Made by a program: the position numbers and the translations under genes. A stretch of 64,000 nucleotides of DNA. Origin: an uncultured Bacteroidales bacterium (GTDB lineage: Bacteria > Bacteroidota > Bacteroidia > Bacteroidales > Muribaculaceae). Location of the stretch: the NCBI GenBank assembly GCA_902787185.1, contig CADAFP010000002.1, positions 94,755 through 158,754 of the forward strand, given 5' to 3'. This document shows positions 1 to 64,000 of this stretch, piece after piece; the stretch's first letter is position 1, and each line of letters begins with the position of its first letter. The notes under the pieces are model-generated. The model did no database searches. It was not told where the DNA came from and worked only from the letters and a program-made list of their open reading frames with translations.

Positions 1-140
1 GGCACGGCAATGAAGCTGCTGGCGAAGTCGGGCAGGAAAAAAGGCCTCCCCGTGTAAAGGATTGAAGAATCGGCCATGAGGTAACAACGTGGCGTTTCCT
101 CATGCTCACCATAATTTGATGTGAATCCGATGACCTTCAT
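1..140 (-). CDS. fumarylacetoacetate hydrolase family protein (5' part only)
   Basis: An ATG at 140 on the minus strand opens a frame that stays open to the window edge, giving about 46 residues beginning MKVIGFTSNYGEHE and including GRPFFLPDF. This resembles the N-terminus of Bacteroidales fumarylacetoacetate hydrolase-family proteins (also annotated as 2-hydroxyhepta-2,4-diene-1,7-dioate isomerases), where a GKPFF(L/I)PDF-like stretch follows the first strand. The gene lies 36 bp downstream of rex on the same strand and is probably cotranscribed with it. The metal site and catalytic residues are outside the window, so the family call rests on the N-terminus and the rex neighbourhood. Confidence 0.55.
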   Translation of the reverse strand, partial: MKVIGFTSNYGEHEETPRCYLMADSSILYTGRPFFLPDFASSFIAV

Positions 141-176
141 TACAATTCAATTCCCTCTCGCCTTGCGGCTCAATGG

Positions 177-839
177 TCACTCTCTGTCAATGAACGTTTG
201 TTGCATCCTGTTGTAGATGATGGCCAAGTGGGCATAAATCGACGTGTTGGCGATGACAACGTCCTGCGGCGCCTTGATGCGGTAGGGCGTGAAGTTCCAC
301 AAGGCGGTCACGCCACTGTCGATGGCACGGTCGGCGGCATCCTGAGCCTGATCTACAGGCACAGTGATAATCGCGATAGACACATGATGGTCGCGCTGCC
401 ACGACAACAGGTCGTTGATGTCAAAAACGGGCAAGCCGCCCAGGTTCTGGCCAATCACCTCGGGACGGACATCAAAACCGGCCACGATGTTAAGGCCATA
501 ATGCTCCAGACCACGGTCCTGCATCAATGCGGTACCCAGACTGCCGACACCTATCACCACGGCATCGTGCTGACGGTTGAAGCCCAAGAAATCCTCCAAC
601 TCGGCAACCAGGCTGCTCACCTCATAGCCAATGCGCGTCTTGCCTTTCACATTCAGCAGCGACAAGTCCTTGGCAATCTGGGATGACTGCACGTTGAGTT
701 CCTTGGAAATCTGAGTGGACGAGACATACTCCACATGCAGGTGATCCAGCATGCGGACATAGGACAAATACCACGGCAGACGCCTAATGGTCGGCTCGGG
801 AAGTATTGCCCTGTTCTCGTTATTCTTGGTAATCTTCAT
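177..839 (-). CDS. rex: redox-sensing transcriptional repressor Rex
   Basis: This 220-residue protein has the Rex architecture. The N-terminal winged helix (about residues 15-80) contains LPWYLSYVRML and the recognition segment SSTQISKELNVQSSQIAKDLS. The Rossmann domain opens with VVIGVGSLGTAL (about 94-105), the NAD(H)-binding glycine motif. The C-terminus WNFTPYRIKAP and the final helix are typical of the domain-swapped dimer. Known family role: Rex senses the NADH/NAD+ ratio and represses fermentative and respiratory genes when NADH is low. A -7 box (TAAATTTG, 871-864 minus) with a TTG about 18 bp upstream sits at the expected distance from the ATG at 839. Length matches the family. Confidence 0.95.
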   Translation of the reverse strand: MKITKNNENRAILPEPTIRRLPWYLSYVRMLDHLHVEYVSSTQISKELNVQSSQIAKDLSLLNVKGKTRIGYEVSSLVAELEDFLGFNRQHDAVVIGVGSLGTALMQDRGLEHYGLNIVAGFDVRPEVIGQNLGGLPVFDINDLLSWQRDHHVSIAIITVPVDQAQDAADRAIDSGVTALWNFTPYRIKAPQDVVIANTSIYAHLAIIYNRMQQTFIDRE

Positions 840-863
840 CTACGTTAGGATAGAATCAACCGA

Positions 864-892
864 CAAATTTACCTCAATTTTTCAAACGTCAA
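864..892 (-). promoter_or_regulatory. rex promoter
   Basis: On the minus strand there is a TTG at 892-890 and TAAATTTG at 871-864, separated by 18 bp. This fits the Bacteroidales TTG-N(19-21)-TAnnTTTG pattern. The start codon of rex is 25 bp further on. Confidence 0.55.
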
Positions 893-981
893 GCACTTAA
901 CAACACATTTTATTAAAAAAAGACTCGATTTTTAACAAATGTTATGCTATGAGTTCCACAGGATGTGATGGTCATGAGAAA

Positions 982-1014
982 ACGGGGCACTGACGAATGC
1001 CAATGCCCCTGTTG
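982..1014 (-). terminator. terminator after the porU genes
   Basis: GGGGCACTG (984-992) pairs with CAATGCCCC (1001-1009) with one G-U pair. On the minus strand the hairpin is followed by a short run, GTTTTC. It lies just past the stop of the first porU gene. Confidence 0.5.
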
Positions 1015-1038
1015 TCTGTTTCCCAATTTGGGAATGTG

Positions 1039-4000
1039 TTAATTTGCTGGTATAGCGAGCTTTTTAGACTTGGTGGCTACCTGCACGCCATCGGTCGTGA
1101 CGGTTGCCCGATAGACGTAGATGCCACCAGACACACGACAGCCACCGCCATCCAACAGATTCCAAGTAACGGGCATGGTGTTACCTCCCGACTGTGTCGT
1201 CTGCCACACGGGTCGTCCCATCAGGTCATAGACCTCGATGGTGACGCTCACCTTGGCACCATAACAATTGTGGCGCACATAGAAGGTCGCCTCTGAACCA
1301 TTGAACTCGCTGTAGATATCGAGGTCATCGGATGTGGCGATTTCGGGCACGCCGCCAGTTGCCACGTTGAAGGTGATGGACTTCTCGCTCACGTTGTTAT
1401 ACACGTCCCATACGCGCAGGGTCAGGGTGTGAAGGCCTTGCGTCAGGTCACACAACTGGTAGCGGATGTTCCCGAGAGTTCCCTGCTCGGCGAACAGGGG
1501 TGTATAATAGCTCACCAGGTCATTACAGATGGTGGTGCTGTCGAGCGTAAGCGTCATGCAGTGCTCATTGCCTGCCGACGAGAAATCCACACCGCTCTCA
1601 TCGGCAACCGTAACCAGCAGCAGCGGCGAGTTGCTGACCTCACCGCCGTCAACAAAGGACTCGTCATTCAAGGCCATCGTGATGATGTCGGGACCGATGG
1701 TGTCGGTCACATGCTCCTCCTCATAGCCATAGATGAAGAAATTGCTGTTAGAGCCCTTTGCCTCCTGCTTGTTGCGGCTATCATAGGCATACAGGTTGAT
1801 TAATGCGGGACGGAAATTGTCGTACTCGTTGTTGACCTCGCTGGGAATGATGACTCGCACCGTGAACTCGCCGTCAACGACAGAATCCATGGTAATAGCG
1901 AGGCGGTCAGGATGATCATCGTAGGTCACCTGTTTACCCCAATAATTTCCATAGCCGTGGGTGGTCACCGACTGCTCGGGTCCATAGAGCGTCGAGATGA
2001 CGGCACCATTGAAGCCTGTTGCCACCTCACCGTCCAGCCCAATAATCTTGCCGCCGAACTCAACCGACTCACAGGCCTTGAACACAAACGGTTCACCGTC
2101 CTGAGCGTCAACAGCCTTGCCATTGATCGTCTCGATGCGGGCAGTCATGGGGGCGTAAGCCAACCGCATGGCGGGATCGCCGAATACCAGAAAGCGGAGT
2201 TTGTTGTCACTTGAAACAATCAAATCGTTCTTTGCCAACCTGATGATGTCGCCGATGCGCTTGGGGCGACCACTCTCGTCTCCTGCAAAGATGTAGTTCG
2301 CCACCGCTCTATTTAATATACCATTGTAATAAAGATAGGCAATCCTGGCGGGACAGATGACCGCTATGGCGCCACCATTGGCATTAAGGAAGATGCGTTC
2401 GCCGCTCGATACCGAATCGTTGTCAAAGCGGAAGAACTCGCATGTTGACGCATACAACACGGGCAAATGCCTGTAATCCAAGAGAGTCTCAACGTCGGAA
2501 CTTGTCAGCAGTCCCTCAGTGGTCCATTGCTGGGGGCTGGCATGGCCATTGTAGTTCCACCACAGGACACCCTCGTTGAGGGTGCTGTACATCTTGTCGC
2601 GGGCATCGGGATAGGTGCGTTGCCATTCCTCGTACACGGCATCAAAGGCATCAATGTACACGTAGTTGTAAACCATATTCTCGCCACCATGGGCACGGGC
2701 AGTTTCTATCATGTCATTGGACTGAATCATGAATTCGCCTTGGTTCTCGTCATCGGCGACAAACATGATACGGTTTTTCCAGTAGCCGTAATCGGGTTGG
2801 GTGATGTATTTCTCCAACTTGTCCACTGCGATGCGCGCCTCGTCCTCATTCCTGACAATCATGCGGCCCACAGCGATGCTCATCGTGTCTTTCGGGCTAA
2901 TGCCGCTGCCGTCATCCAGCATGGCGAAAAAGTCATCGGTGGTGATGGAATTGTCCTCGGTGGAACTGAATTCGGACTGCCATGTGAGCAGTTTGGGGTA
3001 ATTCAGCGAGTTGGCATCAGTGCCTATCAGGCGGTTGTCGTAGCTGCCGCCGCCAAACAGCAGCAGATACTGCAACCGGTGGCCGTCCTCGCTCTTGCCG
3101 CGGTCATAGAACATCTTGCACAGCCGGCGGTAGGCCATCGCGTCCTGGGTACCGCTCGAGAACTCGTTGAACACCATCTCGTGGTCAAGGACCAGCACGC
3201 GGAAGCCGTCATATTGCTCATGCAGCGCCGCAACACGTTGCGCCTGCTCCAGGTAGTCAGCAGGAGCGAGGATAATCATGTCGGGGGTCGCCTGGCCATG
3301 GATATTCTGATTGGCTACCTCTCTCACCAGCGTGGGATGAGCATAAGCAGCATCTGACGCGTCAAAGGCGATGAACTCGCGGCGCCCGCTCGCGGCAGGG
3401 CTGAACGTGGCGATGCCATCGGTCATGACGATGTTCTGTTGCACCAGGGCAAAAGGATAGGTCACGTCCCACACGCGGGTGGAACCAGTACAGCCCGCCA
3501 GCTGATAAGTGGTGTCGCGGCCCGCTTTGTCCAAACCGAAAGCCAGAGCACCCTCCTTCAACGTCAACTGGCGCTCATAGTTGACGGTAATGAAGTCCAG
3601 ACGGGCTTCTTCGACCGTGCCTGGGCAGCTATAATCTACCTGAAACGAGAGTTTATCGGTATTGTCAAGGGTGAAAGTTTTGAGCGATTTCGCTATATCG
3701 AAATGCACTGCGGAGTTGTACACGGGGCGAATGATGTCGTCACTAATCGACGGCATCGTTATGCCGTTGTAGCTGTAGGTCAAGGTACTGGCTGCACCTC
3801 TCGCCTTGGCGGCAAACACGGGATAAACCTTGATCGAGGAGCCGTTCACCAGACCATTCAGGTCAAAGTTGAACGCCTGGTGGCAGTTTTCGGCAAAACT
3901 CTCGCCCAAAAAGGTGCGCCCAGTCTTGCCCAAGTTGATGATTTCCTGCTCATGGTAGAGGCGCTCAATGAAGGTATTCTTCAAGGGGCCGCTTGCGCCA

Positions 4001-4470
4001 TTGTCTGCCTTGGCGATGTCGATATCGTGATATCGGGCATCGTTGGTGACCAGGTAGCATCCCGTGTTGGCATAGGGATGCTGCACCTGCACGTGGGCGA
4101 ATATATCGTTCAGATTTTTCCAGGTGGTGGGCCCCTGAGCGTAAAACAAAATGCGTTCGCCCGAGCGCACGACAGGCACCTGCGGCAGGTCGTCGGCATA
4201 GTTGTCGCCGAGCATCGTCTCGCTCAATGGCGCGCCACCGTAGCCGAAGATGTGAATCTGCGACAGGTCGCTTCCCAGACCCCATGTGAGGATATCATCG
4301 GCAGTAATCTGGTAGATGCCACTCTCGTTGACAGCAATCTTGACCCACTGGCCCTCAGCCAGTTTGCTGACAGGCGCATAATAATCCTTGTCCAATGCCT
4401 GCATGCTGATGTTGCAAATTGCCAACAGAGCAAGGCACACGACCAAATGTGCATGATATCTCTTCATCAT
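1039..4470 (-). CDS. porU: type IX secretion system sortase, PorU family (C25 peptidase), copy 1
   Basis: This 1143-residue protein has a signal peptide (residues 1-25), an N-terminal region with FGYGGAPLSE, and a gingipain-like C25 peptidase domain. The domain includes LLLFGGGSYDNR, NSITTDDFFAMLDDGSG and AVGRMIVRNEDEA. The catalytic His is in NYNGHASPQQW and the catalytic Cys in YASTCEFFRFD. A C-terminal Ig-like tail ends YVYRATVTTDGVQVATKSKK. Known role: PorU is an outer-membrane-surface sortase that removes the C-terminal signal of type IX cargo and links it to lipopolysaccharide. The gene is 125 bp downstream of a second copy on the same strand, so the two are probably cotranscribed. Which copy is the true sortase cannot be decided from sequence alone. 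Confidence 0.88.
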   Translation of the reverse strand: MMKRYHAHLVVCLALLAICNISMQALDKDYYAPVSKLAEGQWVKIAVNESGIYQITADDILTWGLGSDLSQIHIFGYGGAPLSETMLGDNYADDLPQVPVVRSGERILFYAQGPTTWKNLNDIFAHVQVQHPYANTGCYLVTNDARYHDIDIAKADNGASGPLKNTFIERLYHEQEIINLGKTGRTFLGESFAENCHQAFNFDLNGLVNGSSIKVYPVFAAKARGAASTLTYSYNGITMPSISDDIIRPVYNSAVHFDIAKSLKTFTLDNTDKLSFQVDYSCPGTVEEARLDFITVNYERQLTLKEGALAFGLDKAGRDTTYQLAGCTGSTRVWDVTYPFALVQQNIVMTDGIATFSPAASGRREFIAFDASDAAYAHPTLVREVANQNIHGQATPDMIILAPADYLEQAQRVAALHEQYDGFRVLVLDHEMVFNEFSSGTQDAMAYRRLCKMFYDRGKSEDGHRLQYLLLFGGGSYDNRLIGTDANSLNYPKLLTWQSEFSSTEDNSITTDDFFAMLDDGSGISPKDTMSIAVGRMIVRNEDEARIAVDKLEKYITQPDYGYWKNRIMFVADDENQGEFMIQSNDMIETARAHGGENMVYNYVYIDAFDAVYEEWQRTYPDARDKMYSTLNEGVLWWNYNGHASPQQWTTEGLLTSSDVETLLDYRHLPVLYASTCEFFRFDNDSVSSGERIFLNANGGAIAVICPARIAYLYYNGILNRAVANYIFAGDESGRPKRIGDIIRLAKNDLIVSSDNKLRFLVFGDPAMRLAYAPMTARIETINGKAVDAQDGEPFVFKACESVEFGGKIIGLDGEVATGFNGAVISTLYGPEQSVTTHGYGNYWGKQVTYDDHPDRLAITMDSVVDGEFTVRVIIPSEVNNEYDNFRPALINLYAYDSRNKQEAKGSNSNFFIYGYEEEHVTDTIGPDIITMALNDESFVDGGEVSNSPLLLVTVADESGVDFSSAGNEHCMTLTLDSTTICNDLVSYYTPLFAEQGTLGNIRYQLCDLTQGLHTLTLRVWDVYNNVSEKSITFNVATGGVPEIATSDDLDIYSEFNGSEATFYVRHNCYGAKVSVTIEVYDLMGRPVWQTTQSGGNTMPVTWNLLDGGGCRVSGGIYVYRATVTTDGVQVATKSKKLAIPAN

Positions 4471-4595
4471 TCCTCAGTGTGTTATATATTGTTTAAAATG
4501 CACCCACTCAGGTAGCGCAGTTTTTCTTTTTTCCTATCGCGCACCTCAAACGGCTGGTTCCAGCCTCCAAGTTCAGCCCATCACAACTACGGGAT

Positions 4596-7500
4596 TTAAC
4601 TTGCCGGTATAGCGAGCTTTTTAGACTTGGTGGCTGCTTGCACGCCATCGGTCGTGATGGTTGCACGATAGACGTAGATGCCGCGCGGCACACGGCGGCC
4701 ACCGATATCCACAAGATTCCACACGACGGGTGTCGAGGTGAACATGTCGCTGCGGCCCGACTGGGTGGTACGCCACACGGGACGTCCCATCAGGTCATAG
4801 ACCTCGATGGTCACGGTCACCACGGCGTCAGGACGATTGTGCTTCACATAGAAGGAGGTCTCCCCTGCCGAGCCATCGAGCAGGCTGTAGATGTCGGCAA
4901 TCTCGGGCGCGAGGCCATTGACGACGTTGAAGCTGATGGTCTTCTCGCTCACGTTGTTATACACGTCCCACACGCGCAGCCGCAGAGTGTGCATGCCCTG
5001 TGAGAGGTCGCTGAGCTGATAACTGATGCTGCCCCGTGTTCCCTCGTCGGCAAACAGCGGCGTGTAGTAGCTGGCCACATCGTTGTAGCTCGTGATGCCG
5101 TCAAGGGTGAGCGTCATGCTATGGCCGATACCTGCCTGAGAGAAGTTCACGCCGCTCTCGTCGCTCACTGTCGCCAGCAACAGGGGCGACTCGTTGATGT
5201 CACTGCCGTTGGCAAAGGTCTCGTTGTTCAAGCCCATGGTGATGATGGCCGGGCCGATGGTGTCGGTCACCAACTCGTCCTCGTAGCCGTAAATCAAGAA
5301 ATGGCTGTTAGAGCCCATGGCCTCGAGCGTGTCACGTCTGTCATAGGCATACAGGTTGATTTGCGCCGGACGATAGTTGTCATACTCATTGTTGACCTCG
5401 CTGGGGATAATGAGGCGCAAGGTGAACTGGCCGCCGATAACGGTATCCACGTTGATGGCGAGGCGGTTGGGACGGTCATCATAACTTACCTTGACACCAG
5501 AGCCGTTAGGATAGCCGTGAGTGGTCACCGACTGCTCGGGGCCGAATAAGGTCGAGACGATGGCTCCGTTGAAATCGGTAGCCACATTGCCGTCAAGACC
5601 GATAATCTTGCCGGTAAACTCAACCTGCTCGCGTGCCTTGAACACCGGGGTGACATTAGGCTTGATTGAATCGCCATTGATGGTCTCGATGCGCGCGGTC
5701 AGCGGCGCATAGGCCAAACGCATGGCAGGATCGCCAAACACAATGAAGCGCCGGTTATTGTCACTTGCGATATCCAACTGGTTCTTAGCCAATCTCATGA
5801 TGTCACCAATGCGGCGCTGCTTGCCGTCACTGTCACGCGAGAAGATATAGCGTGACACCGCTTTACTGAAGATGCCGTTCTCGTTGATGTAGGCAATGCG
5901 GGCGGGGCAAATCACAGCGATGGTGCCGCCATTGGGATTGAGGAACATGCGTTCGCCACTCGACACCGTCGAGTTGTCAAAACGGCAGAACTCGCAGGTG
6001 GCAGCGTAGAGCACTGGCAGGTGGCGGTAATAGAGCAGGTTCTCAACGTCGGAGCGCATCAACAGGCCCTCGCCAGTCCAGTTCTGAGTGCTGGCGTGAC
6101 CGATGTAGTTCCACCACAAGGTACCCTCGTTCAACGAGGTGAACATCTTGGTACGGGCATCAGGATAGTTGCGGGAGCCGCCACTGCTCACTGCATCAAA
6201 GGCGTCGATGAACACATAGTTGTACACCATGTTCTCACCGCCATTGGCTCGAGCCGAGTCAATCATTTCCAAGGACTGCGTCATGTGGTCACCATTGTTC
6301 TCATCGTCGGCGACGAACATGATCTGGTTTTTCCAGGAGCCATAAGAGGGCTTGGTGACATATTTCTCCAACTTATTGACCACAGCACGCGCTTCTTCGA
6401 CGCTCTTGACAATCATGCGTCCCACCGCGATGTTCATCTTGTCTCGGGTGGTAGCGCCGCTGCCATCGTCGAGCACGGCAAAGTAGTCGTCGGTAGTAAT
6501 GGAATTGTCCTCGTTGGAGCTGCCCTCGCTTTGCCAAGTGAGCAGACGGGGGAAATTATTGGCAGTGGAATTTTCACCAATTCGGCGGTTATTATAGCTG
6601 CCGCCGCCCATGAGCAGCAGATAGCCTAAACTGTGGCCATCCTCGCTCTTGCCGCGGTCATAGAACATCTTGCACAAGCGACGGTAGGCCATCGCATCCT
6701 GGGCACCACTGGAGAACTCGTTAAAGACCTTCTCGTGGTCCAGAACCAGCACACGGAAGTTGTCATACTTCTCATGCAGGGCAGCCACACGCCGTGCCTG
6801 ATCCATATAGGCATTGGGAGCCAAGATAATCATGTCGGGAGTGGCTTGGGCATGAATATTCTGGTTGGCGACATCGGCAATATATTCGGGATGTGAATAA
6901 GCGTTCGACGACTCATTGAAGGCGATGAACTCACGCCGTCCTCCCTGCGAGGGAGAGAACATCAACTTGCTGTCTTCCAGACGGGCGTTCATCTGAATCG
7001 GAGCAAACGGTAATGTCACGTCCCACACTCGGGTACTACCAGAGCATCCAGCCAAACAGTAAGTCGCTTCACTATCGGTGTCATCAAGGCAAAATGCGAG
7101 GCTATTGTCACGCATAGCCAGTTGGCGCTTGAAATTGAGTGTGATATAGTCCAGACGGGCCAGGTGTAACGTACCGTTGCAGGTATAGTTCACCTGCAAT
7201 GCCAGTTGATCAGTGCCTTTGAGCTTAAACTCCTTGACCGACCGGCTCAACATGTAATGATCGTGAGTCAGGCTGTTGACCTTCTGGATAATATCAGCGC
7301 CATCGCTGCGCAATGCCGAGTCATTGGCGGCATAATTCAACTGGCTGGATCCGCCTGTCGTCTGAGCGGCAAACACGGAATACATTTTTACCTTGGAGTC
7401 GCTGACAATACCATTTAAGTCAAAATTGAACGTCTGCTTGCGGTTAGAGGCGAAATTCTCGCCCAGAAATGCGCGCCCCGTCTCGCCAGGGTTTACGATT

Positions 7501-8048
7501 TCCTGCTCGTGGAAGAGACGCTCGATGTAGGTGGTCTTCAGCGGGCCAACAGGGGCATTGTTGGCTTTAGGGATTTCAATGTCGCTGAAACGGGCATCAT
7601 TGGTGACAAAGTAAAAGCCCGAGAGGGAATAAGGATGTTGCACCTGCAAGTGAGTCAAGGTGTCATTATCGCTCCTTATCAACTTCTTCCAAGTCAAAGG
7701 TCCTTGGGCATAAAACAGGAGACGGTCATCGCTGCGAACCACAGGCATCTGAGGCAGGTCATCGGCATAGTTGTCACCGAGCATTATCTCGCTCAATGGC
7801 GCGCCACCGTAGCCGAAGATGTGAATCTGCGACAAGTCGCTACCCAAGCCCCAACTGCGTGTGTCCTCGGCGGTAATCTGATAGATGCCGCTCTCCCTCA
7901 CTGCAATTTTCACCCACTTGCCGTCAGCGAGCTTGCTGACAGGAGCATAGTAGGTCTTGTCCAATGCATGGATACTGCCCGAGAAGAGCATCAGCACCGC
8001 CATGCACATGACCAAACGCACCAAGTTTCTTATCATCTGTTTTCCCAT
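4596..8048 (-). CDS. type IX secretion system sortase, PorU family, tandem copy 2
   Basis: This 1150-residue protein is collinear with the downstream copy over its whole length, from the signal peptide and YYAPVSKLADGKWVKIAV to the shared tail ATKSKKLAIPA. The C25 domain keeps LLLMGGGSYNNR, NSITTDDYFAVLDDGSG, the catalytic His in NYIGHASTQNW and the catalytic Cys in YAATCEFCRFD, so both copies look active. The start is ATG at 8048, with an in-frame alternative MIRNL four codons later. The phosphopantetheinyl transferase gene ends 86 bp upstream. The lineage normally has one porU, so the second copy may serve a subset of cargo or be redundant; this is inference. Confidence 0.85.
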   Translation of the reverse strand: MGKQMIRNLVRLVMCMAVLMLFSGSIHALDKTYYAPVSKLADGKWVKIAVRESGIYQITAEDTRSWGLGSDLSQIHIFGYGGAPLSEIMLGDNYADDLPQMPVVRSDDRLLFYAQGPLTWKKLIRSDNDTLTHLQVQHPYSLSGFYFVTNDARFSDIEIPKANNAPVGPLKTTYIERLFHEQEIVNPGETGRAFLGENFASNRKQTFNFDLNGIVSDSKVKMYSVFAAQTTGGSSQLNYAANDSALRSDGADIIQKVNSLTHDHYMLSRSVKEFKLKGTDQLALQVNYTCNGTLHLARLDYITLNFKRQLAMRDNSLAFCLDDTDSEATYCLAGCSGSTRVWDVTLPFAPIQMNARLEDSKLMFSPSQGGRREFIAFNESSNAYSHPEYIADVANQNIHAQATPDMIILAPNAYMDQARRVAALHEKYDNFRVLVLDHEKVFNEFSSGAQDAMAYRRLCKMFYDRGKSEDGHSLGYLLLMGGGSYNNRRIGENSTANNFPRLLTWQSEGSSNEDNSITTDDYFAVLDDGSGATTRDKMNIAVGRMIVKSVEEARAVVNKLEKYVTKPSYGSWKNQIMFVADDENNGDHMTQSLEMIDSARANGGENMVYNYVFIDAFDAVSSGGSRNYPDARTKMFTSLNEGTLWWNYIGHASTQNWTGEGLLMRSDVENLLYYRHLPVLYAATCEFCRFDNSTVSSGERMFLNPNGGTIAVICPARIAYINENGIFSKAVSRYIFSRDSDGKQRRIGDIMRLAKNQLDIASDNNRRFIVFGDPAMRLAYAPLTARIETINGDSIKPNVTPVFKAREQVEFTGKIIGLDGNVATDFNGAIVSTLFGPEQSVTTHGYPNGSGVKVSYDDRPNRLAINVDTVIGGQFTLRLIIPSEVNNEYDNYRPAQINLYAYDRRDTLEAMGSNSHFLIYGYEDELVTDTIGPAIITMGLNNETFANGSDINESPLLLATVSDESGVNFSQAGIGHSMTLTLDGITSYNDVASYYTPLFADEGTRGSISYQLSDLSQGMHTLRLRVWDVYNNVSEKTISFNVVNGLAPEIADIYSLLDGSAGETSFYVKHNRPDAVVTVTIEVYDLMGRPVWRTTQSGRSDMFTSTPVVWNLVDIGGRRVPRGIYVYRATITTDGVQAATKSKKLAIPAS

Positions 8049-8134
8049 TGTTTACTGCGTGTATATAGTGCCAAGCGCGTCCCTTGGATTCTCCCATGGG
8101 AAGCACACAATCATATAACGAGATTTTCCCGTCT

Positions 8135-8818
8135 TTATTGCACCGCCGGGCGGGTTTGGCCCGTGTCAAGAAGGGCCAGGGTGACGCAGTGTCCCTCGAC
8201 AGGACATGACACCAGGCGATACTGCCTGCCGTTGCAATGGGCATGGAAAACGGTCTCGTCGCCGTTGGGACAGAACGGGTCCAGACAGATGCCTTCGGTC
8301 CAATCGAGGGCGCTGTTGCGCTCGGCCTTGATGATGGCCTCTTTGGCGGTCCACGCGATGACGTGGGCAGGTAGGTCATCAGTCGCAATGAATTGCTGTT
8401 CCTTGGCGTTCAGAAACTTATCCCGCACTTTCAGCACCTGCCGACGGTCCAACTGCTCGGCATCCAGCCCGACAACCTGAGCGTCATCTGTCGCCACCGC
8501 CACCAGCCTCATCGTGTGCGTGATGCTGATGTTCACATCAAGGCCTTCAACATATGGCGCTCCCTGCTCGGTGTGGGACAACACCACCGGATGCCCAAAG
8601 GCACGGCACAGCAACAGCCGCTCGGCCGCCTTTTCCCGTTGACGCTTAACCGGCAATTCCATCAAGTCCTCGCATGGCACCCCTGCGTCACGACACAACG
8701 CCAGCAACTGCGTCGCCTCCTCTTCTAGCCGCCACACCAGCACCTTCGCCCCACCTAAGTAAAAAAGGGACGGTTCCTTTTTATTGATTATCTCCAAACC
8801 CACAACCTTATCATGCAA
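8135..8818 (-). CDS. 4'-phosphopantetheinyl transferase superfamily protein
   Basis: A protein of up to 227 residues with the Sfp/AcpS-type signature. VVGLDAEQLDRR carries the Mg2+-binding Asp, and WTAKEAIIKAE the WxxKE(A/S) motif with its catalytic Glu and Lys. SITHTM precedes these as in the Sfp class. Known role: transfer of the phosphopantetheine arm from CoA to a carrier-protein Ser, activating fatty-acid, polyketide or peptide synthases. The longest frame begins with TTG at 8818, and homologues usually begin near the KVLVWRLEEE segment, so the start is uncertain and a GTG inside is possible. It precedes the two porU genes on the same strand; no carrier protein is adjacent. Confidence 0.82.
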   Translation of the reverse strand: MHDKVVGLEIINKKEPSLFYLGGAKVLVWRLEEEATQLLALCRDAGVPCEDLMELPVKRQREKAAERLLLCRAFGHPVVLSHTEQGAPYVEGLDVNISITHTMRLVAVATDDAQVVGLDAEQLDRRQVLKVRDKFLNAKEQQFIATDDLPAHVIAWTAKEAIIKAERNSALDWTEGICLDPFCPNGDETVFHAHCNGRQYRLVSCPVEGHCVTLALLDTGQTRPAVQ

Positions 8819-8869
8819 TTATGATATCGATAGTTCTTTATTGGAATATCTCATGAACTCCTCCTTACT

Positions 8870-11800
8870 TTATTGCGCCATAAAGTAGTAGTAACCCAAG
8901 ATGTCGTTGAACATGACGGTGTAGGTACCAAGGGCGACGGGGATGTTGGGACCGTTTTCAACAGCTAAACCGAAAGGAAATTCAGAACCACCCCAGTTCG
9001 CATACCAATTGCCGTCGGCAGCGAATTTGAGCTCTGTGGCCTCGGTAACGACGAAGTCCTTCACAATCCAATCATGATTCTCAGCTCTGGTGTTAACAGC
9101 TGTCATCAGGTTTGCGCCGGGATTCCAATACTGATACCCTCCTGGCATACCCATCGTGCTATAGGCGCTTGGGCTAATGTCCAGTTTCTCGATATTCACT
9201 TCATAAGTGCTCGTGTTGACCGTAATCTCGTAGTAGCCGGCATCGTTAACACGGATATTGCCACCCTCGCCATTATTGAGGGCTATCACACCGTCAACCA
9301 TACTGAGCTGCTCGCTCTCACCCGGAGTATGGATGATTTTGAACGTCCTGCGAGCTGCGAGATAGCCCACCCATTTCAAGATGTTGGCTGAGCCGGGCAT
9401 GCCATACATGGGAACCAACGAAACACCGACATCATCAGTGCTCATATTGTGCCAAGAGCCATCACCAAAACCGGAACCCATCAGGTACCACAGGTCGGGA
9501 AGAGTCGGTTCAACCGGTTTCTCGATAACCTCAAAATTAAAGGTGCGTTTCAGCATATCAAATGTCAACTTATATTTATCGGCAGAGGTGCTTGCAGGAA
9601 TGACAAATGAATAAGCGGCCACACTATTGCGGCCTTTTACAAAAGTGCCGCTCATCCCATTAGATGCTTCACTGTAATAGCCGATGAAGTCCGAGTTCCA
9701 GAACTCATCCCCATCAGCGTCCATGGTCTCCTGGGGATAAATCATGAAGATGTTGTCATTGTCAGTGGCGGGAATCGTCACAGTAAATACGGGATGATCG
9801 TAAACGTCGCCACCACCATTGTTGAGCTTATAGGTTGCGTCATTGGGGGTCCAATCGTTACTGGAGCCGATGTAGTAGTAGGCACTTGAAATACTCGGAA
9901 CATAGGGAATAACGGGAACATACGGTTCGGGGTCGGCATCAAAATCAACAAAACTATAGGTACCCATGATGTCATTGAACATCACGGTGTACCTGCCAGC
10001 GGGAACCTTGATGTTGCCCGTAAACGGGGTGCCCAAGCCGTAGGGGAAGTCGGTGGCATTGCCCCAAATCATGTCCCACTCGCCGTTGGCGGTGAATAAC
10101 ACCTCGGCATTCTGGTCAAAGGTCACCTCGGCAAACCAGTCGTGGTTGATCAGGTTCATGTCGGCCATCGTGCTGACAGCCATCATCGCGCTGCTCTCGG
10201 GCATCCAATCCTGATAGTCGCCAGGCATGGAGATCATCTCATAAAGGGTAGGCTCCTGCTCGTATTTCTCGATGGTGATCTCATTGTATGCATTGATCAG
10301 GATGGTGTAATAGCCAGCCTCGTTGATGCCGATGTTGTGGTTGTCACCATCCTCATCGGACAGGAACCATCCGGGACTTACCACATTGGTATAGTTGAGC
10401 TGCTCGCTCCAGTCCCCAGGGATGTGGACGAACTTGAACTGGCCACCCTCGGGGAAATAGCCAACGTACATGGAGCAGCCAGGCATTAACGTGCCGTCGG
10501 TATCATAAGCGGGATAGGTCGGGATGAGGCCTGAACCGATATCGTAGACGCCATAGTTGCTCCAAGGACTGCTGCCGATACAGTCACCCACGAGATACCA
10601 CAAATTGACAGGTTGACCAGCAGTTCCCACATAGTATGGTTTAATCTCCAGACTTACCACATTGGAATAATATTGATCACTTGCCACACATCGCACATAT
10701 ACAGTCTGCCTATCAGGCAGGTTGTCCTCGGACCAATGACATATCTGGGCAAGCGCCCAATTCAGTTCTACTACCGTCATCTCGCTGCTTAATGACCGTA
10801 TGTGAGTAGGTGTTAAAACTGCATAGTCGGCCTGCAATTGGCCGGTCTTGTCGGCGGCAGCCTCATCAATCGAAACATTCCACTCATTGGTGGGGGATAC
10901 CTCTAAACGATAGTACAAAGAAGAGGGCAAGTAGTAGTCAGGCTCGGTCCACTCAAATGGGATATACATAAAGTCATCGATGTCAACCAACGTGTGTACT
11001 GGGGTGCTCAAGTCGAACGTTATGGTCTGAGCCGCCTCTTCTTCATAACCAGGATTCTGAACCAGATTGGGGTTAGCTACCATAGCGGCAGCAGGGATGG
11101 CGAACACGTTGCGGAAGGCAGGGAAGTTGCGTCCGCCCAAGATGCCGCCCTTCCAGCTCCACAAGTAATCAGTCGTTCCGCCAAAGCAGTTGAAACGAAT
11201 CAAATCCATGCGGCGGCGCCCCTCGAAGTAGAACTCACGGCTCCACTCGTCCATAATCTGATTGAGGGTGTAAGACGTACGCTGTTCTGCGTGAGCACGG
11301 GCACGGATAGCGTTAAGGGCATCGACGGCCTGGGCAGGGGCAACTCCTCCTGCCTGGCAGGTCAGCGCCTCGGCGTAGGTCAGATAGGCCTCGGCCGAAC
11401 GCATCAGGAAGAAATCCGCATCGGAAAAAGTTGGGTGACTGGCGACGCTGCCGTTGGTCTTGAAATTGTTGAACTTGGCGACAGCATAACCGTTAAAGAA
11501 ATCACTGGGATTTGTATTCTCCAGAGTGCGGCCACTACCGGTGTTGAACAACGCACGGTCGTCCCCGCCCAATTTTGCCACCATATAACCTGGTTGCCCA
11601 ACTGGGGCATCGTCATTGGGGAAAAACTGGCGAACCAGCTGAGGACGGGCACGGTTACCAGCCCACTGTCCGTTGGTTCCCAAACCGTTAAGTTCAGAAT
11701 CATTATACGGATTCTCGTGCATATTCCAATCAAAAGTCGATGCTATCAAGAATGTGGTTCCGCCCCATCCGTAAATACTATTGTCCATGAAAATTTGGGC

Positions 11801-13249
11801 ACCATCACGGGGAAGCGGAAAAACGGCCTCAGCAGCAGCTGCGGTATTGCCATTGTCACCCATAAACAGCATCTGGTATGGCGTGTACTCACGATAAACA
11901 CCGTCAATGCCGTTGCCGGCATAACCCTGAGTGTGCAGTTTGTGAGGACCGTCGATGACCATCTTGGCATAGCGGGCGGCATCGGCCCAGCGGGCCACAC
12001 CGGTATATACCTGTGCATTCAGGTAAAGTCGTGCCAGCAACAGGTTAGCGGCATCACGGTCAACGCGGCCATAATCCACTTCACCCTCGTGGCGGGCCAC
12101 AGGGTCACACAATCTCTCGCGCAGGCTGAGTAATTCCTGCTCCAGCCACTGGAATAGCTCGACACGCGATGACTGCGGGATATTGTCAACACCAGTTGTG
12201 GTGACCAGCGGCACATTGCCCCAGTAGTCAAGCAGATAGAAATAGTGCAGTGCCCTCAGGAAACGCACTTCGGCCGTCTTGGTAGCATCAATGTCACTAA
12301 ACTGGTCCAGGTATTCATTGCAGACACCAATGCAGGCATACAATGAAAAGTAAGAAGCCTCCAACATCGGATGAGTGGCATCATAATGATTGAAATTGAA
12401 TGCTGGGATGCCTGTATCACCCCAAGCGCAGATAGCCTCGTCGGTGGTCAGCTCGTTAGAATTCCACAATTGACGCACATAATCTGTATATCCGTCATCC
12501 ATGCCGTTAAGATGGACACCCCCATTGACATAGTCATAGCACTTCTTGAACAATTCATTGGCCTGAGCGGTATCAGAGTCTAAGATGGGCTCAAACTCAA
12601 AGGTGCGGTTTTTCATATCAAAGGAGAGGCGATAGCTGACGGTAGTGCTGGGAGGTAGCTTGAACGAGAAAGCCACCTGATTATTGGGACCTTCCACAAA
12701 GGTTCCACTCATCCCGTTGGCGCCATCCTGGGAGTAACCGATGAAATCCGCAGTCCAGAAGTCAGCCTCAGCAACATCCATGGTTTCCTGAGGATAAATC
12801 TTGAACCAGTTGTAGCCACTGGTGGCAGGAATCTCCACCGTGAACACGGGGTTGGCATACACATTGCCACCGCCATTGTCGAGCTTATAAGTCGCATCAT
12901 AGGGGGTCCAGTTGTTACTGGTGCCAATGTAGTAGTAGGCCGAGGAGATTGCATGTATCTCCTGCTGGCCGCTCATGATAGCATCAATAAGTGAAACCAC
13001 ATCGGCAACCGACACGACTCCATCAAAATCGACATCGGCAGCAGCAGGGATATCAGATGAGCCGGATAAAATGTAATCGACGATAGCGACAACATCTGCA
13101 ATCGATATTTTTCCATCATTGTCGACGTCTCCTGTCATAGTACTCTTGACAGTCGATTCAAGAGGCAACTCGGTTGGCTGTTCCAACCCTTGGGCAAAGC
13201 ACGGTAATAACATGCTTAAGCAAAGCAGTAAGATAATATGATTTTTCAT
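8870..13249 (-). CDS. giant SusD-SusE/F fusion with N-terminal dockerin-like repeats
   Basis: This 1459-residue secreted protein has an unusual domain order. A signal peptide covers residues 1-20; the LLPC segment could be a weak lipobox. Two F-hand dockerin-like repeats follow at about 40-93 (DVDNDGKISIAD and DVDFDGVVSVAD). A SusE/F-like module spans about 101-227 (SSAYYYIGTSNNWTP). A complete SusD/RagB-like domain comes next, with FLRALHYFYLLDYWGNVPLV and ending near NVFAIPAAAM. Several more SusE/F-like modules then run to the end (LWYLVGDC, SSAYYYIGSSNDWTP, LWYLMGSGFG, TYTVMFNDILGYY). SusD and SusE/F normally are separate lipoproteins that bind glycans beside a SusC transporter, but no susC is in the window. 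Start chosen at ATG 13249 rather than TTG 13273; a -7 box (TATTTTTG, 13316-13309) fits. Confidence 0.8.
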   Translation of the reverse strand: MKNHIILLLCLSMLLPCFAQGLEQPTELPLESTVKSTMTGDVDNDGKISIADVVAIVDYILSGSSDIPAAADVDFDGVVSVADVVSLIDAIMSGQQEIHAISSAYYYIGTSNNWTPYDATYKLDNGGGNVYANPVFTVEIPATSGYNWFKIYPQETMDVAEADFWTADFIGYSQDGANGMSGTFVEGPNNQVAFSFKLPPSTTVSYRLSFDMKNRTFEFEPILDSDTAQANELFKKCYDYVNGGVHLNGMDDGYTDYVRQLWNSNELTTDEAICAWGDTGIPAFNFNHYDATHPMLEASYFSLYACIGVCNEYLDQFSDIDATKTAEVRFLRALHYFYLLDYWGNVPLVTTTGVDNIPQSSRVELFQWLEQELLSLRERLCDPVARHEGEVDYGRVDRDAANLLLARLYLNAQVYTGVARWADAARYAKMVIDGPHKLHTQGYAGNGIDGVYREYTPYQMLFMGDNGNTAAAAEAVFPLPRDGAQIFMDNSIYGWGGTTFLIASTFDWNMHENPYNDSELNGLGTNGQWAGNRARPQLVRQFFPNDDAPVGQPGYMVAKLGGDDRALFNTGSGRTLENTNPSDFFNGYAVAKFNNFKTNGSVASHPTFSDADFFLMRSAEAYLTYAEALTCQAGGVAPAQAVDALNAIRARAHAEQRTSYTLNQIMDEWSREFYFEGRRRMDLIRFNCFGGTTDYLWSWKGGILGGRNFPAFRNVFAIPAAAMVANPNLVQNPGYEEEAAQTITFDLSTPVHTLVDIDDFMYIPFEWTEPDYYLPSSLYYRLEVSPTNEWNVSIDEAAADKTGQLQADYAVLTPTHIRSLSSEMTVVELNWALAQICHWSEDNLPDRQTVYVRCVASDQYYSNVVSLEIKPYYVGTAGQPVNLWYLVGDCIGSSPWSNYGVYDIGSGLIPTYPAYDTDGTLMPGCSMYVGYFPEGGQFKFVHIPGDWSEQLNYTNVVSPGWFLSDEDGDNHNIGINEAGYYTILINAYNEITIEKYEQEPTLYEMISMPGDYQDWMPESSAMMAVSTMADMNLINHDWFAEVTFDQNAEVLFTANGEWDMIWGNATDFPYGLGTPFTGNIKVPAGRYTVMFNDIMGTYSFVDFDADPEPYVPVIPYVPSISSAYYYIGSSNDWTPNDATYKLNNGGGDVYDHPVFTVTIPATDNDNIFMIYPQETMDADGDEFWNSDFIGYYSEASNGMSGTFVKGRNSVAAYSFVIPASTSADKYKLTFDMLKRTFNFEVIEKPVEPTLPDLWYLMGSGFGDGSWHNMSTDDVGVSLVPMYGMPGSANILKWVGYLAARRTFKIIHTPGESEQLSMVDGVIALNNGEGGNIRVNDAGYYEITVNTSTYEVNIEKLDISPSAYSTMGMPGGYQYWNPGANLMTAVNTRAENHDWIVKDFVVTEATELKFAADGNWYANWGGSEFPFGLAVENGPNIPVALGTYTVMFNDILGYYYFMAQ

Positions 13250-13374
13250 TGTTTTTTGGTTTTTTAGGTTCAAATTAATATAGTTTCATTTTGCTTGATT
13301 ATCCATCGCAAAAATAATGCTTTTTCGCCAAATAATAACAACAAACGCGTCAAAATCTATAGATATTGACACAA

Positions 13375-13403
13375 AAAAGAGGGGTCTCTTCAAAAAGACC
13401 ATA
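13375..13403 (-). terminator. terminator of the export operon
   Basis: On the minus strand GGTCTTTTT (13400-13392) can pair with the later AGAGACC (about 13389-13383), followed by CCTCTTTTTT. It is 40 bp past the stop of the last permease gene. Confidence 0.5.
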
Positions 13404-13442
13404 TGGATTATTTTCTTATTTCCGCACTGATGTAAGGGGAAT

Positions 13443-14699
13443 TTACCCCACGCCGTTTTTGGCGAGGTCGATGCGGGTGAGGACGCGGGGATTGTCCTCG
13501 CTGGCGGCAATCCACGAGCGGTAACGGCGGCGGTTGACGAAACGCTCGACCAGATAGGCCAGCGTGAACATCACGGGCACCTGGAGCCACAACATCCAGT
13601 AGTGATGGGATACCTGATAGAGGGTGGCGCCGTTAGTCTGCATGAGGACGTAACCGTTGCTCATCCAGGTGGCTGGAACGCAGTCGCCCACGACATACCA
13701 CAGACGCGACATCAGGTAGCGCGGCCACGAGACGCCCACCAGGAAGACGAACACCACCGACGAGAAGACGAACAGCAGGAACACGCTCTCGCGCTCGTTG
13801 ACAAAGGCCTGCAATGTCTGTCCCATAAGCGAGACAGTGATGATGAACGGCACCGCCAGGCAAATAATGTGCAGGATGTTGCCATACTGCGGGAAGCCGA
13901 ACATCAAGGGCACATAGTGCAGCACATAGATGACGGGAATGACATAGATAATCTGGTGGCACATCATCTTGCCGATGATGGTGGCACTCACGCCTGCCTC
14001 AATGGCCATCGGGTCACGGCCGCCATTGCGGCGACGACGCTCGATGCTACCGCCATGCAGCATGGCGATACCCAAAATCATGCTCTGCTGGAGCACCAGC
14101 GGCAGGATGAACAGCAACACGGCGCTGGCGATACCCATCGCCCTGTTGCCCACGGGCACCTGACGGCTCTCGATGACGCTTCCGCTCGTGTTGAGCACGG
14201 GCTCGACCTTGGCCGCCAAACGCTCATTGCCCATTGTCTGAGTGACATTGTTCAAGGCTGTGAACAACGCCTTGTAGCGCATCATCACGCTCATGTCGCA
14301 ATAGAGCAGGATGTGTCCCTGCTCACCACGGGTAACGCTCTGCCCGAAGTCGCGCGGCACATGCAGGATGCCGTAGCAGCGCTTGAGATGCATCGCCTCC
14401 TGCGCCTCTTGCATATTGGCGGCATAGCCGACAATCTTGACCTCCTGGGTGGCATCCATGCGGCGGATAAAGTCGCGGCTCATCGCGGTGCGGTTGTCGT
14501 CAACGACAACCACAGGCTCGTTGCGCACCACCTCGGGATTATAGATGATGGAATAGAATACCGGGTAAACGGCGTTGAGCACCAGGAAAAAGATGACCAC
14601 GCCCTCGTCGCGGAAGACGAGCAGCAACTCACGGCCACACACCTTGAGCACCTGGATGAACCACAGGAAGAATCTGCTATGTTTCACTTTCTCGGTCAT
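13443..14699 (-). CDS. ABC-2 type transport permease (second of the operon)
   Basis: This 418-residue membrane protein has an N-terminal membrane helix (about 30-52, FFLVLNAVYPVFYSIIY), a soluble region of about 120 residues and five C-terminal helices from about residue 188 (AVLLFILPLVLQQSMILG). This is the ABC-2 permease plan of the YhhJ/YbhR type. It is the last gene of a four-gene minus-strand operon and begins 9 bp after the preceding permease. It probably pairs with that permease to move substrate across the inner membrane to HlyD and TolC. No ATPase gene accompanies the operon, so energy must come from a separately encoded subunit; this is inference. Substrate unknown. Confidence 0.82.
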   Translation of the reverse strand: MTEKVKHSRFFLWFIQVLKVCGRELLLVFRDEGVVIFFLVLNAVYPVFYSIIYNPEVVRNEPVVVVDDNRTAMSRDFIRRMDATQEVKIVGYAANMQEAQEAMHLKRCYGILHVPRDFGQSVTRGEQGHILLYCDMSVMMRYKALFTALNNVTQTMGNERLAAKVEPVLNTSGSVIESRQVPVGNRAMGIASAVLLFILPLVLQQSMILGIAMLHGGSIERRRRNGGRDPMAIEAGVSATIIGKMMCHQIIYVIPVIYVLHYVPLMFGFPQYGNILHIICLAVPFIITVSLMGQTLQAFVNERESVFLLFVFSSVVFVFLVGVSWPRYLMSRLWYVVGDCVPATWMSNGYVLMQTNGATLYQVSHHYWMLWLQVPVMFTLAYLVERFVNRRRYRSWIAASEDNPRVLTRIDLAKNGVG

Positions 14700-14708
14700 A
14701 TCTTATCA

Positions 14709-15875
14709 TCAAGGCACATACACGGGATTCATGCACTCTTTCTTCAAGTGCCATGACAGCAGCATGGGCAGGATGGTGAATCCCACGAGCGCCGCGTAAT
14801 AGATTCTGGAATAATACAGGTCGATGCCATTCAACGACTGGTCAACCATGATGAGGAAGTAGTACTTGATGGGCATGACATAGCCTATCGCCGTCACCCA
14901 CGAGTACATGGACTCCTCGGGCAGCGAGAAGCCCGAGAACGAGAACGACAGCATGCCAAACAGGGTGCACAGCATCGTGCCGTAGCGGAAGTTGGGCACA
15001 AAGCAGTATAACAGCACAGCGACACTCTGGTTGGCCACCACGAGCAGGAACATCGCCACAAGCATGTTCCACGGGTTACAGTTGAGCGGGAAATCGTAAC
15101 AGCGGTACATCATCCACTGGATGAACCAACCGACGGCAGTAAACAATACCGTCTGGGGCACCAGTTTGCCCACCAGAGCCAGAAACATGCTGTCGCCTGA
15201 GGTCCTGAGCCATTGGCGCGTCAAACCCGACTTCATCTCCAAGCCCAGCGAGAATGCCGTCACTAGCAGGATAAACAGCGAGAAAAAGCAGGGCACGAAG
15301 GTCGAGTTGAGGTAGAAGTTGTAATTGGTGTACGGGTTAATGAGCGCATGCACGTGGGTCTGATAGGGCTGCAAGGTGGCGGCAATGGTCTGGTTGGGCA
15401 AGCCTACAGTGCGTAGGGCCGTCTGCACAATCGCGCCATTGGCCAGCAGAGACATGGTCTTGAAACCCTTGTACTGCATCGAGGCCGGGGCATAAAAAGC
15501 GTAGTTCACATAGTAGCTCACCACGGGCTGGCGACCGCCCAAAGCATGCTCTTCCAGGTCCTCAGGAATGAGGAAGAAACCCAATACCTCACCTCGCTGC
15601 ACGGCATCGCGCGCCTCGGCAAAATTGGTGTACCGATGGCGGATGTTCACCTGTTGCAGTCCGTTCAGCGTTCGTGATACCTGTCGGGAGAGGATACTGT
15701 TATCCAAGTCAACGATACCTACCGGCACACGCTGTACCGAGCCGCCCTTGACCAGATCCATGAGGAACCAGCAACACAGAATCGGCATGATAACGATGAG
15801 CAGGAAGTACATAGGTCGCCGCACGAGTTGAACACACCCGCGCTTAAACGAATTCCCTATGTATTTCAGTATCAT
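14709..15875 (-). CDS. ABC-2 type transport permease (first of the operon)
   Basis: This 388-residue protein has a first helix near residues 22-40 (MYFLLIVIMPILCCWFLM), a large periplasmic loop with VPVGIVDLDNSILSRQ, and a C-terminal membrane bundle including SLFILLVTAFSLGLEMKSG and GMLSFSFSGFSLPEESM. This is the ABC-2 membrane protein family, as in YbhS/YbhR drug exporters. It is paired with the next permease 9 bp downstream. The interval to the upstream hlyD gene is filled by two heptanucleotide repeat tracts (15880-16023), an odd insertion inside an operon that could alter the translation or expression balance between HlyD and the permeases. Substrate unknown. Confidence 0.82.
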   Translation of the reverse strand: MILKYIGNSFKRGCVQLVRRPMYFLLIVIMPILCCWFLMDLVKGGSVQRVPVGIVDLDNSILSRQVSRTLNGLQQVNIRHRYTNFAEARDAVQRGEVLGFFLIPEDLEEHALGGRQPVVSYYVNYAFYAPASMQYKGFKTMSLLANGAIVQTALRTVGLPNQTIAATLQPYQTHVHALINPYTNYNFYLNSTFVPCFFSLFILLVTAFSLGLEMKSGLTRQWLRTSGDSMFLALVGKLVPQTVLFTAVGWFIQWMMYRCYDFPLNCNPWNMLVAMFLLVVANQSVAVLLYCFVPNFRYGTMLCTLFGMLSFSFSGFSLPEESMYSWVTAIGYVMPIKYYFLIMVDQSLNGIDLYYSRIYYAALVGFTILPMLLSWHLKKECMNPVYVP

Positions 15876-15879
15876 GTTT

Positions 15880-16023
15880 TAGTCCTTAGTTTTTAGTCCT
15901 TAGTCCCTAGTCCTTAGTTTCTAGTCCCTAGTTTCTAGTCCCTAGTTGGCATCCGCCAACTGTTAACTATTCACTGTTCACTGTTCACTGTTAACTATTC
16001 ACTGTTCACTGTTAACTGTTAAT
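15880..16023. repeat. two heptanucleotide repeat tracts inside the export operon
   Basis: Ten 7-bp units of the TAGTCCT/TAGTCCC/TAGTTTC type run from 15880 to 15949. After a short spacer, nine 7-bp units of the TGTTCAC/TATTCAC/TGTTAAC type run from 15961 to 16023. They lie between hlyD and the first permease gene. The unit length is strictly seven while the units vary. Confidence 0.9.
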
Positions 16024-16028
16024 TAATC

Positions 16029-17039
16029 TTATTTCTCGAGGAGCACCGACATGCCGGGACGCAGATTAGGCACCCTGCTGGTGGGACGCATCCTCACCTC
16101 AAAGGTCTTGCTGTCGTACTGGCCTTGGGCCTTGGCGGCCTGCCAGGTGGCATAGCTGCCCATGTCGTGGATGTAATAAATCGACATCTTGGCGGGTTGG
16201 TTGTTCAGGGCGGGAATGCGCACGGTGACCTCCTTGCCCATGGGCAGATCGCTGAGCACCTCCTCGCGCACGCTGAAGCTCACCCACATCTCGTCGAGTT
16301 TGGCAATCGACATGATGGGCGTGCCCATAGCCACGAGTTCACCCTCCTGGGGATAAATCTCGCTCACCTCACCGTCGCATGGAGCTACAAGCACCTGGTC
16401 CTCGAGTATGCTTTCCACCTCCATGACGGTGCCACGAGCAGCGTTAGCCATACTCCTGGCGGCGTTCTTGTCCTCCTGTTGGGCGCCTTTCACGGCCAGG
16501 TCATACTGGGCCTTGGCGGCTTTAACCTGTGCGGTGGCGGCATCAAAGGCGGCCTTAGCCTCGTCACGCTTCTGCTGGGTGGCGACACCTTGCTTGAACA
16601 AGTTCTCCACACGCTGATAAGTCTTCTCGGCAATGGTCTGTGCAGCAATCGCCTGCTGCCACATGTTGTAAGCGCCCTGCTTCAACTCCTCGCGGGTACC
16701 CTTCTCGGCCTTCTGGGTCTGGGAAGCGGCAGCCGCAGCAGCCTGCTGAGCCTGATAGTGCTTAGCGTCGACAGTGCTGGAATAGATGCTCACCAACTTG
16801 TCGCCCTTGTGCACCGTGTCACCCTCATGGACGTAGAATCGCACGATGCGTCCAGGCAGTTTGCCGCTCACGCGCACAGCGTCACAGTCGGCCTGACCCT
16901 GAATGGTCGTGTCGGCAGGGTGGATGAGCAGGATGCCCACGATGGCGATGCTGGCTATCACCAACGCAAACACTGCCAGTGCTGCCAGCAGCGCTTTGTC
17001 CTTCTTGCGGACCACAGTTCTCTGTTCGTCTTTTTCCAT
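16029..17039 (-). CDS. HlyD/EmrA-type periplasmic adaptor (membrane fusion protein)
   Basis: This 336-residue protein has one N-terminal membrane anchor (about residues 15-40, ALLAALAVFALVIASIAIVG). A split lipoyl domain follows (GRIVRFYVHEGDTVHKGDKL and later VLVAPCDGEVSEIYPQEGE), with an Ala/Gln/Lys-rich coiled-coil hairpin of about 120 residues between the halves. The end is a beta-barrel domain closing with NLRPGMSVLLEK. Known role: adaptors of this type connect an inner-membrane transporter to a TolC-like channel. The gene follows the tolC-like gene by 61 bp and precedes two permease genes. ATG at 17039 gives the expected anchor position. Confidence 0.9.
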   Translation of the reverse strand: MEKDEQRTVVRKKDKALLAALAVFALVIASIAIVGILLIHPADTTIQGQADCDAVRVSGKLPGRIVRFYVHEGDTVHKGDKLVSIYSSTVDAKHYQAQQAAAAAASQTQKAEKGTREELKQGAYNMWQQAIAAQTIAEKTYQRVENLFKQGVATQQKRDEAKAAFDAATAQVKAAKAQYDLAVKGAQQEDKNAARSMANAARGTVMEVESILEDQVLVAPCDGEVSEIYPQEGELVAMGTPIMSIAKLDEMWVSFSVREEVLSDLPMGKEVTVRIPALNNQPAKMSIYYIHDMGSYATWQAAKAQGQYDSKTFEVRMRPTSRVPNLRPGMSVLLEK

Positions 17040-17100
17040 ATAATTGTTTTTAGTTTTTAGTTGTCAATTTTTCAAGACGTCCTTGGTAATCTCGAGTCTC

Positions 17101-18528
17101 TTAATAGCGCATTGTGCCCATCACCTTGTCGAGGTACTCGTGGGTGAGTTGCACGTTGATTTCGGCATCGATTTTCTCGCTGTTGGCCTTGAGCCAAGCA
17201 GTCTGTGCGCCAAGCACCTCGTCGATGGTGCCCATGCCCTCCTTGAAGGCGATACCGGCTATGCGCAGGTTCTCATCGGCCTGGGCCAGATTGGCCTTGG
17301 TGGCCTCATAGGTCTTGAACGCTTCCTGATAGCTGAACGCAGCCTGACTGATCTGCAAAGCGATTTTCTCTTTGGCATCGTCGAGTTCCAGGCGCTTCAC
17401 ATTGGCATCGACCTGAGCAGCCTTGACCTTATTGCTCAACCCGCCCCAGTGCCACAGGGGGACGCGGAGCGTGGCACCGATGCTGAAGCCGGCGCCAAAC
17501 CGGTTCTCAAAGCCGTCATAGCTGTTGGGATTGGTGGCATGCAGGGCGGCAACGGCTGCCAGCTTGGGCATCATCTCGCTGCGTGCGACCTTGACCTGCT
17601 GGTCATAAATCTTGGTGGCCAGTTCCAATGAGCGCACATCATGGCGTTTCTCATACACTTCATCTAAATTGTAGTTGGATGGTGCAAGGGAGAGACCCAA
17701 CTCGTCGCGGCCCTCGTCGGCGAGAGTCATCATCGTGTTCACGGGCAGGCCGCACAGTTGTGCCAGCAACATGCGCGACAGCGTCACGCCATTGTCCACC
17801 TTAGTCAGGTCCACATTGGCCTCGTTGAGCTTCACGTCCACCGCGAGCTGGTTGGCACGGGTGGCGACGCCCTCGTTGACCATCGCCTTAACATCATTGT
17901 CGAACTGCTGCACCAGATTCACATAGCTGCGGGCCAGCTTCTGCTTAGCGCAGAGCGAGACCACCTGCCAGTAGGCGGCATCGACATTATAGATGACATC
18001 CTCGATTTTGCTCTCGCGCATCTCGCGGGCGAGTTGCTCGGCGAGGTCGGTAATCTGGTTCATGGCGGTGATTTTGCCGCCCATGTAGATGGGCTGCGTC
18101 ACCGTCAGTGCTCCACCCATCAGGTTGTGGATGTTATAGGTGAGGCCGCTCTTGGGCAGCAACGCCACGGTCGTGGGGACATACTGGCCATTGACCTGCA
18201 CGGGATAGCCCGTGGTGGGGTCGATGAGCAGATTGTAGTCATACTGGCCCGTCTGGGGATTGAATGACTTGGTGGGCAGCATCTGGTCCTCCTTGATGAG
18301 CGACACCTTGCGGGAATTGTAGATATAGCCCGCCGTGAAGTCAAACTGCGGCAGATAGGCCGCAGCAGCCTCCTTGCGCTGGTAGCCCGCCTTCTCGATG
18401 GCAAGGGCCGTCTGCTGAATCTCCTTGTTATTGCGCAACGCCATGCTACGGCATGAGTCCAAAGTCACCACTTGGGCCGAAGCCATTATCGAAATGGCGC
18501 AAAACGCGATGAATACGATGTTTCGCAT
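17101..18528 (-). CDS. TolC family outer membrane efflux channel
   Basis: This 475-residue protein has a signal peptide (cleavage after about residue 19, MASAQ-VV). The OEP domain consists of two repeats of long helices with the usual opening LDSCRSMALRNNKEIQQ and the second-half segment HDVRSLELATKIYDQQVKVARSE. Role: trimeric outer-membrane and periplasmic tunnel for the export complex. It is the first gene of the operon. A -7 box TATCTTTG (18582-18575 minus) lies 47 bp before the ATG. The promoter region is shared with the divergent protease gene starting at 18703. Confidence 0.92.
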   Translation of the reverse strand: MRNIVFIAFCAISIMASAQVVTLDSCRSMALRNNKEIQQTALAIEKAGYQRKEAAAAYLPQFDFTAGYIYNSRKVSLIKEDQMLPTKSFNPQTGQYDYNLLIDPTTGYPVQVNGQYVPTTVALLPKSGLTYNIHNLMGGALTVTQPIYMGGKITAMNQITDLAEQLAREMRESKIEDVIYNVDAAYWQVVSLCAKQKLARSYVNLVQQFDNDVKAMVNEGVATRANQLAVDVKLNEANVDLTKVDNGVTLSRMLLAQLCGLPVNTMMTLADEGRDELGLSLAPSNYNLDEVYEKRHDVRSLELATKIYDQQVKVARSEMMPKLAAVAALHATNPNSYDGFENRFGAGFSIGATLRVPLWHWGGLSNKVKAAQVDANVKRLELDDAKEKIALQISQAAFSYQEAFKTYEATKANLAQADENLRIAGIAFKEGMGTIDEVLGAQTAWLKANSEKIDAEINVQLTHEYLDKVMGTMRY

Positions 18529-18702
18529 AGTTACTTCTACTTACTTTTCACAAGCTCGGTCTGTTTTAACGGCGCAAAGATACTATTATTTTTGACACTA
18601 AAATCACCTGTGCCATTTTTTTCCACAATTCGAGAAAAATAGAACAGTGATTTCGTTAAAAATCACTACCTTTGCCTGCGTAATCAATAAAAGACCATTT
18701 TC

Positions 18703-21102
18703 ATGTATAGAATCCGTATCCTTTTCATCTTGACGTGTTTAGTGACTGCATGTGCCGCTATTGCCAACCCTGTTACTGAACACCAGGCGCGTGCAATCGC
18801 CACAAGTTTCCTGGCAAAACAGTTCCCCTCCCCCAAGTTGACTTCAGGTGCTCCAGCCACGGCTGTAACCCCTGTAACCCGACAAGCGGCGTACTATATC
18901 TTCAACGCCGCAGCCAATAGGGGCTTTGTGATTGTTGCAGGCGATGACCGTCTCCCCGCTGTGCTGGGCTACAGCGACAGCGGCAGCTATGATGCCGGTG
19001 ACGTGCCGCCTGCTTTGCAGGAATGGCTGGACGGTTATGCCGCCCAAGTTGAGGCCATCGCCGCCGGCGCGCAACCTGAGCCGCGCACCGCTTCACGTGC
19101 CCCCATCGCGCCGATGTTGCCCGTCCGGTGGGGCCAGGGTATGCCCTACAGCGTGCTGTTGCCCCACATCGACGGCAGCAGCTACGCGCACGCCTATGTG
19201 GGATGTGTGGCCGTGGCGATGGCCCAGATCATGGCCTATTGGCAATATCCCCAACGCCCCACGACGACGATTCCTGGCTACACCTCCAACAGCGGCAAGA
19301 CCTATCAGGTCGTCATGCCGTCGTTGACGCCCATCGACTTTGATTGGGAGGGCATGCACGACACCTATTACACCAACGACAGCACCAGCGACGCCTGCCT
19401 GGCGGTCGCCAACCTGATGCTGTACAGCACCACGTCGCTTCAGTCCAATTTCGGCCTGTCATCGACCGGCGGCTATACCCGCAACATTCCCGGCAAGTTA
19501 ATCACCTACTTCGGCTACAAAAACTCGGCCCACTACATCTATCGCGAGAACTTCAGCACCCAGTCATGGGAAGACACCATCTACAGCGAGTTGGCGGCAG
19601 GGCGTCCCGTGGCCTACGGCGGCAACAAGCAGTCGGCGGGGCACGCCTTTGTGTGCGACGGCTATGACGGCGAGGGACGTTTCCACATCAACTGGGGATG
19701 GGCCGGCAAGAGCAACGGCTACTTTCTCCTAAACCTGCTCAATCCCAGCGAAGAGGGCATCGGCAGCGCGGCGGGAGCCTACGGCTACGTCAAGGGACAG
19801 GGTGCAGCCATCGGCCTGGAACCGAACTATGACGGCATCGAGGGCACAGCGGCATTCACCTTCCAGGACCTCACCATCAACCGCAGCAACACGACACGCA
19901 GCTCCGCGTCCAGCAACTTCTCGGTAACGGTGTCGGGCAAATTTGTCAACAACACCAACGTCGCGTCGCAGTTCCGTCAGGGATGGGGATTGTACAGCCT
20001 TGACGGTGAACTGGTTGACGTGCTGTTCATGCGCTATTCCTCCAGCGCCGTGGCTAACGGCCAATACATTTCGGTAAGCAGCAGGACGCTGGACTTCGGC
20101 GGTGGCATCACCAGCGGCACCTACCGCATTCTGCCCATCTACTCCATCTATCCCGCCGAGGACTATAGGCCCTGCATCGGTTCAGAAGTGAACTACATCG
20201 AGGTGACCTTCAACGGCAGCTATTCCTGTTCCATCAAGGGCTACGGCACTGCTGGCACGACAACCAATTACACCGTGAACAGTTGCACCCTCTCGGGCAC
20301 TCAGAACCACGGCAAACCCTTGACCATCACGCTGAACGTCACCAACACTGGCGTCACGACCAACAATCTGGTCTATATGTTTGTGTATGGGGAACTTACC
20401 GCCATGGCACTTGCCGACATTGCCCTCGGAGAGACGGGCAACCTCGTGTTTGGCTATACGCCCGATGCGGCGGGGACCAAGGCACTGACGTTCTCGCTCA
20501 ACGAGAGCGGCACCCCGACCTTGTACAGCAAAAACATCACCATCAAGACCATGCCCACGGCTAACCTTGACGTGTCATACCGCATCTCCAACATCACCGA
20601 CGAGAGTGGGCGCGTCATCACCGCCGACCGCTACAGCATCATCGCCGATATCACCAACAACGGCACGACGGCCTACAACGAGGACTTCTCGGTGCGCCTG
20701 TACCGCATCAACAACAACGAGACCAATGTAGGCACCGAACTGCTCAGCCAGACACAACCGCTCTACCTCCCTGCCGGCGAGTCCACGAGCCTACAATTCG
20801 ACTTTGACCATGACCTCATCGACGGGTGGAAATACTTCTGCTACCTCTACTACTACAGCGATGGCGAGACCGTGGGAAAAGGCACCAAGTGGTATTACCT
20901 CAACATGACGGATGACACTTTCATCTTGGGCGATGTGGACCGTGACGGCAGTGTGGGCATCAACGACGTGACGGCACTCATTGACTATATCCTTAGCCAT
21001 CAGGGCGACATCGACCTCATGGCAGCGGATGTGACTCAAGACGGTCAAATCGACATTGCCGACGTGACGACCATCATCGACATGATTCTCGCTAAGGAGT
21101 AA
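18703..21102 (+). CDS. secreted streptopain-like (C10) cysteine protease with dockerin-like C-terminus
   Basis: This 799-residue protein has a signal peptide (1-22) and a SpeB/Spi-type prodomain (about 24-135) with EHQARAIATSFLAKQF and AYYIFNAAANRGFVIVAGDD. The catalytic domain has its Cys in YVGCVAVAMAQIMAYW and its His in GHAFVCDGYDG, followed by FHINWGWAGKSNGYF. A long Ig-like region (about 380-745) comes next. Two F-hand repeats close the protein (DVDRDGSVGIND and DVTQDGQIDIAD, about 746-798). Known family role: secreted broad-range proteolysis after self-cleavage of the prodomain. A -7 box TACCTTTG (18667-18674) supports the ATG at 18703. No type IX tail is visible, so the repeats may be the surface-attachment device. 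Confidence 0.9.
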   Translation: MYRIRILFILTCLVTACAAIANPVTEHQARAIATSFLAKQFPSPKLTSGAPATAVTPVTRQAAYYIFNAAANRGFVIVAGDDRLPAVLGYSDSGSYDAGDVPPALQEWLDGYAAQVEAIAAGAQPEPRTASRAPIAPMLPVRWGQGMPYSVLLPHIDGSSYAHAYVGCVAVAMAQIMAYWQYPQRPTTTIPGYTSNSGKTYQVVMPSLTPIDFDWEGMHDTYYTNDSTSDACLAVANLMLYSTTSLQSNFGLSSTGGYTRNIPGKLITYFGYKNSAHYIYRENFSTQSWEDTIYSELAAGRPVAYGGNKQSAGHAFVCDGYDGEGRFHINWGWAGKSNGYFLLNLLNPSEEGIGSAAGAYGYVKGQGAAIGLEPNYDGIEGTAAFTFQDLTINRSNTTRSSASSNFSVTVSGKFVNNTNVASQFRQGWGLYSLDGELVDVLFMRYSSSAVANGQYISVSSRTLDFGGGITSGTYRILPIYSIYPAEDYRPCIGSEVNYIEVTFNGSYSCSIKGYGTAGTTTNYTVNSCTLSGTQNHGKPLTITLNVTNTGVTTNNLVYMFVYGELTAMALADIALGETGNLVFGYTPDAAGTKALTFSLNESGTPTLYSKNITIKTMPTANLDVSYRISNITDESGRVITADRYSIIADITNNGTTAYNEDFSVRLYRINNNETNVGTELLSQTQPLYLPAGESTSLQFDFDHDLIDGWKYFCYLYYYSDGETVGKGTKWYYLNMTDDTFILGDVDRDGSVGINDVTALIDYILSHQGDIDLMAADVTQDGQIDIADVTTIIDMILAKE

Positions 21103-21119
21103 TGCCCCACCTTATTACG

Positions 21120-21167
21120 AAAAAGTCGCGTGACCCCGGCCAATGTGGGGGCCACGCGACTTTTTTT
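21120..21167. terminator. strong bidirectional terminator
   Basis: AAAAGTCGCGTG (21121-21132) pairs with CACGCGACTTTT (21153-21164), with further pairing ACCCC/GGGG inside. A-rich and T-rich flanks on either side make it usable on both strands. It lies between two converging genes. Confidence 0.9.
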
Positions 21168-21193
21168 CGCTACAGACAGTCAAGACCGTTCAA

Positions 21194-24100
21194 CTATCTG
21201 ACAATCTTGACGGTAGATGTGCTGCCGTCGCTATAGCGCGTCACGACGATATTGATGCCCTCAAACGGCCTGTCGCTTTGCATACCCATCACATTGTAGT
21301 AACGCACGTCAACAACTTGACGCAGAGCCACAAAGTTCTGAACCGAAGTGGGCGACGGGCTGTTGGGCAAGTCAAACGGATAAACCATGAAGCTGCCGTC
21401 GGGGGCGGTGGGCTTGGGCGACCTCATGCCGGAGGTGCCGCTGGGGGCACCCGGGTCGAAGGCCGAGCGGGCGATACCGGCATGGAAGGTGTAGGCGGTG
21501 TCCTGCAACTCGCTGGGTTTGCCGTAAATCTTGCCCGAGCTGGTGAGCCTGTTGAAGGTCCAATCCACATAGAAGCTGCCCGACAGGTCAAAGCCGTTGA
21601 TTCTGGTTCCCTGCTGGTTGTAAACCGTGAAGACGTCTTGGCCATTATATCCTTGTCCCATCCAGACACCCATCACATGGGCCACCTCCTGGATTTTGGG
21701 ATTCATGAAGAACAACAGGGTGTCTTGTACCACCGAGCCCGTTCCGGGATGCGCTCCGGGGTTGCCGTCGAGGCTGAGGTTAGCCTGGTTGAAGTTGAGC
21801 GACATGTAGTGGTTGTACAGGTAGTCGTTGTGCTTGGTCTCGTTGTTATCCTCACAGTAGCCATAGTAGCCCGTGGCATCGCCATTGAGCTCTGGCATCT
21901 GGCTCAACACGATGGTGTAGTTCTCGCCATCACTGTAGTGACCCTTAACGGTGCCGGCACTGAGTTTGGTATTCACCAGGGCATCGACGTCGACATCGGG
22001 GAAGTTGGAGAAGTCGAGTACCACCCAGTTGTTCTGCAGCCACTCAGAGGTCTGGAACCCGGCATACCTCACATAGTCGCCCTGGGTTTCAGCATTGATG
22101 TAGGTGGGATTGATTGAGAGGGCCTCGTCCCTTGCCCACAGCAGTTTGTACTGCTTCTGCTTCTCGGTGTTGTAATAATCGACAGCCCAGGCGCCAATCA
22201 GTTCATCCGAGACGATGACGTCGTTGTCGGGATCGATCTCGTCCTCAATATAGGCAAGCGGAGTCTCAATGACAGTATAGACGGCGGTGTTGCTCACCTT
22301 GATGTAGCCGATGTAGGACTCGCCGTACACGTCATGCCTGATGGGCTGCTCCAGATAGAAGGAGTCGCCCTGGGTGGGCGTGCCATTGTTCACTATATAA
22401 ACAAATGTGGCATCGTCCTCGTTCACGTTGTGGTAGTCGGCGATGGCATGGACGGTGCTCTCCAGGTCGCTGGTGAGCGTCACTTGGGTGCCCACAGGAT
22501 ACTCGCCGCTGGGCGGGTTAATCGTCAGTGACAGAGGGGTTTCCACGATGCGCATTTGCGTCATGGCCTTGTTCACATAGATGCGATAGACGCCAGCGGG
22601 AATCTTAAAGGCGTTGTTGGGATTGTTGCTGGACAGGGGTATCTCAGTCATGCCGTCATGCACGCCATAGTTGTTGGACGTGGCGGCGAGACGCTGGCCG
22701 TTGAGCAAGCCCCAGTCGCCGGCACCAGCCTGAGCCGTTTGCCAGGTGATGCCCGTGTCGATGCGTTTCGTGAGGCTGAAGTAGCCGTAGTCCTGATCGG
22801 CACCAGCATCATCATTGCCGCCCTTGAAGTAAACGTCAAGGTAATACTCCTCGTTGACAGCATCATAATTGAACTTGGGACCTGAAGCAACCCAGCTGGT
22901 GCGGCCCATGGCGGTACCCAGCAGGTACAGGTCGGGCTCGGTCTCGTAGAACTCGGCGCGGATTTTCACATGGGCACCAGGCATCACGAAGTGGTAGTTG
23001 TTGCCGTCGGCAGCGACCTCATCGGGGGTGAGCACCGTAGTATCATTGGTCGTAAGGTTAATCACGACAACCCGCTTGATGCGATAGCCCCAGTTGGTGC
23101 CGGACTTGAACTCGACCGTCTCACCCTCTTGCGACTGGTCTTCCCAAACACCGTCGGTGATGTTAATATAGCCGCCGTTATTGGGGTCACACTCCTTATA
23201 GACATTATAGGATTGGGCCAGCTTATACAGCCACACGCGGGTGTCACTGTCGGCCGTGCTCATCACCTTAAACGAGTGGTCGGTGTCGTCATACCTGATG
23301 GTGTGGCTCGAGTTGCTGTAATTGTCACCCATGAACCAGCACAGGAAATTGTAGTTGGTGCCGAAGTACATGAGGCCTCGGGAATAGTCATTGACACTGG
23401 TCGTGACGAGCAAGTTGCCCTGGTCGGTGCCTGTGCCGATACGGATATAACCGTTGTTCAAGGTGCTGAGTCGAGCCACACGGCGGGTAACCTGGTTACC
23501 ACTGCTGGTGTAGGTCGTGTCCTTGGCGCCCAGCATCCTGACCATGCAGGCATTGCCATCGACTTTGACCTTGGTCTTGGCAGCGTTCATCCACTCGACG
23601 ATATTGGCCGAGGGGAATGTGGCGTCGTCGGTCTTCTTGAAGCTCATGACCTTGTCATGATTCTGGCTCACAATGATATAGGTATCGCCATTAACCACCT
23701 GGCTGCGCTGCGTCACCAGCTCAAAGATGTCGCCATCCAGCTTGTCATAGGTGATCTCTACCGACCCGAAGCGCACGGGCTTGCCGTCGGCAGTGGTGAA
23801 CATGAAGGCCGCTGTCTGACCTTCCCACACGCCGTCATAGCCGTTGTTGGTGACATAATAGTTGCCCAATTGGCCCGGATAGGTGAAGTTGCTCACCAGC
23901 GAAATGGTCGTGGGACCCCAGTAGAAGCAGTCCAGATTGTCCTGGGTGGTGTTATCCACGCAGTGGAACACGACCTTCTTGATGATGTAGTTGGCCGAAC
24001 GCACCTCAAACGTCTTGGCTCGACGCTCGATAAGGTAGTTGTCGTTGTCAAGGCCATCGGTAAACGTCATCATGATACCGTCCTTGACGCAATAATAGAC

Positions 24101-24214
24101 GCCCGTACCATCTTGATACAGGCCCTCGCCACGATGGATAGTCACCGTGTACTCACTCGCCCAAATCGGAACCGACAGGACAAGCGCCATTAACATGAGT
24201 AAAACCTTCTTCAT
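21194..24214 (-). CDS. large secreted protein of unknown function with type IX-like C-terminal tail
   Basis: This 1006-residue protein has a clear signal peptide (1-19). The middle includes SusF-like beta segments (DLYLLGTAMGRTSWVASGPKF, then EEYYLDVYFKG and IPAGVYRIYVN). A region near 590-960 contains LTINPPSGEYPVGTQVTL, a bacterial Ig-like strand pattern. The last 40 residues contain YYNVMGMQSDRPFEGINIVV and end TSTVKIVR. The same tail ends the 1163-residue protein at 30117-33608 and looks like a type A C-terminal sorting signal. A -7 box TATATTTG (24324-24317 minus) gives a leader of roughly 95 nt. Molecular function not recognised; probably a surface or secreted binding protein exported by the type IX system. 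Confidence 0.72.
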   Translation of the reverse strand: MKKVLLMLMALVLSVPIWASEYTVTIHRGEGLYQDGTGVYYCVKDGIMMTFTDGLDNDNYLIERRAKTFEVRSANYIIKKVVFHCVDNTTQDNLDCFYWGPTTISLVSNFTYPGQLGNYYVTNNGYDGVWEGQTAAFMFTTADGKPVRFGSVEITYDKLDGDIFELVTQRSQVVNGDTYIIVSQNHDKVMSFKKTDDATFPSANIVEWMNAAKTKVKVDGNACMVRMLGAKDTTYTSSGNQVTRRVARLSTLNNGYIRIGTGTDQGNLLVTTSVNDYSRGLMYFGTNYNFLCWFMGDNYSNSSHTIRYDDTDHSFKVMSTADSDTRVWLYKLAQSYNVYKECDPNNGGYINITDGVWEDQSQEGETVEFKSGTNWGYRIKRVVVINLTTNDTTVLTPDEVAADGNNYHFVMPGAHVKIRAEFYETEPDLYLLGTAMGRTSWVASGPKFNYDAVNEEYYLDVYFKGGNDDAGADQDYGYFSLTKRIDTGITWQTAQAGAGDWGLLNGQRLAATSNNYGVHDGMTEIPLSSNNPNNAFKIPAGVYRIYVNKAMTQMRIVETPLSLTINPPSGEYPVGTQVTLTSDLESTVHAIADYHNVNEDDATFVYIVNNGTPTQGDSFYLEQPIRHDVYGESYIGYIKVSNTAVYTVIETPLAYIEDEIDPDNDVIVSDELIGAWAVDYYNTEKQKQYKLLWARDEALSINPTYINAETQGDYVRYAGFQTSEWLQNNWVVLDFSNFPDVDVDALVNTKLSAGTVKGHYSDGENYTIVLSQMPELNGDATGYYGYCEDNNETKHNDYLYNHYMSLNFNQANLSLDGNPGAHPGTGSVVQDTLLFFMNPKIQEVAHVMGVWMGQGYNGQDVFTVYNQQGTRINGFDLSGSFYVDWTFNRLTSSGKIYGKPSELQDTAYTFHAGIARSAFDPGAPSGTSGMRSPKPTAPDGSFMVYPFDLPNSPSPTSVQNFVALRQVVDVRYYNVMGMQSDRPFEGINIVVTRYSDGSTSTVKIVR

Positions 24215-24514
24215 AGGTACAAATTGAATTTTGGTAGGTTCAATTCATCCGATTATTCCAATCAAGGGAGAACCTGTTACCCTTAGATTCAATCATTATT
24301 GCCACTTTTCAATCTGCAAATATAATGATTGTTTTGTTCTATTCAACCGCTAACTATACATTTTTAACTTTTTCTTCAACAAAATGAGGCAAAAATCAAG
24401 GGAACATCCATGACAGCGGTCGAGGCTGCCTTGGATTTCCCTTGGTGTTATCCTTAATGGCTCAATAAAGCGCTCTCGGCGCTTGGGCGTGAGGCCCGGT
24501 TAGCGCGTGGTGCG
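24215..24514. other. intergenic region between the secreted-protein gene and cdd
   Basis: It holds the promoter of the downstream secreted-protein gene (TATATTTG, 24324-24317 minus) and, nearer cdd, CAAGGGAA (24396-24403) that can pair with the TTCCCTTG near 24437-24445 as a likely cdd terminator. A smaller AAGCGC/GGCGCTT hairpin lies at about 24467-24484. No other coding sequence is seen. Confidence 0.5.
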
Positions 24515-24979
24515 TCAAAATTCGGTAAACGATAGCGGCATGGTATCCTTGAAACTGTCGAGGATGTAGATTTTTTCCTTGCCGGCGAGAATCAGCTCGA
24601 TGGGATGGCCGTTTTTCTCAAACTCGAGGAAGGCTTGGCGGCAGACGCCGCAGGGCGCCGTGGGCTCCTCGACAAACTCGCCGCGGGTGAACGAGGTGAT
24701 GGCGACAGCCTTCACGGGCACACCCGGCCATTTGGCACCGGCGGCATAGAGCGCCGAGCGCTCGCCGCAGATGCCTGCAAAGGCCGCATTCTCCTGATTA
24801 GCACCGATAAACATCTCGCCGTTGTCGAGCAAGAGGGCTGCTCCCACCTTGAAGTTGCTATAGGGCGAATAGGAGTTCATCGTGGCCTCGCGAGCCATGT
24901 CCACCAATTTTTTTTGCTCCTCGGTGAGCTCTGTATAAGAATAAATCCTTACCTTTGTGGTGATTTTCTTTTCATTCAT
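24515..24979 (-). CDS. cdd: cytidine deaminase
   Basis: This 154-residue protein is the homotetrameric-type cytidine deaminase, which hydrolyses cytidine and deoxycytidine to uridine and deoxyuridine for pyrimidine salvage. The zinc site is complete: the first Cys with the catalytic Glu in GICGERSALYAAG and the two further Cys in APCGVCRQ. SYSPYSNFKVGAALL and GANQENAAF are the usual substrate-binding segments. The ATG at 24979 overlaps the ATG of the divergent glucosaminidase gene in a shared CATG. A minus-strand -7 box (TAAATTTG, 25017-25010) inside the neighbour's coding sequence fits as its promoter. Confidence 0.95.
   Translation of the reverse strand: MNEKKITTKVRIYSYTELTEEQKKLVDMAREATMNSYSPYSNFKVGAALLLDNGEMFIGANQENAAFAGICGERSALYAAGAKWPGVPVKAVAITSFTRGEFVEEPTAPCGVCRQAFLEFEKNGHPIELILAGKEKIYILDSFKDTMPLSFTEF
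24950..24957 (+). promoter_or_regulatory. -7 box for the glucosaminidase gene inside cdd
   Basis: TACCTTTG on the plus strand lies 20 bp before the ATG at 24978 and within the first codons of cdd. It decides between the starts at 24957 and 24978, because the upstream ATG would lie at or before the transcription start. Confidence 0.5.
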
Positions 24980-25742
24980 GTATAACAGAATATTTTGCTA
25001 CTTGGGACGCAAATTTATAGAAATATTTTCAATCCGCAAGCAAATTTCGCATTTTTGCTTATTTTTTGCGCTGTTTTGTGCCTTTTCGGCCCCTGCGCAG
25101 ACCAAACACCAACGATATCTGGACTACATTGAGCGCTACAAGGCGATAGCCCTGCAGGGAGAGCGCGAGTATGGCGTTCCGGCCAGCATCACTCTCGCCC
25201 AGGGGCTGCTCGAGAGCTACGTGGGGCAGAGCAAGATGGCGCTCGAGGCCAACAACCACTTTGGCATCAAGGCGTATAACTGGAAGGGCGAGGTCTATGG
25301 CCGCAGCGACTCGTTGCGTCAGGTGGGTTACCGCAAGTACGGCAGCCCCGAGGACTCCTTCATGGACCACGCGCGTTTCCTCCAGGGTCCCCGCTACAGC
25401 ATCCTCTACCACTTTGACGTGAAGGACTACCGCAGCTGGGCGCAGGGTCTGCGCGACTGCGGCTATGCCGAGGACGTCAACTATCCCACCAAGCTCATTA
25501 CCATCATCGAGCAATATGAGCTCTATGCCCTCAACGGCGGCAAGCGGCTCGACAGCGCCATCATCGTCCATGACAACAGCGATAGCGAAGAGACCACCGA
25601 CAACGGCCGCTGGCATCACCGCAAGCGCCGCAACCGCTCCCAGGAGCGCACCACCGTCCAGCAGGAGCAGGCCCCTGAGCGCCAGGAGTCCTACACACCC
25701 CTGCTGCAAGGCCGCGTCGCCTCGAGTGCCGACAATGATTGA
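24978..25742 (+). CDS. secreted glucosaminidase domain protein (peptidoglycan hydrolase)
   Basis: A 254-residue protein from ATG 24978. The hydrophobic stretch HFCLFFALFCAFSAPAQ acts as signal sequence after a long basic start. The glucosaminidase domain (about 45-190) has YGVPASITLAQGLLESYVG with the catalytic Glu, then ANNHFGIKAY and YGSPEDSFMDHARFL. Known role: cleaves N-acetylglucosaminyl bonds in peptidoglycan (LytG/FlgJ-like). No LysM repeats are seen; the C-terminal 60 residues are charged and rich in Arg, Gln and Glu, unlike the usual LysM ending. The gene shares its start region with cdd. Confidence 0.85.
   Translation: MYNRIFCYLGRKFIEIFSIRKQISHFCLFFALFCAFSAPAQTKHQRYLDYIERYKAIALQGEREYGVPASITLAQGLLESYVGQSKMALEANNHFGIKAYNWKGEVYGRSDSLRQVGYRKYGSPEDSFMDHARFLQGPRYSILYHFDVKDYRSWAQGLRDCGYAEDVNYPTKLITIIEQYELYALNGGKRLDSAIIVHDNSDSEETTDNGRWHHRKRRNRSQERTTVQQEQAPERQESYTPLLQGRVASSADND
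25010..25039 (-). promoter_or_regulatory. cdd promoter inside the glucosaminidase gene
   Basis: The minus strand has TAAATTTG at 25017-25010 with a TTG at 25039-25037 about 19 bp upstream, the Bacteroidales spacing. It lies in the first codons of the divergent gene. Confidence 0.45.
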
Positions 25743-25761
25743 AAGCGGGCTGGCGCCCGCT

Positions 25762-25803
25762 GATTAGGGATTAGAGATTAGGGATTAGGGATTAGGGATT
25801 AGT
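25762..25803. repeat. heptanucleotide repeat, six units
   Basis: Six 7-bp units of GATTAGG type (GATTAGG, GATTAGA, GATTAGG three times, GATTAGT) follow the glucosaminidase gene by 19 bp. They are followed by a short CTATAGTTT repeat at 25824-25855. Confidence 0.9.
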
Positions 25804-25886
25804 GAGGGGGTGGGCGCCCAGGCTATAGTTTCTATAGCATCTATAGTTTCTATAGATGGGATAGTAAAAAAAAAATCACTTTTTTG

Positions 25887-25918
25887 TTTGGCGCTCCACG
25901 CGAGTTGCACTACCTTTG
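25887..25918 (+). promoter_or_regulatory. kbl promoter
   Basis: TTTG at 25887-25890 and TACCTTTG at 25911-25918, 20 bp apart, precede the kbl start at 25973. Confidence 0.65.
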
Positions 25919-25972
25919 TGGCATCTAATTCAACCTTAACGATTAATAAACTTTTTAAAAAGAGAAATTATC

Positions 25973-27163
25973 ATGTTTGGAAAATTCCAGGATCATCTCC
26001 AGAAGGAGCTCGCCGACATCAAGGCTGCCGGTTTGTACAAGAACGAACGCATCATCACCACGCCGCAGCGCGCCGATATCAAGGTGAAGCCCAACGACGA
26101 GGTGCTCAACTTCTGTGCCAACAACTATCTGGGCCTCAGTGACAACAGCCGCCTGATCAAGGCTGCCACCGACACCATGTCCCACCATGGCTACGGCATG
26201 TCATCGGTACGTTTCATCTGCGGTACCAGCGATATCCACAAGGAACTTGAGGCTGCCATCGCCGACTATTTCCACACCGAGGACGCCATCCTCTACGGCT
26301 CCTGCTTCGACGCCAACGGCGGCCTGTTTGAGGCCCTGCTGACCGAGGAGGACGCCATCATCAGCGACTCGCTGAACCACGCTTCGATCATCGACGGTGT
26401 GCGCCTGTGCAAGGCCAAACGCTACCGCTATGCCAACGCCGACATGGGCGAGCTCGAGGAGTGCCTCAAGCAGGCCCAGGAGCAGCGCTTCCGCATCATC
26501 GCCACCGACGGTGTGTTCTCGATGGACGGCAACGTGGCTCCCATGGACAAGATTTGTGACCTGGCCGAGAAGTATGACGCCATGGTCATGGTCGATGAGT
26601 CGCACTCGGCAGGTGTCGTAGGCCCCACCGGTCACGGCGTGGCCGAGCAGTACAACATCTATGGCCGCATCGACGTGTTCACGGGCACCCTGGGCAAGGC
26701 CTTCGGTGGTGCCATGGGTGGTTTCACCACTGGCCGCAAAGAGATTATCGACATGCTGCGTCAGCGCTCGCGTCCCTACCTGTTCAGCAACAGCATCGCC
26801 CCCGGCATCGTGGGTGCCAGCATCGAGATGTTCAAGATGCTCAAAGAGAGCAACGCCCTGCACGACAAGCTGGTAGATAACGTGAACTACTTCCGCGACA
26901 AGATGCTCGCCGCTGGCTTCGACATCAAGCCGACGCAGAGCGCCATCTGCGCCGTGATGCTCTACGACGCCAAGCTGTCGCAGGACTTCGCCGCCGAACT
27001 GCAGAAGGAAGGCATCTATGTCACCGGCTTCTACTATCCCGTTGTTCCCAAGGGCCAGGCCCGCATCCGCGTGCAGGTTTCGGCCGGTCACGAGCGTGAG
27101 CACCTCGACAAGTGCATCAACGCTTTCATCAAGATCGGCAAACAGATGGGAATCATTAAGTAA
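25973..27163 (+). CDS. kbl: glycine C-acetyltransferase (2-amino-3-ketobutyrate CoA ligase)
   Basis: This 396-residue protein belongs to the alpha-oxoamine synthase family of PLP enzymes. It converts 2-amino-3-oxobutyrate and CoA to glycine and acetyl-CoA in threonine breakdown, and works with threonine dehydrogenase. Visible motifs are NFCANNYLGLSDN near the start, GYGMSSVRFICGTSDIHKELE, VDESHSAGVVGPTGHG with the PLP-binding Asp and His, and FTGTLGKAFGGAMGG with the PLP Lys. Full length matches the family. Sphingolipid-making Bacteroidales also carry the related serine palmitoyltransferase, but the substrate-loop sequence and length fit Kbl better. A 54-nt leader follows a good promoter. No tdh is adjacent. 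Confidence 0.93.
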   Translation: MFGKFQDHLQKELADIKAAGLYKNERIITTPQRADIKVKPNDEVLNFCANNYLGLSDNSRLIKAATDTMSHHGYGMSSVRFICGTSDIHKELEAAIADYFHTEDAILYGSCFDANGGLFEALLTEEDAIISDSLNHASIIDGVRLCKAKRYRYANADMGELEECLKQAQEQRFRIIATDGVFSMDGNVAPMDKICDLAEKYDAMVMVDESHSAGVVGPTGHGVAEQYNIYGRIDVFTGTLGKAFGGAMGGFTTGRKEIIDMLRQRSRPYLFSNSIAPGIVGASIEMFKMLKESNALHDKLVDNVNYFRDKMLAAGFDIKPTQSAICAVMLYDAKLSQDFAAELQKEGIYVTGFYYPVVPKGQARIRVQVSAGHEREHLDKCINAFIKIGKQMGIIK

Positions 27164-27352
27164 TTAGAAATGAGGAATTAGAAATGAGGAATGAACAGTT
27201 AACAGCGAGGTGTGACCCACAACTCCTAACTCCTAACTCCTAATTCCTAACTTCTAACTCCTAACTAATAAAAAAATAACCGCAATCATTTAAAACCCTG
27301 AAAGACCCCACTGAAGGTCGCTGGTGGCAACCCATCGGCGACCTTCTTCCGT

Positions 27353-27391
27353 CATATCAAACAACCATATCAAACAACCATATCAAACAAC
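27353..27391. repeat. three 13-bp direct repeats
   Basis: CATATCAAACAAC occurs three times head to tail at 27353, 27366 and 27379. They are followed by other AACAAC words to 27421 and then by complementary GTTGTT words from 27436. Confidence 0.9.
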
Positions 27392-27629
27392 ATGAACAAC
27401 GATAAACAACCTAAACAACAATTTTTTATTGAAAAAGTTGTTCCCGTTGTTTGAAAGAAAGAACGCGGATGCCCAAAAAACAAAAAAGTTGTTCCCGTTG
27501 TTCCATGTTGTTCAAGTTGTTTGAAAAATGTTCTTGTTGTTTGAAAAAAATCGTGCTGTTGTCACTGTAATCCACATTATATAATAAAAATTTAACTGAT
27601 TTTGTTTGGTCATATCCAAGATTTGGCAT

Positions 27630-27637
27630 TATCTTTG
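27630..27637 (+). promoter_or_regulatory. -7 box of the secreted-protein operon
   Basis: TATCTTTG fits TAnnTTTG. The start codon of the first operon gene is about 255 nt downstream of the expected transcription start, so the leader is unusually long. Confidence 0.55.
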
Positions 27638-27897
27638 CAGCAACTATAGACGTAATTTTGAGTATCGTAAAGTGACTTTGAGCAAAGAGTGAAGGACTGA
27701 CATTGATGATTGCTGTATCCCCTATGAGATATAAAAGCTTACATATCAATCCATTACCATCATAAAGCTTGCACATGACTAAAGTCGGCGAGCCGTACTC
27801 TTTAGCCGAGCGAAAGCTACCCAAAACCACTTTATTGATGCGCGATTACTCATGTTTGATGAATTTAAACCTATTTATTTTTAATTTTATCATAATT

Positions 27898-30102
27898 ATG
27901 AGACGTAAATTTACAATTTTAATGTTCGGCCTGCTGCTAGCGGTGGGCTGGACCATTGATGCATCGGCTCAGAAGCTGCCCCAGGGTACCCCCTGGTACC
28001 AGTCACCCTTCTTCCAGAGGATGACGAAGCCGATGATGATGGAGAGCTCGAAAGGTCAGCCTGTCGAGTGGTCTTCTAACTTGCAAGCAGAGGGTGTTAA
28101 TGGCCAGCCGTCAAAAGCCCCCAAGCGCGCAAACTACAACCAAACCGCTCCCGCAACTCATATCAAGTCCTGGTATGACGGCAAGCACTACACTTGGTAT
28201 GATGCACAGGGTGTTTTACAGGGTTCTCCAAGTTACACCGAACCTGTCACCGACTCCTGTCAGATGTTCTGGTTTATCCGCAGCCTGTACGCCGACCAGG
28301 CGATGCCTGGTATTAAGTATAGCGAAGCTATGAACGTAGACTTGGCATACGATGGTTGCGATTTTGGTTACTGGCTTAGCGGCGATGTCACCCAAGATAT
28401 CACTATCGCTATGAACAGCAATTGCTATATCACTTATATCGCTCTTTATGAATATGGCAGTAACCAACCATTTTCATATTACGATGTTGACGACGGCGAT
28501 ACCCCTCCCTCTGGTTGGTCGATGCCCATTAAGGATTATATGACCAGAACACGTGACACCAACGGTTGGTACTATTGGAAGATGCCAGATGGCTACACAG
28601 ACTTTTATACCTGTTTCACGATTTCCTCGAGTGTGCTCGCTGGCCATGGCGGCGTTAGAGTTTATGTGAACGCAAGAAACACCTCCAGCACTGCGAACAG
28701 AACCAACACTTATAAGGTTTCGTGGTATGAGTATAACAATGCTACTTATTATAATGGCAATTCTGAGTTGCATTTATTGAACTCTACGTGGGGTGGTCAA
28801 GAGTCCTTGGTACATGGTCCCGTTACTCCTCCTACCGAGAATGGCTATAGTGTTGTGCTCGTTAAGCTTAAAGATGATTTTGACTACGCAACTGGCCAAG
28901 CCGAGGAGTTCACTTATACCGATAGCGCACTTTACAGCTACTATAACAAATATGTTGCTGAGATGCAGCTGCTGACCGATGGTTTGCGCGTCCAGGAGGG
29001 CACTGCCAATGCAGGTACCATTTTTGCTTACACTGGTGACCTGAACAAATTCTATTTTATCAGTAAGGGTAAGACTTTCCAGCTCTTTGGTAGTGAGAAT
29101 GCTTGGACCACTCGCGATGGTAATTATGAAAGGTTAGCTGACCGTGCTCCGTTCTATAACATGTATGAGGAGTTCAGCCCCTTTGTATCAGGCGGTACTG
29201 AAGACCACAGCGACTTCTTTGAGAAGATGAAGCAAGGTACAACCTATCCTGTAATTCATGATTGCCAAAGCGTGAACTACATGGAACACTTCTTTGCGCT
29301 GTCAAGTGAAGATGGAAGTACCGAGAACCGTGTTAACAGTCTTGTATTATACATCCCCGACAATCGTGGACAATTAGATTCCCGCACCTATGAGGAAGCC
29401 CATCAGCCCACTGTAGGTATGTACATGATTGACCTCTATGCCGATATTGAGCCTTCCCAGACACAGGAAGACTACTACACTGTAACTGTCGATTGGTATG
29501 ACAACCTCGATGTAATTACCCATAGCGATGGTATTCCCCAAACCTATTATCTGTATGAGATCCGTGACAAGGATGGCGACGGTGACATGGACACCACGCT
29601 GGTGACTCCCAATGGCACCAGCCAGACCACCTGGACCTATGACTATCCTGTCGGAGACCCCAGCTACTATGACATTTACTACTATGTAATCGGCACACCC
29701 ACCGAAGCCACCAATCAGGACACCTTCTTTGCCAAGAGTAATACCGATGACGTGACCGTCCCCGGCAAGTACGACTTCTTGGGTCTGCAGTGGTGGCGCT
29801 ACGAGAGCGACTACGTGACCGACGACGGCACCAACCAGGAGGTGAACTATTACCGCAACTGGCTGGCACCACATGCATTAAGTGTGCAAGGCGAAACTGG
29901 AATCACCGCAGGTAATGTGGGCACTACGGGCCGCACGTTGACCCTGTATCGTGACGACAACAAGGGCAATGTAATCCCTGTCATGGATCTTGAACTGGTA
30001 ATGGACGGCAACAAGGCCTACTACCGCATCAAGAAAAGGCCCAATACCCAAGTAATTGAGCCTGGATACGACGAGAATGGTGAAAAAAATACTAACAACT
30101 AA
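27898..30102 (+). CDS. secreted protein of unknown function, first gene of a two-gene operon
   Basis: A 734-residue protein starting at ATG 27898. The upstream in-frame ATG at 27769 would place 43 non-signal residues before a perfect signal peptide (MRRKFTILMFGLLLAVGW, cut near SAQ). The mature part is rich in Tyr, Trp, Asp and Thr, with repeated beta-strand patterns, as in surface beta-sandwich proteins. It includes RDKDGDGDMDTTLVTP, a calcium-loop-like run. No C-terminal sorting tail is visible; it ends GEKNTNN. Gap to the next gene is 14 bp. Third-position bases appear more AT-rich than in the housekeeping genes around it. I do not recognise a characterised family. Confidence 0.65.
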   Translation: MRRKFTILMFGLLLAVGWTIDASAQKLPQGTPWYQSPFFQRMTKPMMMESSKGQPVEWSSNLQAEGVNGQPSKAPKRANYNQTAPATHIKSWYDGKHYTWYDAQGVLQGSPSYTEPVTDSCQMFWFIRSLYADQAMPGIKYSEAMNVDLAYDGCDFGYWLSGDVTQDITIAMNSNCYITYIALYEYGSNQPFSYYDVDDGDTPPSGWSMPIKDYMTRTRDTNGWYYWKMPDGYTDFYTCFTISSSVLAGHGGVRVYVNARNTSSTANRTNTYKVSWYEYNNATYYNGNSELHLLNSTWGGQESLVHGPVTPPTENGYSVVLVKLKDDFDYATGQAEEFTYTDSALYSYYNKYVAEMQLLTDGLRVQEGTANAGTIFAYTGDLNKFYFISKGKTFQLFGSENAWTTRDGNYERLADRAPFYNMYEEFSPFVSGGTEDHSDFFEKMKQGTTYPVIHDCQSVNYMEHFFALSSEDGSTENRVNSLVLYIPDNRGQLDSRTYEEAHQPTVGMYMIDLYADIEPSQTQEDYYTVTVDWYDNLDVITHSDGIPQTYYLYEIRDKDGDGDMDTTLVTPNGTSQTTWTYDYPVGDPSYYDIYYYVIGTPTEATNQDTFFAKSNTDDVTVPGKYDFLGLQWWRYESDYVTDDGTNQEVNYYRNWLAPHALSVQGETGITAGNVGTTGRTLTLYRDDNKGNVIPVMDLELVMDGNKAYYRIKKRPNTQVIEPGYDENGEKNTNN

Positions 30103-30116
30103 ACACGACATAAGCG

Positions 30117-33100
30117 ATGAAAAAGATATATATTTTGACAGCAGTCTTTGCACTGCTCACCCTGTCGCTTAACGCGCAAATGCTGCCCTACAAAGCAGAT
30201 GGCAAAGAATCTGTATACCTAGATAGGGGTAAACAAGCTTCTGCTTCAGGACTTTTCCGTGCTCCGGCCAAAATCAACGCGGCAGATGGTGAATTCCTCG
30301 TTGGTCCATACACCACCGATTATTTCAGCGCAACTGGTAAAGGATTGTACGATCTTATTCAAGATCAAGGTAGAGTTGATATCACGGCTATTCTTGATCG
30401 CTCAGAAATTGAGCAATACATTGGCCAAGAAATCGTCGGATACCGCTTTGCTACTACTGGAACTGTAAGTTGCTATTCTTTCCTTATCTCTACTGAAGGT
30501 CCCAATCATTATGTTTCCGATATCAATGAATTTAACCTCCAGTCAAGTGGAAATTATGTAGATGTTAGTGGGACTCAATGGCATGAGTATTATCTTGATC
30601 AGCCTGTTACATTTGAGGTCCCTGACACAGCAATTACTGTCTGGATTGGATACAGATACTACCAAGAATCAAGCTCGTCTGCTGGTAACACTTATACCAT
30701 GACGCCCATTCTTGTGAATCCCAATAGCACGAGCCACGAAACCTATGCTTATTCTTATGGCACCTCGCAGTTCTACGATGTAACTTCCACATTGGGAGGC
30801 GATTTGGCTGCACAGCTGATTTTCAAGGCTCCGTCAACGGATCCCAAAATCACCGCTTCGCCTACCAGTGTCAGCATGAATACTGCACCTGGCGAAGCAA
30901 CGACCGAGACAGTGACCGTCACTGGTGCCAACCTGACAGACGGCATTACGTACACACTTAGTGGTACTGATGCTTCGTTGTTCAGTGTTAGCCCCGCCAG
31001 TTTGGGAACTTCGGGTGGTACTCTCACCATCACCTATTCGCCCACTGCCGATGGCACCCATACTGCTACTCTTACCCTATCCAGTACTGGAGCCCAGGAT
31101 GTGGTCATCACATTGAACGGTACTTGCTCTAGTGACATAACCATCTGTGATGGAACTAATACGAACAGGTATCTTCCCATTTATGGCATATATTGTGACG
31201 ATTACCAAATCAACCAGATGATCTATCCTGAGGAGCTGTTGACCAACCTTGTGGGCAAGACCCTCACATCAATGACGTTCTATGCTACAGCACCCCTGGA
31301 CGCTAATCTTTCAACTGTTGACTGGGATGTCAAGTTGGGTACCACCACTCAGGCATCTTTTGCTAGTTCCCTGGGTTCCATCACCCGCCTTGTGCCTGAT
31401 GATGTAACCACAGTAGCTGAAGGATATGTTATTACAAGTGGTATCAACACGATGACCATCACGTTCGATGAGCCGTTCACTTACAATGGCGGTAACCTGC
31501 TTATTGACTTCCAATCAAACGCCGAAGGTCAATACAAAGCAACGGATTTCTACGGTGTTAATCAAAGCACCTATACCGGATACAACAGTTATCGCTCGAG
31601 TACTGCAACACCCAACCAAAATGGTCATTACTCTAGTGGTGGTGTCCGCCAATTCCTGCCGAAGGTAACCTTCACTGTTGAGGCTAACAACAAGACTGCT
31701 ACGCCGACCATCTCCTACGTGGTGAACGGCGACAACGTGGTCATCACCGCTACCGGTGACGGCACCGTGACCTTGAATGTGCCTGGTTATGAATCAGCTA
31801 CCGGCAACGGCAGCGCAAGCATCACTGTACCGCGCACCGACACTTCCTACAGTGTGACCGCTACCGCTACCGCCCAGGAGAGTGACAAGGATGTGAGTGA
31901 TCCTGCTACCGAGACCATCATCATCCCGTTCCTGCAGACGGCAACTCCTACGATTTCTGTCAGTGAGCCTGATGCCAACGGTAATGTGACTGTTACCGCT
32001 ACTGGTAATGGTACCGTAACCCTGACCATCGGCGATCAGACAGTGACTGGAAATGGCACGGCCAGCATCACGCTGACTCCACGCGTCAATAGTTACACCG
32101 TTACCGCTACCGCCACCGCTAAGGAAGACGGTAAGGCTGCCAGCGATCCCGCTACTCGAGAGGTCACTGTTACCCCCGCGGGTGGTGAATGGCTGGAGAT
32201 GTACGGCACCTATAATAATCCCAATGACCTGCTCAGTCTGCAAAGTCTCGAAGTCGATGAAGATGGCGAACATCTGGAAATCATGATGATTGACCAGTTC
32301 CTGGCTTCCACGTTCGATAATGAACATCCCAACGGCTACACCTATATCATGAAGGAGACGGTCAATAACGAGGAGAAGAGCAGTAACTCCGTGAACATCC
32401 CCGTCTATAAGACCAACTCGTCAATCCAAGGTCTGTACACCAAGAAACAGGTGGACGATGACATTGACATGCATTTGACGGCAAATGCCATCAATAGTGA
32501 GATGGACTATAACGTGCATCCCGATCGCAACACGTTGTACTATTCTCTCTACCGCGGTGACATGAATGCCAATTATCCCGTGATTGACGTGCCTCACCGC
32601 ATCTCACAGCTCCAGAAGTTTGATGAATTGGTTGACGGCAACGTCCAGTACTTCATGTTCGAGAACCATACTGATGGTATCACTCCCAGATATGACCACC
32701 TCGGCACTCAAATCGCTGAGCGTCTCGACACCAACTATGTTCAGGGCAGCTATAATGACGAGCTCTCCTACGTGCCTGTCATCTGGACCTATGGTCTGTA
32801 CACTGCCCGTGGCGACGGCAAGAACAACAGCTACGGCTCGGACATCAAGCGTGAGAAGTTGGGTGACGTGACTGTAAAAATCACTGGCTCGAAGAGCGGT
32901 GCCAACAATGTCGAGGATACCGGTGCCGGTTGGGAAGGTCTGTTCAAGGTTGGCAATGAGTGGTATTGCATCTACACACCCATCATTGACATCACTGGCA
33001 TTGTTCCTTGCGACGGCGAGAATGTACAGAACGACCGTGACGTCAACAGCTATGTTCCCTACATGTACCGCGCATGGTGCTTGTATCCTGGCGCACGCAA

Positions 33101-33608
33101 CTTCAAGCATGTCGCTCAGACCAACTCGCAGGGTCAGACCGTTCAGGTTCTGGCCGACGATGGCGAATTGACCATTCCTTACCTGCTGGGTACCAACCAA
33201 GTCGAGGCTTCTCACACTCAAATTGGTCAAGCATGGCAGAATGGCCAGCCCAAACTGCAGTGGGCATTCGGTGTTCCCGTTAGTGAGGATCCCGCTAATG
33301 TGCTTATCGCTGTACGCTTCTACTACAAGAAGAACGTCAATGAGATTGCACAGCCCAACAGCCTGCGTGGCGGCAATCGCGACGGAGAAGTTGATGAGAA
33401 TTCCGAGGAATACTACATCGTTCAGGTTGAAGGCACTGCCGAGGATATTGAGACCTCTATCAACGAGTTCTACGCTGGCAAGGCCATCGTTGGTGTTACC
33501 TACGTTAACTCGCTGGGTATGCAGAGCGACAAGCCCTTCGACGGCATGAACATCGTTGTTACCCGCTACAGCGACGGTACGACCAGCACCACTAAGGTGA
33601 TTCGCTAA
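30117..33608 (+). CDS. large secreted protein with Ig-like repeats and type IX-like tail
   Basis: This 1163-residue protein has a signal peptide (1-20, LTLSLNA-QM). Its N-terminal region is unrecognised. A choice-of-anchor/MSP-like Ig module follows (about 240-340: TVTVTGANLTDGITYTLSG, LGTSGGTLTITYSPTADGTH). Two chitobiase-like or Ig-like repeats come next (about 520-685, ATPTISYVVNGDNVVITATG and ATPTISVSEPDANGNVTV). A C-terminal beta-rich region ends YVNSLGMQSDKPFDGMNIVV...TKVIR. That tail matches the one ending the protein at 21194-24214 and looks like a type IX sorting signal, so PorU would be its processing enzyme. It is cotranscribed with the preceding gene. Function unknown. Confidence 0.7.
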   Translation: MKKIYILTAVFALLTLSLNAQMLPYKADGKESVYLDRGKQASASGLFRAPAKINAADGEFLVGPYTTDYFSATGKGLYDLIQDQGRVDITAILDRSEIEQYIGQEIVGYRFATTGTVSCYSFLISTEGPNHYVSDINEFNLQSSGNYVDVSGTQWHEYYLDQPVTFEVPDTAITVWIGYRYYQESSSSAGNTYTMTPILVNPNSTSHETYAYSYGTSQFYDVTSTLGGDLAAQLIFKAPSTDPKITASPTSVSMNTAPGEATTETVTVTGANLTDGITYTLSGTDASLFSVSPASLGTSGGTLTITYSPTADGTHTATLTLSSTGAQDVVITLNGTCSSDITICDGTNTNRYLPIYGIYCDDYQINQMIYPEELLTNLVGKTLTSMTFYATAPLDANLSTVDWDVKLGTTTQASFASSLGSITRLVPDDVTTVAEGYVITSGINTMTITFDEPFTYNGGNLLIDFQSNAEGQYKATDFYGVNQSTYTGYNSYRSSTATPNQNGHYSSGGVRQFLPKVTFTVEANNKTATPTISYVVNGDNVVITATGDGTVTLNVPGYESATGNGSASITVPRTDTSYSVTATATAQESDKDVSDPATETIIIPFLQTATPTISVSEPDANGNVTVTATGNGTVTLTIGDQTVTGNGTASITLTPRVNSYTVTATATAKEDGKAASDPATREVTVTPAGGEWLEMYGTYNNPNDLLSLQSLEVDEDGEHLEIMMIDQFLASTFDNEHPNGYTYIMKETVNNEEKSSNSVNIPVYKTNSSIQGLYTKKQVDDDIDMHLTANAINSEMDYNVHPDRNTLYYSLYRGDMNANYPVIDVPHRISQLQKFDELVDGNVQYFMFENHTDGITPRYDHLGTQIAERLDTNYVQGSYNDELSYVPVIWTYGLYTARGDGKNNSYGSDIKREKLGDVTVKITGSKSGANNVEDTGAGWEGLFKVGNEWYCIYTPIIDITGIVPCDGENVQNDRDVNSYVPYMYRAWCLYPGARNFKHVAQTNSQGQTVQVLADDGELTIPYLLGTNQVEASHTQIGQAWQNGQPKLQWAFGVPVSEDPANVLIAVRFYYKKNVNEIAQPNSLRGGNRDGEVDENSEEYYIVQVEGTAEDIETSINEFYAGKAIVGVTYVNSLGMQSDKPFDGMNIVVTRYSDGTTSTTKVIR

Positions 33609-33663
33609 CAATTGAAAAAAAAGACCTGCGAAGGTTAGTAATTTTTCATAACTCAATTTGCTG

Positions 33664-33695
33664 AGAGGGGGTGCCCACACCGGGCACTCCCTCTT
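33664..33695 (+). terminator. terminator of the secreted-protein operon
   Basis: GAGGGGGTGCCC pairs with GGGCACTCCCTC across a 5-base loop, followed by TTTCG. It sits 56 bp past the stop at 33608. Confidence 0.75.
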
Positions 33696-33701
33696 TCGTT
33701 T

Positions 33702-34003
33702 GCAACTACGGATTAGTCTGATAGTTCTGAGGGCTGACGCGCTCTTGCTTTCAAACTACGGATTAGTCTGATAGTTCTGAGGGCTGGCGCGCTCTTGCTT
33801 TCAAACTACGGATTAGTCTGATATTTCTTGAGGGCTGACGCGCTCTTGCTTTCAAACTACGGATTAGTCTGATAGTTCTGAGGGCTGGCGCGATCTTGCC
33901 TTCAAACCACGGATTAGTCTGATAGTTCTGAGGGCTGACGCGCTCTTGCTTTCAAACTACGGATTAGTCTGATAGTTCTGAGGGCTGACGCGCTCTTGCT
34001 TTT
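33702..34003. repeat. six 50-bp tandem direct repeats
   Basis: Units begin at 33702, 33752, 33802, 33853, 33903 and 33953. Each unit holds ACTACGGATTAGTCTGATAG followed by TTCTGAGGGCTGACGCGCTC and TTGCTTT. The third copy has a 1-bp insertion and a few point changes; the copies otherwise are almost identical. There are no spacers, so this is not a CRISPR array. Confidence 0.95.
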
Positions 34004-34129
34004 ATTCGCCGTTGTTTGTAGTTGTGCGTCAGCCCATTCGCTTGAATTCGTTTCATTCTGAGACAGAAAAGAAAGTGGTGCGGCAGCCAAAAAAAATCCG
34101 TTCAATTAGCATAATTCGCCGTTATAATG

Positions 34130-34137
34130 TATCTTTG
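34130..34137 (+). promoter_or_regulatory. -7 box touching the exporter start
   Basis: TATCTTTG ends 4 bp before the ATG at 34142. Transcription would begin at or next to that ATG, and the in-frame ATG at 34127 would not be transcribed. Confidence 0.5.
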
Positions 34138-34141
34138 CCGT

Positions 34142-35968
<1,827 letters not shown>

Positions 35969-35982
35969 TCTCTCTCGGAGTT

Positions 35983-36045
35983 CTCCGAGAACTCCGAGAA
36001 CTCAGAGAACTCTGAGAACTCTGAGAGCTCTGAGAGCTCTGAAAA
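35983..36045. repeat. 9-bp tandem repeat, seven units
   Basis: Seven units of CTCCGAGAA type (CTCCGAGAA twice, CTCAGAGAA, CTCTGAGAA, CTCTGAGAG twice, CTCTGAAAA) follow the exporter stop. A matching reversed word just upstream (GGAGTTCTC) could form a hairpin. The same 9-bp unit codes the C-terminal tail of RbfA at 41681-41725. Confidence 0.9.
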
Positions 36046-36060
36046 AAATAGAAATATTGT

Positions 36061-36089
36061 GTAGTTTTTTAGATACCTTGTGCGTCTAA
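36061..36089 (+). promoter_or_regulatory. ECF-type promoter of the sigma factor gene
   Basis: GTAGTTTTTTAG, seven bases, then GTGCGTCTAA. A near-identical element with exactly the same spacing occurs at 38027-38055. The CGTC core is typical of ECF sigma -10 elements, so the sigma factor may drive its own gene. Confidence 0.55.
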
Positions 36090-36107
36090 GGGACAAAAAC
36101 GACTGAA

Positions 36108-36581
36108 ATGGAACTGAACGAAGCCGAATTTGCGCGCCTAATCCGCGAGAACAAGGGCACCATCTACACCGTGTGCTACATGTTCTCTAAGGACAAGGAG
36201 GAGGTGGATGACCTCTTCCAGGAAGCCCTTATCAAACTCTGGCAAGGACTCGCCTCATTCAAGGGGGACAGCGACTTGAAGACGTGGATCTATAAGGTCA
36301 CGCTCAACTCGTGCATCTCCATCGACCGTAAGAAGAAGAGCCACCCGACGCAACCGTTGCTGGAAGGCATCAACCTGTTTGACAAGAACGATGCCGACAA
36401 CAAGCAGACCGACATGCTGCACGCGCGCATACAGCGGCTCCAACCCTTTGACCGCGCCATCGTCCTGCTATGGCTCGAGAACATGAGCTACCAGGAAATC
36501 GCGCTCATCGTCGGCATCGAGGTGAAAAACGTCTCAGTGAGACTGCACCGCATTAAGGAACAACTCAAACAAATGAATTAA
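36108..36581 (+). CDS. ECF-type RNA polymerase sigma factor
   Basis: A 157-residue sigma-70 family protein containing only regions 2 and 4. Region 2 has DDLFQEALIKLWQGLASFKG and KTWIYKVTLNSCISIDRKKK. Region 4 is a helix-turn-helix (about 120-155) with AIVLLWLENMSYQEIALIVG and VSVRLHRIKEQLKQ. It probably directs polymerase to promoters like the element at 36061-36089 just upstream of itself and the copy at 38027-38055. The next gene, a four-helix membrane protein 17 bp downstream, is in the position where anti-sigma or signalling partners sit. ATG 36108 is 18 bp past the promoter element. Confidence 0.9.
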   Translation: MELNEAEFARLIRENKGTIYTVCYMFSKDKEEVDDLFQEALIKLWQGLASFKGDSDLKTWIYKVTLNSCISIDRKKKSHPTQPLLEGINLFDKNDADNKQTDMLHARIQRLQPFDRAIVLLWLENMSYQEIALIVGIEVKNVSVRLHRIKEQLKQMN

Positions 36582-36598
36582 AAAAACCACACGATACA

Positions 36599-37201
36599 AT
36601 GGAAAATCTCAACAACAACGACTTCAACGAACTCGACGATATCCGCCAGCAACTTAACGCCATCAAGAACAAGGTGGACGAGCAGGGGCACCTCAACCTG
36701 CGACTGGTCAAAGAGGCCATCAAGGGCAAGATGAAAAACGTGCACCGCACCAGCATGATGCTTGCCGCTGCCGGCATGTTCTGCATCCCCCTGTTCATCT
36801 GGATGAAATATGATCAGAATCTGTCGTGGCCGCTCATCATCGTCACCATCGTGCTGATGCTGAGCTCGATCATCGTTGACTACTTCATCAACCGCATCGA
36901 CGTGCAGCGCATGGGCGACGACATGGTCGAGACCGCGCGCCGGCTCACTAAGATGAAGGCCAACCGCAGCAAGTCGCACCGCATCAGCCTGACGGTTGCC
37001 ATGCTGTGGCTCCTGTGGTTCATCTATGAGTTCTACAAGAGCCATCTGGCCCTTGGCGAAATGGCCGCTCGAATGTCGGTCATCCCGATTATCGTCGGAG
37101 CGACCATCGGCGCCACCCTGGGCGTATTCCTCTACCACAGGATGCAGTGTGACATCGATGAGATGATTCGCCAAATCAACGACGTCAACCGCGACCAGTA
37201 A
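36599..37201 (+). CDS. four-helix membrane protein, putative partner of the ECF sigma factor
   Basis: This 200-residue protein has an acidic N-terminal cytosolic part (about 1-45, FNELDDIRQQLNAIKNKVDE, likely helical). Four membrane helices lie at about 52-68, 75-95, 128-148 and 158-180. A C-terminal basic and acidic tail follows (DEMIRQINDVNRDQ). It is 17 bp after the sigma factor and surely in its operon. Sigma-membrane pairs of this kind are common in Bacteroidales, and the second protein is often proposed as an anti-sigma or sensor; no classical zinc anti-sigma motif is visible, so that role is inference. A hairpin GAGAAATCAAA/TTTGATTTCTC (37250-37290) lies after it. Confidence 0.75.
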   Translation: MENLNNNDFNELDDIRQQLNAIKNKVDEQGHLNLRLVKEAIKGKMKNVHRTSMMLAAAGMFCIPLFIWMKYDQNLSWPLIIVTIVLMLSSIIVDYFINRIDVQRMGDDMVETARRLTKMKANRSKSHRISLTVAMLWLLWFIYEFYKSHLALGEMAARMSVIPIIVGATIGATLGVFLYHRMQCDIDEMIRQINDVNRDQ

Positions 37202-37412
37202 ACCACGCCACCTCCTGGCCACATAAAAGATTCATCGGCCTAACGGCCGAGAAATCAAAAAATATTTATTATTTTTTTGTTTGATTTCTCGCGCGAAGCG
37301 CGATAGCCTCTTTCTGGCATAGTTTTTTTTGAGGCAAAGGCGGTGGGTGTCAAATATTTAGACACAAAAGCGTAAAAAATATTGACAATCGCGCTTTTTG
37401 TGACCACAAAGC

Positions 37413-37444
37413 TTGACAAGAACCCTGTGTTAGCAGTATCTTTG
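37413..37444 (+). promoter_or_regulatory. promoter of the small membrane protein gene
   Basis: TTG at 37413-37415 and TATCTTTG at 37437-37444 with 21 bp between them. The leader to the ATG at 37692 is about 240 nt. Confidence 0.6.
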
Positions 37445-37510
37445 CAACACAAGGAACACCTAATTATTATATTACTCAAGTTTCTAAAGTGGCTTTGCCC
37501 CTTTAGGAAA

Positions 37511-37627
37511 CTTGAAGATTAGGGATTAAAGATTAGTGATTAGGGATAGACCCACAGGGGCGAAAACCCGCAAACTTTGAAAAAGTTTTCTTCACTAATC
37601 ACTCATCACTAATCTTTAATCTTCAAG
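37511..37627. repeat. inverted heptamer arms in a 5' leader
   Basis: The left arm is made of heptamers GATTAGG, GATTAAA, GATTAGT, GATTAGG (37517-37544). The right arm is the complement-like series ACTAATC, ACTCATC, ACTAATC, TTTAATC, TTCAAG (37594-37627). Together with CTTGAA they could form a long imperfect hairpin ahead of the gene at 37692. Confidence 0.75.
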
Positions 37628-37691
37628 TTCTGAAGTGCTTAGCACTTTAGAAAATTGAATTTTATTATTCATCATCTAAACATTTCTAACT

Positions 37692-37949
37692 ATGAACACT
37701 GCGAAGAACAATGCCCTGGGGCGCAGAATCACAGCGATGGCCGTGTGCCTTGCGCTGTTCACGCTGGGCAGCGCGCTGGCGACAATTTTTGCCAAGCAAC
37801 ACATCTGGCTGCTCGCTGTTCTCATGACGGGTGCTTTCGCAAGCCTGGGAGCCACCGGAGCCTACATGATCAGGGCGACATGGACCCGAATCGACGAGGA
37901 ACGCGGCAAGAAGCACTGGGACATCCTGAATTCACGTCTGCTCAACTGA
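37692..37949 (+). CDS. small two-helix membrane protein
   Basis: An 85-residue protein with two membrane helices: ITAMAVCLALFTLGSALATIF (about 13-33) and HIWLLAVLMTGAFASLGATG (about 37-56). A charged tail WTRIDEERGKKHWDILNSR follows. No family recognised. It has its own promoter, a long structured leader and a strong terminator (37978-38019), so it is an independent unit. The strict position between the sigma-factor operon and a second sigma-type promoter is noted. Confidence 0.6.
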   Translation: MNTAKNNALGRRITAMAVCLALFTLGSALATIFAKQHIWLLAVLMTGAFASLGATGAYMIRATWTRIDEERGKKHWDILNSRLLN

Positions 37950-37977
37950 CGGGCCATCAGGACCACTGTACAAAAGA

Positions 37978-38019
37978 ATGTCATCATGCCCAAGTGGCAA
38001 CGATGACATTTTTTTTGCG
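37978..38019 (+). terminator. terminator of the small membrane protein gene
   Basis: AATGTCATC pairs with GATGACATT around a 20-base loop with further ATGCC/GGCAAC pairing, followed by TTTTTTTT. It ends 8 bp before the second ECF-type promoter. Confidence 0.85.
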
Positions 38020-38026
38020 TTTTCAT

Positions 38027-38055
38027 GTAATTTTTTGGCCCTCACGTGCGTCTAA
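38027..38055 (+). promoter_or_regulatory. second ECF-type promoter, matching the sigma factor's own
   Basis: GTAATTTTTTGG, seven bases, then GTGCGTCTAA. This matches 36061-36089 in both conserved blocks and in total length (29 bp). It lies downstream of a terminator and upstream of a short frame and the M16 protease gene. Confidence 0.55.
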
Positions 38056-38075
38056 TAGGCAAAAAACGTCACGAT

Positions 38076-38324
38076 ATGGAAATGAGCAGCAATAACAACC
38101 AGGTGAACCTGGCAACTCTTGAACGGCTAGGCAAGCCCGCCTCGGCAGGCAGCGGGAGGCACCATCTCGCAGGCAATGCCCTTGGTCAAGGGGCACTGAA
38201 TAACGGCCTTGAGGACAAAAACTGGCATCAAATGACTCATATTATGAAAAAAAGACTATCTTTGCAGGTTAGTTTGGTATTTAACACCCTGTGTTGCAAC
38301 CAAACAGCGATTCAAGCCGTCTAA
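38076..38324 (+). CDS. possible 82-residue peptide or vestige after the ECF promoter
   Basis: From ATG 38076 an open frame of 82 codons (MEMSSNNNQVNLATLERLGK...) begins 20 bp past the second ECF promoter, as the sigma gene does after the first. No domain, signal or family is seen, and the frame overlaps a -7 box at 38257-38264 that probably serves the protease gene. It may be a decayed copy of a sigma-regulated gene, a leader peptide or chance. Low confidence. Confidence 0.25.
   Translation: MEMSSNNNQVNLATLERLGKPASAGSGRHHLAGNALGQGALNNGLEDKNWHQMTHIMKKRLSLQVSLVFNTLCCNQTAIQAV
38257..38264 (+). promoter_or_regulatory. -7 box for the M16 protease gene
   Basis: TATCTTTG fits TAnnTTTG and would start transcription about 105 nt before the ATG at 38377. 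Confidence 0.45.
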
Positions 38325-38376
38325 CTACAATAGAATTACTGTATCAATCACTTTATAAAACCAATTTTACAACTAC

Positions 38377-41172
38377 ATGAAAATGAGAAAGTTATTCGCC
38401 GTGATGCTGTTAATGGTAATGGCATTTGGCACCAGCACCGTCAAGGCGCAATTAACCGGTCAGCCCATCCCCGTGGATGACCAGGTGCGCATTGGCAAGC
38501 TCGACTGCGGATTGACCTACTACATCCGTCACAACGACTATCCCGAGCACCGTGTGAATTTCTACATTGCCCAGCGCGTAGGCTCCATCCAGGAGGAGGA
38601 GAGCCAGCGTGGTCTCGCCCACTTCCTGGAGCACATGGCCTTCAACGGCAGTGAGCACTTCAACGGCGCCTTCGGTAAGGACCTGAACGCCTACACGATG
38701 ATTACCGAAACCGTTTACAACATCAACGACGTGCCCAGCACTCGCCAGAGCGCTATCGACTCGTGTCTGCTCATTCTCAAGGACTGGAGCAACGGCCTGT
38801 TGCTCACCGACGAGGAGATTGACAAGGAGCGTGGCGTTATCCACGAGGAGTGGCGCCTGCGCCGCAGCGCCCAGCAGCGCATGCTCGAGAACCAGCTCGA
38901 GGCCCTGTATCCCGGCTCGAAGTTTGGCCGCCGCATGCCCATCGGTCTGATGGAAATCGTGGACAACTTCCCCTATCAGGAGTTGCGCGACTACTACCAC
39001 AAGTGGTATCGTCCCGACAACCAGGCCCTGGTCATCGTGGGTGACGTGGATGTGGATCACATCGAGGCCCAGATCAAGGACATGTTTAAGGACTGCGTCC
39101 TGGATCCCAACGCCGCACAGGTTGTTGATGAGCCCGTGCCCGACAACGAGGAACCCATCATCGTCATTGACAAGGACAAAGAGCAGGCGATGAACCAAGT
39201 CTTCGTCATGTTCAAGCATGAGCCCTTCTTCACCAAGGAGATGAAGACCGACCTCATGTACCTCATCATGGACTATGGCATCGACCTGATGGGCGACATG
39301 CTCAACGACCGTCTCGCCGAGAAGGCCCAGGAGCCCGACTGCCCCTATCTCCAGGCTATGGCTGGTGATGACAACTACCTGCTGGCCAACAGCATGAAGG
39401 CCTTTACCATGATGGTCCTCCCCAAGGATGGCCAGACCGAGGCTGCTGTTCAAGCCGTTGTCACCGAGGCCATGCGCGCCGCCAAGCACGGCTTCACCGC
39501 CACCGAGTATGAGCGCGCCAAGGAGCAGTACATGAGCCGCCTCGAGAACCGCTACAACGATCGCGAGAAAATCTCCAACGAGGCTCTCGCCGTTCAATAC
39601 TACCGCAACTATCTCGACAACGAGCCCATGCCCTCCATCGAGCAGAAGTATGAGATCATGCAAGCCCTCGTTCCCAACCTGCCCATCGACCTGGTGAACT
39701 CGTTGATTCCCGAGCTCATCACCACCACTGGCGAGAACCTCGTCGTGATGAACTTCAACCAGGAGAAGGATGGTGCCGTCTATCCCACCTCCGAGGGTCT
39801 GAAGAACGCCGTTGACGCCGGTCTGAACGCCGATGTCGAGGCATTTGTCGATAACGTGAAGCAGGAGCCCCTGATTGCCAAGCTGCCCAAGCCCGGCAAG
39901 ATCAAAAAGGAGAGCACCAACAACACCTTTGGCTACACCGAGCTCGAACTGAGCAACGGCGCACGCGTCATCCTCAAGAAGACCGATTTCAAGAAGGACG
40001 AGATACAGATGAGCGCCTTCCAGCGCGGTGGTTCATCGCTCTATGGCGAGCAGGACTTGGTGAACACCTCGATGATTCCCATCGCATCGATGACCAGCGG
40101 TCTGGGTGGCTTCTCCAACACCGAGCTGCAAAAGGCTCTCGCTGGCAAGCGCGCCAGCGTGATGTTCAGCATGGATGACTATACCGATGAACTCGCTGGT
40201 TCCAGCACCGTTAAGGACCTGGAGACCATGTTCCAGCTCATCTACCTCAACTTCACCGACATCACCAAGGACGAGAACAGCTTCAACCGTATTATGGGTC
40301 AAGTCGAGACCATGCTCAAGAACCGCGACCTCGACCCGAGCAACGTGTTTGAGGACTCTGTTGAGTACATCCTCAACAACCACAGCTGGCGCAACCGTCC
40401 CGTCAATGCCGACATGCTGAAGATGGTCAACTATGACCGCATGCTGCAGATCGCCAAGGAGCGCACCGCCAATGCCGCCAACTACACCTTCACGTTTGTA
40501 GGTTCCTTTGACGACGAGGTGATCCGTCCCCTCATCCAGCAGTACATCGCCAGCCTGCCCGGCAAGAAGGGCAAGCAGACCAACTTCGTTGATATCGCTA
40601 CCCACCCCGTGGGCGAAACCATCACCCACTTCACCCGCAAGAGCGAGACGCCCAAGGCCATGGCCGAAATCTACTGGTATGACGCCAAGACGCCTTACAC
40701 CCTCGAGAACCAAATCAAGGCCGACATCCTGGGTCAGGTGCTGAGCAAGATTTATCTGCAGAAGATTCGTGAGGACAACGGTGCTGCCTACTCGGCTGGC
40801 GCAAGAGGCTGGTCCACCTACGAGGGCAACAACTTCTTCACCGCCATCATGGGTTCATGCCCCGTGAAGCCCGAATTTGCCGACCTCGCCGTCAAGATCA
40901 TGAACGACGAGATGGCAAAGGCTTGCAATCACATCGACGCAACCACCCTGCAGGAGATCAAGGAGCTCTTCATCAAGGATCACACTACCGAACTCAAGGA
41001 GAACAGCTACTGGCTGGAGCAGATCCAAAACTATCTGCTCACCGGCTCTGACGGCCACACCGGCGTGCTCGACATCGTTAAGGCTCAAACGCCTGAGACC
41101 ATCGCCGCCTTCGCCCGTCAGCTCCTGTCGGCCGGCAACAAGGTAGAGGTTGTCATGCTGCCCGAGGAGTAA
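38377..41172 (+). CDS. secreted M16 (pitrilysin-like) zinc metalloprotease
   Basis: This 931-residue protein has a signal peptide (1-25, TSTVKA-QL). The N-terminal M16 domain has the inverted zinc motif HFLEHMAF (about residue 88) with the downstream zinc Glu in the helix containing DEEIDKERGVIHEEWRLR. A second M16-like domain follows (TFVGSFDDEVIRPLIQQYIA is the start of its C-terminal lobe). It also includes the R/Y segment KIREDNGAAYSAGARG that M16 enzymes use at the substrate C-terminus. Known role: peptide degradation in the periplasm or outside. Full length for the family, with one active and one inactive repeat as expected. It may be read from its own -7 box and from the ECF-type promoter upstream. 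Confidence 0.92.
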   Translation: MKMRKLFAVMLLMVMAFGTSTVKAQLTGQPIPVDDQVRIGKLDCGLTYYIRHNDYPEHRVNFYIAQRVGSIQEEESQRGLAHFLEHMAFNGSEHFNGAFGKDLNAYTMITETVYNINDVPSTRQSAIDSCLLILKDWSNGLLLTDEEIDKERGVIHEEWRLRRSAQQRMLENQLEALYPGSKFGRRMPIGLMEIVDNFPYQELRDYYHKWYRPDNQALVIVGDVDVDHIEAQIKDMFKDCVLDPNAAQVVDEPVPDNEEPIIVIDKDKEQAMNQVFVMFKHEPFFTKEMKTDLMYLIMDYGIDLMGDMLNDRLAEKAQEPDCPYLQAMAGDDNYLLANSMKAFTMMVLPKDGQTEAAVQAVVTEAMRAAKHGFTATEYERAKEQYMSRLENRYNDREKISNEALAVQYYRNYLDNEPMPSIEQKYEIMQALVPNLPIDLVNSLIPELITTTGENLVVMNFNQEKDGAVYPTSEGLKNAVDAGLNADVEAFVDNVKQEPLIAKLPKPGKIKKESTNNTFGYTELELSNGARVILKKTDFKKDEIQMSAFQRGGSSLYGEQDLVNTSMIPIASMTSGLGGFSNTELQKALAGKRASVMFSMDDYTDELAGSSTVKDLETMFQLIYLNFTDITKDENSFNRIMGQVETMLKNRDLDPSNVFEDSVEYILNNHSWRNRPVNADMLKMVNYDRMLQIAKERTANAANYTFTFVGSFDDEVIRPLIQQYIASLPGKKGKQTNFVDIATHPVGETITHFTRKSETPKAMAEIYWYDAKTPYTLENQIKADILGQVLSKIYLQKIREDNGAAYSAGARGWSTYEGNNFFTAIMGSCPVKPEFADLAVKIMNDEMAKACNHIDATTLQEIKELFIKDHTTELKENSYWLEQIQNYLLTGSDGHTGVLDIVKAQTPETIAAFARQLLSAGNKVEVVMLPEE

Positions 41173-41208
41173 TCCCAACTGAATAGCGCCATCACTGGCG
41201 CGACGATT

Positions 41209-41246
41209 GGAACCGAGGATGTTCGTCATCCCCGGTTCCTCTTTTA
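41209..41246 (+). terminator. terminator of the M16 protease gene
   Basis: GGAACCGAGGATG pairs with CATCCCCGGTTCC around TTCGT, followed by CTCTTTT. Confidence 0.8.
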
Positions 41247-41300
41247 TCCTTCAAGGTCATCTATATACCCCATATCAGCAAGATATTATAGAAAAAGTTG

Positions 41301-41308
41301 TACCTTTG
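41301..41308 (+). promoter_or_regulatory. -7 box of rbfA
   Basis: TACCTTTG, 30 bp before ATG 41339. It rules out the longer frame beginning at 41207. Confidence 0.6.
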
Positions 41309-41338
41309 CAGCCGCAAAACAAAAAAGAACGAAAGAAT

Positions 41339-41728
41339 ATGGATACGACAAGACAACTGAAAATCAGCCGCCTGGTACAGAAGGAACTCAGTGAGATCTT
41401 TCGCCGTGAGACAGCCAAGACGCGCGGCACACTCGTGAGCGTGAGCAGCGTGCGCGTCTCGCCCGACCTGAGCGTCGCCAACGTGCGCCTGAGCATCTTC
41501 CCTAGCGAGAACGCCCAGGCCATCATGGATAACATCACCGCCAACGAGCGCGGCATCCGCCACCAGCTGGCCCAGCAGGTGCGCTACCAGCTGCGCCGCT
41601 GCCCCGAACTGAAGTTCCACATCGACGACTCCCTCGACTACATCGACCACATCGACCAGCTCCTTGCCGGCGACAAACGCTCCGAGAACTCCGAAAACTC
41701 CGAGAACTCTGAGAACTCCAAGAATTGA
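41339..41728 (+). CDS. rbfA: 30S ribosome-binding factor A
   Basis: A 129-residue protein starting MDTTRQLKISRLVQKELSEI. It has the RbfA KH-like fold with RGTLVSVSSVRVSPDLSVANVRLSIF and the helical LRRCPELKFHIDDSLDYIDHIDQLL. Known role: late maturation of the 16S rRNA 5' end and 30S subunit, needed at low temperature. The last 15 residues are five SEN-type triplets encoded by five 9-bp units (41681-41725) that match an intergenic repeat at 35983-36045, so repeat DNA has extended the protein past the family's usual end. The permease start follows the stop by two bases. Confidence 0.92.
   Translation: MDTTRQLKISRLVQKELSEIFRRETAKTRGTLVSVSSVRVSPDLSVANVRLSIFPSENAQAIMDNITANERGIRHQLAQQVRYQLRRCPELKFHIDDSLDYIDHIDQLLAGDKRSENSENSENSENSKN
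41681..41725 (+). repeat. 9-bp repeat coding the RbfA tail
   Basis: Five in-frame 9-bp units TCCGAGAAC, TCCGAAAAC, TCCGAGAAC, TCTGAGAAC, TCCAAGAAT code SEN-SEN-SEN-SEN-SKN. Confidence 0.95.
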
Positions 41729-41730
41729 TT

Positions 41731-42963
41731 ATGAGCTTGCCGTTGAAGATAGCGTGGCGTTACCTGGTGTCCAAGAAGGGGCATCAGGCGGTGAACATCA
41801 TCTCGATTGTCGCTGTGTGCGGCGTCGTGGTGGCTACCGCCGCGCTCATCTGCGTGCTGAGCGTGTTCAACGGCTTCAGAGGGCTCATTATGGGCAAACT
41901 GGCGATGCTTGACCCGCAAGTCGCCATCACGGCAACCGTGGGCAAGACCGTTGCCGACGCCGACAGCGTCATCACCGCCGTAAGCAACGTCCCGGGTATC
42001 GAGCGGGCTATTCCCGTCATCGAGGACCAGGCGCTTGCGGTGTACGCCCAGTTGCAGATGCCCGTGCGCCTCAAGGGTGTCCCTGACGACTACAACACCA
42101 TGAACGACATGGACTCGGTCATCGTCGATGGCGTGTGGAAGCTCCGCGACCAGGTATCACGCTATGCCGTGGCTGGAGCTGGGCCTGCCGTCAGGCTCTA
42201 CGTCAGACCTGATTTCTTGGGCATGGTGCATCTGTACGCGCCGCAACGGCAAGGACGTGTCAACCTTGCCAACCCGATGGGTGCCTTCAGGCAGGACTCG
42301 CTGTTTGTGTCGGGCATCTTCCAGCTACAGCAGAACAGTTACGATGCCGACTTGATTTACGTGCCATTGGATGTGGCGCGCGAACTGTTTGACTACGAGA
42401 CCGAAGCGACCCAGATTGAGGTAAAACTGGCACCCGGTGCCAATGAACAGCAGGTGATGCGCGGCATCAGCCAAGTGCTGGGCAGCGGCTATCAGGTGAA
42501 GAACCGCCTGATGCAGCAGCGCGAGGCCTACCGCCTGGTTAACATCGAGAAATGGATGGCCTTCCTGCTGCTCGCCTTCATCCTGATTATCGCCACGTTT
42601 AACGTCATCAGCACGCTGTCGCTGCTCATCATCGAGAAGGACGAGAGCATCGCCACATTGCGTGCCTTAGGAGCCAACGACCGCCAGATTTCACGCATTT
42701 TCGTCCTCCAGGGATGGCTCATCACCCTGGTGGGTGCCGTGACTGGCGTGGTCATCGGACTCATCCTGTGCCTGTGCCAGCAGCAATTCGGCTGGCTGCG
42801 ATTGAGTGGCGACCCTGCCACCATGATCATCAACGCTTATCCTGTCGAGGTGCAATGGAGCGATGTGATCATTACCATGGCCCTGGTTGCCGCTGTCGGC
42901 CTGCTCACCAGCATGGTCACCGCATTGATCATGCGCCGACGCCTCTCCTCCTCGACCCACTGA
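41731..42963 (+). CDS. LolC/LolE-type ABC permease (FtsX-like fold)
   Basis: A 410-residue protein from ATG 41731 (an upstream TTG at 41725 overlaps the rbfA stop). It has the LolC/E layout: an N-terminal helix with PLKIAWRYLVSKKGHQAVNI and IVAVCGVVVATAALICVLSV, a periplasmic domain of about 220 residues, then three helices starting with MAFLLLAFILIIATFNVIST. The FtsX motif LRALGANDRQISRIFVLQG is present. Known role of the family: lipoprotein release from the inner membrane to LolA, using the LolD ATPase, which is not in this window. Translational coupling with rbfA is typical of Bacteroidales gene order. Confidence 0.87.
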   Translation: MSLPLKIAWRYLVSKKGHQAVNIISIVAVCGVVVATAALICVLSVFNGFRGLIMGKLAMLDPQVAITATVGKTVADADSVITAVSNVPGIERAIPVIEDQALAVYAQLQMPVRLKGVPDDYNTMNDMDSVIVDGVWKLRDQVSRYAVAGAGPAVRLYVRPDFLGMVHLYAPQRQGRVNLANPMGAFRQDSLFVSGIFQLQQNSYDADLIYVPLDVARELFDYETEATQIEVKLAPGANEQQVMRGISQVLGSGYQVKNRLMQQREAYRLVNIEKWMAFLLLAFILIIATFNVISTLSLLIIEKDESIATLRALGANDRQISRIFVLQGWLITLVGAVTGVVIGLILCLCQQQFGWLRLSGDPATMIINAYPVEVQWSDVIITMALVAAVGLLTSMVTALIMRRRLSSSTH

Positions 42964-42994
42964 AAAACTGAAAACAGAAACTAAAATCAAAAAT

Positions 42995-43456
42995 ATGCTC
43001 ACAATTAATTCATACGAAGAATTTGCCTCGCATCTGGGCGAGGAACTCGGTGCCAGCGAATGGCTCACCGTCGATCAAGACCGCATTAACATGTTTGCCG
43101 ACGCCACACTCGACCACCAGTGGATCCATGTGGACGTGGAGCGCGCCAAGGCCGAGAGTGCCTATCACAGCACCATCGCCCACGGCTACCTCACCATGTC
43201 GCTGATTCCCCACCTGTGGAACCAGATTATCGAAGTCAACAACTTGGAGATGCAGGTCAACTATGGCATGGACAAGATGCGCTTTGGCCAGCCCGTCATC
43301 ACCGGCAGCCGTGTGCGTCTCGTCACCAAGCTTCACAATATCGCCGACCTGCGCGGCATCTGCAAGGCCGAGATTGACTTTAAGATGGAGATTGAGGGCC
43401 AGCGCAAGCCCGCGCTGCAAGGCATCGCCTCCTTCCTGTACTACTTCAAGAAATAA
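42995..43456 (+). CDS. MaoC-like (R)-specific hydratase / dehydratase
   Basis: A 153-residue hot-dog-fold protein. The hydratase motif is visible in FADATLDHQWIHVDVERAKA with the catalytic Asp and His, followed by FAD-like YHSTIAHGYLTMSLIPHLW. Known role: hydration of enoyl-CoA or dehydration of 3-hydroxyacyl-CoA or ACP thioesters; the exact substrate is not set by sequence. Its stop overlaps the aroQ start by one base (TAATG), so the two are coupled, though no metabolic link is obvious. Confidence 0.87.
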   Translation: MLTINSYEEFASHLGEELGASEWLTVDQDRINMFADATLDHQWIHVDVERAKAESAYHSTIAHGYLTMSLIPHLWNQIIEVNNLEMQVNYGMDKMRFGQPVITGSRVRLVTKLHNIADLRGICKAEIDFKMEIEGQRKPALQGIASFLYYFKK

Positions 43457-43881
43457 TGGTCATCCACATCATCAACGGCCCCAACCTGAACCTCGTGGGC
43501 AAGCGAGAGCCCGAGGTTTATGGCAACCGTTCACTCGACCAATACCTGCAGGAACTGATTGAGCAATTCCCGCAGCACACCATCGATGTGTATCAGAGCA
43601 ACATCGAGGGGGAGATAGTGGACCGGCTGCAGCAGGTGGGCTTTTACGACTGCGGCATCGTGCTCAACGCCGGAGGCTACACCCACACTTCGGTGGCCAT
43701 CGCCGACGCCGTCGCCGCCATCACCGCCCCCGTCATCGAGGTTCACATCAGCAACATCTACGCCCGTGAACCTTTCCGCCACAAGTCATTGTTGTCTCCC
43801 GTCTGCAAGGGCATCGTCGCCGGCTTCGGCCTCGACAGCTACCGCCTAGCCCTCCACTCCTTCCCCTCCAGTGTAAATTAG
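43456..43881 (+). CDS. aroQ: 3-dehydroquinate dehydratase, type II
   Basis: A 141-residue type II enzyme of the shikimate pathway that converts 3-dehydroquinate to 3-dehydroshikimate. Motifs are INGPNLNLVGKREPEVYG with the catalytic Arg and Tyr region, QSNIEGEIVDRLQ, VLNAGGYTHTSVAIADA, and EVHISNIYAREPFRHKSLLSP with the catalytic His. Length is typical. The last base of its stop codon is the first base of a 17-bp inverted repeat that brackets the next gene. Confidence 0.95.
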   Translation: MVIHIINGPNLNLVGKREPEVYGNRSLDQYLQELIEQFPQHTIDVYQSNIEGEIVDRLQQVGFYDCGIVLNAGGYTHTSVAIADAVAAITAPVIEVHISNIYAREPFRHKSLLSPVCKGIVAGFGLDSYRLALHSFPSSVN

Positions 43882-43897
43882 AAGACAAGAAAGACAA
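43881..43897 (+). repeat. left inverted repeat of the GxxExxY cassette
   Basis: GAAGACAAGAAAGACAA, the exact reverse complement of 44374-44390. The repeat is partly tandem (AGAAAGACAA occurs again at 43897-43906). Confidence 0.9.
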
Positions 43898-43917
43898 GAA
43901 AGACAATTTTCTATTTT

Positions 43918-44355
43918 ATGATTGATATAGAATTCTTAAAAAAGCACTTGTATGATGTGGTTGGGGCCATCTATGAAGTCCATAAGGAGCTAGGGGCAGG
44001 TTTGAATGAATATTGCTATCAAGAAGGTCTCCAATTACAACTTGAAGAGCAAGAGATTCCATTTAATCGTGAAATGACCTTTCACCCTTTGTATCATGGC
44101 AAGCCCATGGAAGCAGTTTACCGAGTGGATTTCTTATGTAAGGGGGACATTATTGTGGAATGCAAAGCCACCGATGACTTGAACAATAACATGCGCTCTC
44201 AGCTATATAATTACATGCGCTTACTTAAGCACCCATGTGGCATTCTTGTCAATTTTGCCTCAAAACTTGTCAAGGTCGAGCGCTATTTCTTTGACAAAGA
44301 GACCAACGAAATCATTGCAGCGGATGGTCATGTCATTCATCAATACCGTCATTAA
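43918..44355 (+). CDS. GxxExxY family protein
   Basis: A 145-residue protein with the family signature in GAGLNEYCYQEGL and the nuclease-like core YRVDFLCKGDIIVECKA, where Asp, Glu and Lys match a PD-(D/E)XK arrangement. The later segment RSQLYNYMRLLKHPCGILVNF is also typical. The biochemical role of this family is not established; restriction-endonuclease-like or mobile-element links are suggested by the motif (inference). The gene is more AT-rich than its neighbours and sits alone between 17-bp inverted repeats, interrupting an otherwise GC-richer gene run between aroQ and an O-methyltransferase. Confidence 0.85.
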   Translation: MIDIEFLKKHLYDVVGAIYEVHKELGAGLNEYCYQEGLQLQLEEQEIPFNREMTFHPLYHGKPMEAVYRVDFLCKGDIIVECKATDDLNNNMRSQLYNYMRLLKHPCGILVNFASKLVKVERYFFDKETNEIIAADGHVIHQYRH

Positions 44356-44373
44356 TACTTTTTATTGTTCTTA

Positions 44374-44390
44374 TTGTCTTTCTTGTCTTC
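44374..44390 (-). repeat. right inverted repeat of the GxxExxY cassette
   Basis: TTGTCTTTCTTGTCTTC on the plus strand, the exact reverse complement of 43881-43897. Confidence 0.9.
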
Positions 44391-44430
44391 CAATACAGCT
44401 ACAAGAAACAATCTAAATCACATTGTCTTT

Positions 44431-45069
44431 ATGAGTGAGGAGTTAGAGGAGTATATTTTGGGGCATATCGATGAGGAGCCGGCGGCGCTGGCACGCATCG
44501 ACCACGACACCCATGTGCAGAACTACTATTGGCACATGTGCTCGGGCCACCTGCAGGGAAGGCTCATCAAGATGTTGACGCGCATGATTCGCCCGCGGCG
44601 CGTGCTCGAACTGGGCACCTTCAGCGGCTACTCGGCTCTATGCCTTGCCGAGGGTCTGCCCGACGACGACTGCCACGTCGATACCATCGAAATCAACGAC
44701 GAGCAGGAAGATTTCATCCGTGAGCACCTGGCGCTGTCGCCCTATGGCCAGCGGGTGCGTCTGCACATCGGTGACGCGCGCGACATCGTCCCGACGCTGG
44801 GTGAGCGCTATGACCTCGTGTTCATCGACGCCAACAAGCGACAGTATGTCGAGTACTACGACCTGGTGATGGACTACCTGAATGATGGCGGTTACATCAT
44901 CGCCGACAACACCCTGTGGGCGGGCAAGGTCGTGGACCCCAAGGCCCAGCGCGAAGCTCAAACCCGTGGCGTGATGGCATTTAACGACAAGGTAAAGGAA
45001 GACCGCCGCGTCGAGAAGGTCATTATCCCCCTGCGCGACGGCCTCACCCTCATTCACAAACTGCCTTAA
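44431..45069 (+). CDS. class I SAM-dependent O-methyltransferase
   Basis: A 212-residue protein from ATG 44431. The longer frame from 44365 would translate the inverted-repeat DNA and is rejected. The SAM site is VLELGTFSGYSALCLAEGL, with the acidic TIEINDEQEDF, then IGDARDIVPTL and DLVFIDANKRQYVEYYDLVM. The end IIPLRDGLTLIHKLP is common to the family. This is the catechol or caffeoyl-CoA O-methyltransferase-like group; in bacteria the substrate is usually unknown. Confidence 0.88.
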   Translation: MSEELEEYILGHIDEEPAALARIDHDTHVQNYYWHMCSGHLQGRLIKMLTRMIRPRRVLELGTFSGYSALCLAEGLPDDDCHVDTIEINDEQEDFIREHLALSPYGQRVRLHIGDARDIVPTLGERYDLVFIDANKRQYVEYYDLVMDYLNDGGYIIADNTLWAGKVVDPKAQREAQTRGVMAFNDKVKEDRRVEKVIIPLRDGLTLIHKLP

Positions 45070-45084
45070 CCCATACTGCGCATC

Positions 45085-45504
45085 TCACGGGCGCGAGAGC
45101 AGCAACAGCACGCGGGCACGGTGCAGACGCCATGCCGTGCCATAGATGCTGTCCTCGTCTCCGTATAGGCTCATCAGCGTGTAGTTGGCAAGCGCTGAGA
45201 TCATGGCATTCTTCAGGTCACGGGCCAGCGACAGCAACGGCCGTTTTTCCAGCCCCAAGCCGAGTACGATGTTCTGGCGTTCCAGATTGAAGTTGATGTT
45301 ACTGTCAACGATGTAGCCGCTCATGCGCGCCATCAGGTCGTCAAGACCTTCGCGCACGCGTCGGTCCACAATAGGTTCATTACTGCTGTTCACGCCCCAG
45401 GCGGTGGCGTTCTCGGCGGGGTGCCACACGCCTTCGGTATAGATGGCTTGCTGGATTTCGTCAAGGTCGATGACGATGTCGATGCGATAATTGTGTCGAT
45501 TCAT
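45085..45504 (-). CDS. hypothetical protein
   Basis: A 139-residue protein (MNRHNYRIDIVIDLDEIQQA...). No motif recognised. Acidic and hydrophobic residues are well distributed, there is no signal or membrane segment, and the frame has reasonable codon use, so it looks real. It follows another unknown minus-strand gene by 83 bp. The two could be a pair of phage-derived or accessory genes; that is a guess from their lack of relatives and the phage-tail remnants 4 kb away. Confidence 0.5.
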   Translation of the reverse strand: MNRHNYRIDIVIDLDEIQQAIYTEGVWHPAENATAWGVNSSNEPIVDRRVREGLDDLMARMSGYIVDSNINFNLERQNIVLGLGLEKRPLLSLARDLKNAMISALANYTLMSLYGDEDSIYGTAWRLHRARVLLLLSRP

Positions 45505-45587
45505 GGTTTTTCTGGTGTTTTATTCGTTAGTATTCTGGTGTTGAGAGGCCGCGGCATAGCCACGGCACGGGGGACTTCTCTTGTCCC

Positions 45588-46064
45588 TTAGCGCAGGGTG
45601 CGCAGGCGGGCTTGACCGCAGATTTTGGTCAAGGCTGTGGCCGGGGAGATGTAAAACCGCGAAGCACGGCAATGCTCCAGCACGTGGTCAATGGCTTGGT
45701 TCACGCTCATGCCGCGTTCCCTCAGCGACATCACCTGCCGGGTGATTTCATACCACATCTGGCGGCGCAGGCGGCCCTTGGCGAGGCCCAAGTCGTCCAT
45801 CGCGCGATAGGTGCGCGCCCCACAACCTTTCTTGCTCTCGGCATTCATCAGGTGGCACACGCAGCGATAGGCGCGCTCGTGCTCCACATGGTAGTGCGGG
45901 TGACCGTTGGTGAGCGTGAACTCAACGGCAGCGCGACGCGCCTTGGCCAACGGGAGGCCTTGCTCGAGCAGGGCATCGAGTGTGGGCAGATACAACTCAA
46001 GAAATTCCTTGTCACGGCGGGCGCACAGTTCCCTGTGCACTTGTTCTGTTTTCATGTTATTCAT
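45588..46064 (-). CDS. hypothetical protein
   Basis: A protein of 158 residues from ATG 46064 (or 155 from 46055, MKTEQVHRELCARRDKEF). The frame to 46112 begins with TTG and overlaps the -7 box, so it is rejected. It is rich in Arg, Glu and Leu and predicted helical, with HPHYHVEHERAYRCVCHLMN and several Cys; no known domain is recognised. A promoter with TTG at 46139-46137 and TAATTTTG at 46116-46109 (20 bp apart) supports expression. It is probably in an operon with the next gene. Confidence 0.5.
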   Translation of the reverse strand: MNNMKTEQVHRELCARRDKEFLELYLPTLDALLEQGLPLAKARRAAVEFTLTNGHPHYHVEHERAYRCVCHLMNAESKKGCGARTYRAMDDLGLAKGRLRRQMWYEITRQVMSLRERGMSVNQAIDHVLEHCRASRFYISPATALTKICGQARLRTLR

Positions 46065-46108
46065 GGCGATAAAAGGTGATAAAATGGTAAAACAATAATT
46101 TTGACGTT

Positions 46109-46139
46109 GCAAAATTACAATATTGTTTGCATTTTGTCA
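46109..46139 (-). promoter_or_regulatory. promoter of the minus-strand unknown gene pair
   Basis: TTG (46139-46137), 20 bp, TAATTTTG (46116-46109) on the minus strand. Confidence 0.6.
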
Positions 46140-46197
46140 ATATTTTTACCCTACTTTTTTTCAAAATTTACTATTTTCAGCACATGCCTCGTGGGAG

Positions 46198-46228
46198 TTG
46201 CAGGAATGGGAAAGATGTTGTACATTTG
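46198..46228 (+). promoter_or_regulatory. promoter of the cohesin-like gene
   Basis: TTG (46198-46200), 20 bp, TACATTTG (46221-46228) on the plus strand. It supports ATG 46259 over 46127. Confidence 0.65.
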
Positions 46229-46258
46229 CGGGTGAGAACCAATGATATTAAAGAGAAT

Positions 46259-46717
46259 ATGAGACGCCTAATGATAGCCATGCTGGTGGCAGTCGCAACG
46301 CTGACGGCCATGGCACAACGCAGCAACAGCATCTATATCGAGGACTTTGAGATTGCCCCCGACTCCAGCGCCATGGTGAACGTGATGCTGGCCAACAATG
46401 AGATTACGCGTGGCTTCCAATTCAAAATGAAGTTGCCTGACGGGCTGGAAGTGGATGACATCGAGCTGACCAAGCACGCCAAGCGCCAGCAAATGAACAT
46501 CGCCTCCAATCTGACCAAAGGCAACTGGATTGTGGCAGTGTATCCATCGGGCCTCACATCGCTTCCTGCCGACACCGCAGCGGTGCTCACCATCTATTTC
46601 ACCGCATTGCCACAGTTTGAGGGCGGGCGCATCACCATCACCAAAAGCATGGGCTCGAGCGAGGAGAACACCACCATCTACTATGACGACAGCTCCACAA
46701 CCGTGACGGTTCCTTAG
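46259..46717 (+). CDS. small secreted cohesin-like domain protein
   Basis: A 152-residue protein with a signal peptide (1-18, LTAMA-QR) and a single beta-sandwich domain. Its pattern matches cohesins: strand YIEDFEIAPDSSAMVNVMLA, then GFQFKMKLPDGLEV, a loop, IVAVYPSGLTSLPADTAAVL, and TIYFTALPQFEGGRITITKS. Known role of cohesins: they bind dockerins on other proteins. The window has four proteins with dockerin-like F-hand repeats, but none is next to this gene. No anchor is visible after the domain. The DUF3108 gene follows by 69 bp, probably in the same transcript. Cohesin-like is by pattern; function as a true cohesin is inference. Confidence 0.55.
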   Translation: MRRLMIAMLVAVATLTAMAQRSNSIYIEDFEIAPDSSAMVNVMLANNEITRGFQFKMKLPDGLEVDDIELTKHAKRQQMNIASNLTKGNWIVAVYPSGLTSLPADTAAVLTIYFTALPQFEGGRITITKSMGSSEENTTIYYDDSSTTVTVP

Positions 46718-46786
46718 CCTGGCTTGCCATCGTGGCCCGCATTAAACCAAACCGCAAACCGCTGGTCTAATGAGGGAACAAAACAA

Positions 46787-47548
46787 ATGACAAGAGAGAT
46801 GAAAACTTGGATGACAATGGTACTATTCGTTGTCGCCATGCTGCTCCCGCAGCAGGCGATGGCGAGAGATTTCAGTAACGAGACGCTTAACTACGAGATC
46901 GTCTATCACTGGGGTGTGATATGGAAACATGCCGCCGACGCGACGCTGAGTATCCACAAGACCAAAGACGGCGGTTACTACTCGCAACTCACGGGCAAGA
47001 CACGCTCCTGGGCCGACAAGGTGTATCCCGTGCGCGACACGCTGCGCTGCACGATGGATTCTAAACTCAAGCCCTTGCGTTACGAGAAAGCGACGCACGA
47101 GAAGGACTACTATGCCCGCGACGTCATCAAGTTCTCCTACAACTACAGCCACACCAATGCCCACTGCACGCGCTACCGCAAGAAAGGTACCACCTCGATT
47201 GACCTAAGCGCCAAGACGCAGGCCTATGACATGGTGAGCGTCTTCTACATGCTGCGCAACCTCGACTATGACGAGTTGAGCCGCAACAAGAACTACACCA
47301 CCGTCATCTTCTCGGGCAAAGAGAAGGAGTACCTCACCATCAACTACAAGGGTGTGGAGAGCATCAAGATGCGTGACGGCAAGAAGCGCCAGGCACACCG
47401 TATCAACTTCCGCTTCACCCAGGAGGGCGGCAAGAAGTCCAGCGACAACATCACCGTGTGGATGGCTACCGACGAGAGCCGCATTCCCCTGCTGCTCGTG
47501 GGCAAGCTGCCAGTGGGCGAGGTGAAGTGTTACTACACGGGGAAGTGA
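46787..47548 (+). CDS. DUF3108-domain secreted protein
   Basis: A 253-residue protein from ATG 46787 (a second ATG at 46799 is equally possible). It has a signal peptide (TMVLFVVAMLLPQQAMA-RD). The DUF3108 fold contains LNYEIVYHWGVIWKHAADATLS, CTMDSKLKPLRYEKATHEKD, QAYDMVSVFYMLRNLDYDEL and the end MATDESRIPLLLVGKLPVGEV. The family is periplasmic with an undefined role. It follows the cohesin-like gene and shares its strand. Confidence 0.75.
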   Translation: MTREMKTWMTMVLFVVAMLLPQQAMARDFSNETLNYEIVYHWGVIWKHAADATLSIHKTKDGGYYSQLTGKTRSWADKVYPVRDTLRCTMDSKLKPLRYEKATHEKDYYARDVIKFSYNYSHTNAHCTRYRKKGTTSIDLSAKTQAYDMVSVFYMLRNLDYDELSRNKNYTTVIFSGKEKEYLTINYKGVESIKMRDGKKRQAHRINFRFTQEGGKKSSDNITVWMATDESRIPLLLVGKLPVGEVKCYYTGK

Positions 47549-47585
47549 GATGTTAGACTTTAGATTTTAGATTTAGACAAACAGA

Positions 47586-47620
47586 AACTCCCGCAGGCCC
47601 ATTGAAGGCTTGCGGGAGTT
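47586..47620. terminator. bidirectional terminator
   Basis: AACTCCCGCAGGCC pairs with GGCTTGCGGGAGTT around ATTGAA. It lies between the DUF3108 gene and the converging small secreted protein gene. Confidence 0.85.
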
Positions 47621-47646
47621 ATTTATTGCTTTAAAACTGTTGATAA

Positions 47647-48165
47647 TCAGTTCTTGATGGTGGCAAAGCGAGTGAAGTTCAGCGTCTCATCTTCGTTAGT
47701 CAACTCCAATGACGAGTCAGCCACCTTGGCGGTGTATTCAACAGTCTGGAGGAACTCTTCCTTGAATTCAGCGCTGCTGAAGATGGAATTCATCTGAGAC
47801 TTAATCATGGGGTTGTTTGCCACTTGGCCATTCATTGAGATACTGAGCACGGTATATTTATAGCTGTCCTCATTAGGCGTGATCGTCAACTTGTCACCAT
47901 CGAGGGCATAAGCGCCCCTCACATCAACGCTGACAGCAATCTCAATAGCCATCGTCGGAGCAGGCTCACTCGAGAGCGTAATCTCGTCAGTCATCGAGTA
48001 AGTGCCATCCTCATTAAAGGTGTAAGTGTAGTTCTGGATAATCAATGAACCATCCTCTTCGGTTTCAACAACAGGCTGCACGGAGCGCCATGAGCCGCAA
48101 ATCGACTGTGCCTGGACGGTCATCACCGCCATCAGGGCAATAAGTGAAAATAAAACTTTCTTCAT
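47647..48165 (-). CDS. small secreted protein, tandem copy 1
   Basis: A 172-residue protein from ATG 48165 with a signal peptide (MKKVLFSLIALMAVMTVQA-QS). The mature part has CGSWRSVQPVV, YTYTFNEDGTYSMTDEITLS and GAYALDGDKLTITP. This is a lipocalin-like pattern: short beta hairpins ending in 'DGxLxL' as in small bacterial lipocalin-like surface proteins. A -7 box (TAATTTTG, 48198-48191 minus) lies upstream. The neighbouring gene 48400-48927 is a paralogue with an almost identical signal peptide. Function unknown. Confidence 0.6.
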   Translation of the reverse strand: MKKVLFSLIALMAVMTVQAQSICGSWRSVQPVVETEEDGSLIIQNYTYTFNEDGTYSMTDEITLSSEPAPTMAIEIAVSVDVRGAYALDGDKLTITPNEDSYKYTVLSISMNGQVANNPMIKSQMNSIFSSAEFKEEFLQTVEYTAKVADSSLELTNEDETLNFTRFATIKN

Positions 48166-48339
48166 AATCAATAAGAATTTGTTAACGTCACAAAATTAGT
48201 CATTTATTTTAATCTGAAGCACGAATTGACGCCATTTTTTGACATCAGCTACCGGCTTCCACCGTAATAAGATTCCAAATCCCACTTAAAGTTTAATCTC
48301 CAAAGCACAAAAATGCAGCCGCCGATCTATTGAAAAAAG

Positions 48340-48376
48340 AAGTTCCCGCACGCCTTGACGGGTTGCGGGAACTTGT
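48340..48376 (-). terminator. terminator of the second small secreted protein gene
   Basis: AAGTTCCCGCA pairs with TGCGGGAACTT, followed on the minus strand by T-rich CTTTTTTC. It resembles the hairpin at 47586-47620, another sign of duplication. Confidence 0.75.
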
Positions 48377-48399
48377 TTCTTTCACGAGAGAGAGTTTTC

Positions 48400-48927
48400 T
48401 CAGTTCTTGAGCGTCACGATACGAATCAGCGATTCCATCTTGCCATCGTTCATGTCGGTGAGTTGGAGCATCGTACCATCAACGTTAAATTGGGCAACGC
48501 AAGTCTTATTCTTGAACACCTTGGCAAGTTTGGACTTGACTTCATCTTTGGTGTAGGGTGTCCTCTTTTCGGGCGAGGCCACTACCCTACCGTTTTCCGA
48601 GACGCTGACCAATTCCAGATTGATGGAATTCAAATCGTAATTCATCACCACTTTTTCGCCTTCGATACGATAGGTACCCTTAACATAGGCAGCATAGGCG
48701 ACTTCCCTAGCTTTTGTCTTGGCCGGCTTTGTTGAGAGCGTGTAATCGGCAGCCGTGCTAAAGGTGCCGTCCTCATTAAAGGTATAGATTCCTGAGAAAA
48801 TCGCATAGGAACCGTTTTGCTGACTTGTAACTTCAGACTCCATGTTTTGCCATGAGCCACAGATGGTTTGCGCCTGGACGGTCATCACCGCCATCAGAGC
48901 AATAAGAGAAAATAAAATCTTTTTCAT
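48400..48927 (-). CDS. small secreted protein, tandem copy 2
   Basis: A 175-residue protein from ATG 48927, not the longer frame to 48993, which would precede a good signal peptide (MKKILFSLIALMAVMTVQA-QT). The mature part has CGSWQNMESEVTSQQNG, IYTFNEDGTFSTAADYTLST and GTYRIEGEKVVMNYDLNS, matching the other copy in order. A -7 box (TATCTTTG, 48961-48954 minus) is in place. The pair probably arose by tandem duplication; the copies have diverged well. Confidence 0.6.
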   Translation of the reverse strand: MKKILFSLIALMAVMTVQAQTICGSWQNMESEVTSQQNGSYAIFSGIYTFNEDGTFSTAADYTLSTKPAKTKAREVAYAAYVKGTYRIEGEKVVMNYDLNSINLELVSVSENGRVVASPEKRTPYTKDEVKSKLAKVFKNKTCVAQFNVDGTMLQLTDMNDGKMESLIRIVTLKN

Positions 48928-49178
48928 AATACAGTTTATTTGTGATTCCATCGCAAAGATAATCATTTTTGTTAAAACCAAACGCTTATTCATGATTTTT
49001 TGACGCCAACCATCACATTGCCATCATTTTTTGACAGAATCTACACCAAAAAAAGAACCTTTCAATTGAATCAGTCCGTTTCTGCATGAGATATGACGGT
49101 GTGGGCCTCGCCTTGGTACCATAAACGTGCTAACGCACGGGCAAGCTTGTGCAAATTGAAGGCAAACAATCAAGTGAC

Positions 49179-49255
49179 GCCATTGCGACGGTGGAGCTGA
49201 AGTAAACGAAACGGGGTTTTGGCAGTCTAAAGGATAGAAAGGAGACGGAACGATG
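49179..49255 (+). repeat. shared 5' element of the phage-tail cassette, copy A
   Basis: From GCCATTGCGACGGTGGAGCT to GGAGACGGAACGATG. It matches 49962-50038 with few changes. It ends in the same reading GTGGAGCTGAA-stop in both copies, possibly the C-terminus of a lost upstream phage gene (AIATVELK). Confidence 0.85.
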
Positions 49256-49645
49256 CCACGGAAGAGAAATAAGGGTTTAGACAGGCGCGGCCGGCTGATG
49301 ATGCTGATGTGGATGAGCATCTGGCTGTGCGGCTCGCTGTGGAGCGGGCTGCACGGGGGCAACGACGTGCTGACGGCTGTGTGGCATGGTTTCCTGGTAA
49401 TGGCTGGGTGCATGGGTATCTTCCTGCTGGGGTGCTGCCTGCGTTCGTTGCCTGAGATGTGGCGTCATGAGCTGGAAAGGCAGGAACGCGAGCTGAGAGA
49501 GAAGGAAGAGCGCCGCCGCGAAATGCTTGAGGAGATTGAGCGGAAATACAAGGGCGTGCCGATGGATGATGATGAGCATGTTCCAATTCTTCCTGTTGAT
49601 GATCCAAGGATATGGGATCGAGATTTTGAGAGTCTTTTTAGGTAA
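49253..49645 (+). CDS. small membrane protein with charged helical tail, copy A
   Basis: A 130-residue protein with two membrane helices (about 16-32, MMLMWMSIWLCGSLWSG, and about 43-62, GFLVMAGCMGIFLLGC). A charged coiled-coil tail follows, ending RREMLEEIERKYKG plus about 25 residues. The tail motif RREMLEEIERKYKG is shared with the copy at 50036-50362; the membrane halves differ. It sits just upstream of a tape-measure-protein remnant, which is the position of small hydrophobic genes in phage tail modules. Function unknown; a phage tail accessory is inferred. Confidence 0.55.
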   Translation: MPRKRNKGLDRRGRLMMLMWMSIWLCGSLWSGLHGGNDVLTAVWHGFLVMAGCMGIFLLGCCLRSLPEMWRHELERQERELREKEERRREMLEEIERKYKGVPMDDDEHVPILPVDDPRIWDRDFESLFR

Positions 49646-49734
49646 TAATATGTAGTCACCTAGTGAGGGTGACTTATTTAGTCCTTTCTGTATAGGTTAA
49701 CGCCACTTACCTTTGCCATAAAAAGTAAATTATT

Positions 49735-49887
49735 ATGGCAAAGTCGAGGTTGACACCGGATTATATTAAATGGGTAATGTCGCTGGACGAGACGCAAGCA
49801 TCAAAAAATAGAGACGCAAGGGATGTTGCGTCTCTACAATGTGGTTGCCTCAATGATTCGTTCAATTCGCGAAATGCGCCGTTTTAA
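49735..49887 (+). pseudogene. phage tail tape-measure protein remnant, copy A
   Basis: ATG 49735 opens 50 codons. The first 22 or so (MAKSRLTPDYIKWVMSLDE...) match the start of tape-measure proteins of Bacteroidales phages, which continue for many hundreds of residues. After QASK the frame runs into sequence that is the reverse of the eno 3' region and stops. A -7 box TACCTTTG (49708-49715) precedes it. A true product is unlikely. Confidence 0.6.
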
Positions 49888-49941
49888 ACAAAGCGAAATG
49901 CGCTGTTGAGGGGAATCAGATGAGTTTCTTGTAGCCGTACT
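49801..49941. repeat. duplicated eno 3' end and terminator, copy A
   Basis: These 141 bp match 50539-50679 with one visible difference. They include the last 26 bp of eno (codons for YGYKKLI and stop on the minus strand), its 3' region and its terminator hairpin (AGAGACGCAA at 49810 with TTGCGTCTCT at 49826). Confidence 0.9.
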
Positions 49942-49961
49942 GAGCATAAAGTCAGTGTGCC

Positions 49962-50038
49962 GCCATTGCGACGGTGGAGCTGAAATAAACGAAACGACGT
50001 TTTGGGAGTCTAAAGGATAGAAAGGAGACGGAACGATG
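49962..50038 (+). repeat. shared 5' element of the phage-tail cassette, copy B
   Basis: Matches 49179-49255; here it directly follows the duplicated eno end. Confidence 0.85.
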
Positions 50039-50362
50039 AAACTGAACACAAATAACACTACAAGCCGATTAATCATGGCTCCCGTGGCTTTACTGGTCTT
50101 GGTGTTGTCGGGATTGCTGGTCAACTGGGAATTTGGGCTACTGTGTGCCGGAATGGTCGTTTACCTGTCTCCTGAATTGATGATGATCTTCTCGAAGCGG
50201 TGGAGGGCGCTGAAGGCCAAGGCCGAGCGAGAGGAGGAAGAATACCGCCGCGAAATGCTTGAGGAGATTGAGCGGAAGTACAAAGGCACCAATTGGGACA
50301 AGGAGCCGTTGCCGCCAATGGAGCGGTTCGATGATACGGGTTGTCCTGGCATCATGATGTGA
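50036..50362 (+). CDS. small membrane protein with charged helical tail, copy B
   Basis: A 108-residue protein with two membrane helices (about 12-30, LIMAPVALLVLVLSGLLV, and about 34-52, FGLLCAGMVVYLSPELMMI). The charged tail contains RREMLEEIERKYKG as in copy A. A terminator with ACAAGG/CCTTGT and seven T follows at 50389-50420. The different N-terminal half against an identical tail motif and 5' element suggests divergence or recombination after duplication. Confidence 0.55.
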   Translation: MKLNTNNTTSRLIMAPVALLVLVLSGLLVNWEFGLLCAGMVVYLSPELMMIFSKRWRALKAKAEREEEEYRREMLEEIERKYKGTNWDKEPLPPMERFDDTGCPGIMM

Positions 50363-50388
50363 AGACACTCCATAACACCACCCAACAC

Positions 50389-50420
50389 AAGGTCCTATAT
50401 TAGGGCCTTGTGTTTTTTTA
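50389..50420 (+). terminator. terminator after small membrane protein copy B
   Basis: ACAAGGTCC pairs with GGCCTTGT around TATATTAG, followed by GTTTTTTT. Confidence 0.8.
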
Positions 50421-50472
50421 GTCCTTTTATTCTAATGATGTGTCTTCTACCTTTGCCATAAAAAAGGTAAAT

Positions 50473-50625
50473 ATGGCAAAGTCGAGGTTGACACCGGATT
50501 ATATTGAGTGGGTGATGAGCCTGAATGCCAACCAGGCATCAAAAAATAGAGACGCAAGGGATGTTGCGTCTCTACAATGCGGTTGCCTCAATGATTCGTT
50601 CAATTCGCGAAATGCGCCGTTTTAA
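50473..50625 (+). pseudogene. phage tail tape-measure protein remnant, copy B
   Basis: A 50-codon frame (MAKSRLTPDYIEWVMSLNA...) parallel to copy A, cut at the same point by the eno 3' sequence. The coding start is preceded by TACCTTTG (50448-50455). Confidence 0.6.
50541..50573 (-). terminator. eno terminator
   Basis: On the minus strand AGAGACGCAA (50573-50564) pairs perfectly with TTGCGTCTCT (50557-50548) and is followed by ATTTTTTG. It is the end of the eno transcript; the same hairpin is copied at 49804-49835. Confidence 0.85.
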
Positions 50626-50653
50626 ACAAAGCGAAATGCGCTGTTGAGGGGAA

Positions 50654-51952
<1,299 letters not shown>

Positions 51953-51993
51953 CTATTGGTTTGTAATTTGATACTGATATCATTTAACGGCTG

Positions 51994-52024
51994 CAAAATT
52001 AATAAAATTTAGAAACTTCGCCAA
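51994..52024 (-). promoter_or_regulatory. eno promoter
   Basis: TTG (52024-52022), 20 bp, TAATTTTG (52001-51994) on the minus strand; about 47 nt of leader. Confidence 0.7.
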
Positions 52025-52145
52025 AAATATTGACGCTTTTGTCTATATGTACTTAATGCAACCGATTATTTATAATTGTTTTCGGAAGAAATAATGAAAT
52101 AGGTAGGGGCTTTGTCGATAAAAATGCCCTGTTTGTATAATATTT

Positions 52146-52176
52146 TTGAGTCACATTCCGAGTAATAATACTTTTG
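52146..52176 (+). promoter_or_regulatory. promoter of a candidate small RNA
   Basis: TTG (52146-52148), 20 bp, TACTTTTG (52169-52176). No supported coding start lies between it and the terminator at 52281. Confidence 0.6.
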
Positions 52177-52182
52177 CACCAC

Positions 52183-52316
52183 AAAGCGAAAGAAACTTTT
52201 TTCCAGATCACATTCAGATTGAAGACATCAGTTACATTTTCATAACCACAAGTTTATAGTTTTTATTGGAACACACGTGAATCCGTAGCCTTTTGTAAGG
52301 CCGCGGATTTTTTTAT
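52183..52316 (+). ncRNA. candidate small RNA of about 130 nt
   Basis: A consensus promoter (52146-52176) and a strong hairpin with T-run (52281-52316) enclose a stretch with no credible coding frame, next to eno and upstream of the transpeptidase promoter. The expected transcript is about 52183 to 52315. No known RNA family recognised by eye. The alternative is a leader whose terminator acts as attenuator for the transpeptidase gene. Confidence 0.4.
52281..52316 (+). terminator. terminator of the candidate small RNA
   Basis: ATCCGTAGCCTT (52281-52292) pairs with AAGGCCGCGGAT (52297-52308) with one mismatch, followed by TTTTTT. Confidence 0.85.
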
Positions 52317-52346
52317 TGCACAATTATCACTTTTGTATTACTTTTG
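52316..52346 (+). promoter_or_regulatory. promoter of the L,D-transpeptidase gene
   Basis: TTG (52316-52318), 20 bp, TACTTTTG (52339-52346). The start codon at 52369 follows; the frame from 52333 would start before transcription. Confidence 0.65.
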
Positions 52347-52368
52347 TCCCATAAACAATAATATCATC

Positions 52369-53031
52369 ATGCTTAATAAACTCGCCATATTCATCACCCT
52401 GCTCATGCCCATCGCAGCAACAGCATGCTCAGGGAAAACCGACAAGGCGCAACCCGCCGTTACCATCCTTACAACCGACAGCACCCCGACTCCCGCCCAA
52501 GCGGCCCCTCAGTTGCCGCCATTGCCCGACAAAGCCAGTGGGACGGCTTTTATCGTCATTTCCAAGCTTGACCAACTGCTCAGCGTGTATGACCGCAATG
52601 CTGCCGGTGACACAATTCTTGTTGCCCAATACCCCTGCTGCATGGGCAAGAACAAGGGCAACAAGCAACGCCGCGGTGACATGCGCACCCCCGAGTCACC
52701 TGCTGGCAAACCCTTCAAAATCACAATGATACAGGATGCCTCGACCTGGAAACACGACTTCAAGGACGGACGTGGCGAGATTAAGGCCTACGGACACTGG
52801 TTCTTGCGGCTTGAGACGCCTGGCCATCGCGGCATCGGCATCCACGGCAGCACCAACAACGAGAACACCGTCCCGGGTCGCGCCAGTGAGGGCTGCATCC
52901 GTCTGCTCGACAAAGACATCATCACGTTGAAGGAGCACTTTGCCTACGTCGGTATGCCCGTCATCGTCCAGCCCGAGGGACAAGCGCCTCTCTCATGGGA
53001 ACCGCGCGCCCGCAAGGCGAGCGTGAAGTGA
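52369..53031 (+). CDS. L,D-transpeptidase (YkuD) lipoprotein
   Basis: A 220-residue protein with a lipobox (LMPIAATAC, Cys about residue 20), so probably a lipoprotein. A proline-rich linker comes next (TPTPAQAAPQLPPLPD), then the YkuD domain with GDMRTPESPAGKPF and the catalytic segment GIGIHGSTNNENTVPGRASEGCIRL, in which the His and the Cys of SEGCIRL are the active-site residues. Known role: 3-3 cross-links in peptidoglycan or linking of proteins to it. It stands alone between a candidate small RNA and a two-component system. Confidence 0.88.
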   Translation: MLNKLAIFITLLMPIAATACSGKTDKAQPAVTILTTDSTPTPAQAAPQLPPLPDKASGTAFIVISKLDQLLSVYDRNAAGDTILVAQYPCCMGKNKGNKQRRGDMRTPESPAGKPFKITMIQDASTWKHDFKDGRGEIKAYGHWFLRLETPGHRGIGIHGSTNNENTVPGRASEGCIRLLDKDIITLKEHFAYVGMPVIVQPEGQAPLSWEPRARKASVK

Positions 53032-53034
53032 GGC

Positions 53035-53739
53035 TCAGTCTCCCGTAATCAGTTTGTAACCGACACCCCGCACGTTGACGATACGTAGGCGTGCGTCAAG
53101 AGCGAGACGGTGCCGCAGTTTGGTGATGAACACATGCAGGCTCTTGTTGTTGAAAAAACTGTCATCACCCCACAACTCGAGAAGCAGTGACTGGGACGTC
53201 ACCACCTCGCTGGGATGCAGGCACAGGCGCCTTAAGATCTCGCTCTCGCGGTAGGACAGTTCGATGCGGTTGCCTGTCGGCACGTGCGTTAACCGCTGAA
53301 TGACAGCATCAAACAAGTATTGGCCAATGGTGAAACGCGTGACCTGTTCGGGTTGGGGCGCAACCGTGCATGCCCGTCCCAACAAAGCCTTGATGCGTAC
53401 GATGAGTTCCTGCATGCCGAAAGGTTTCTTCAGGTAATCGTTGGCTCCCATCTCAAAGCCATGCACCACATCGTTAACTGCCGAACGCGCCGTCAAGAAG
53501 ATGACAGGCGTCTGCTGGTCTTGTTTGCGGATGCGGCGCACCAGTTCAAAGCCATCCATACGCGGCATCATCACATCGGCCACCAGCACATCGGGCTTAT
53601 TGACAGCATACAGCCTCAACGCCTCCTCACCGTCGTCTGCCACAGTCACATGGAACCCCTGGCCATCCAGCGTGTCCTGGATAATCATCGCCAGGGTGCG
53701 TTCGTCTTCAGCAAGCAGTATGTTGATGGTCTCGTTCAT
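53035..53739 (-). CDS. OmpR-family response regulator
   Basis: A 234-residue protein from ATG 53739, overlapping the kinase stop by 4 bp (ATGA); the longer frame to 53799 lies inside the kinase. The receiver domain has LLAEDERTL with the acidic pair, VLVADVMMPRMDGFEL with the phosphorylated Asp, VIFLTAR and KKPF. The C-terminal winged helix has LSYRESEILRRLCLHPSEVVT, SLLLELWGDDSFFNNKSLHV and VRGVGYKLI, the OmpR/PhoB type. It is the partner of the kinase upstream; targets unknown. Confidence 0.93.
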   Translation of the reverse strand: MNETINILLAEDERTLAMIIQDTLDGQGFHVTVADDGEEALRLYAVNKPDVLVADVMMPRMDGFELVRRIRKQDQQTPVIFLTARSAVNDVVHGFEMGANDYLKKPFGMQELIVRIKALLGRACTVAPQPEQVTRFTIGQYLFDAVIQRLTHVPTGNRIELSYRESEILRRLCLHPSEVVTSQSLLLELWGDDSFFNNKSLHVFITKLRHRLALDARLRIVNVRGVGYKLITGD

Positions 53740-55181
53740 AGGAAAATGATGGTAAATGTCGTTCCCTCGCCCATTGTGCTCGACACATCGATGCTCCATC
53801 CATGCTTTTCGACCATCGTTTTGACATAATGCAGTCCCAAGCCGTAGCCCTTGACGTCGTGCAAGTCTCCCGTGGGCACGCGGTAGAACTTGTCGTAGAT
53901 GTGCGGCAACTTGTCGGCAGCGATGCCCATGCCATGGTCGGCAACGCTGAGGGCCGTGGATGTGGCGGTAATCTCGACATGCGCCTCACCAGGGGAATAC
54001 TTGATGGCGTTGTCGATAAGGTTGTTCAAGATGTTGCTCAGGTGAGCGCGGTCGGCCTGTACGGTCAAGCCTTCAGGCTCAATATGAGTCGTGAAGGTGA
54101 CGGGTTTATCAGCCTTCACCTGTTGTTGCTCGATGACGGGTTGCAAGAGTTCGGAGAAGTTGATTGTCTCGACATTGAGTTTGAACTGACGCCGCCGTTC
54201 CATGCTCATCGACAGAATTTGCTCGACCATGCCGCTCAGCCGTTCCAGCTGCTGGCGGCACAGGGTCAGATAATGGCGCCGCTTGTCTTCATCGGCCTGC
54301 TCGCCGAAGTTGAGTAACGCATCGTTGGCGGCATAGGCCACGGCGATGGGCGTCTTCAGCTCATGGGTGATGTTGTTGGTGAAGTCGGTCTTCATCTCGT
54401 CGAGTGTACGCTGCCTGATGATGGTCCTTATCAAGAAATAAAAGGCCAAGCCTAACAGCACGGCAATGAGCCCTGAGGCCATCAGGATGCCGATCATTTC
54501 CCGCAAGACCAGTCCCGTGGCAGGTTCGATGGTGAGTTCGTAGCGGCCATAATCTGTCCAGTTATAGACAAACTGCCGCGCCCGCTTGCTCGGGGTGTAC
54601 CCTGCCGTCGCATGGCTAAAGACCGTGTCGGCCTTAATGCATACCAGACGGTGGTCACCGCTCAGCCCCAACTGCCGCAATCCTGCCGTGAGCAGGGTGT
54701 CATATTTCTCATATCGGGTACCCTCAAAGCGGTCAACACCCAAGTGCAGGCCCTGCTGAATCATCGCAGCCAGTTCGGTGACCGATATCTGCTCCTCGAG
54801 CATTCTCATAAAGGCATTCTCACTCTTTATACTGTCGCTATCAGGCTGTGGGCTCGAACGCAGCACGACACCGGTCTTCTGTTCAAGCGTGTCGCCGTCA
54901 AGCGTGACCTGAGTGGTAGTGACACTTTTGGCGACGATGCTGCCATCCTCCTCGACTCCGGCTCTCACGTCCATCATACCATGGGGCCCTTTTTCCTCGA
55001 TGCTCTTGAGGCGCAGAAAGACCTCCTTGAGGTCGGCGACGCGCATGGCCTCCTGAATGTCGTTGTCCACCTGCTCGCTCATCGTGTGGTAAAGCTGCAC
55101 GAGCCAATATGCCTGATAGGCAAACACGCCCAGCAGCGCCACGATTACCAATACCGCAATATTTTTCAACCTCACGTTCAT
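53736..55181 (-). CDS. membrane sensor histidine kinase
   Basis: A 481-residue protein from ATG 55181 (the longer frame to 55190 starts with TTG). It has two membrane helices (about 8-27 and about 225-250, GILMASGLIAVLLGLAFYFL) around a periplasmic sensor of some 200 residues with no recognised fold. The HisKA H-box is TNNITHELKTPIAVAYAAND, the N-box NLIDNAIKYSPG and the G-boxes VADHGMGIAADKL and GYGLGLHYVKTMVEKHGWS. A -7 box (TATTTTTG, 55195-55188 minus) ends 6 bp before the ATG, suggesting a very short or absent leader. It is coupled to the response regulator. Confidence 0.9.
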   Translation of the reverse strand: MNVRLKNIAVLVIVALLGVFAYQAYWLVQLYHTMSEQVDNDIQEAMRVADLKEVFLRLKSIEEKGPHGMMDVRAGVEEDGSIVAKSVTTTQVTLDGDTLEQKTGVVLRSSPQPDSDSIKSENAFMRMLEEQISVTELAAMIQQGLHLGVDRFEGTRYEKYDTLLTAGLRQLGLSGDHRLVCIKADTVFSHATAGYTPSKRARQFVYNWTDYGRYELTIEPATGLVLREMIGILMASGLIAVLLGLAFYFLIRTIIRQRTLDEMKTDFTNNITHELKTPIAVAYAANDALLNFGEQADEDKRRHYLTLCRQQLERLSGMVEQILSMSMERRRQFKLNVETINFSELLQPVIEQQQVKADKPVTFTTHIEPEGLTVQADRAHLSNILNNLIDNAIKYSPGEAHVEITATSTALSVADHGMGIAADKLPHIYDKFYRVPTGDLHDVKGYGLGLHYVKTMVEKHGWSIDVSSTMGEGTTFTIIFL

Positions 55182-55223
55182 CACCTGCAAAAATACACAA
55201 ATAACCCATTAGTCTTCACCTCC

Positions 55224-55243
55224 GTTAAGACTAAATAAGTTTT
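55224..55243 (+). repeat. 20-bp direct repeat, left copy
   Basis: GTTAAGACTAAATAAGTTTT, repeated exactly at 56350-56369. The pair brackets the three minus-strand DUF3791/DUF3990 genes and nothing else. Confidence 0.9.
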
Positions 55244-55309
55244 CAACACGTCATCAGTGCCGAAATGTGAATGAAGATGTTATGGAAAAACAAAAATGTG
55301 GAGAAAAAC

Positions 55310-55561
55310 CTATTGAAGGTTCTGACTCTCCTGGATAAACTCGTCGGCGATATAGAGGTCGCTGTAAAGATAGAGGCCTGTGGATTTGTCATGCAAGTCG
55401 GCACAAGTCTGGCTCTCGTAGAACAGTTCCAATGCTTTTACAGGCTCAATATTAAGCCTCTTGGCCAGTTCCACTGCAATGGCACCGATGCGGTTACTCA
55501 AGATGATTTCTTGAACAATCGGTGATTTGACGGGGTCATCATATTGCTTCGGTTCCATCAT
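55310..55561 (-). CDS. DUF3791-like small protein, last gene of the DUF3990 cluster
   Basis: An 83-residue protein with IVQEIILSNRIGAIAVELAK and KALELFYESQTCADLHD, then STGLYLYSDLYIADEFIQE. It resembles the small helical partners found next to DUF3990 genes in Bacteroidales. It overlaps the DUF3990 gene by 20-23 bp, so the genes are coupled. Role as antitoxin or accessory is inference. The start is one of two adjacent ATG codons. Confidence 0.6.
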   Translation of the reverse strand: MMEPKQYDDPVKSPIVQEIILSNRIGAIAVELAKRLNIEPVKALELFYESQTCADLHDKSTGLYLYSDLYIADEFIQESQNLQ

Positions 55562-56033
55562 AAATCAGGTATTTGTCAGTCAGGTCTTGGCTGAGTAAAC
55601 ACATCTGGTTATTTGGCTGATGTTGGGATAATCGTCCTAATGCAGTGTCAATGTCCATCAGCCCGAGCATATAAAGGTTAACCGTGTCAACCACTCTATC
55701 GTTGGCAACACCACCCTCAATGTAGTCATAGGCATCTGCAACCTGTTGGCCTCGCCTGCTGGCAACAATGAATTCCAACCAATCGAGGTCATAAGCCTTG
55801 AAGATTCTGCAACGACCCTCGGTCAAGATGGCATCGCGTTTCAAGAGATATCTATTCAACACAGGTTCTTTTTTTCTGCGGTCAGCCATCAGCATAGCCC
55901 AATCCAAGGCTTGTTTACGAATGTCTGTCACATAAAACCCCTGTCCAAAATCCAGGTTTCTGCGACCCAACCTGCAAATTGGCGCCTCAACTATGTCCGT
56001 CCCGCCATGGAAAACAACAACCTCACTCATCAT
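55539..56033 (-). CDS. DUF3990 protein (ADP-ribosyltransferase-like, putative toxin)
   Basis: A 164-residue protein from ATG 56033, which overlaps the stop of the preceding gene by 4 bp (ATGA). Family segments are VVFHGGTDIVEAPICRLGRRNLDFGQGFYVTD, WLEFIVASRRGQ, DYIEGGVANDRVVDTVNLY and LSQHQPNNQMCLLSQDLTDKYL. DUF3990 is placed with ADP-ribosyltransferase folds; the HGG, N-x-D-x-G-x-G-x-Y-x-T and 'PNNQ' segments fit such a fold. It is the middle of three coupled genes flanked by small helical proteins, like a toxin with partners. No experimental role is known to me. Confidence 0.75.
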   Translation of the reverse strand: MMSEVVVFHGGTDIVEAPICRLGRRNLDFGQGFYVTDIRKQALDWAMLMADRRKKEPVLNRYLLKRDAILTEGRCRIFKAYDLDWLEFIVASRRGQQVADAYDYIEGGVANDRVVDTVNLYMLGLMDIDTALGRLSQHQPNNQMCLLSQDLTDKYLIYDGTEAI

Positions 56034-56266
56034 GATTTCTCCCATCGGTTAAGGCATTCAATCATGCCGTTTGCTATATTCTCGCGGCTTTCGGTATGCA
56101 AGGACTCATAATGAGGTATAATATACCGCTCAATCAACCCAACACGCTTCATGCGGCTGTACACCTCCTGATATGTAGTATTCAGGACGCGAGCAGTCGA
56201 TTCAATACAAGTGGCGACAAATGCCATGATGACTTGTGCTTTGGGTATTTCTACGAGTTGTTCCAT
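56030..56266 (-). CDS. DUF3791 small protein, first gene of the cluster (putative antitoxin)
   Basis: A 78-residue helical protein from ATG 56266 (MEQLVEIPKAQVIMAFVAT). DUF3791-type segments are CIESTARVLNTTYQEVYSRM, VGLIERYIIPHYESLHTES and RENIANGMIECLNRWEKS. A -7 box TAACTTTG (56298-56291 minus) supports this start rather than TTG 56293. It leads the operon and overlaps the DUF3990 start; the small leading gene is where antitoxins usually sit. Confidence 0.7.
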   Translation of the reverse strand: MEQLVEIPKAQVIMAFVATCIESTARVLNTTYQEVYSRMKRVGLIERYIIPHYESLHTESRENIANGMIECLNRWEKS

Positions 56267-56349
56267 GCCATTGGTTGATTTGACATGTTGCAAAGTTAGC
56301 GATAAAAGTTGAAGTAAAGATAATGTATGTAGAAAAACTTTTGCAGGGT

Positions 56350-56369
56350 GTTAAGACTAAATAAGTTTT
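56350..56369 (+). repeat. 20-bp direct repeat, right copy
   Basis: Exact copy of 55224-55243, 1126 bp away, just before the promoter of the receptor gene. Confidence 0.9.
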
Positions 56370-56420
56370 TGATTAAGACTTGGTAAGTCGAGGGAAGGTG
56401 GCTGAGTGGGATGAGGAGGG

Positions 56421-56428
56421 TAATTTTG
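56421..56428 (+). promoter_or_regulatory. -7 box of the receptor gene
   Basis: TAATTTTG, 27 bp before ATG 56456. The longer frame from 56411 would start before it. Confidence 0.5.
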
Positions 56429-56455
56429 CCGCCGAAATCAATCAAAAAACAAGGA

Positions 56456-58684
56456 ATGAAAATGTTGAGAACAGTTGTAATGATGGCTGCTGTCATGGTG
56501 ACGGCCGCTAATGTGATGGCCCAGGAAAATATGGGGCAAGCCGAAGTAAAACAGGACAGCGTTGAGTTGAGCGTCAATGACACGATAATGCTCAAGGATG
56601 TCGAGGTGGTGACGATGCGCCAGCTGGTCAAAACGCTGGACGACCGCTTGAGTTACAACGTGCAGGCCGACCCCGAGGCGCGCACGAGCACCGTGCTCGA
56701 CATGCTGCGCAAGGTGCCGCTGGTGAGCGTTGACGGCGAGGACAAGGTGCACGTCAACGGCGGTGAGAGTTTCAAGATTTACAAGAACGGCCACCCCGAT
56801 CCGGCCTTGTCGTCCAACCCCAAAGAGGTGCTCCGTGCCATGCCAGCCAACACAATCAAGAGAATCGAGGTGATTACCGAGCCTGGTGCTCGCTATGATG
56901 CCGAAGGGGCAACAGCCATCCTGAATATCGTCACCGTCGAGGGTGCACGCATCGAGGGCGTGAACGGCACAGTGACAGCTTCAATGAATACCTTCGGCAC
57001 CCCCAATGCGAGTGCCTACATCGCTGCACGCGCGGGTAAATTCACCATGGGAGCAACCGCATTTTTCCAAAGACAGACGCGCCGCATGTTTGCAGGCGAG
57101 GACGAGACCTGGACAACCTTTAAGGACACGGGGGCGAGCATGTATAATCACTATCGCAACGATCAACCCGCTTGGGTATATCACCTCGATTTGAATGCCA
57201 GCTATGAGGTGGATTCGCTCAATCTAATTACAGCATCCTTTGGCGGTTACCGCTATGGTCTGAAAATTCACGGCGACAGCCACATCGAGTATAATGATGC
57301 GGCAGGGCATTTGCTCACATCCTATGACAACCCGTTTTTCATGCCGCGATATGGGGGCATGACATGGAACGGGCGTGCCGACTGGGAACATCGTACCAGC
57401 CGCAAGGACGAAGTGCTGACCGCGTCCTACATGTTCTCGACCACGGGCCAACACGAGGAACAGTATGACTCGCTCATCAACCTGGTCAATCCGCAGTTTG
57501 ACTACAAAAGTTACAGCAAGTGGGGCAAGGAACGCTTTATCGAGCACACCTGGCAACTCGACTACCAACTGCCGCTATGGGAACATCACCTGCTGGAGGT
57601 GGGCGGCAAATATATCCTACGCCAGAACAAAAGCCACAACCGCATGAACTATGACGGCGCTGCGGAACTTGACACCGACACCCGCTTCAAGCACAACATG
57701 CATGTGGGGGCAGCCTATGCCTCATGGCGTTACACGGTGGGCGATGTCACCCTGCGCGGCGGCTTGCGATACGAGTACAGCCACTTCTTCGCCAGCTACC
57801 CCAATGGCGACGGGGAGCCCTTTGGGCGCGACCTGCACGACTTGGTGCCCTCGGCGAGCGTTCACTGGCAACTGTCACCGTTCAACAGCCTGCGTTTGTC
57901 GTGGGCAACGAGCCTCAACCGCCCCGGCATCCAGTATCTCAATCCGGCTGTAAAGCGCTATACCACAACGATAGAGTACGGCAATCCACACCTGTCGAGT
58001 GCCCGCAACAACATGCTGAGCCTCAACTTCCAGCACACGGGCAACCGCATAACCTTCAATGTCAAGCCCACCTTGACCATCACCCGCAACCTCATCGGGT
58101 GGTCCCGCACCTCACATGACGGCATCGTGTGCACGACCGTCAGCAACGACTGCCGTTACCTGATGGCGGGCGTGGGCGGTTTCCTGCAGTGGATGGTGAC
58201 AGGCAAGACCACCCTCGTCATGAACGGCGAGTTGTGTTACAAGCGCTATCACAACCCGTCCCAGGACCTCACCCATAGCGGTTGGGGCGGCAACCTGTAT
58301 GCCCAATTGTCACAGAAATTGCCGTGGAAGTTGCGCGCGACAGCGACTTGCATGTGGCACGGAATCGGGCACGATGTGAGCCATGTGTATGGCTACAGCA
58401 CCATGCCCAACCCCACCATCATGCTGGGCCTGTCACGCTCCTTCCTCAAGGACAACCGCCTGACGGTGCGCTTGAGTGCCAACTCCATCCTGCACAAGTA
58501 CCAGGTGTCCAAAGACTATATCACCCAGGGCGACTATGTGAACCACGGTGTGGGGCACTTCAACCAGCGCAACGTGCAACTGTCGTTGAGTTATGCCTTC
58601 GGCTCCAGCAACACGCGCGTCAAGCAAACGAGCACTACAGTCGAAAACGACGACCTGGTGGGCGGCTTGAGAAACGGCAACTGA
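56456..58684 (+). CDS. TonB-dependent receptor-like outer membrane beta-barrel protein
   Basis: A 742-residue protein from ATG 56456 with a signal peptide (VMVTAANVMA-QE). The plug domain is of the type used in the outer-membrane-protein beta-barrel family: STVLDMLRKVPLVSVDGEDK, FKIYKNGHPDPALSSNPKEV and AMPANTIKRIEVITEPGARYDAEGATAILNIV. A long barrel follows, ending VQLSLSYAFGSSNTRVKQ. There is no N-terminal carboxypeptidase-D-like domain, and no partner SusD. Substrate unknown. It follows the direct-repeat-flanked cluster on the other strand. Confidence 0.82.
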   Translation: MKMLRTVVMMAAVMVTAANVMAQENMGQAEVKQDSVELSVNDTIMLKDVEVVTMRQLVKTLDDRLSYNVQADPEARTSTVLDMLRKVPLVSVDGEDKVHVNGGESFKIYKNGHPDPALSSNPKEVLRAMPANTIKRIEVITEPGARYDAEGATAILNIVTVEGARIEGVNGTVTASMNTFGTPNASAYIAARAGKFTMGATAFFQRQTRRMFAGEDETWTTFKDTGASMYNHYRNDQPAWVYHLDLNASYEVDSLNLITASFGGYRYGLKIHGDSHIEYNDAAGHLLTSYDNPFFMPRYGGMTWNGRADWEHRTSRKDEVLTASYMFSTTGQHEEQYDSLINLVNPQFDYKSYSKWGKERFIEHTWQLDYQLPLWEHHLLEVGGKYILRQNKSHNRMNYDGAAELDTDTRFKHNMHVGAAYASWRYTVGDVTLRGGLRYEYSHFFASYPNGDGEPFGRDLHDLVPSASVHWQLSPFNSLRLSWATSLNRPGIQYLNPAVKRYTTTIEYGNPHLSSARNNMLSLNFQHTGNRITFNVKPTLTITRNLIGWSRTSHDGIVCTTVSNDCRYLMAGVGGFLQWMVTGKTTLVMNGELCYKRYHNPSQDLTHSGWGGNLYAQLSQKLPWKLRATATCMWHGIGHDVSHVYGYSTMPNPTIMLGLSRSFLKDNRLTVRLSANSILHKYQVSKDYITQGDYVNHGVGHFNQRNVQLSLSYAFGSSNTRVKQTSTTVENDDLVGGLRNGN

Positions 58685-58746
58685 CGTTAACTGTTCCGCA
58701 TATCCGCATAATGGTAAACGTCGGCCAATTTAGCGAATTGAACGAA

Positions 58747-58781
58747 GGTATCCGCACCCCGATGTCAGGAATGCGGATACC
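58747..58781. other. perfect hairpin between the receptor gene and the enzyme remnant
   Basis: GGTATCCGCA (58747-58756) pairs with TGCGGATACC (58772-58781). No T-run follows, so a processing or stabilising hairpin is as likely as a terminator. Confidence 0.5.
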
Positions 58782-58890
58782 GATTCACTTAACTCTTAGG
58801 CCGTTAGTCCAATCAAAGTCAGAAGAGCGTATTATGACACAGTCTCTTGTAGTCCATGCCCTTAGGCAAATTTAAGAGCGCAAGACAAAA

Positions 58891-59207
58891 CTAAAGGACG
58901 AGTCGCAACCTAATGTGGTTGACTGGGCTGGTCGGCAAGATATCGGACCGAAGCGACACGCGACAAGCCCTGGCGAGGACGTTCCAAGCGCCGCCGCGGT
59001 ACACGCGGACAGAGCCCGAATCAGGGCCTGTGGGATGTTACCTCGGTCTGACCGATGCAGTAACTTGACAGCGTCACCTGATGGGCTGGTTTCTCCCAGT
59101 CTTGAACTTCATCTCCCTGCTCGGGCGTCGCGCCCATCGTGAAAGTGCCGCCCTGCACGCCTATCATCGTGAATGACACGCCGTTGACCGTGAAGGTCTC
59201 GTTTGCG
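58891..59207 (-). pseudogene. truncated formylglycine-generating-enzyme-like remnant, copy 1
   Basis: On the minus strand, right after the BspA stop, an N-terminal piece reads TMIGVQGGTFTMGATPEQGD...VTLSSYCIG..EVT. It is joined after about six bases, in another frame, to the C-terminal piece RVYRGGAWNVLARACRVSLR...LRL. These are the two ends of a FGE-sulfatase (SUMF1-like) domain; the middle 150 or so residues are missing. The same deletion exists in copy 2 at 62186-62504. It cannot make a working enzyme. Confidence 0.7.
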
Positions 59208-59209
59208 GG

Positions 59210-62011
59210 TTACGGCATCTCAGGCCATGCTCCGCTCAGCAGGTAGTCAACTAAGCCGGTCACATCGGCTATATTGATGTCGCCATCCTGGTTCACATCG
59301 GCAGCATCGAGATTGATGGCCCCAGCGTTCTTGCTCAACAAATAGTCAATCAGGTCAGTCACGTCGGCTATATCAATACTGCCGTCGTCGTTCACGTCGC
59401 CCCAGTCAGGCTTCTCGCTGAAATAGCCGGGGTTGTCGGGGCCTCCATCGATGTGGGCATAGTCCGCGCCCACGTGGTTAGCATCATAGGTCGTGCCCTT
59501 GCCACCAACCAGGCTGGTACAGTCATTGAACACATTTCTAGAGATCGCTTGAGTCATGTCACTCAACTGCCAACCATCGCCCACGTAGATGGTCCGCAGA
59601 GCACTGCTGCCCCTGAACATTTCATTCATGTCCATCACATTGGAGGTGATGAAACTGCTCAAATCCAGGCTCGTCAATTTATAGCAGCGGCTGAACATGT
59701 CATCCATACGCGTCACCTCGCTGGTGTTCAAGTAGTTCATCCCGGTGATGGTTTCAAGTTTCCTCATTTCGTAGAACCAGTAGCAAGTGAACGTCGGACG
59801 GACTTCGGCGAACGAGGGGTCGAAGGTCACATGGGTCACTTTGGCATTAGTGCCATCGGTTGTCCAATCGGGTTCGACAGCGCCATCGTTCAAATCGTAG
59901 GTCGTGCCCGTTCGGCTACTGCGATAGTAGTCGCAGTAGAACGTCAGCGTCGTGTTCTCGGCCGTGTAGCAGGCATAGGTTTGGGGCGCGACGTAGCTCA
60001 AGTAGCCCGGGTCGCTGGCGCCGCCGTCGATGTGGGCGTACTCCTTGTCGATGTGGTTGTTGTCGTAGCTCGTGCCTTTGTCGCCTGCCAGGTCGATGCA
60101 GTCATTGAACATTTTCCCGGATTCGGTCACTGCCGCTGTGCTCCATCCGTCGCCAACATAGATGGTTTGCAGACTGATACAGGCATGGAACATAGAATCC
60201 ATGGCCTCCACATTGGCGGTGTTGAAGGTGCTCAAGTCAAGGCTCGTCAAATATACGCAGAGAGAGAACATGCCCGACATGTCTGTCACCTTGGCAGTGT
60301 TGAAATGACTCAAGTCAAGGCTCCTCAATTCATTGCAATTATAGAACATGTGCTTCATACTGGTCACCTCGCTGGTGTTCAAATACTCCATGCCCTCGAT
60401 GGGACGAAGCAACGTCATCCCGCTAAACCAACCGCAGGTGGTCGTCGGACGGGCCTCGGCGAACGACGGGTCAAACACCACCTTGGTCACGTTGGTGCTG
60501 ATGCCATCGGCGCGCCAAGCGGTTTCGTCGTTTTCAGTGTTCAGGTCGTAGGTCTTGCCAGGGCGAGGACCGCGCTGGTTGTCGTAGTAGAACGTCAGTG
60601 TCGCATCCTCGGCCGTGTAACAGGCATAGGGCGCAGGAGTGATATCGCTCAAGTAGCCCGGGTCACTCTCACCGCCGTCGAGATGGGCGTATTCTGATCC
60701 AATGTGGTCCCTGGTATAGGTCGTGCCTTTGCCACCCACCAGGTCCGTACAGCCATAGAACATATCCCCGGAATCGTCCACAGCCGCTGTACTCCATCCG
60801 CTGCCGACATAGATGGTTTGCAGATTGACACACATCGAGAACATATAATCCATTTTTTCCACATTGGCGGTGTTGAAGGTGCTCAGGTCAAGGCTCTTCA
60901 GTTTCTGGCAGTAAGAGAACAAGCCAGGCATGTGTGTCACCTTGTCGGTGTTGAAATGACTCAAGTCAATGCTCGTCAAGTCACTGCAGTCATAGAACAT
61001 ATAATTCATGAGAGTCACCTCGCTGGTGTTCAGATACTCCAGGCCCTCGATGGATTTCATCCACTGCATGCCGTAGAACCAACCGTAGGTGGTCGTCGGG
61101 CGGGCCTCGGCGAACGACGGGTCAAAGACCACCTTCTTCACTTCGTTGTTGGTGCCATCATCTCTCCAACCAGAATTGTTTCTGCCCTCGTTCAGGTCAT
61201 AGGTCTTGCCCGGGCGCGTATTGCGCTGGTTATCGTAGTAGAACGTCAGCGTCTTGTCTGCCGTCGTGTAGCAGGCATAGGGCCCAGGGACGATATCGCT
61301 CAAGTAGCCCGGGAAGCCATCTTTGCCGTCGAGGTGGGCATAGGCCTTATCCACATGGTCGGCATCATAGGGGGTGCCCTTGCCGCCCAACAGGCTGGTG
61401 CAGTTATAGAACATGTCGGTAGATTTGGTCACAGCCGCTGTGCTCCATTCGGTACCGACATAGATGGTCGTCAGATTGGTACAAGCATTGAACATATAAT
61501 CCATAGATTCCACATTGGCCGTGTTGAAGGTGCTCAAGTCAAGTACCGTCAAACCGGTGCAACGGGAGAACATGCCAGACATGCTTGTCACATTGGTCGT
61601 GTTGAGATAACTCAAGTCAATGCTCGTCAATTCATAGCAGGCATGAAACATATAATCCATGCACGTCACCTCGCTGGTGTTCAGATACCTCATCCCAATG
61701 ACGGATTCAAGGTTATGCATTTGGTAGAACCAGTGGTAGGTCGATGTCGGGCGGGCATCGGCGAACGAATGGTGAAAGGCAACATACTTCACATAAGCAC
61801 TGTTGCCATCGGTTATCCAACCGGGCTCGACGGCGCCATCGTTCAAGTCATAGGTCGTGCCTACACAGATGCTGCGCTCGTTGTCGTAGCAGAACGTTAG
61901 CGAATTGGCCCCCGGCGAGTACCAGGCGTAGGCCTCTTGGGCGCTGGCTCCGATGGCGCACATCATGACCGACACCAACACAACCATCCGAGAAAGTAAT
62001 GGATTCTTCAT
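59210..62011 (-). CDS. BspA-like repeat surface protein with dockerin-like C-terminus
   Basis: A 933-residue protein from ATG 62011 (signal peptide with VVLVSVMMCAIGASA-QE; a -7 box TATATTTG at 62058-62051 minus supports this start). It has four modules of about 200 residues. Each begins with a YACYTAEDATLTFYYDNQR-like strand and continues with DUF285/BspA-type LRRs (YLNTSEVTSMKHMFYNC, LDLSTFNTANVEAMDSMF). The end carries two F-hand dockerin-like repeats (DVNDDGSIDIAD and DVNQDGDINIAD) and stops at GAWPEMP. BspA-type proteins bind host or microbial surfaces. No type IX tail is visible. The gene is followed by the enzyme remnant on the same strand, and a second BspA gene plus remnant lies upstream. 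Confidence 0.85.
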   Translation of the reverse strand: MKNPLLSRMVVLVSVMMCAIGASAQEAYAWYSPGANSLTFCYDNERSICVGTTYDLNDGAVEPGWITDGNSAYVKYVAFHHSFADARPTSTYHWFYQMHNLESVIGMRYLNTSEVTCMDYMFHACYELTSIDLSYLNTTNVTSMSGMFSRCTGLTVLDLSTFNTANVESMDYMFNACTNLTTIYVGTEWSTAAVTKSTDMFYNCTSLLGGKGTPYDADHVDKAYAHLDGKDGFPGYLSDIVPGPYACYTTADKTLTFYYDNQRNTRPGKTYDLNEGRNNSGWRDDGTNNEVKKVVFDPSFAEARPTTTYGWFYGMQWMKSIEGLEYLNTSEVTLMNYMFYDCSDLTSIDLSHFNTDKVTHMPGLFSYCQKLKSLDLSTFNTANVEKMDYMFSMCVNLQTIYVGSGWSTAAVDDSGDMFYGCTDLVGGKGTTYTRDHIGSEYAHLDGGESDPGYLSDITPAPYACYTAEDATLTFYYDNQRGPRPGKTYDLNTENDETAWRADGISTNVTKVVFDPSFAEARPTTTCGWFSGMTLLRPIEGMEYLNTSEVTSMKHMFYNCNELRSLDLSHFNTAKVTDMSGMFSLCVYLTSLDLSTFNTANVEAMDSMFHACISLQTIYVGDGWSTAAVTESGKMFNDCIDLAGDKGTSYDNNHIDKEYAHIDGGASDPGYLSYVAPQTYACYTAENTTLTFYCDYYRSSRTGTTYDLNDGAVEPDWTTDGTNAKVTHVTFDPSFAEVRPTFTCYWFYEMRKLETITGMNYLNTSEVTRMDDMFSRCYKLTSLDLSSFITSNVMDMNEMFRGSSALRTIYVGDGWQLSDMTQAISRNVFNDCTSLVGGKGTTYDANHVGADYAHIDGGPDNPGYFSEKPDWGDVNDDGSIDIADVTDLIDYLLSKNAGAINLDAADVNQDGDINIADVTGLVDYLLSGAWPEMP

Positions 62012-62185
62012 AATACAAGCAATTAAAAACGCAAATAATGAATTTTGCTGCAAATATAGTAAAAAAAATTGTTCTAGCATTACAAGAGAGGATATGCCAT
62101 CAAAATTCTGGCACATCCTCTTCTCATATCCTGGCTGGCACATCAAGCCTAATCGGCTCCTATCTGTGCTATTTTAATAAAGGAA

Positions 62186-62504
62186 TTAGAGGGCAAGGCG
62201 CAGCCCCAGGTGGTTGACTGAGCTCGACGGTATGATATCGGACCGAAGCGACACGCGACAAGCCCTGGCGAGGACGTTCCAAGCGCCGCCGCGGTACACG
62301 CGGACAGAACCCGAAGCTGGTCCCGTGGGATGTCACCTCGGCCTGACCGATGCAGTAACTTGACAGCGTCACCTGATGGGCTAGTTTCTCCCAGTCTTGA
62401 ACTTCATCGCCCTGCTCGGGCGTCGCGCCCATCGTGAAAGTGCCGCCCTGCACGCCTATCATCGTGAATGACACGCCGTTGACCGTATAGGTCTCGTTTG
62501 CGGG
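62186..62504 (-). pseudogene. truncated formylglycine-generating-enzyme-like remnant, copy 2
   Basis: Same structure as copy 1: N-terminal TMIGVQGGTFTMGATPEQGD to CIGQAEVT, then the C-terminal end VRVYRGGAWNVLARACRVSL in a shifted frame ending LRLAL. An ATG frame at 62474-62169 reads through the junction into out-of-frame sequence. It starts right after the stop of the second BspA gene. Confidence 0.7.
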
Positions 62505-64000
62505 TTACGGCATCTCAGGCCATGCTCCGCTCAGCAGGTAGTCAACCAGGCCGGTCACATCGGCAATATCCACATTGCCGTCAATGTTCACATCGGCAGC
62601 ATTGAGATTGATGCCCTCGGCATCCTTGTTCAACAGATAGTCGATCAGGTCGGTCACGTCAGCAATATCAACATTGAAGTCGTTGTTCACGTCGCCACGA
62701 ATGTAGGCAGGCTTCTCGCTGAAGTAGCCCGGATTGTCGGGACCGCCGTCGATGTGGGCATACTCCGACCTGATGTGGGCGGGATCGAAGGTCGTACCCA
62801 TACCGCCAACGAGGCTGTTGCATTCCATGAACATCTGAAAGTCGTCACTCACCGACGCGGTGCTCCAACCATCGCCGACATAGATTGTTTGCAGTGCGTG
62901 ACATAGAGCGAAAAGATTTCTCATGCCTCTCACCTTGGCCGTGTTGAAACTCCTCAAGTCAAGACTCTTAATTTTATTGCAGTGAATGAACATACCTCCC
63001 ATAAAGGTCACCTTTTCGGTGTTAAAGTGACTCAAGTCGATGCTTGTCAATTCGTTGCAAGCAGCGAACATGTATTCCATATTGGTCACCTCACTGGTGT
63101 TCAGGTATTCCAAGCCTGTGATAGACTCAAGATACTCCATATCATAAAACCATCCGTAGGTGGTCATCGGGCGGTATTCGGCAAACGAGGGGTCAATGAC
63201 TGCATACTTCACTTGCAAACAGGTTTGATCATCATGCCAAGCGGGGTTGTCTCTTCCCGTGTTCAGGCTGTAGATGGTGCCCGAGCGGGTGCCGCGCAGG
63301 TGGTCATAGTAGAACGTCAGCGTCTCATCCTCAGCCGTGAACACTACATAGGCCTTGGGTGCATAGGGGTCGGTCAAGTAGCCGGGGTTGTCGGGACCGC
63401 CGTCGATGTGGGCATAGGAGGCAGTCACGTGGTTGGCATCGTAGGCCGTGCCCTCACCGCCAACGAGGCTGCTGCAGTCCATGAACATCAGATAGTCTTC
63501 GCTCAAGGCAGCGGTGCTCCAACCAGCACTCACATTGATGGTTTGCAGACTGGAACATCCATTGAACATCTCGAGCATGTTGGTCACATTGGAGGTGTTG
63601 AAACTGTACAGGTCCAGACTCGTTATTTTTGTACAGGAATTGAACATTCCTGCCATATAATCATCGTGGTCACCTCGCTGGTGTTCAGATAATTCATACC
63701 CGAGATGGACAGAAGGCTATTCATGCCATCAAACCATCCGCAGGTGGTCGTCGGGCGGGCATCGGCGAACGAGGGGTCAAAGACGGCCTGCGTCACCTGT
63801 TGATATGTGTTGTCATTTACCCAACCGGGAGGAATAATGCCCTCGTTCAGGTCGTATATCCTGCCTGGGCGGGAATCACGCTGGTCGTCGCAGTAGAACG
63901 CCAGCGTCGTGTTCTCCTCGGTGTACACAACATAGGCCTCTTTCCATTCAGTGAAGTAGCCCGGGTTGCTCGGGCCGCCGTCGATGTGGGCATAGGTATC
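62505..64000 (-). pseudogene. BspA-like repeat surface protein, frameshifted and cut by the window edge
   Basis: The frame 62505-63656 codes 383 residues of BspA-type repeats ending in F-hand repeats (DVNNDFNVDIAD and DVNIDGNVDIAD) and GAWPEMP. The upstream part continues in another frame from about 63660 to beyond 64000 (YTEENTTLAFYCDDQRDSRP, then YLNTSEVTTM). The break falls between NTSEVTTM and MAGMFNSC, where the repeat pattern should continue in one frame. It may be a real frameshift, slippage or a sequencing error. Apart from this, it is the paralogue of the gene at 59210-62011. Confidence 0.75.

Follow-up and report, generated by a model that had tools for sequence, protein, structure and literature searches.

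Architecture of the Fusion Protein

SusD is normally lipid-anchored to the outer membrane, adjoining SusC, and is commonly used to mark loci of SusC-dependent import. The 64,000 nucleotide stretch of DNA analyzed here (the window), from an uncultured Bacteroidales bacterium, raises the question of what a SusD domain may be doing in a long chain that carries a dockerin near its N-terminus and has no SusC beside it. The reading frame at 8870-13249 on the minus strand is intact and encodes 1459 residues from the ATG at 13249, or 1467 from an alternative upstream TTG start at 13273. Its parts follow one another in this order:

13190..13249, minus strand: signal peptide, judged by inspection to span residues 1-20; the pattern finds no lipobox
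12977..13132, minus strand: type I dockerin with two F-hand repeats, residues 40-91 (Pfam PF00404; two calcium-loop motifs)
12596..12949, minus strand: M0, N-terminal starch-binding-type module, residues 101-218, a copy of F1 by sequence
11036..12595, minus strand: complete SusD domain, residues 219-738 (Pfam SusD_RagB and SusD-like_3; match to Bacteroides thetaiotaomicron SusD)
9929..11035, minus strand: SusE-like unit, residues 739-1107, an Ig/FN3-like part plus X25-type modules E2 and E3
8873..9928, minus strand: SusF-like unit, residues 1108-1459, modules F1, F2, and F3
8870..8872, minus strand: stop codon

The original prediction of a single 1459-residue protein with dockerin repeats, SusD, and SusE/F-like modules is borne out by the intact frame and by Pfam matches above gathering score to Dockerin_1 (residues 40-91, 1.4e-7), SusD-like_3 (residues 242-410, 1e-8), SusD_RagB (residues 574-735, 1.1e-24), and, in two stretches, SusF_SusE (2.2e-12). 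A motif scan finds both calcium loops of the dockerin canonical. Docking, if it occurs, would presumably be calcium-dependent. In joining a dockerin to starch-binding-type modules, the chain shows one of the features of amylosome and cellulosome components. The repeat that had been noticed between the first and a late module is real, with 75 of 116 aligned residues identical between M0 and F1 (residues 1115-1236). Cys17 is preceded by Leu-Leu-Pro, a context that the lipobox pattern does not accept, and Pfam finds no Por_Secre_tail (T9SS) in the fusion, in a search where the genome's own tails score poorly (two of eight matches over cut-off). Because the protein shows neither a lipobox nor a recognized T9SS tail, its final location has to be deduced indirectly.

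The SusD Domain and the Sandwich Modules

The NCBIfam model nearest to the fusion is the starch SusD model NF033071 (5e-107, 358 bits, below the strict cut-off of 725), and among solved chains B. thetaiotaomicron SusD comes closest (3.3e-67; 2.6e-69 for the SusD domain). Like that protein (PDB 3ck7; PF07980/PF14322; NF033071), the fusion has a complete domain and retains W98, R81, W320, and D73. Unlike it, the fusion has Trp in place of Y296, lacks a lipobox and an adjoining SusC gene, and carries its SusD after a dockerin and M0 and before SusE/F units of the same chain. Trp at the Y296 position occurs in 68 of 79 separate SusDs, and Asp, which replaces N101 in the window, in all 79. The starch-site residues W98, R81, and W320 are kept in 12 of 13 fusions and lost in one, L204.

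Structure models were considered for the SusE-like and SusF-like parts, where AlphaFold gave pLDDT values of 87.4 and 86.1, respectively. Both predicted parts find their lowest E-values with solved SusF and SusE, the comparison that the original prediction had called for; for the SusF part the X25 chain of Sca5 ranks between them. By Z, in the VIA-align comparison, which speaks for the families present in its rows, the Sca5 chain is first for the SusE part and second for the SusF part. Whole-chain TM-scores to the SusF, SusE, and Sca5 X25 chains are only 0.19-0.30 by model length because the arrangement of modules differs, so the match holds module by module; at that level, Foldseek and VIA-align, with SusE and SusF as matches, support tandem X25-type sandwich modules. 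Two of the five Foldseek matches of the SusE part at E 1e-3 are eukaryotic Ig/FN3 proteins, which fits its Ig/FN3-like part. The fusion thus resembles SusE/SusF (PDB 4fem, 4fch, 4fe9; PF16411) in predicted module folds and in its D-E-F order. It differs in that its units are joined to SusD and lack a lipobox where SusE and SusF are separate lipoproteins, in that one SusF-type module is repeated ahead of SusD, and in that nothing in the SusF-like unit matches the N-terminal part of separate SusF. Taken together, predicted folds and conserved SusD site residues support the suggestion that the protein may bind glycan, with starch the probable ligand.

A Recurrent Fusion Without a Neighboring SusC

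Assembly RUG10614 has a full-length orthologue at the syntenic site, again one open reading frame (1456 residues as called, SusD 78% identical) and again adjoined by the same export genes. In this sole relative found with the site, therefore, the parts are not separate genes, and the fusion is a true one. Between the two orthologues dN/dS is 0.21. The M0, SusD, SusE, and SusF parts are under purifying selection, and constraint is weakest in the dockerin (0.83 on 64 codons). A search of relatives for the same domain order, also proposed originally, found dockerin-SusD fusions in at least 13 of 101 genomes of the genus, 11 of them beyond the window and RUG10614; the counts leave out L208, a repeat of L062, and a 656-residue frame in G116 was left out of our reading of the fusions. 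The only thing in favor of an assembly or frame artefact that wrongly joined separate genes was the odd architecture, nothing more; the orthologue, which serves here in place of read coverage, together with synteny, dN/dS, and the 11 further genomes, reduces its probability practically to nil. Elsewhere in the order, no fusion-sized frame was listed for 90 further genomes with a match; the scoring took up to five candidates per genome from 295 genomes drawn from the order, so it may have overlooked a fusion outside the genus. Long SusD frames outside the genus in G051, G055, G056, and G058 are not dockerin fusions; none of the four has a dockerin match at 1e-3, and in each the SusD start resembles a lipobox by eye and a SusC-like frame lies just upstream. 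Three partial matches, unannotated, were seen in phage records.

A BLAST search of the window with the starch SusC of this genome as query finds nothing at E 1e-3, in agreement with the initial reading. Across the genome there are 11 SusD_RagB places, four on the contig of the fusion (the fusion included), and 13 SusC places over cut-off, three on that contig. Among these, at contig positions 71105-83454, lies a complete separate SusC-D-E-F-amylase operon. Its distance from the fusion is about 20 kb, and that of its SusC gene about 29 kb. No SusC-like gene occurs in the examined flanks of any of the 13 fusions, whereas SusC lies directly upstream of 80 of 80 separate SusD genes; a lipobox is found by pattern in none of the 13 fusions and in all 80 separate genes compared. 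The proposed independence from SusC is strengthened by this pattern, and probably extends to the cell. The initial reading, made from the letters alone, did not include the separate operon on this contig, the loss of the lipid anchor, or the expansion of dockerins across the genus.

Origin of the Fusion

It had been suggested that a chain of glycan-binding modules had received SusD as an insertion. This is rejected in view of the order of the parts, since susD, susE, and susF are joined as in the sus operon, of which the contig keeps a separate copy, and M0 is one more copy of the first SusF-type module. The nearest relatives of M0 outside the fusions are modules of the long SusF proteins L106 (76%) and L093 (75%). 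The parts of the fusion are 55% (SusE) and 68% (SusF, over F2-F3) identical to the genome's own separate proteins. In a tree from which one distant SusD and the 11 remaining fusions were left out, the SusD part clusters with L093, L095, and L136 (support 99), and its grouping with SusDs of the genome's own type is moderately rejected (AU p 0.025, a value flattered by choosing groups after the tree). For the SusE and SusF2-3 parts, the closest relatives lie in the own-type operon. Placing them with L093 and L095 is rejected at p 3e-5 for SusE and, with the SusE-derived L062 row left out, at 5e-10 for SusF2-3, values likewise flattered by post hoc groups. With nearest relatives that differ from piece to piece, a plain copy of the genome's own operon is unsupported. 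As to a single or a repeated origin of the fusions, the tree requires at least two changes, yet a single clade also fits (AU p 0.47), with several long branches. The fusion may well have arisen when copies of susD, susE, and susF were joined in the order of the operon and gained a dockerin and a further SusF-type module at the front, an account that we put, jointly with the rest of the explanation preferred below, at even chances.

Dockerins and Cohesins in the Genus

Every one of 28 genus genomes searched has dockerins, from 29 to 112 per genome. Passages of PMC7260996 describe Bacteroidetes MAGs with a few dockerins and no recognizable cohesin, and call the role unclear; passages of PMC7480376 place Bacteroidetes dockerins on GH modules, DUFs, and CBMs, with a role not yet defined; and those of PMC6071333 report cohesins in certain Bacteroidetes and, in the two bins shown there, 11 dockerins each. 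Dockerins in the genus are like those of these metagenome surveys of rumen Bacteroidetes in being Bacteroidetes dockerins, and unlike them, as far as the passages go, in running from dozens to over 100 per genome, with one on a SusDEF fusion.

Of 30 dockerin loci, 15 passed a strict motif and could be placed, with eight dockerins C-terminal, three N-terminal, three internal, and one cut. Carriers in the genome of the fusion include a GH13-dockerin amylase, a C10 peptidase, and LRR/DUF285 proteins; the latter two families are usually extracellular. Cohesin matches at E 1e-3, few and weak, occur in 13 of 23 genus genomes, and none in the other ten. Seven of those ten were retested: two gave only sub-cut-off matches, and five, including the fusion carrier G016, gave none at E 1. 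The genome of the fusion has six weak cohesin places at 1e-3. A scan of their open reading frames lists a cohesin in four (one below cut-off) and not in the other two; each of the four frames has one cohesin and also a dockerin match. A relative, G011, encodes an 1132-residue protein that combines two stretches of cohesin with a dockerin at its C-terminus.

Interpretation

The explanation we favor, at roughly even confidence, is that the fusion is a SusC-independent, dockerin-attached alpha-glucan binder that works like Sas20 of Ruminococcus bromii. It would be secreted, probably to an extracellular location, as a multivalent binder of starch or maltodextrin, in which the dockerin substitutes for the lipid anchor that ties SusD to the outer membrane next to SusC. 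Starch would be held by the SusD site and six sandwich modules, while the dockerin would attach the chain to a partner, which probably sits on the cell or beyond it and near tagged enzymes such as the GH13-dockerin amylase, with which the fusion presumably cooperates. Import would be left to the separate SusCDEF operon, and the fusion would act as dockerin-bearing Sas20 does in the R. bromii amylosome. As described in passages of PMC9112005, Sas20/Sca5 (PDB 7rpy) is secreted, binds starch, and combines a dockerin with X25-type modules. The fusion has that combination too, and its predicted parts place the Sca5 chain in their top two by Z. Unlike the fusion, Sas20 is described there without SusD and its cohesin partner is known. 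Points against the favored explanation are the weak and rare cohesins, the dN/dS of the dockerin, the lack of a recognized T9SS tail, the site loss in L204, the Ig/FN3 Foldseek matches, and the chance that the operon's SusC acts with the fusion.

Three other readings deserve weighing. The dockerin could be a lineage-specific sorting or retention tag, recognized by a non-cohesin receptor on more than 100 exported proteins of the genus. Dockerin abundance in all 28 genomes, the ten genomes without cohesin at E 1e-3 (five of seven retested blank even at E 1), the mixed dockerin positions, and the cohesin-less MAGs in passages of PMC7260996 speak for a tag; yet the canonical calcium loops of the window dockerin, the cohesin matches in 13 of 23 genomes, the G011 protein, and the cohesins in passages of PMC6071333 speak against it, and divergent cohesins may escape Pfam, leaving the tag doubtful. 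Lacking a recognized T9SS tail, the protein could by default be periplasmic, a maltodextrin holder that buffers imported starch fragments, exported by its Sec signal only and with the dockerin as a calcium-stabilized spacer. The missing lipobox and Por_Secre_tail agree with this, but dockerins on C10 peptidase and LRR/DUF285 proteins point outward, and six starch-binding-type modules would suit polymer better than imported oligosaccharide; we consider it unlikely.

Lastly, the operon's SusC could partner the fusion in trans, making it a substitute SusDEF lid on the starch SusC encoded about 29 kb away, with fused SusE/F modules replacing the separate proteins. That operon lies on the same contig, and of the 135 SusD positions that are strongly conserved, the window, L062, or both retain 130, so an interface could survive. 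At 19 of the 135, however, at least seven of nine other fusions, a set that excludes L204 and L205, differ from separate SusDs; a dockerin and a module of about 120 residues precede SusD; that SusC still has its own SusD, SusE, and SusF; and all 13 fusions lack a lipobox and a SusC-like gene in the examined flanks. A lid on SusC is accordingly quite improbable.

Returning to the dockerin-attached binder, the findings suggest that a relative of rumen Bacteroidales captures starch without an outer-membrane importer, and that SusD is reusable as a plain glycan-binding domain. Passages of PMC7480376 describe a PUL search with SusD as marker. Since SusD recurs here with neither lipid anchor nor neighboring SusC, finding a SusD match does not necessarily point to an importer. 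More broadly, and tentatively, one Bacteroidales genus may possess a dockerin assembly system, with over 100 tagged exported proteins and a receptor that is not a recognizable cohesin. SusD, the hallmark partner of SusC, would have been moved onto this system from the TonB import machine to act as a free arm for capturing starch, in an amylosome-like arrangement arisen inside the PUL world. The fusion gives a handle on a published open question, the role of dockerins in Bacteroidetes without recognizable cohesins (raised in passages of PMC7260996). It can serve as bait: a ligand is predicted for most of its chain, and an unexplained dockerin stands at one end.

Architecture and conservation of the fusion protein

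The window ORF at 8870-13249 (minus strand) is a single open frame of 1459 residues, in which the order of the D, E and F genes of a sus operon is reproduced within one protein.

Parts of the fusion protein, minus strand
N-terminus: Sec-type signal peptide without lipobox, judged by eye
Residues 40-91: type I dockerin, found by domain search
Residues 101-218: M0, a starch-binding-type module
Residues 219-738: complete SusD
Residues 739-1107: SusE-like unit, with an Ig/FN3-like part and two X25-type modules
Residues 1108-1459: SusF-like unit of three modules (F1 to F3)

M0 is a copy of F1, with 75 of 116 residues identical. Modules E2 and E3 of the SusE part are related to F2 and F3 (43 of 102 and 44 of 97 residues, respectively). 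Models of the SusE and SusF parts show structural likeness only module by module, with whole-chain TM-scores (by model length) of 0.19-0.30 against SusE, SusF and the X25 chain of Sca5, from the Ruminococcus bromii amylosome.

The fusion is genuine, and it is conserved. Of the 286 stretches matched when species genomes were scanned, the best 80 were taken, and one of these is a full orthologue of 1456 residues (L062, in assembly RUG10614); the remaining 79 loci have SusD as a separate ORF. Next to L062 are the same export genes as in the window and, on the opposite side, a gene whose product is 64% in alignment to the C25 peptidase of the window. An ordinary operon (L112) is present in RUG10614 too. 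Between the window fusion and L062, dN/dS is 0.208 overall and, by part, 0.09 for M0, 0.21 for SusD and 0.18 each for SusE and SusF; the dockerin (64 codons) gives 0.83.

Genomic neighborhood and origin of the parts

The neighborhood of the fusion is no polysaccharide locus. One flank holds a gene resembling a phosphopantetheinyl transferase, along with two C25 peptidases, and the other holds four genes that resemble, by inspection rather than family search, an ABC-2/HlyD/TolC-type export set. Ordinary SusC, SusD, SusE and SusF genes lie about 20 kb away on the same contig. The SusD, SusE and SusF of this operon have lipoprotein-like signal starts (by eye; for SusD also by lipobox pattern), and a CBM26 match in its GH13-dockerin protein falls below the cut-off.

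Other features of the window and contig
Window 1039-4467 and 4599-8048, minus: tandem C25 peptidases, PorU-like by appearance
Window 18703-21102, plus: C10 peptidase carrying a Spi inhibitor propeptide and a C-terminal dockerin
Window 21197-24214 (minus), 27769-30099 (plus) and 30117-33605 (plus): proteins of 777-1163 residues, no match in a Pfam search at 0.001
Window 59210-62143 and 62505-63656, minus: pair of LRR/DUF285 proteins, both with a dockerin at the C-terminus
Contig 71105-83454: SusC, SusD, SusE and SusF; X25 protein; GH13 with C-terminal dockerin; dockerin-GH53

In phylogenetic trees, the SusD part falls together with the SusDs from three other loci (L093, L095, L136), whereas the SusE and SusF2-3 parts group with the operon type of the fusion's own genome. 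Cross-groupings of the SusD, SusE and SusF2-3 parts were rejected (p of 0.025, 3e-5 and 5e-10), with the groups for these tests chosen after the first trees had been seen. Leaving the fusions aside, M0 is nearest to a module found in the long SusF proteins that L106 and L093 encode. Because its parts group with different operon lineages, the fusion looks to have been assembled from more than one of them, or to have recombined since.

Distribution of dockerin-SusD fusions

Among 101 genomes of the genus, 95 gave SusD matches and 13 had a SusD frame longer than 700 residues. All 13 of these have a dockerin match ahead of SusD and a signal-peptide-like start, judged by eye. A SusE/F module behind SusD was detectable by BLAST in ten, and none was in L199, L201 and L204. 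The 13 fusions occupy several different sites, with neighbors common to some of them. Across 295 genomes of the order, with at most five candidates scored in each, 91 (the fusion's own included) had a match at 1e-40, and outside the own genome no frame among the matches listed exceeded 591 residues. Four longer SusD frames elsewhere in the order lie behind SusC and begin with a lipobox-like stretch; they are separate SusDs and not fusions of this type. The dockerin-SusD fusion group has thus far been found in one genus.

Several other arrangements were seen. At L205 5157-7040 (plus), beside another dockerin-SusD fusion, a single protein joins a dockerin, a sulfatase-modifying-factor-like domain and a SusF_SusE module. 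Two proteins that match the SusF part and M0, 443 and 432 residues long, lie beside a SusC-like gene (L206 3380-4711 and L207 3799-5097, both minus); in L207, the protein is preceded by a stretch that matches the dockerin only in part. In other families of the order, SusD frames of 741 and 727 residues behind SusC (L212 2971-5196, minus; L211 1016-3199, plus) have their SusD matches interrupted by some 200 additional residues; in L212 this insert weakly resembles a SusF module (7.6e-4), as though SusD contained a starch-binding module. Three human faecal records that lack annotation and carry the label Bacteriophage sp. (MT836010.1, MT835954.1, MT835882.1) contain SusD/SusE-like coding sequence, at best 41.5% over residues 219-867, and are possibly mislabelled bacterial DNA.

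Separate SusDs have SusC immediately upstream in 80 of 80 cases and a lipobox in all (71 by pattern, the other nine by eye), whereas a pattern search found a lipobox in none of the 13 fusions. Nor did the flanks of the fusions, which run from 168 bases to more than 50 kb (the L199 and L201 contigs being short), hold a SusC-like ORF. For BtSusD, the starch SusD of Bacteroides thetaiotaomicron, the residues that bind starch are those reportedly given in its structure paper; in the alignment to its chain (PDB 3ck7), W, Y and W fall on these positions at a constant offset of 24, by eye. Twelve of 13 fusions retain W98, R81 and W320, ten retain D73, and all have W or Y at position 296; the starch site is lost in L204.

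Proposed role

We predict with high confidence that the fusion is an alpha-glucan binder, with fair confidence that it works independently of SusC, and with moderate confidence that it is extracellular and docks through its dockerin. Sec would export the protein, its SusD site and sandwich modules would bind alpha-glucan, and the dockerin would tether it to a putative partner near the dockerin-tagged amylase, import being left to the separate SusCDEF set. R. bromii Sas20 offers the nearest working parallel; passages of PMC9112005 describe it as an amylosome protein in which a dockerin is combined with starch-binding domains and X25 modules. In the open-licence literature covered, comprising titles, abstract openings and selected passages (those of PMC6118326 and PMC9763041 included), no dockerin-SusD or SusDEF fusion is described, although an earlier description may exist.

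Dockerins and cohesins in the genus

In the fusion's own genome, scoring 150 of 304 candidates gave at least 148 dockerins, on carriers that include the amylase, GH53, C10 peptidase and LRR/DUF285 proteins. Counts in 28 genomes of the genus range from at least 29 to at least 112 (up to about 109 candidates scored), and 18 genomes of other families have none or one in 17 cases and 38 in one. Passages of published work report a few dockerins, no recognizable cohesin and an unclear role in Bacteroidetes MAGs (PMC7260996), call the dockerin role in Bacteroidetes not defined (PMC7480376), and describe three Bacteroidetes bins in which dockerins are abundant, as well as cohesins from some members of the Bacteroidetes (PMC6071333).

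At 1e-3, 13 of 23 genus genomes have cohesin matches, versus 3 of 14 others; the remaining ten of the 23 have none, and when seven of these ten were searched again at E 1, five still gave none and two gave only sub-cut-off matches. In a relative, G011, a dockerin and two stretches of cohesin occur in one protein, and a scaffoldin-like protein may therefore be present. Three further proteins combine a cohesin match with one or two dockerins (L192 1552-4116, plus; L194 3433-6000, plus; L190 3062-5086, minus), that of L192 having LRR as well; here the cohesin match could be a dockerin-supporting module instead of a receptor.
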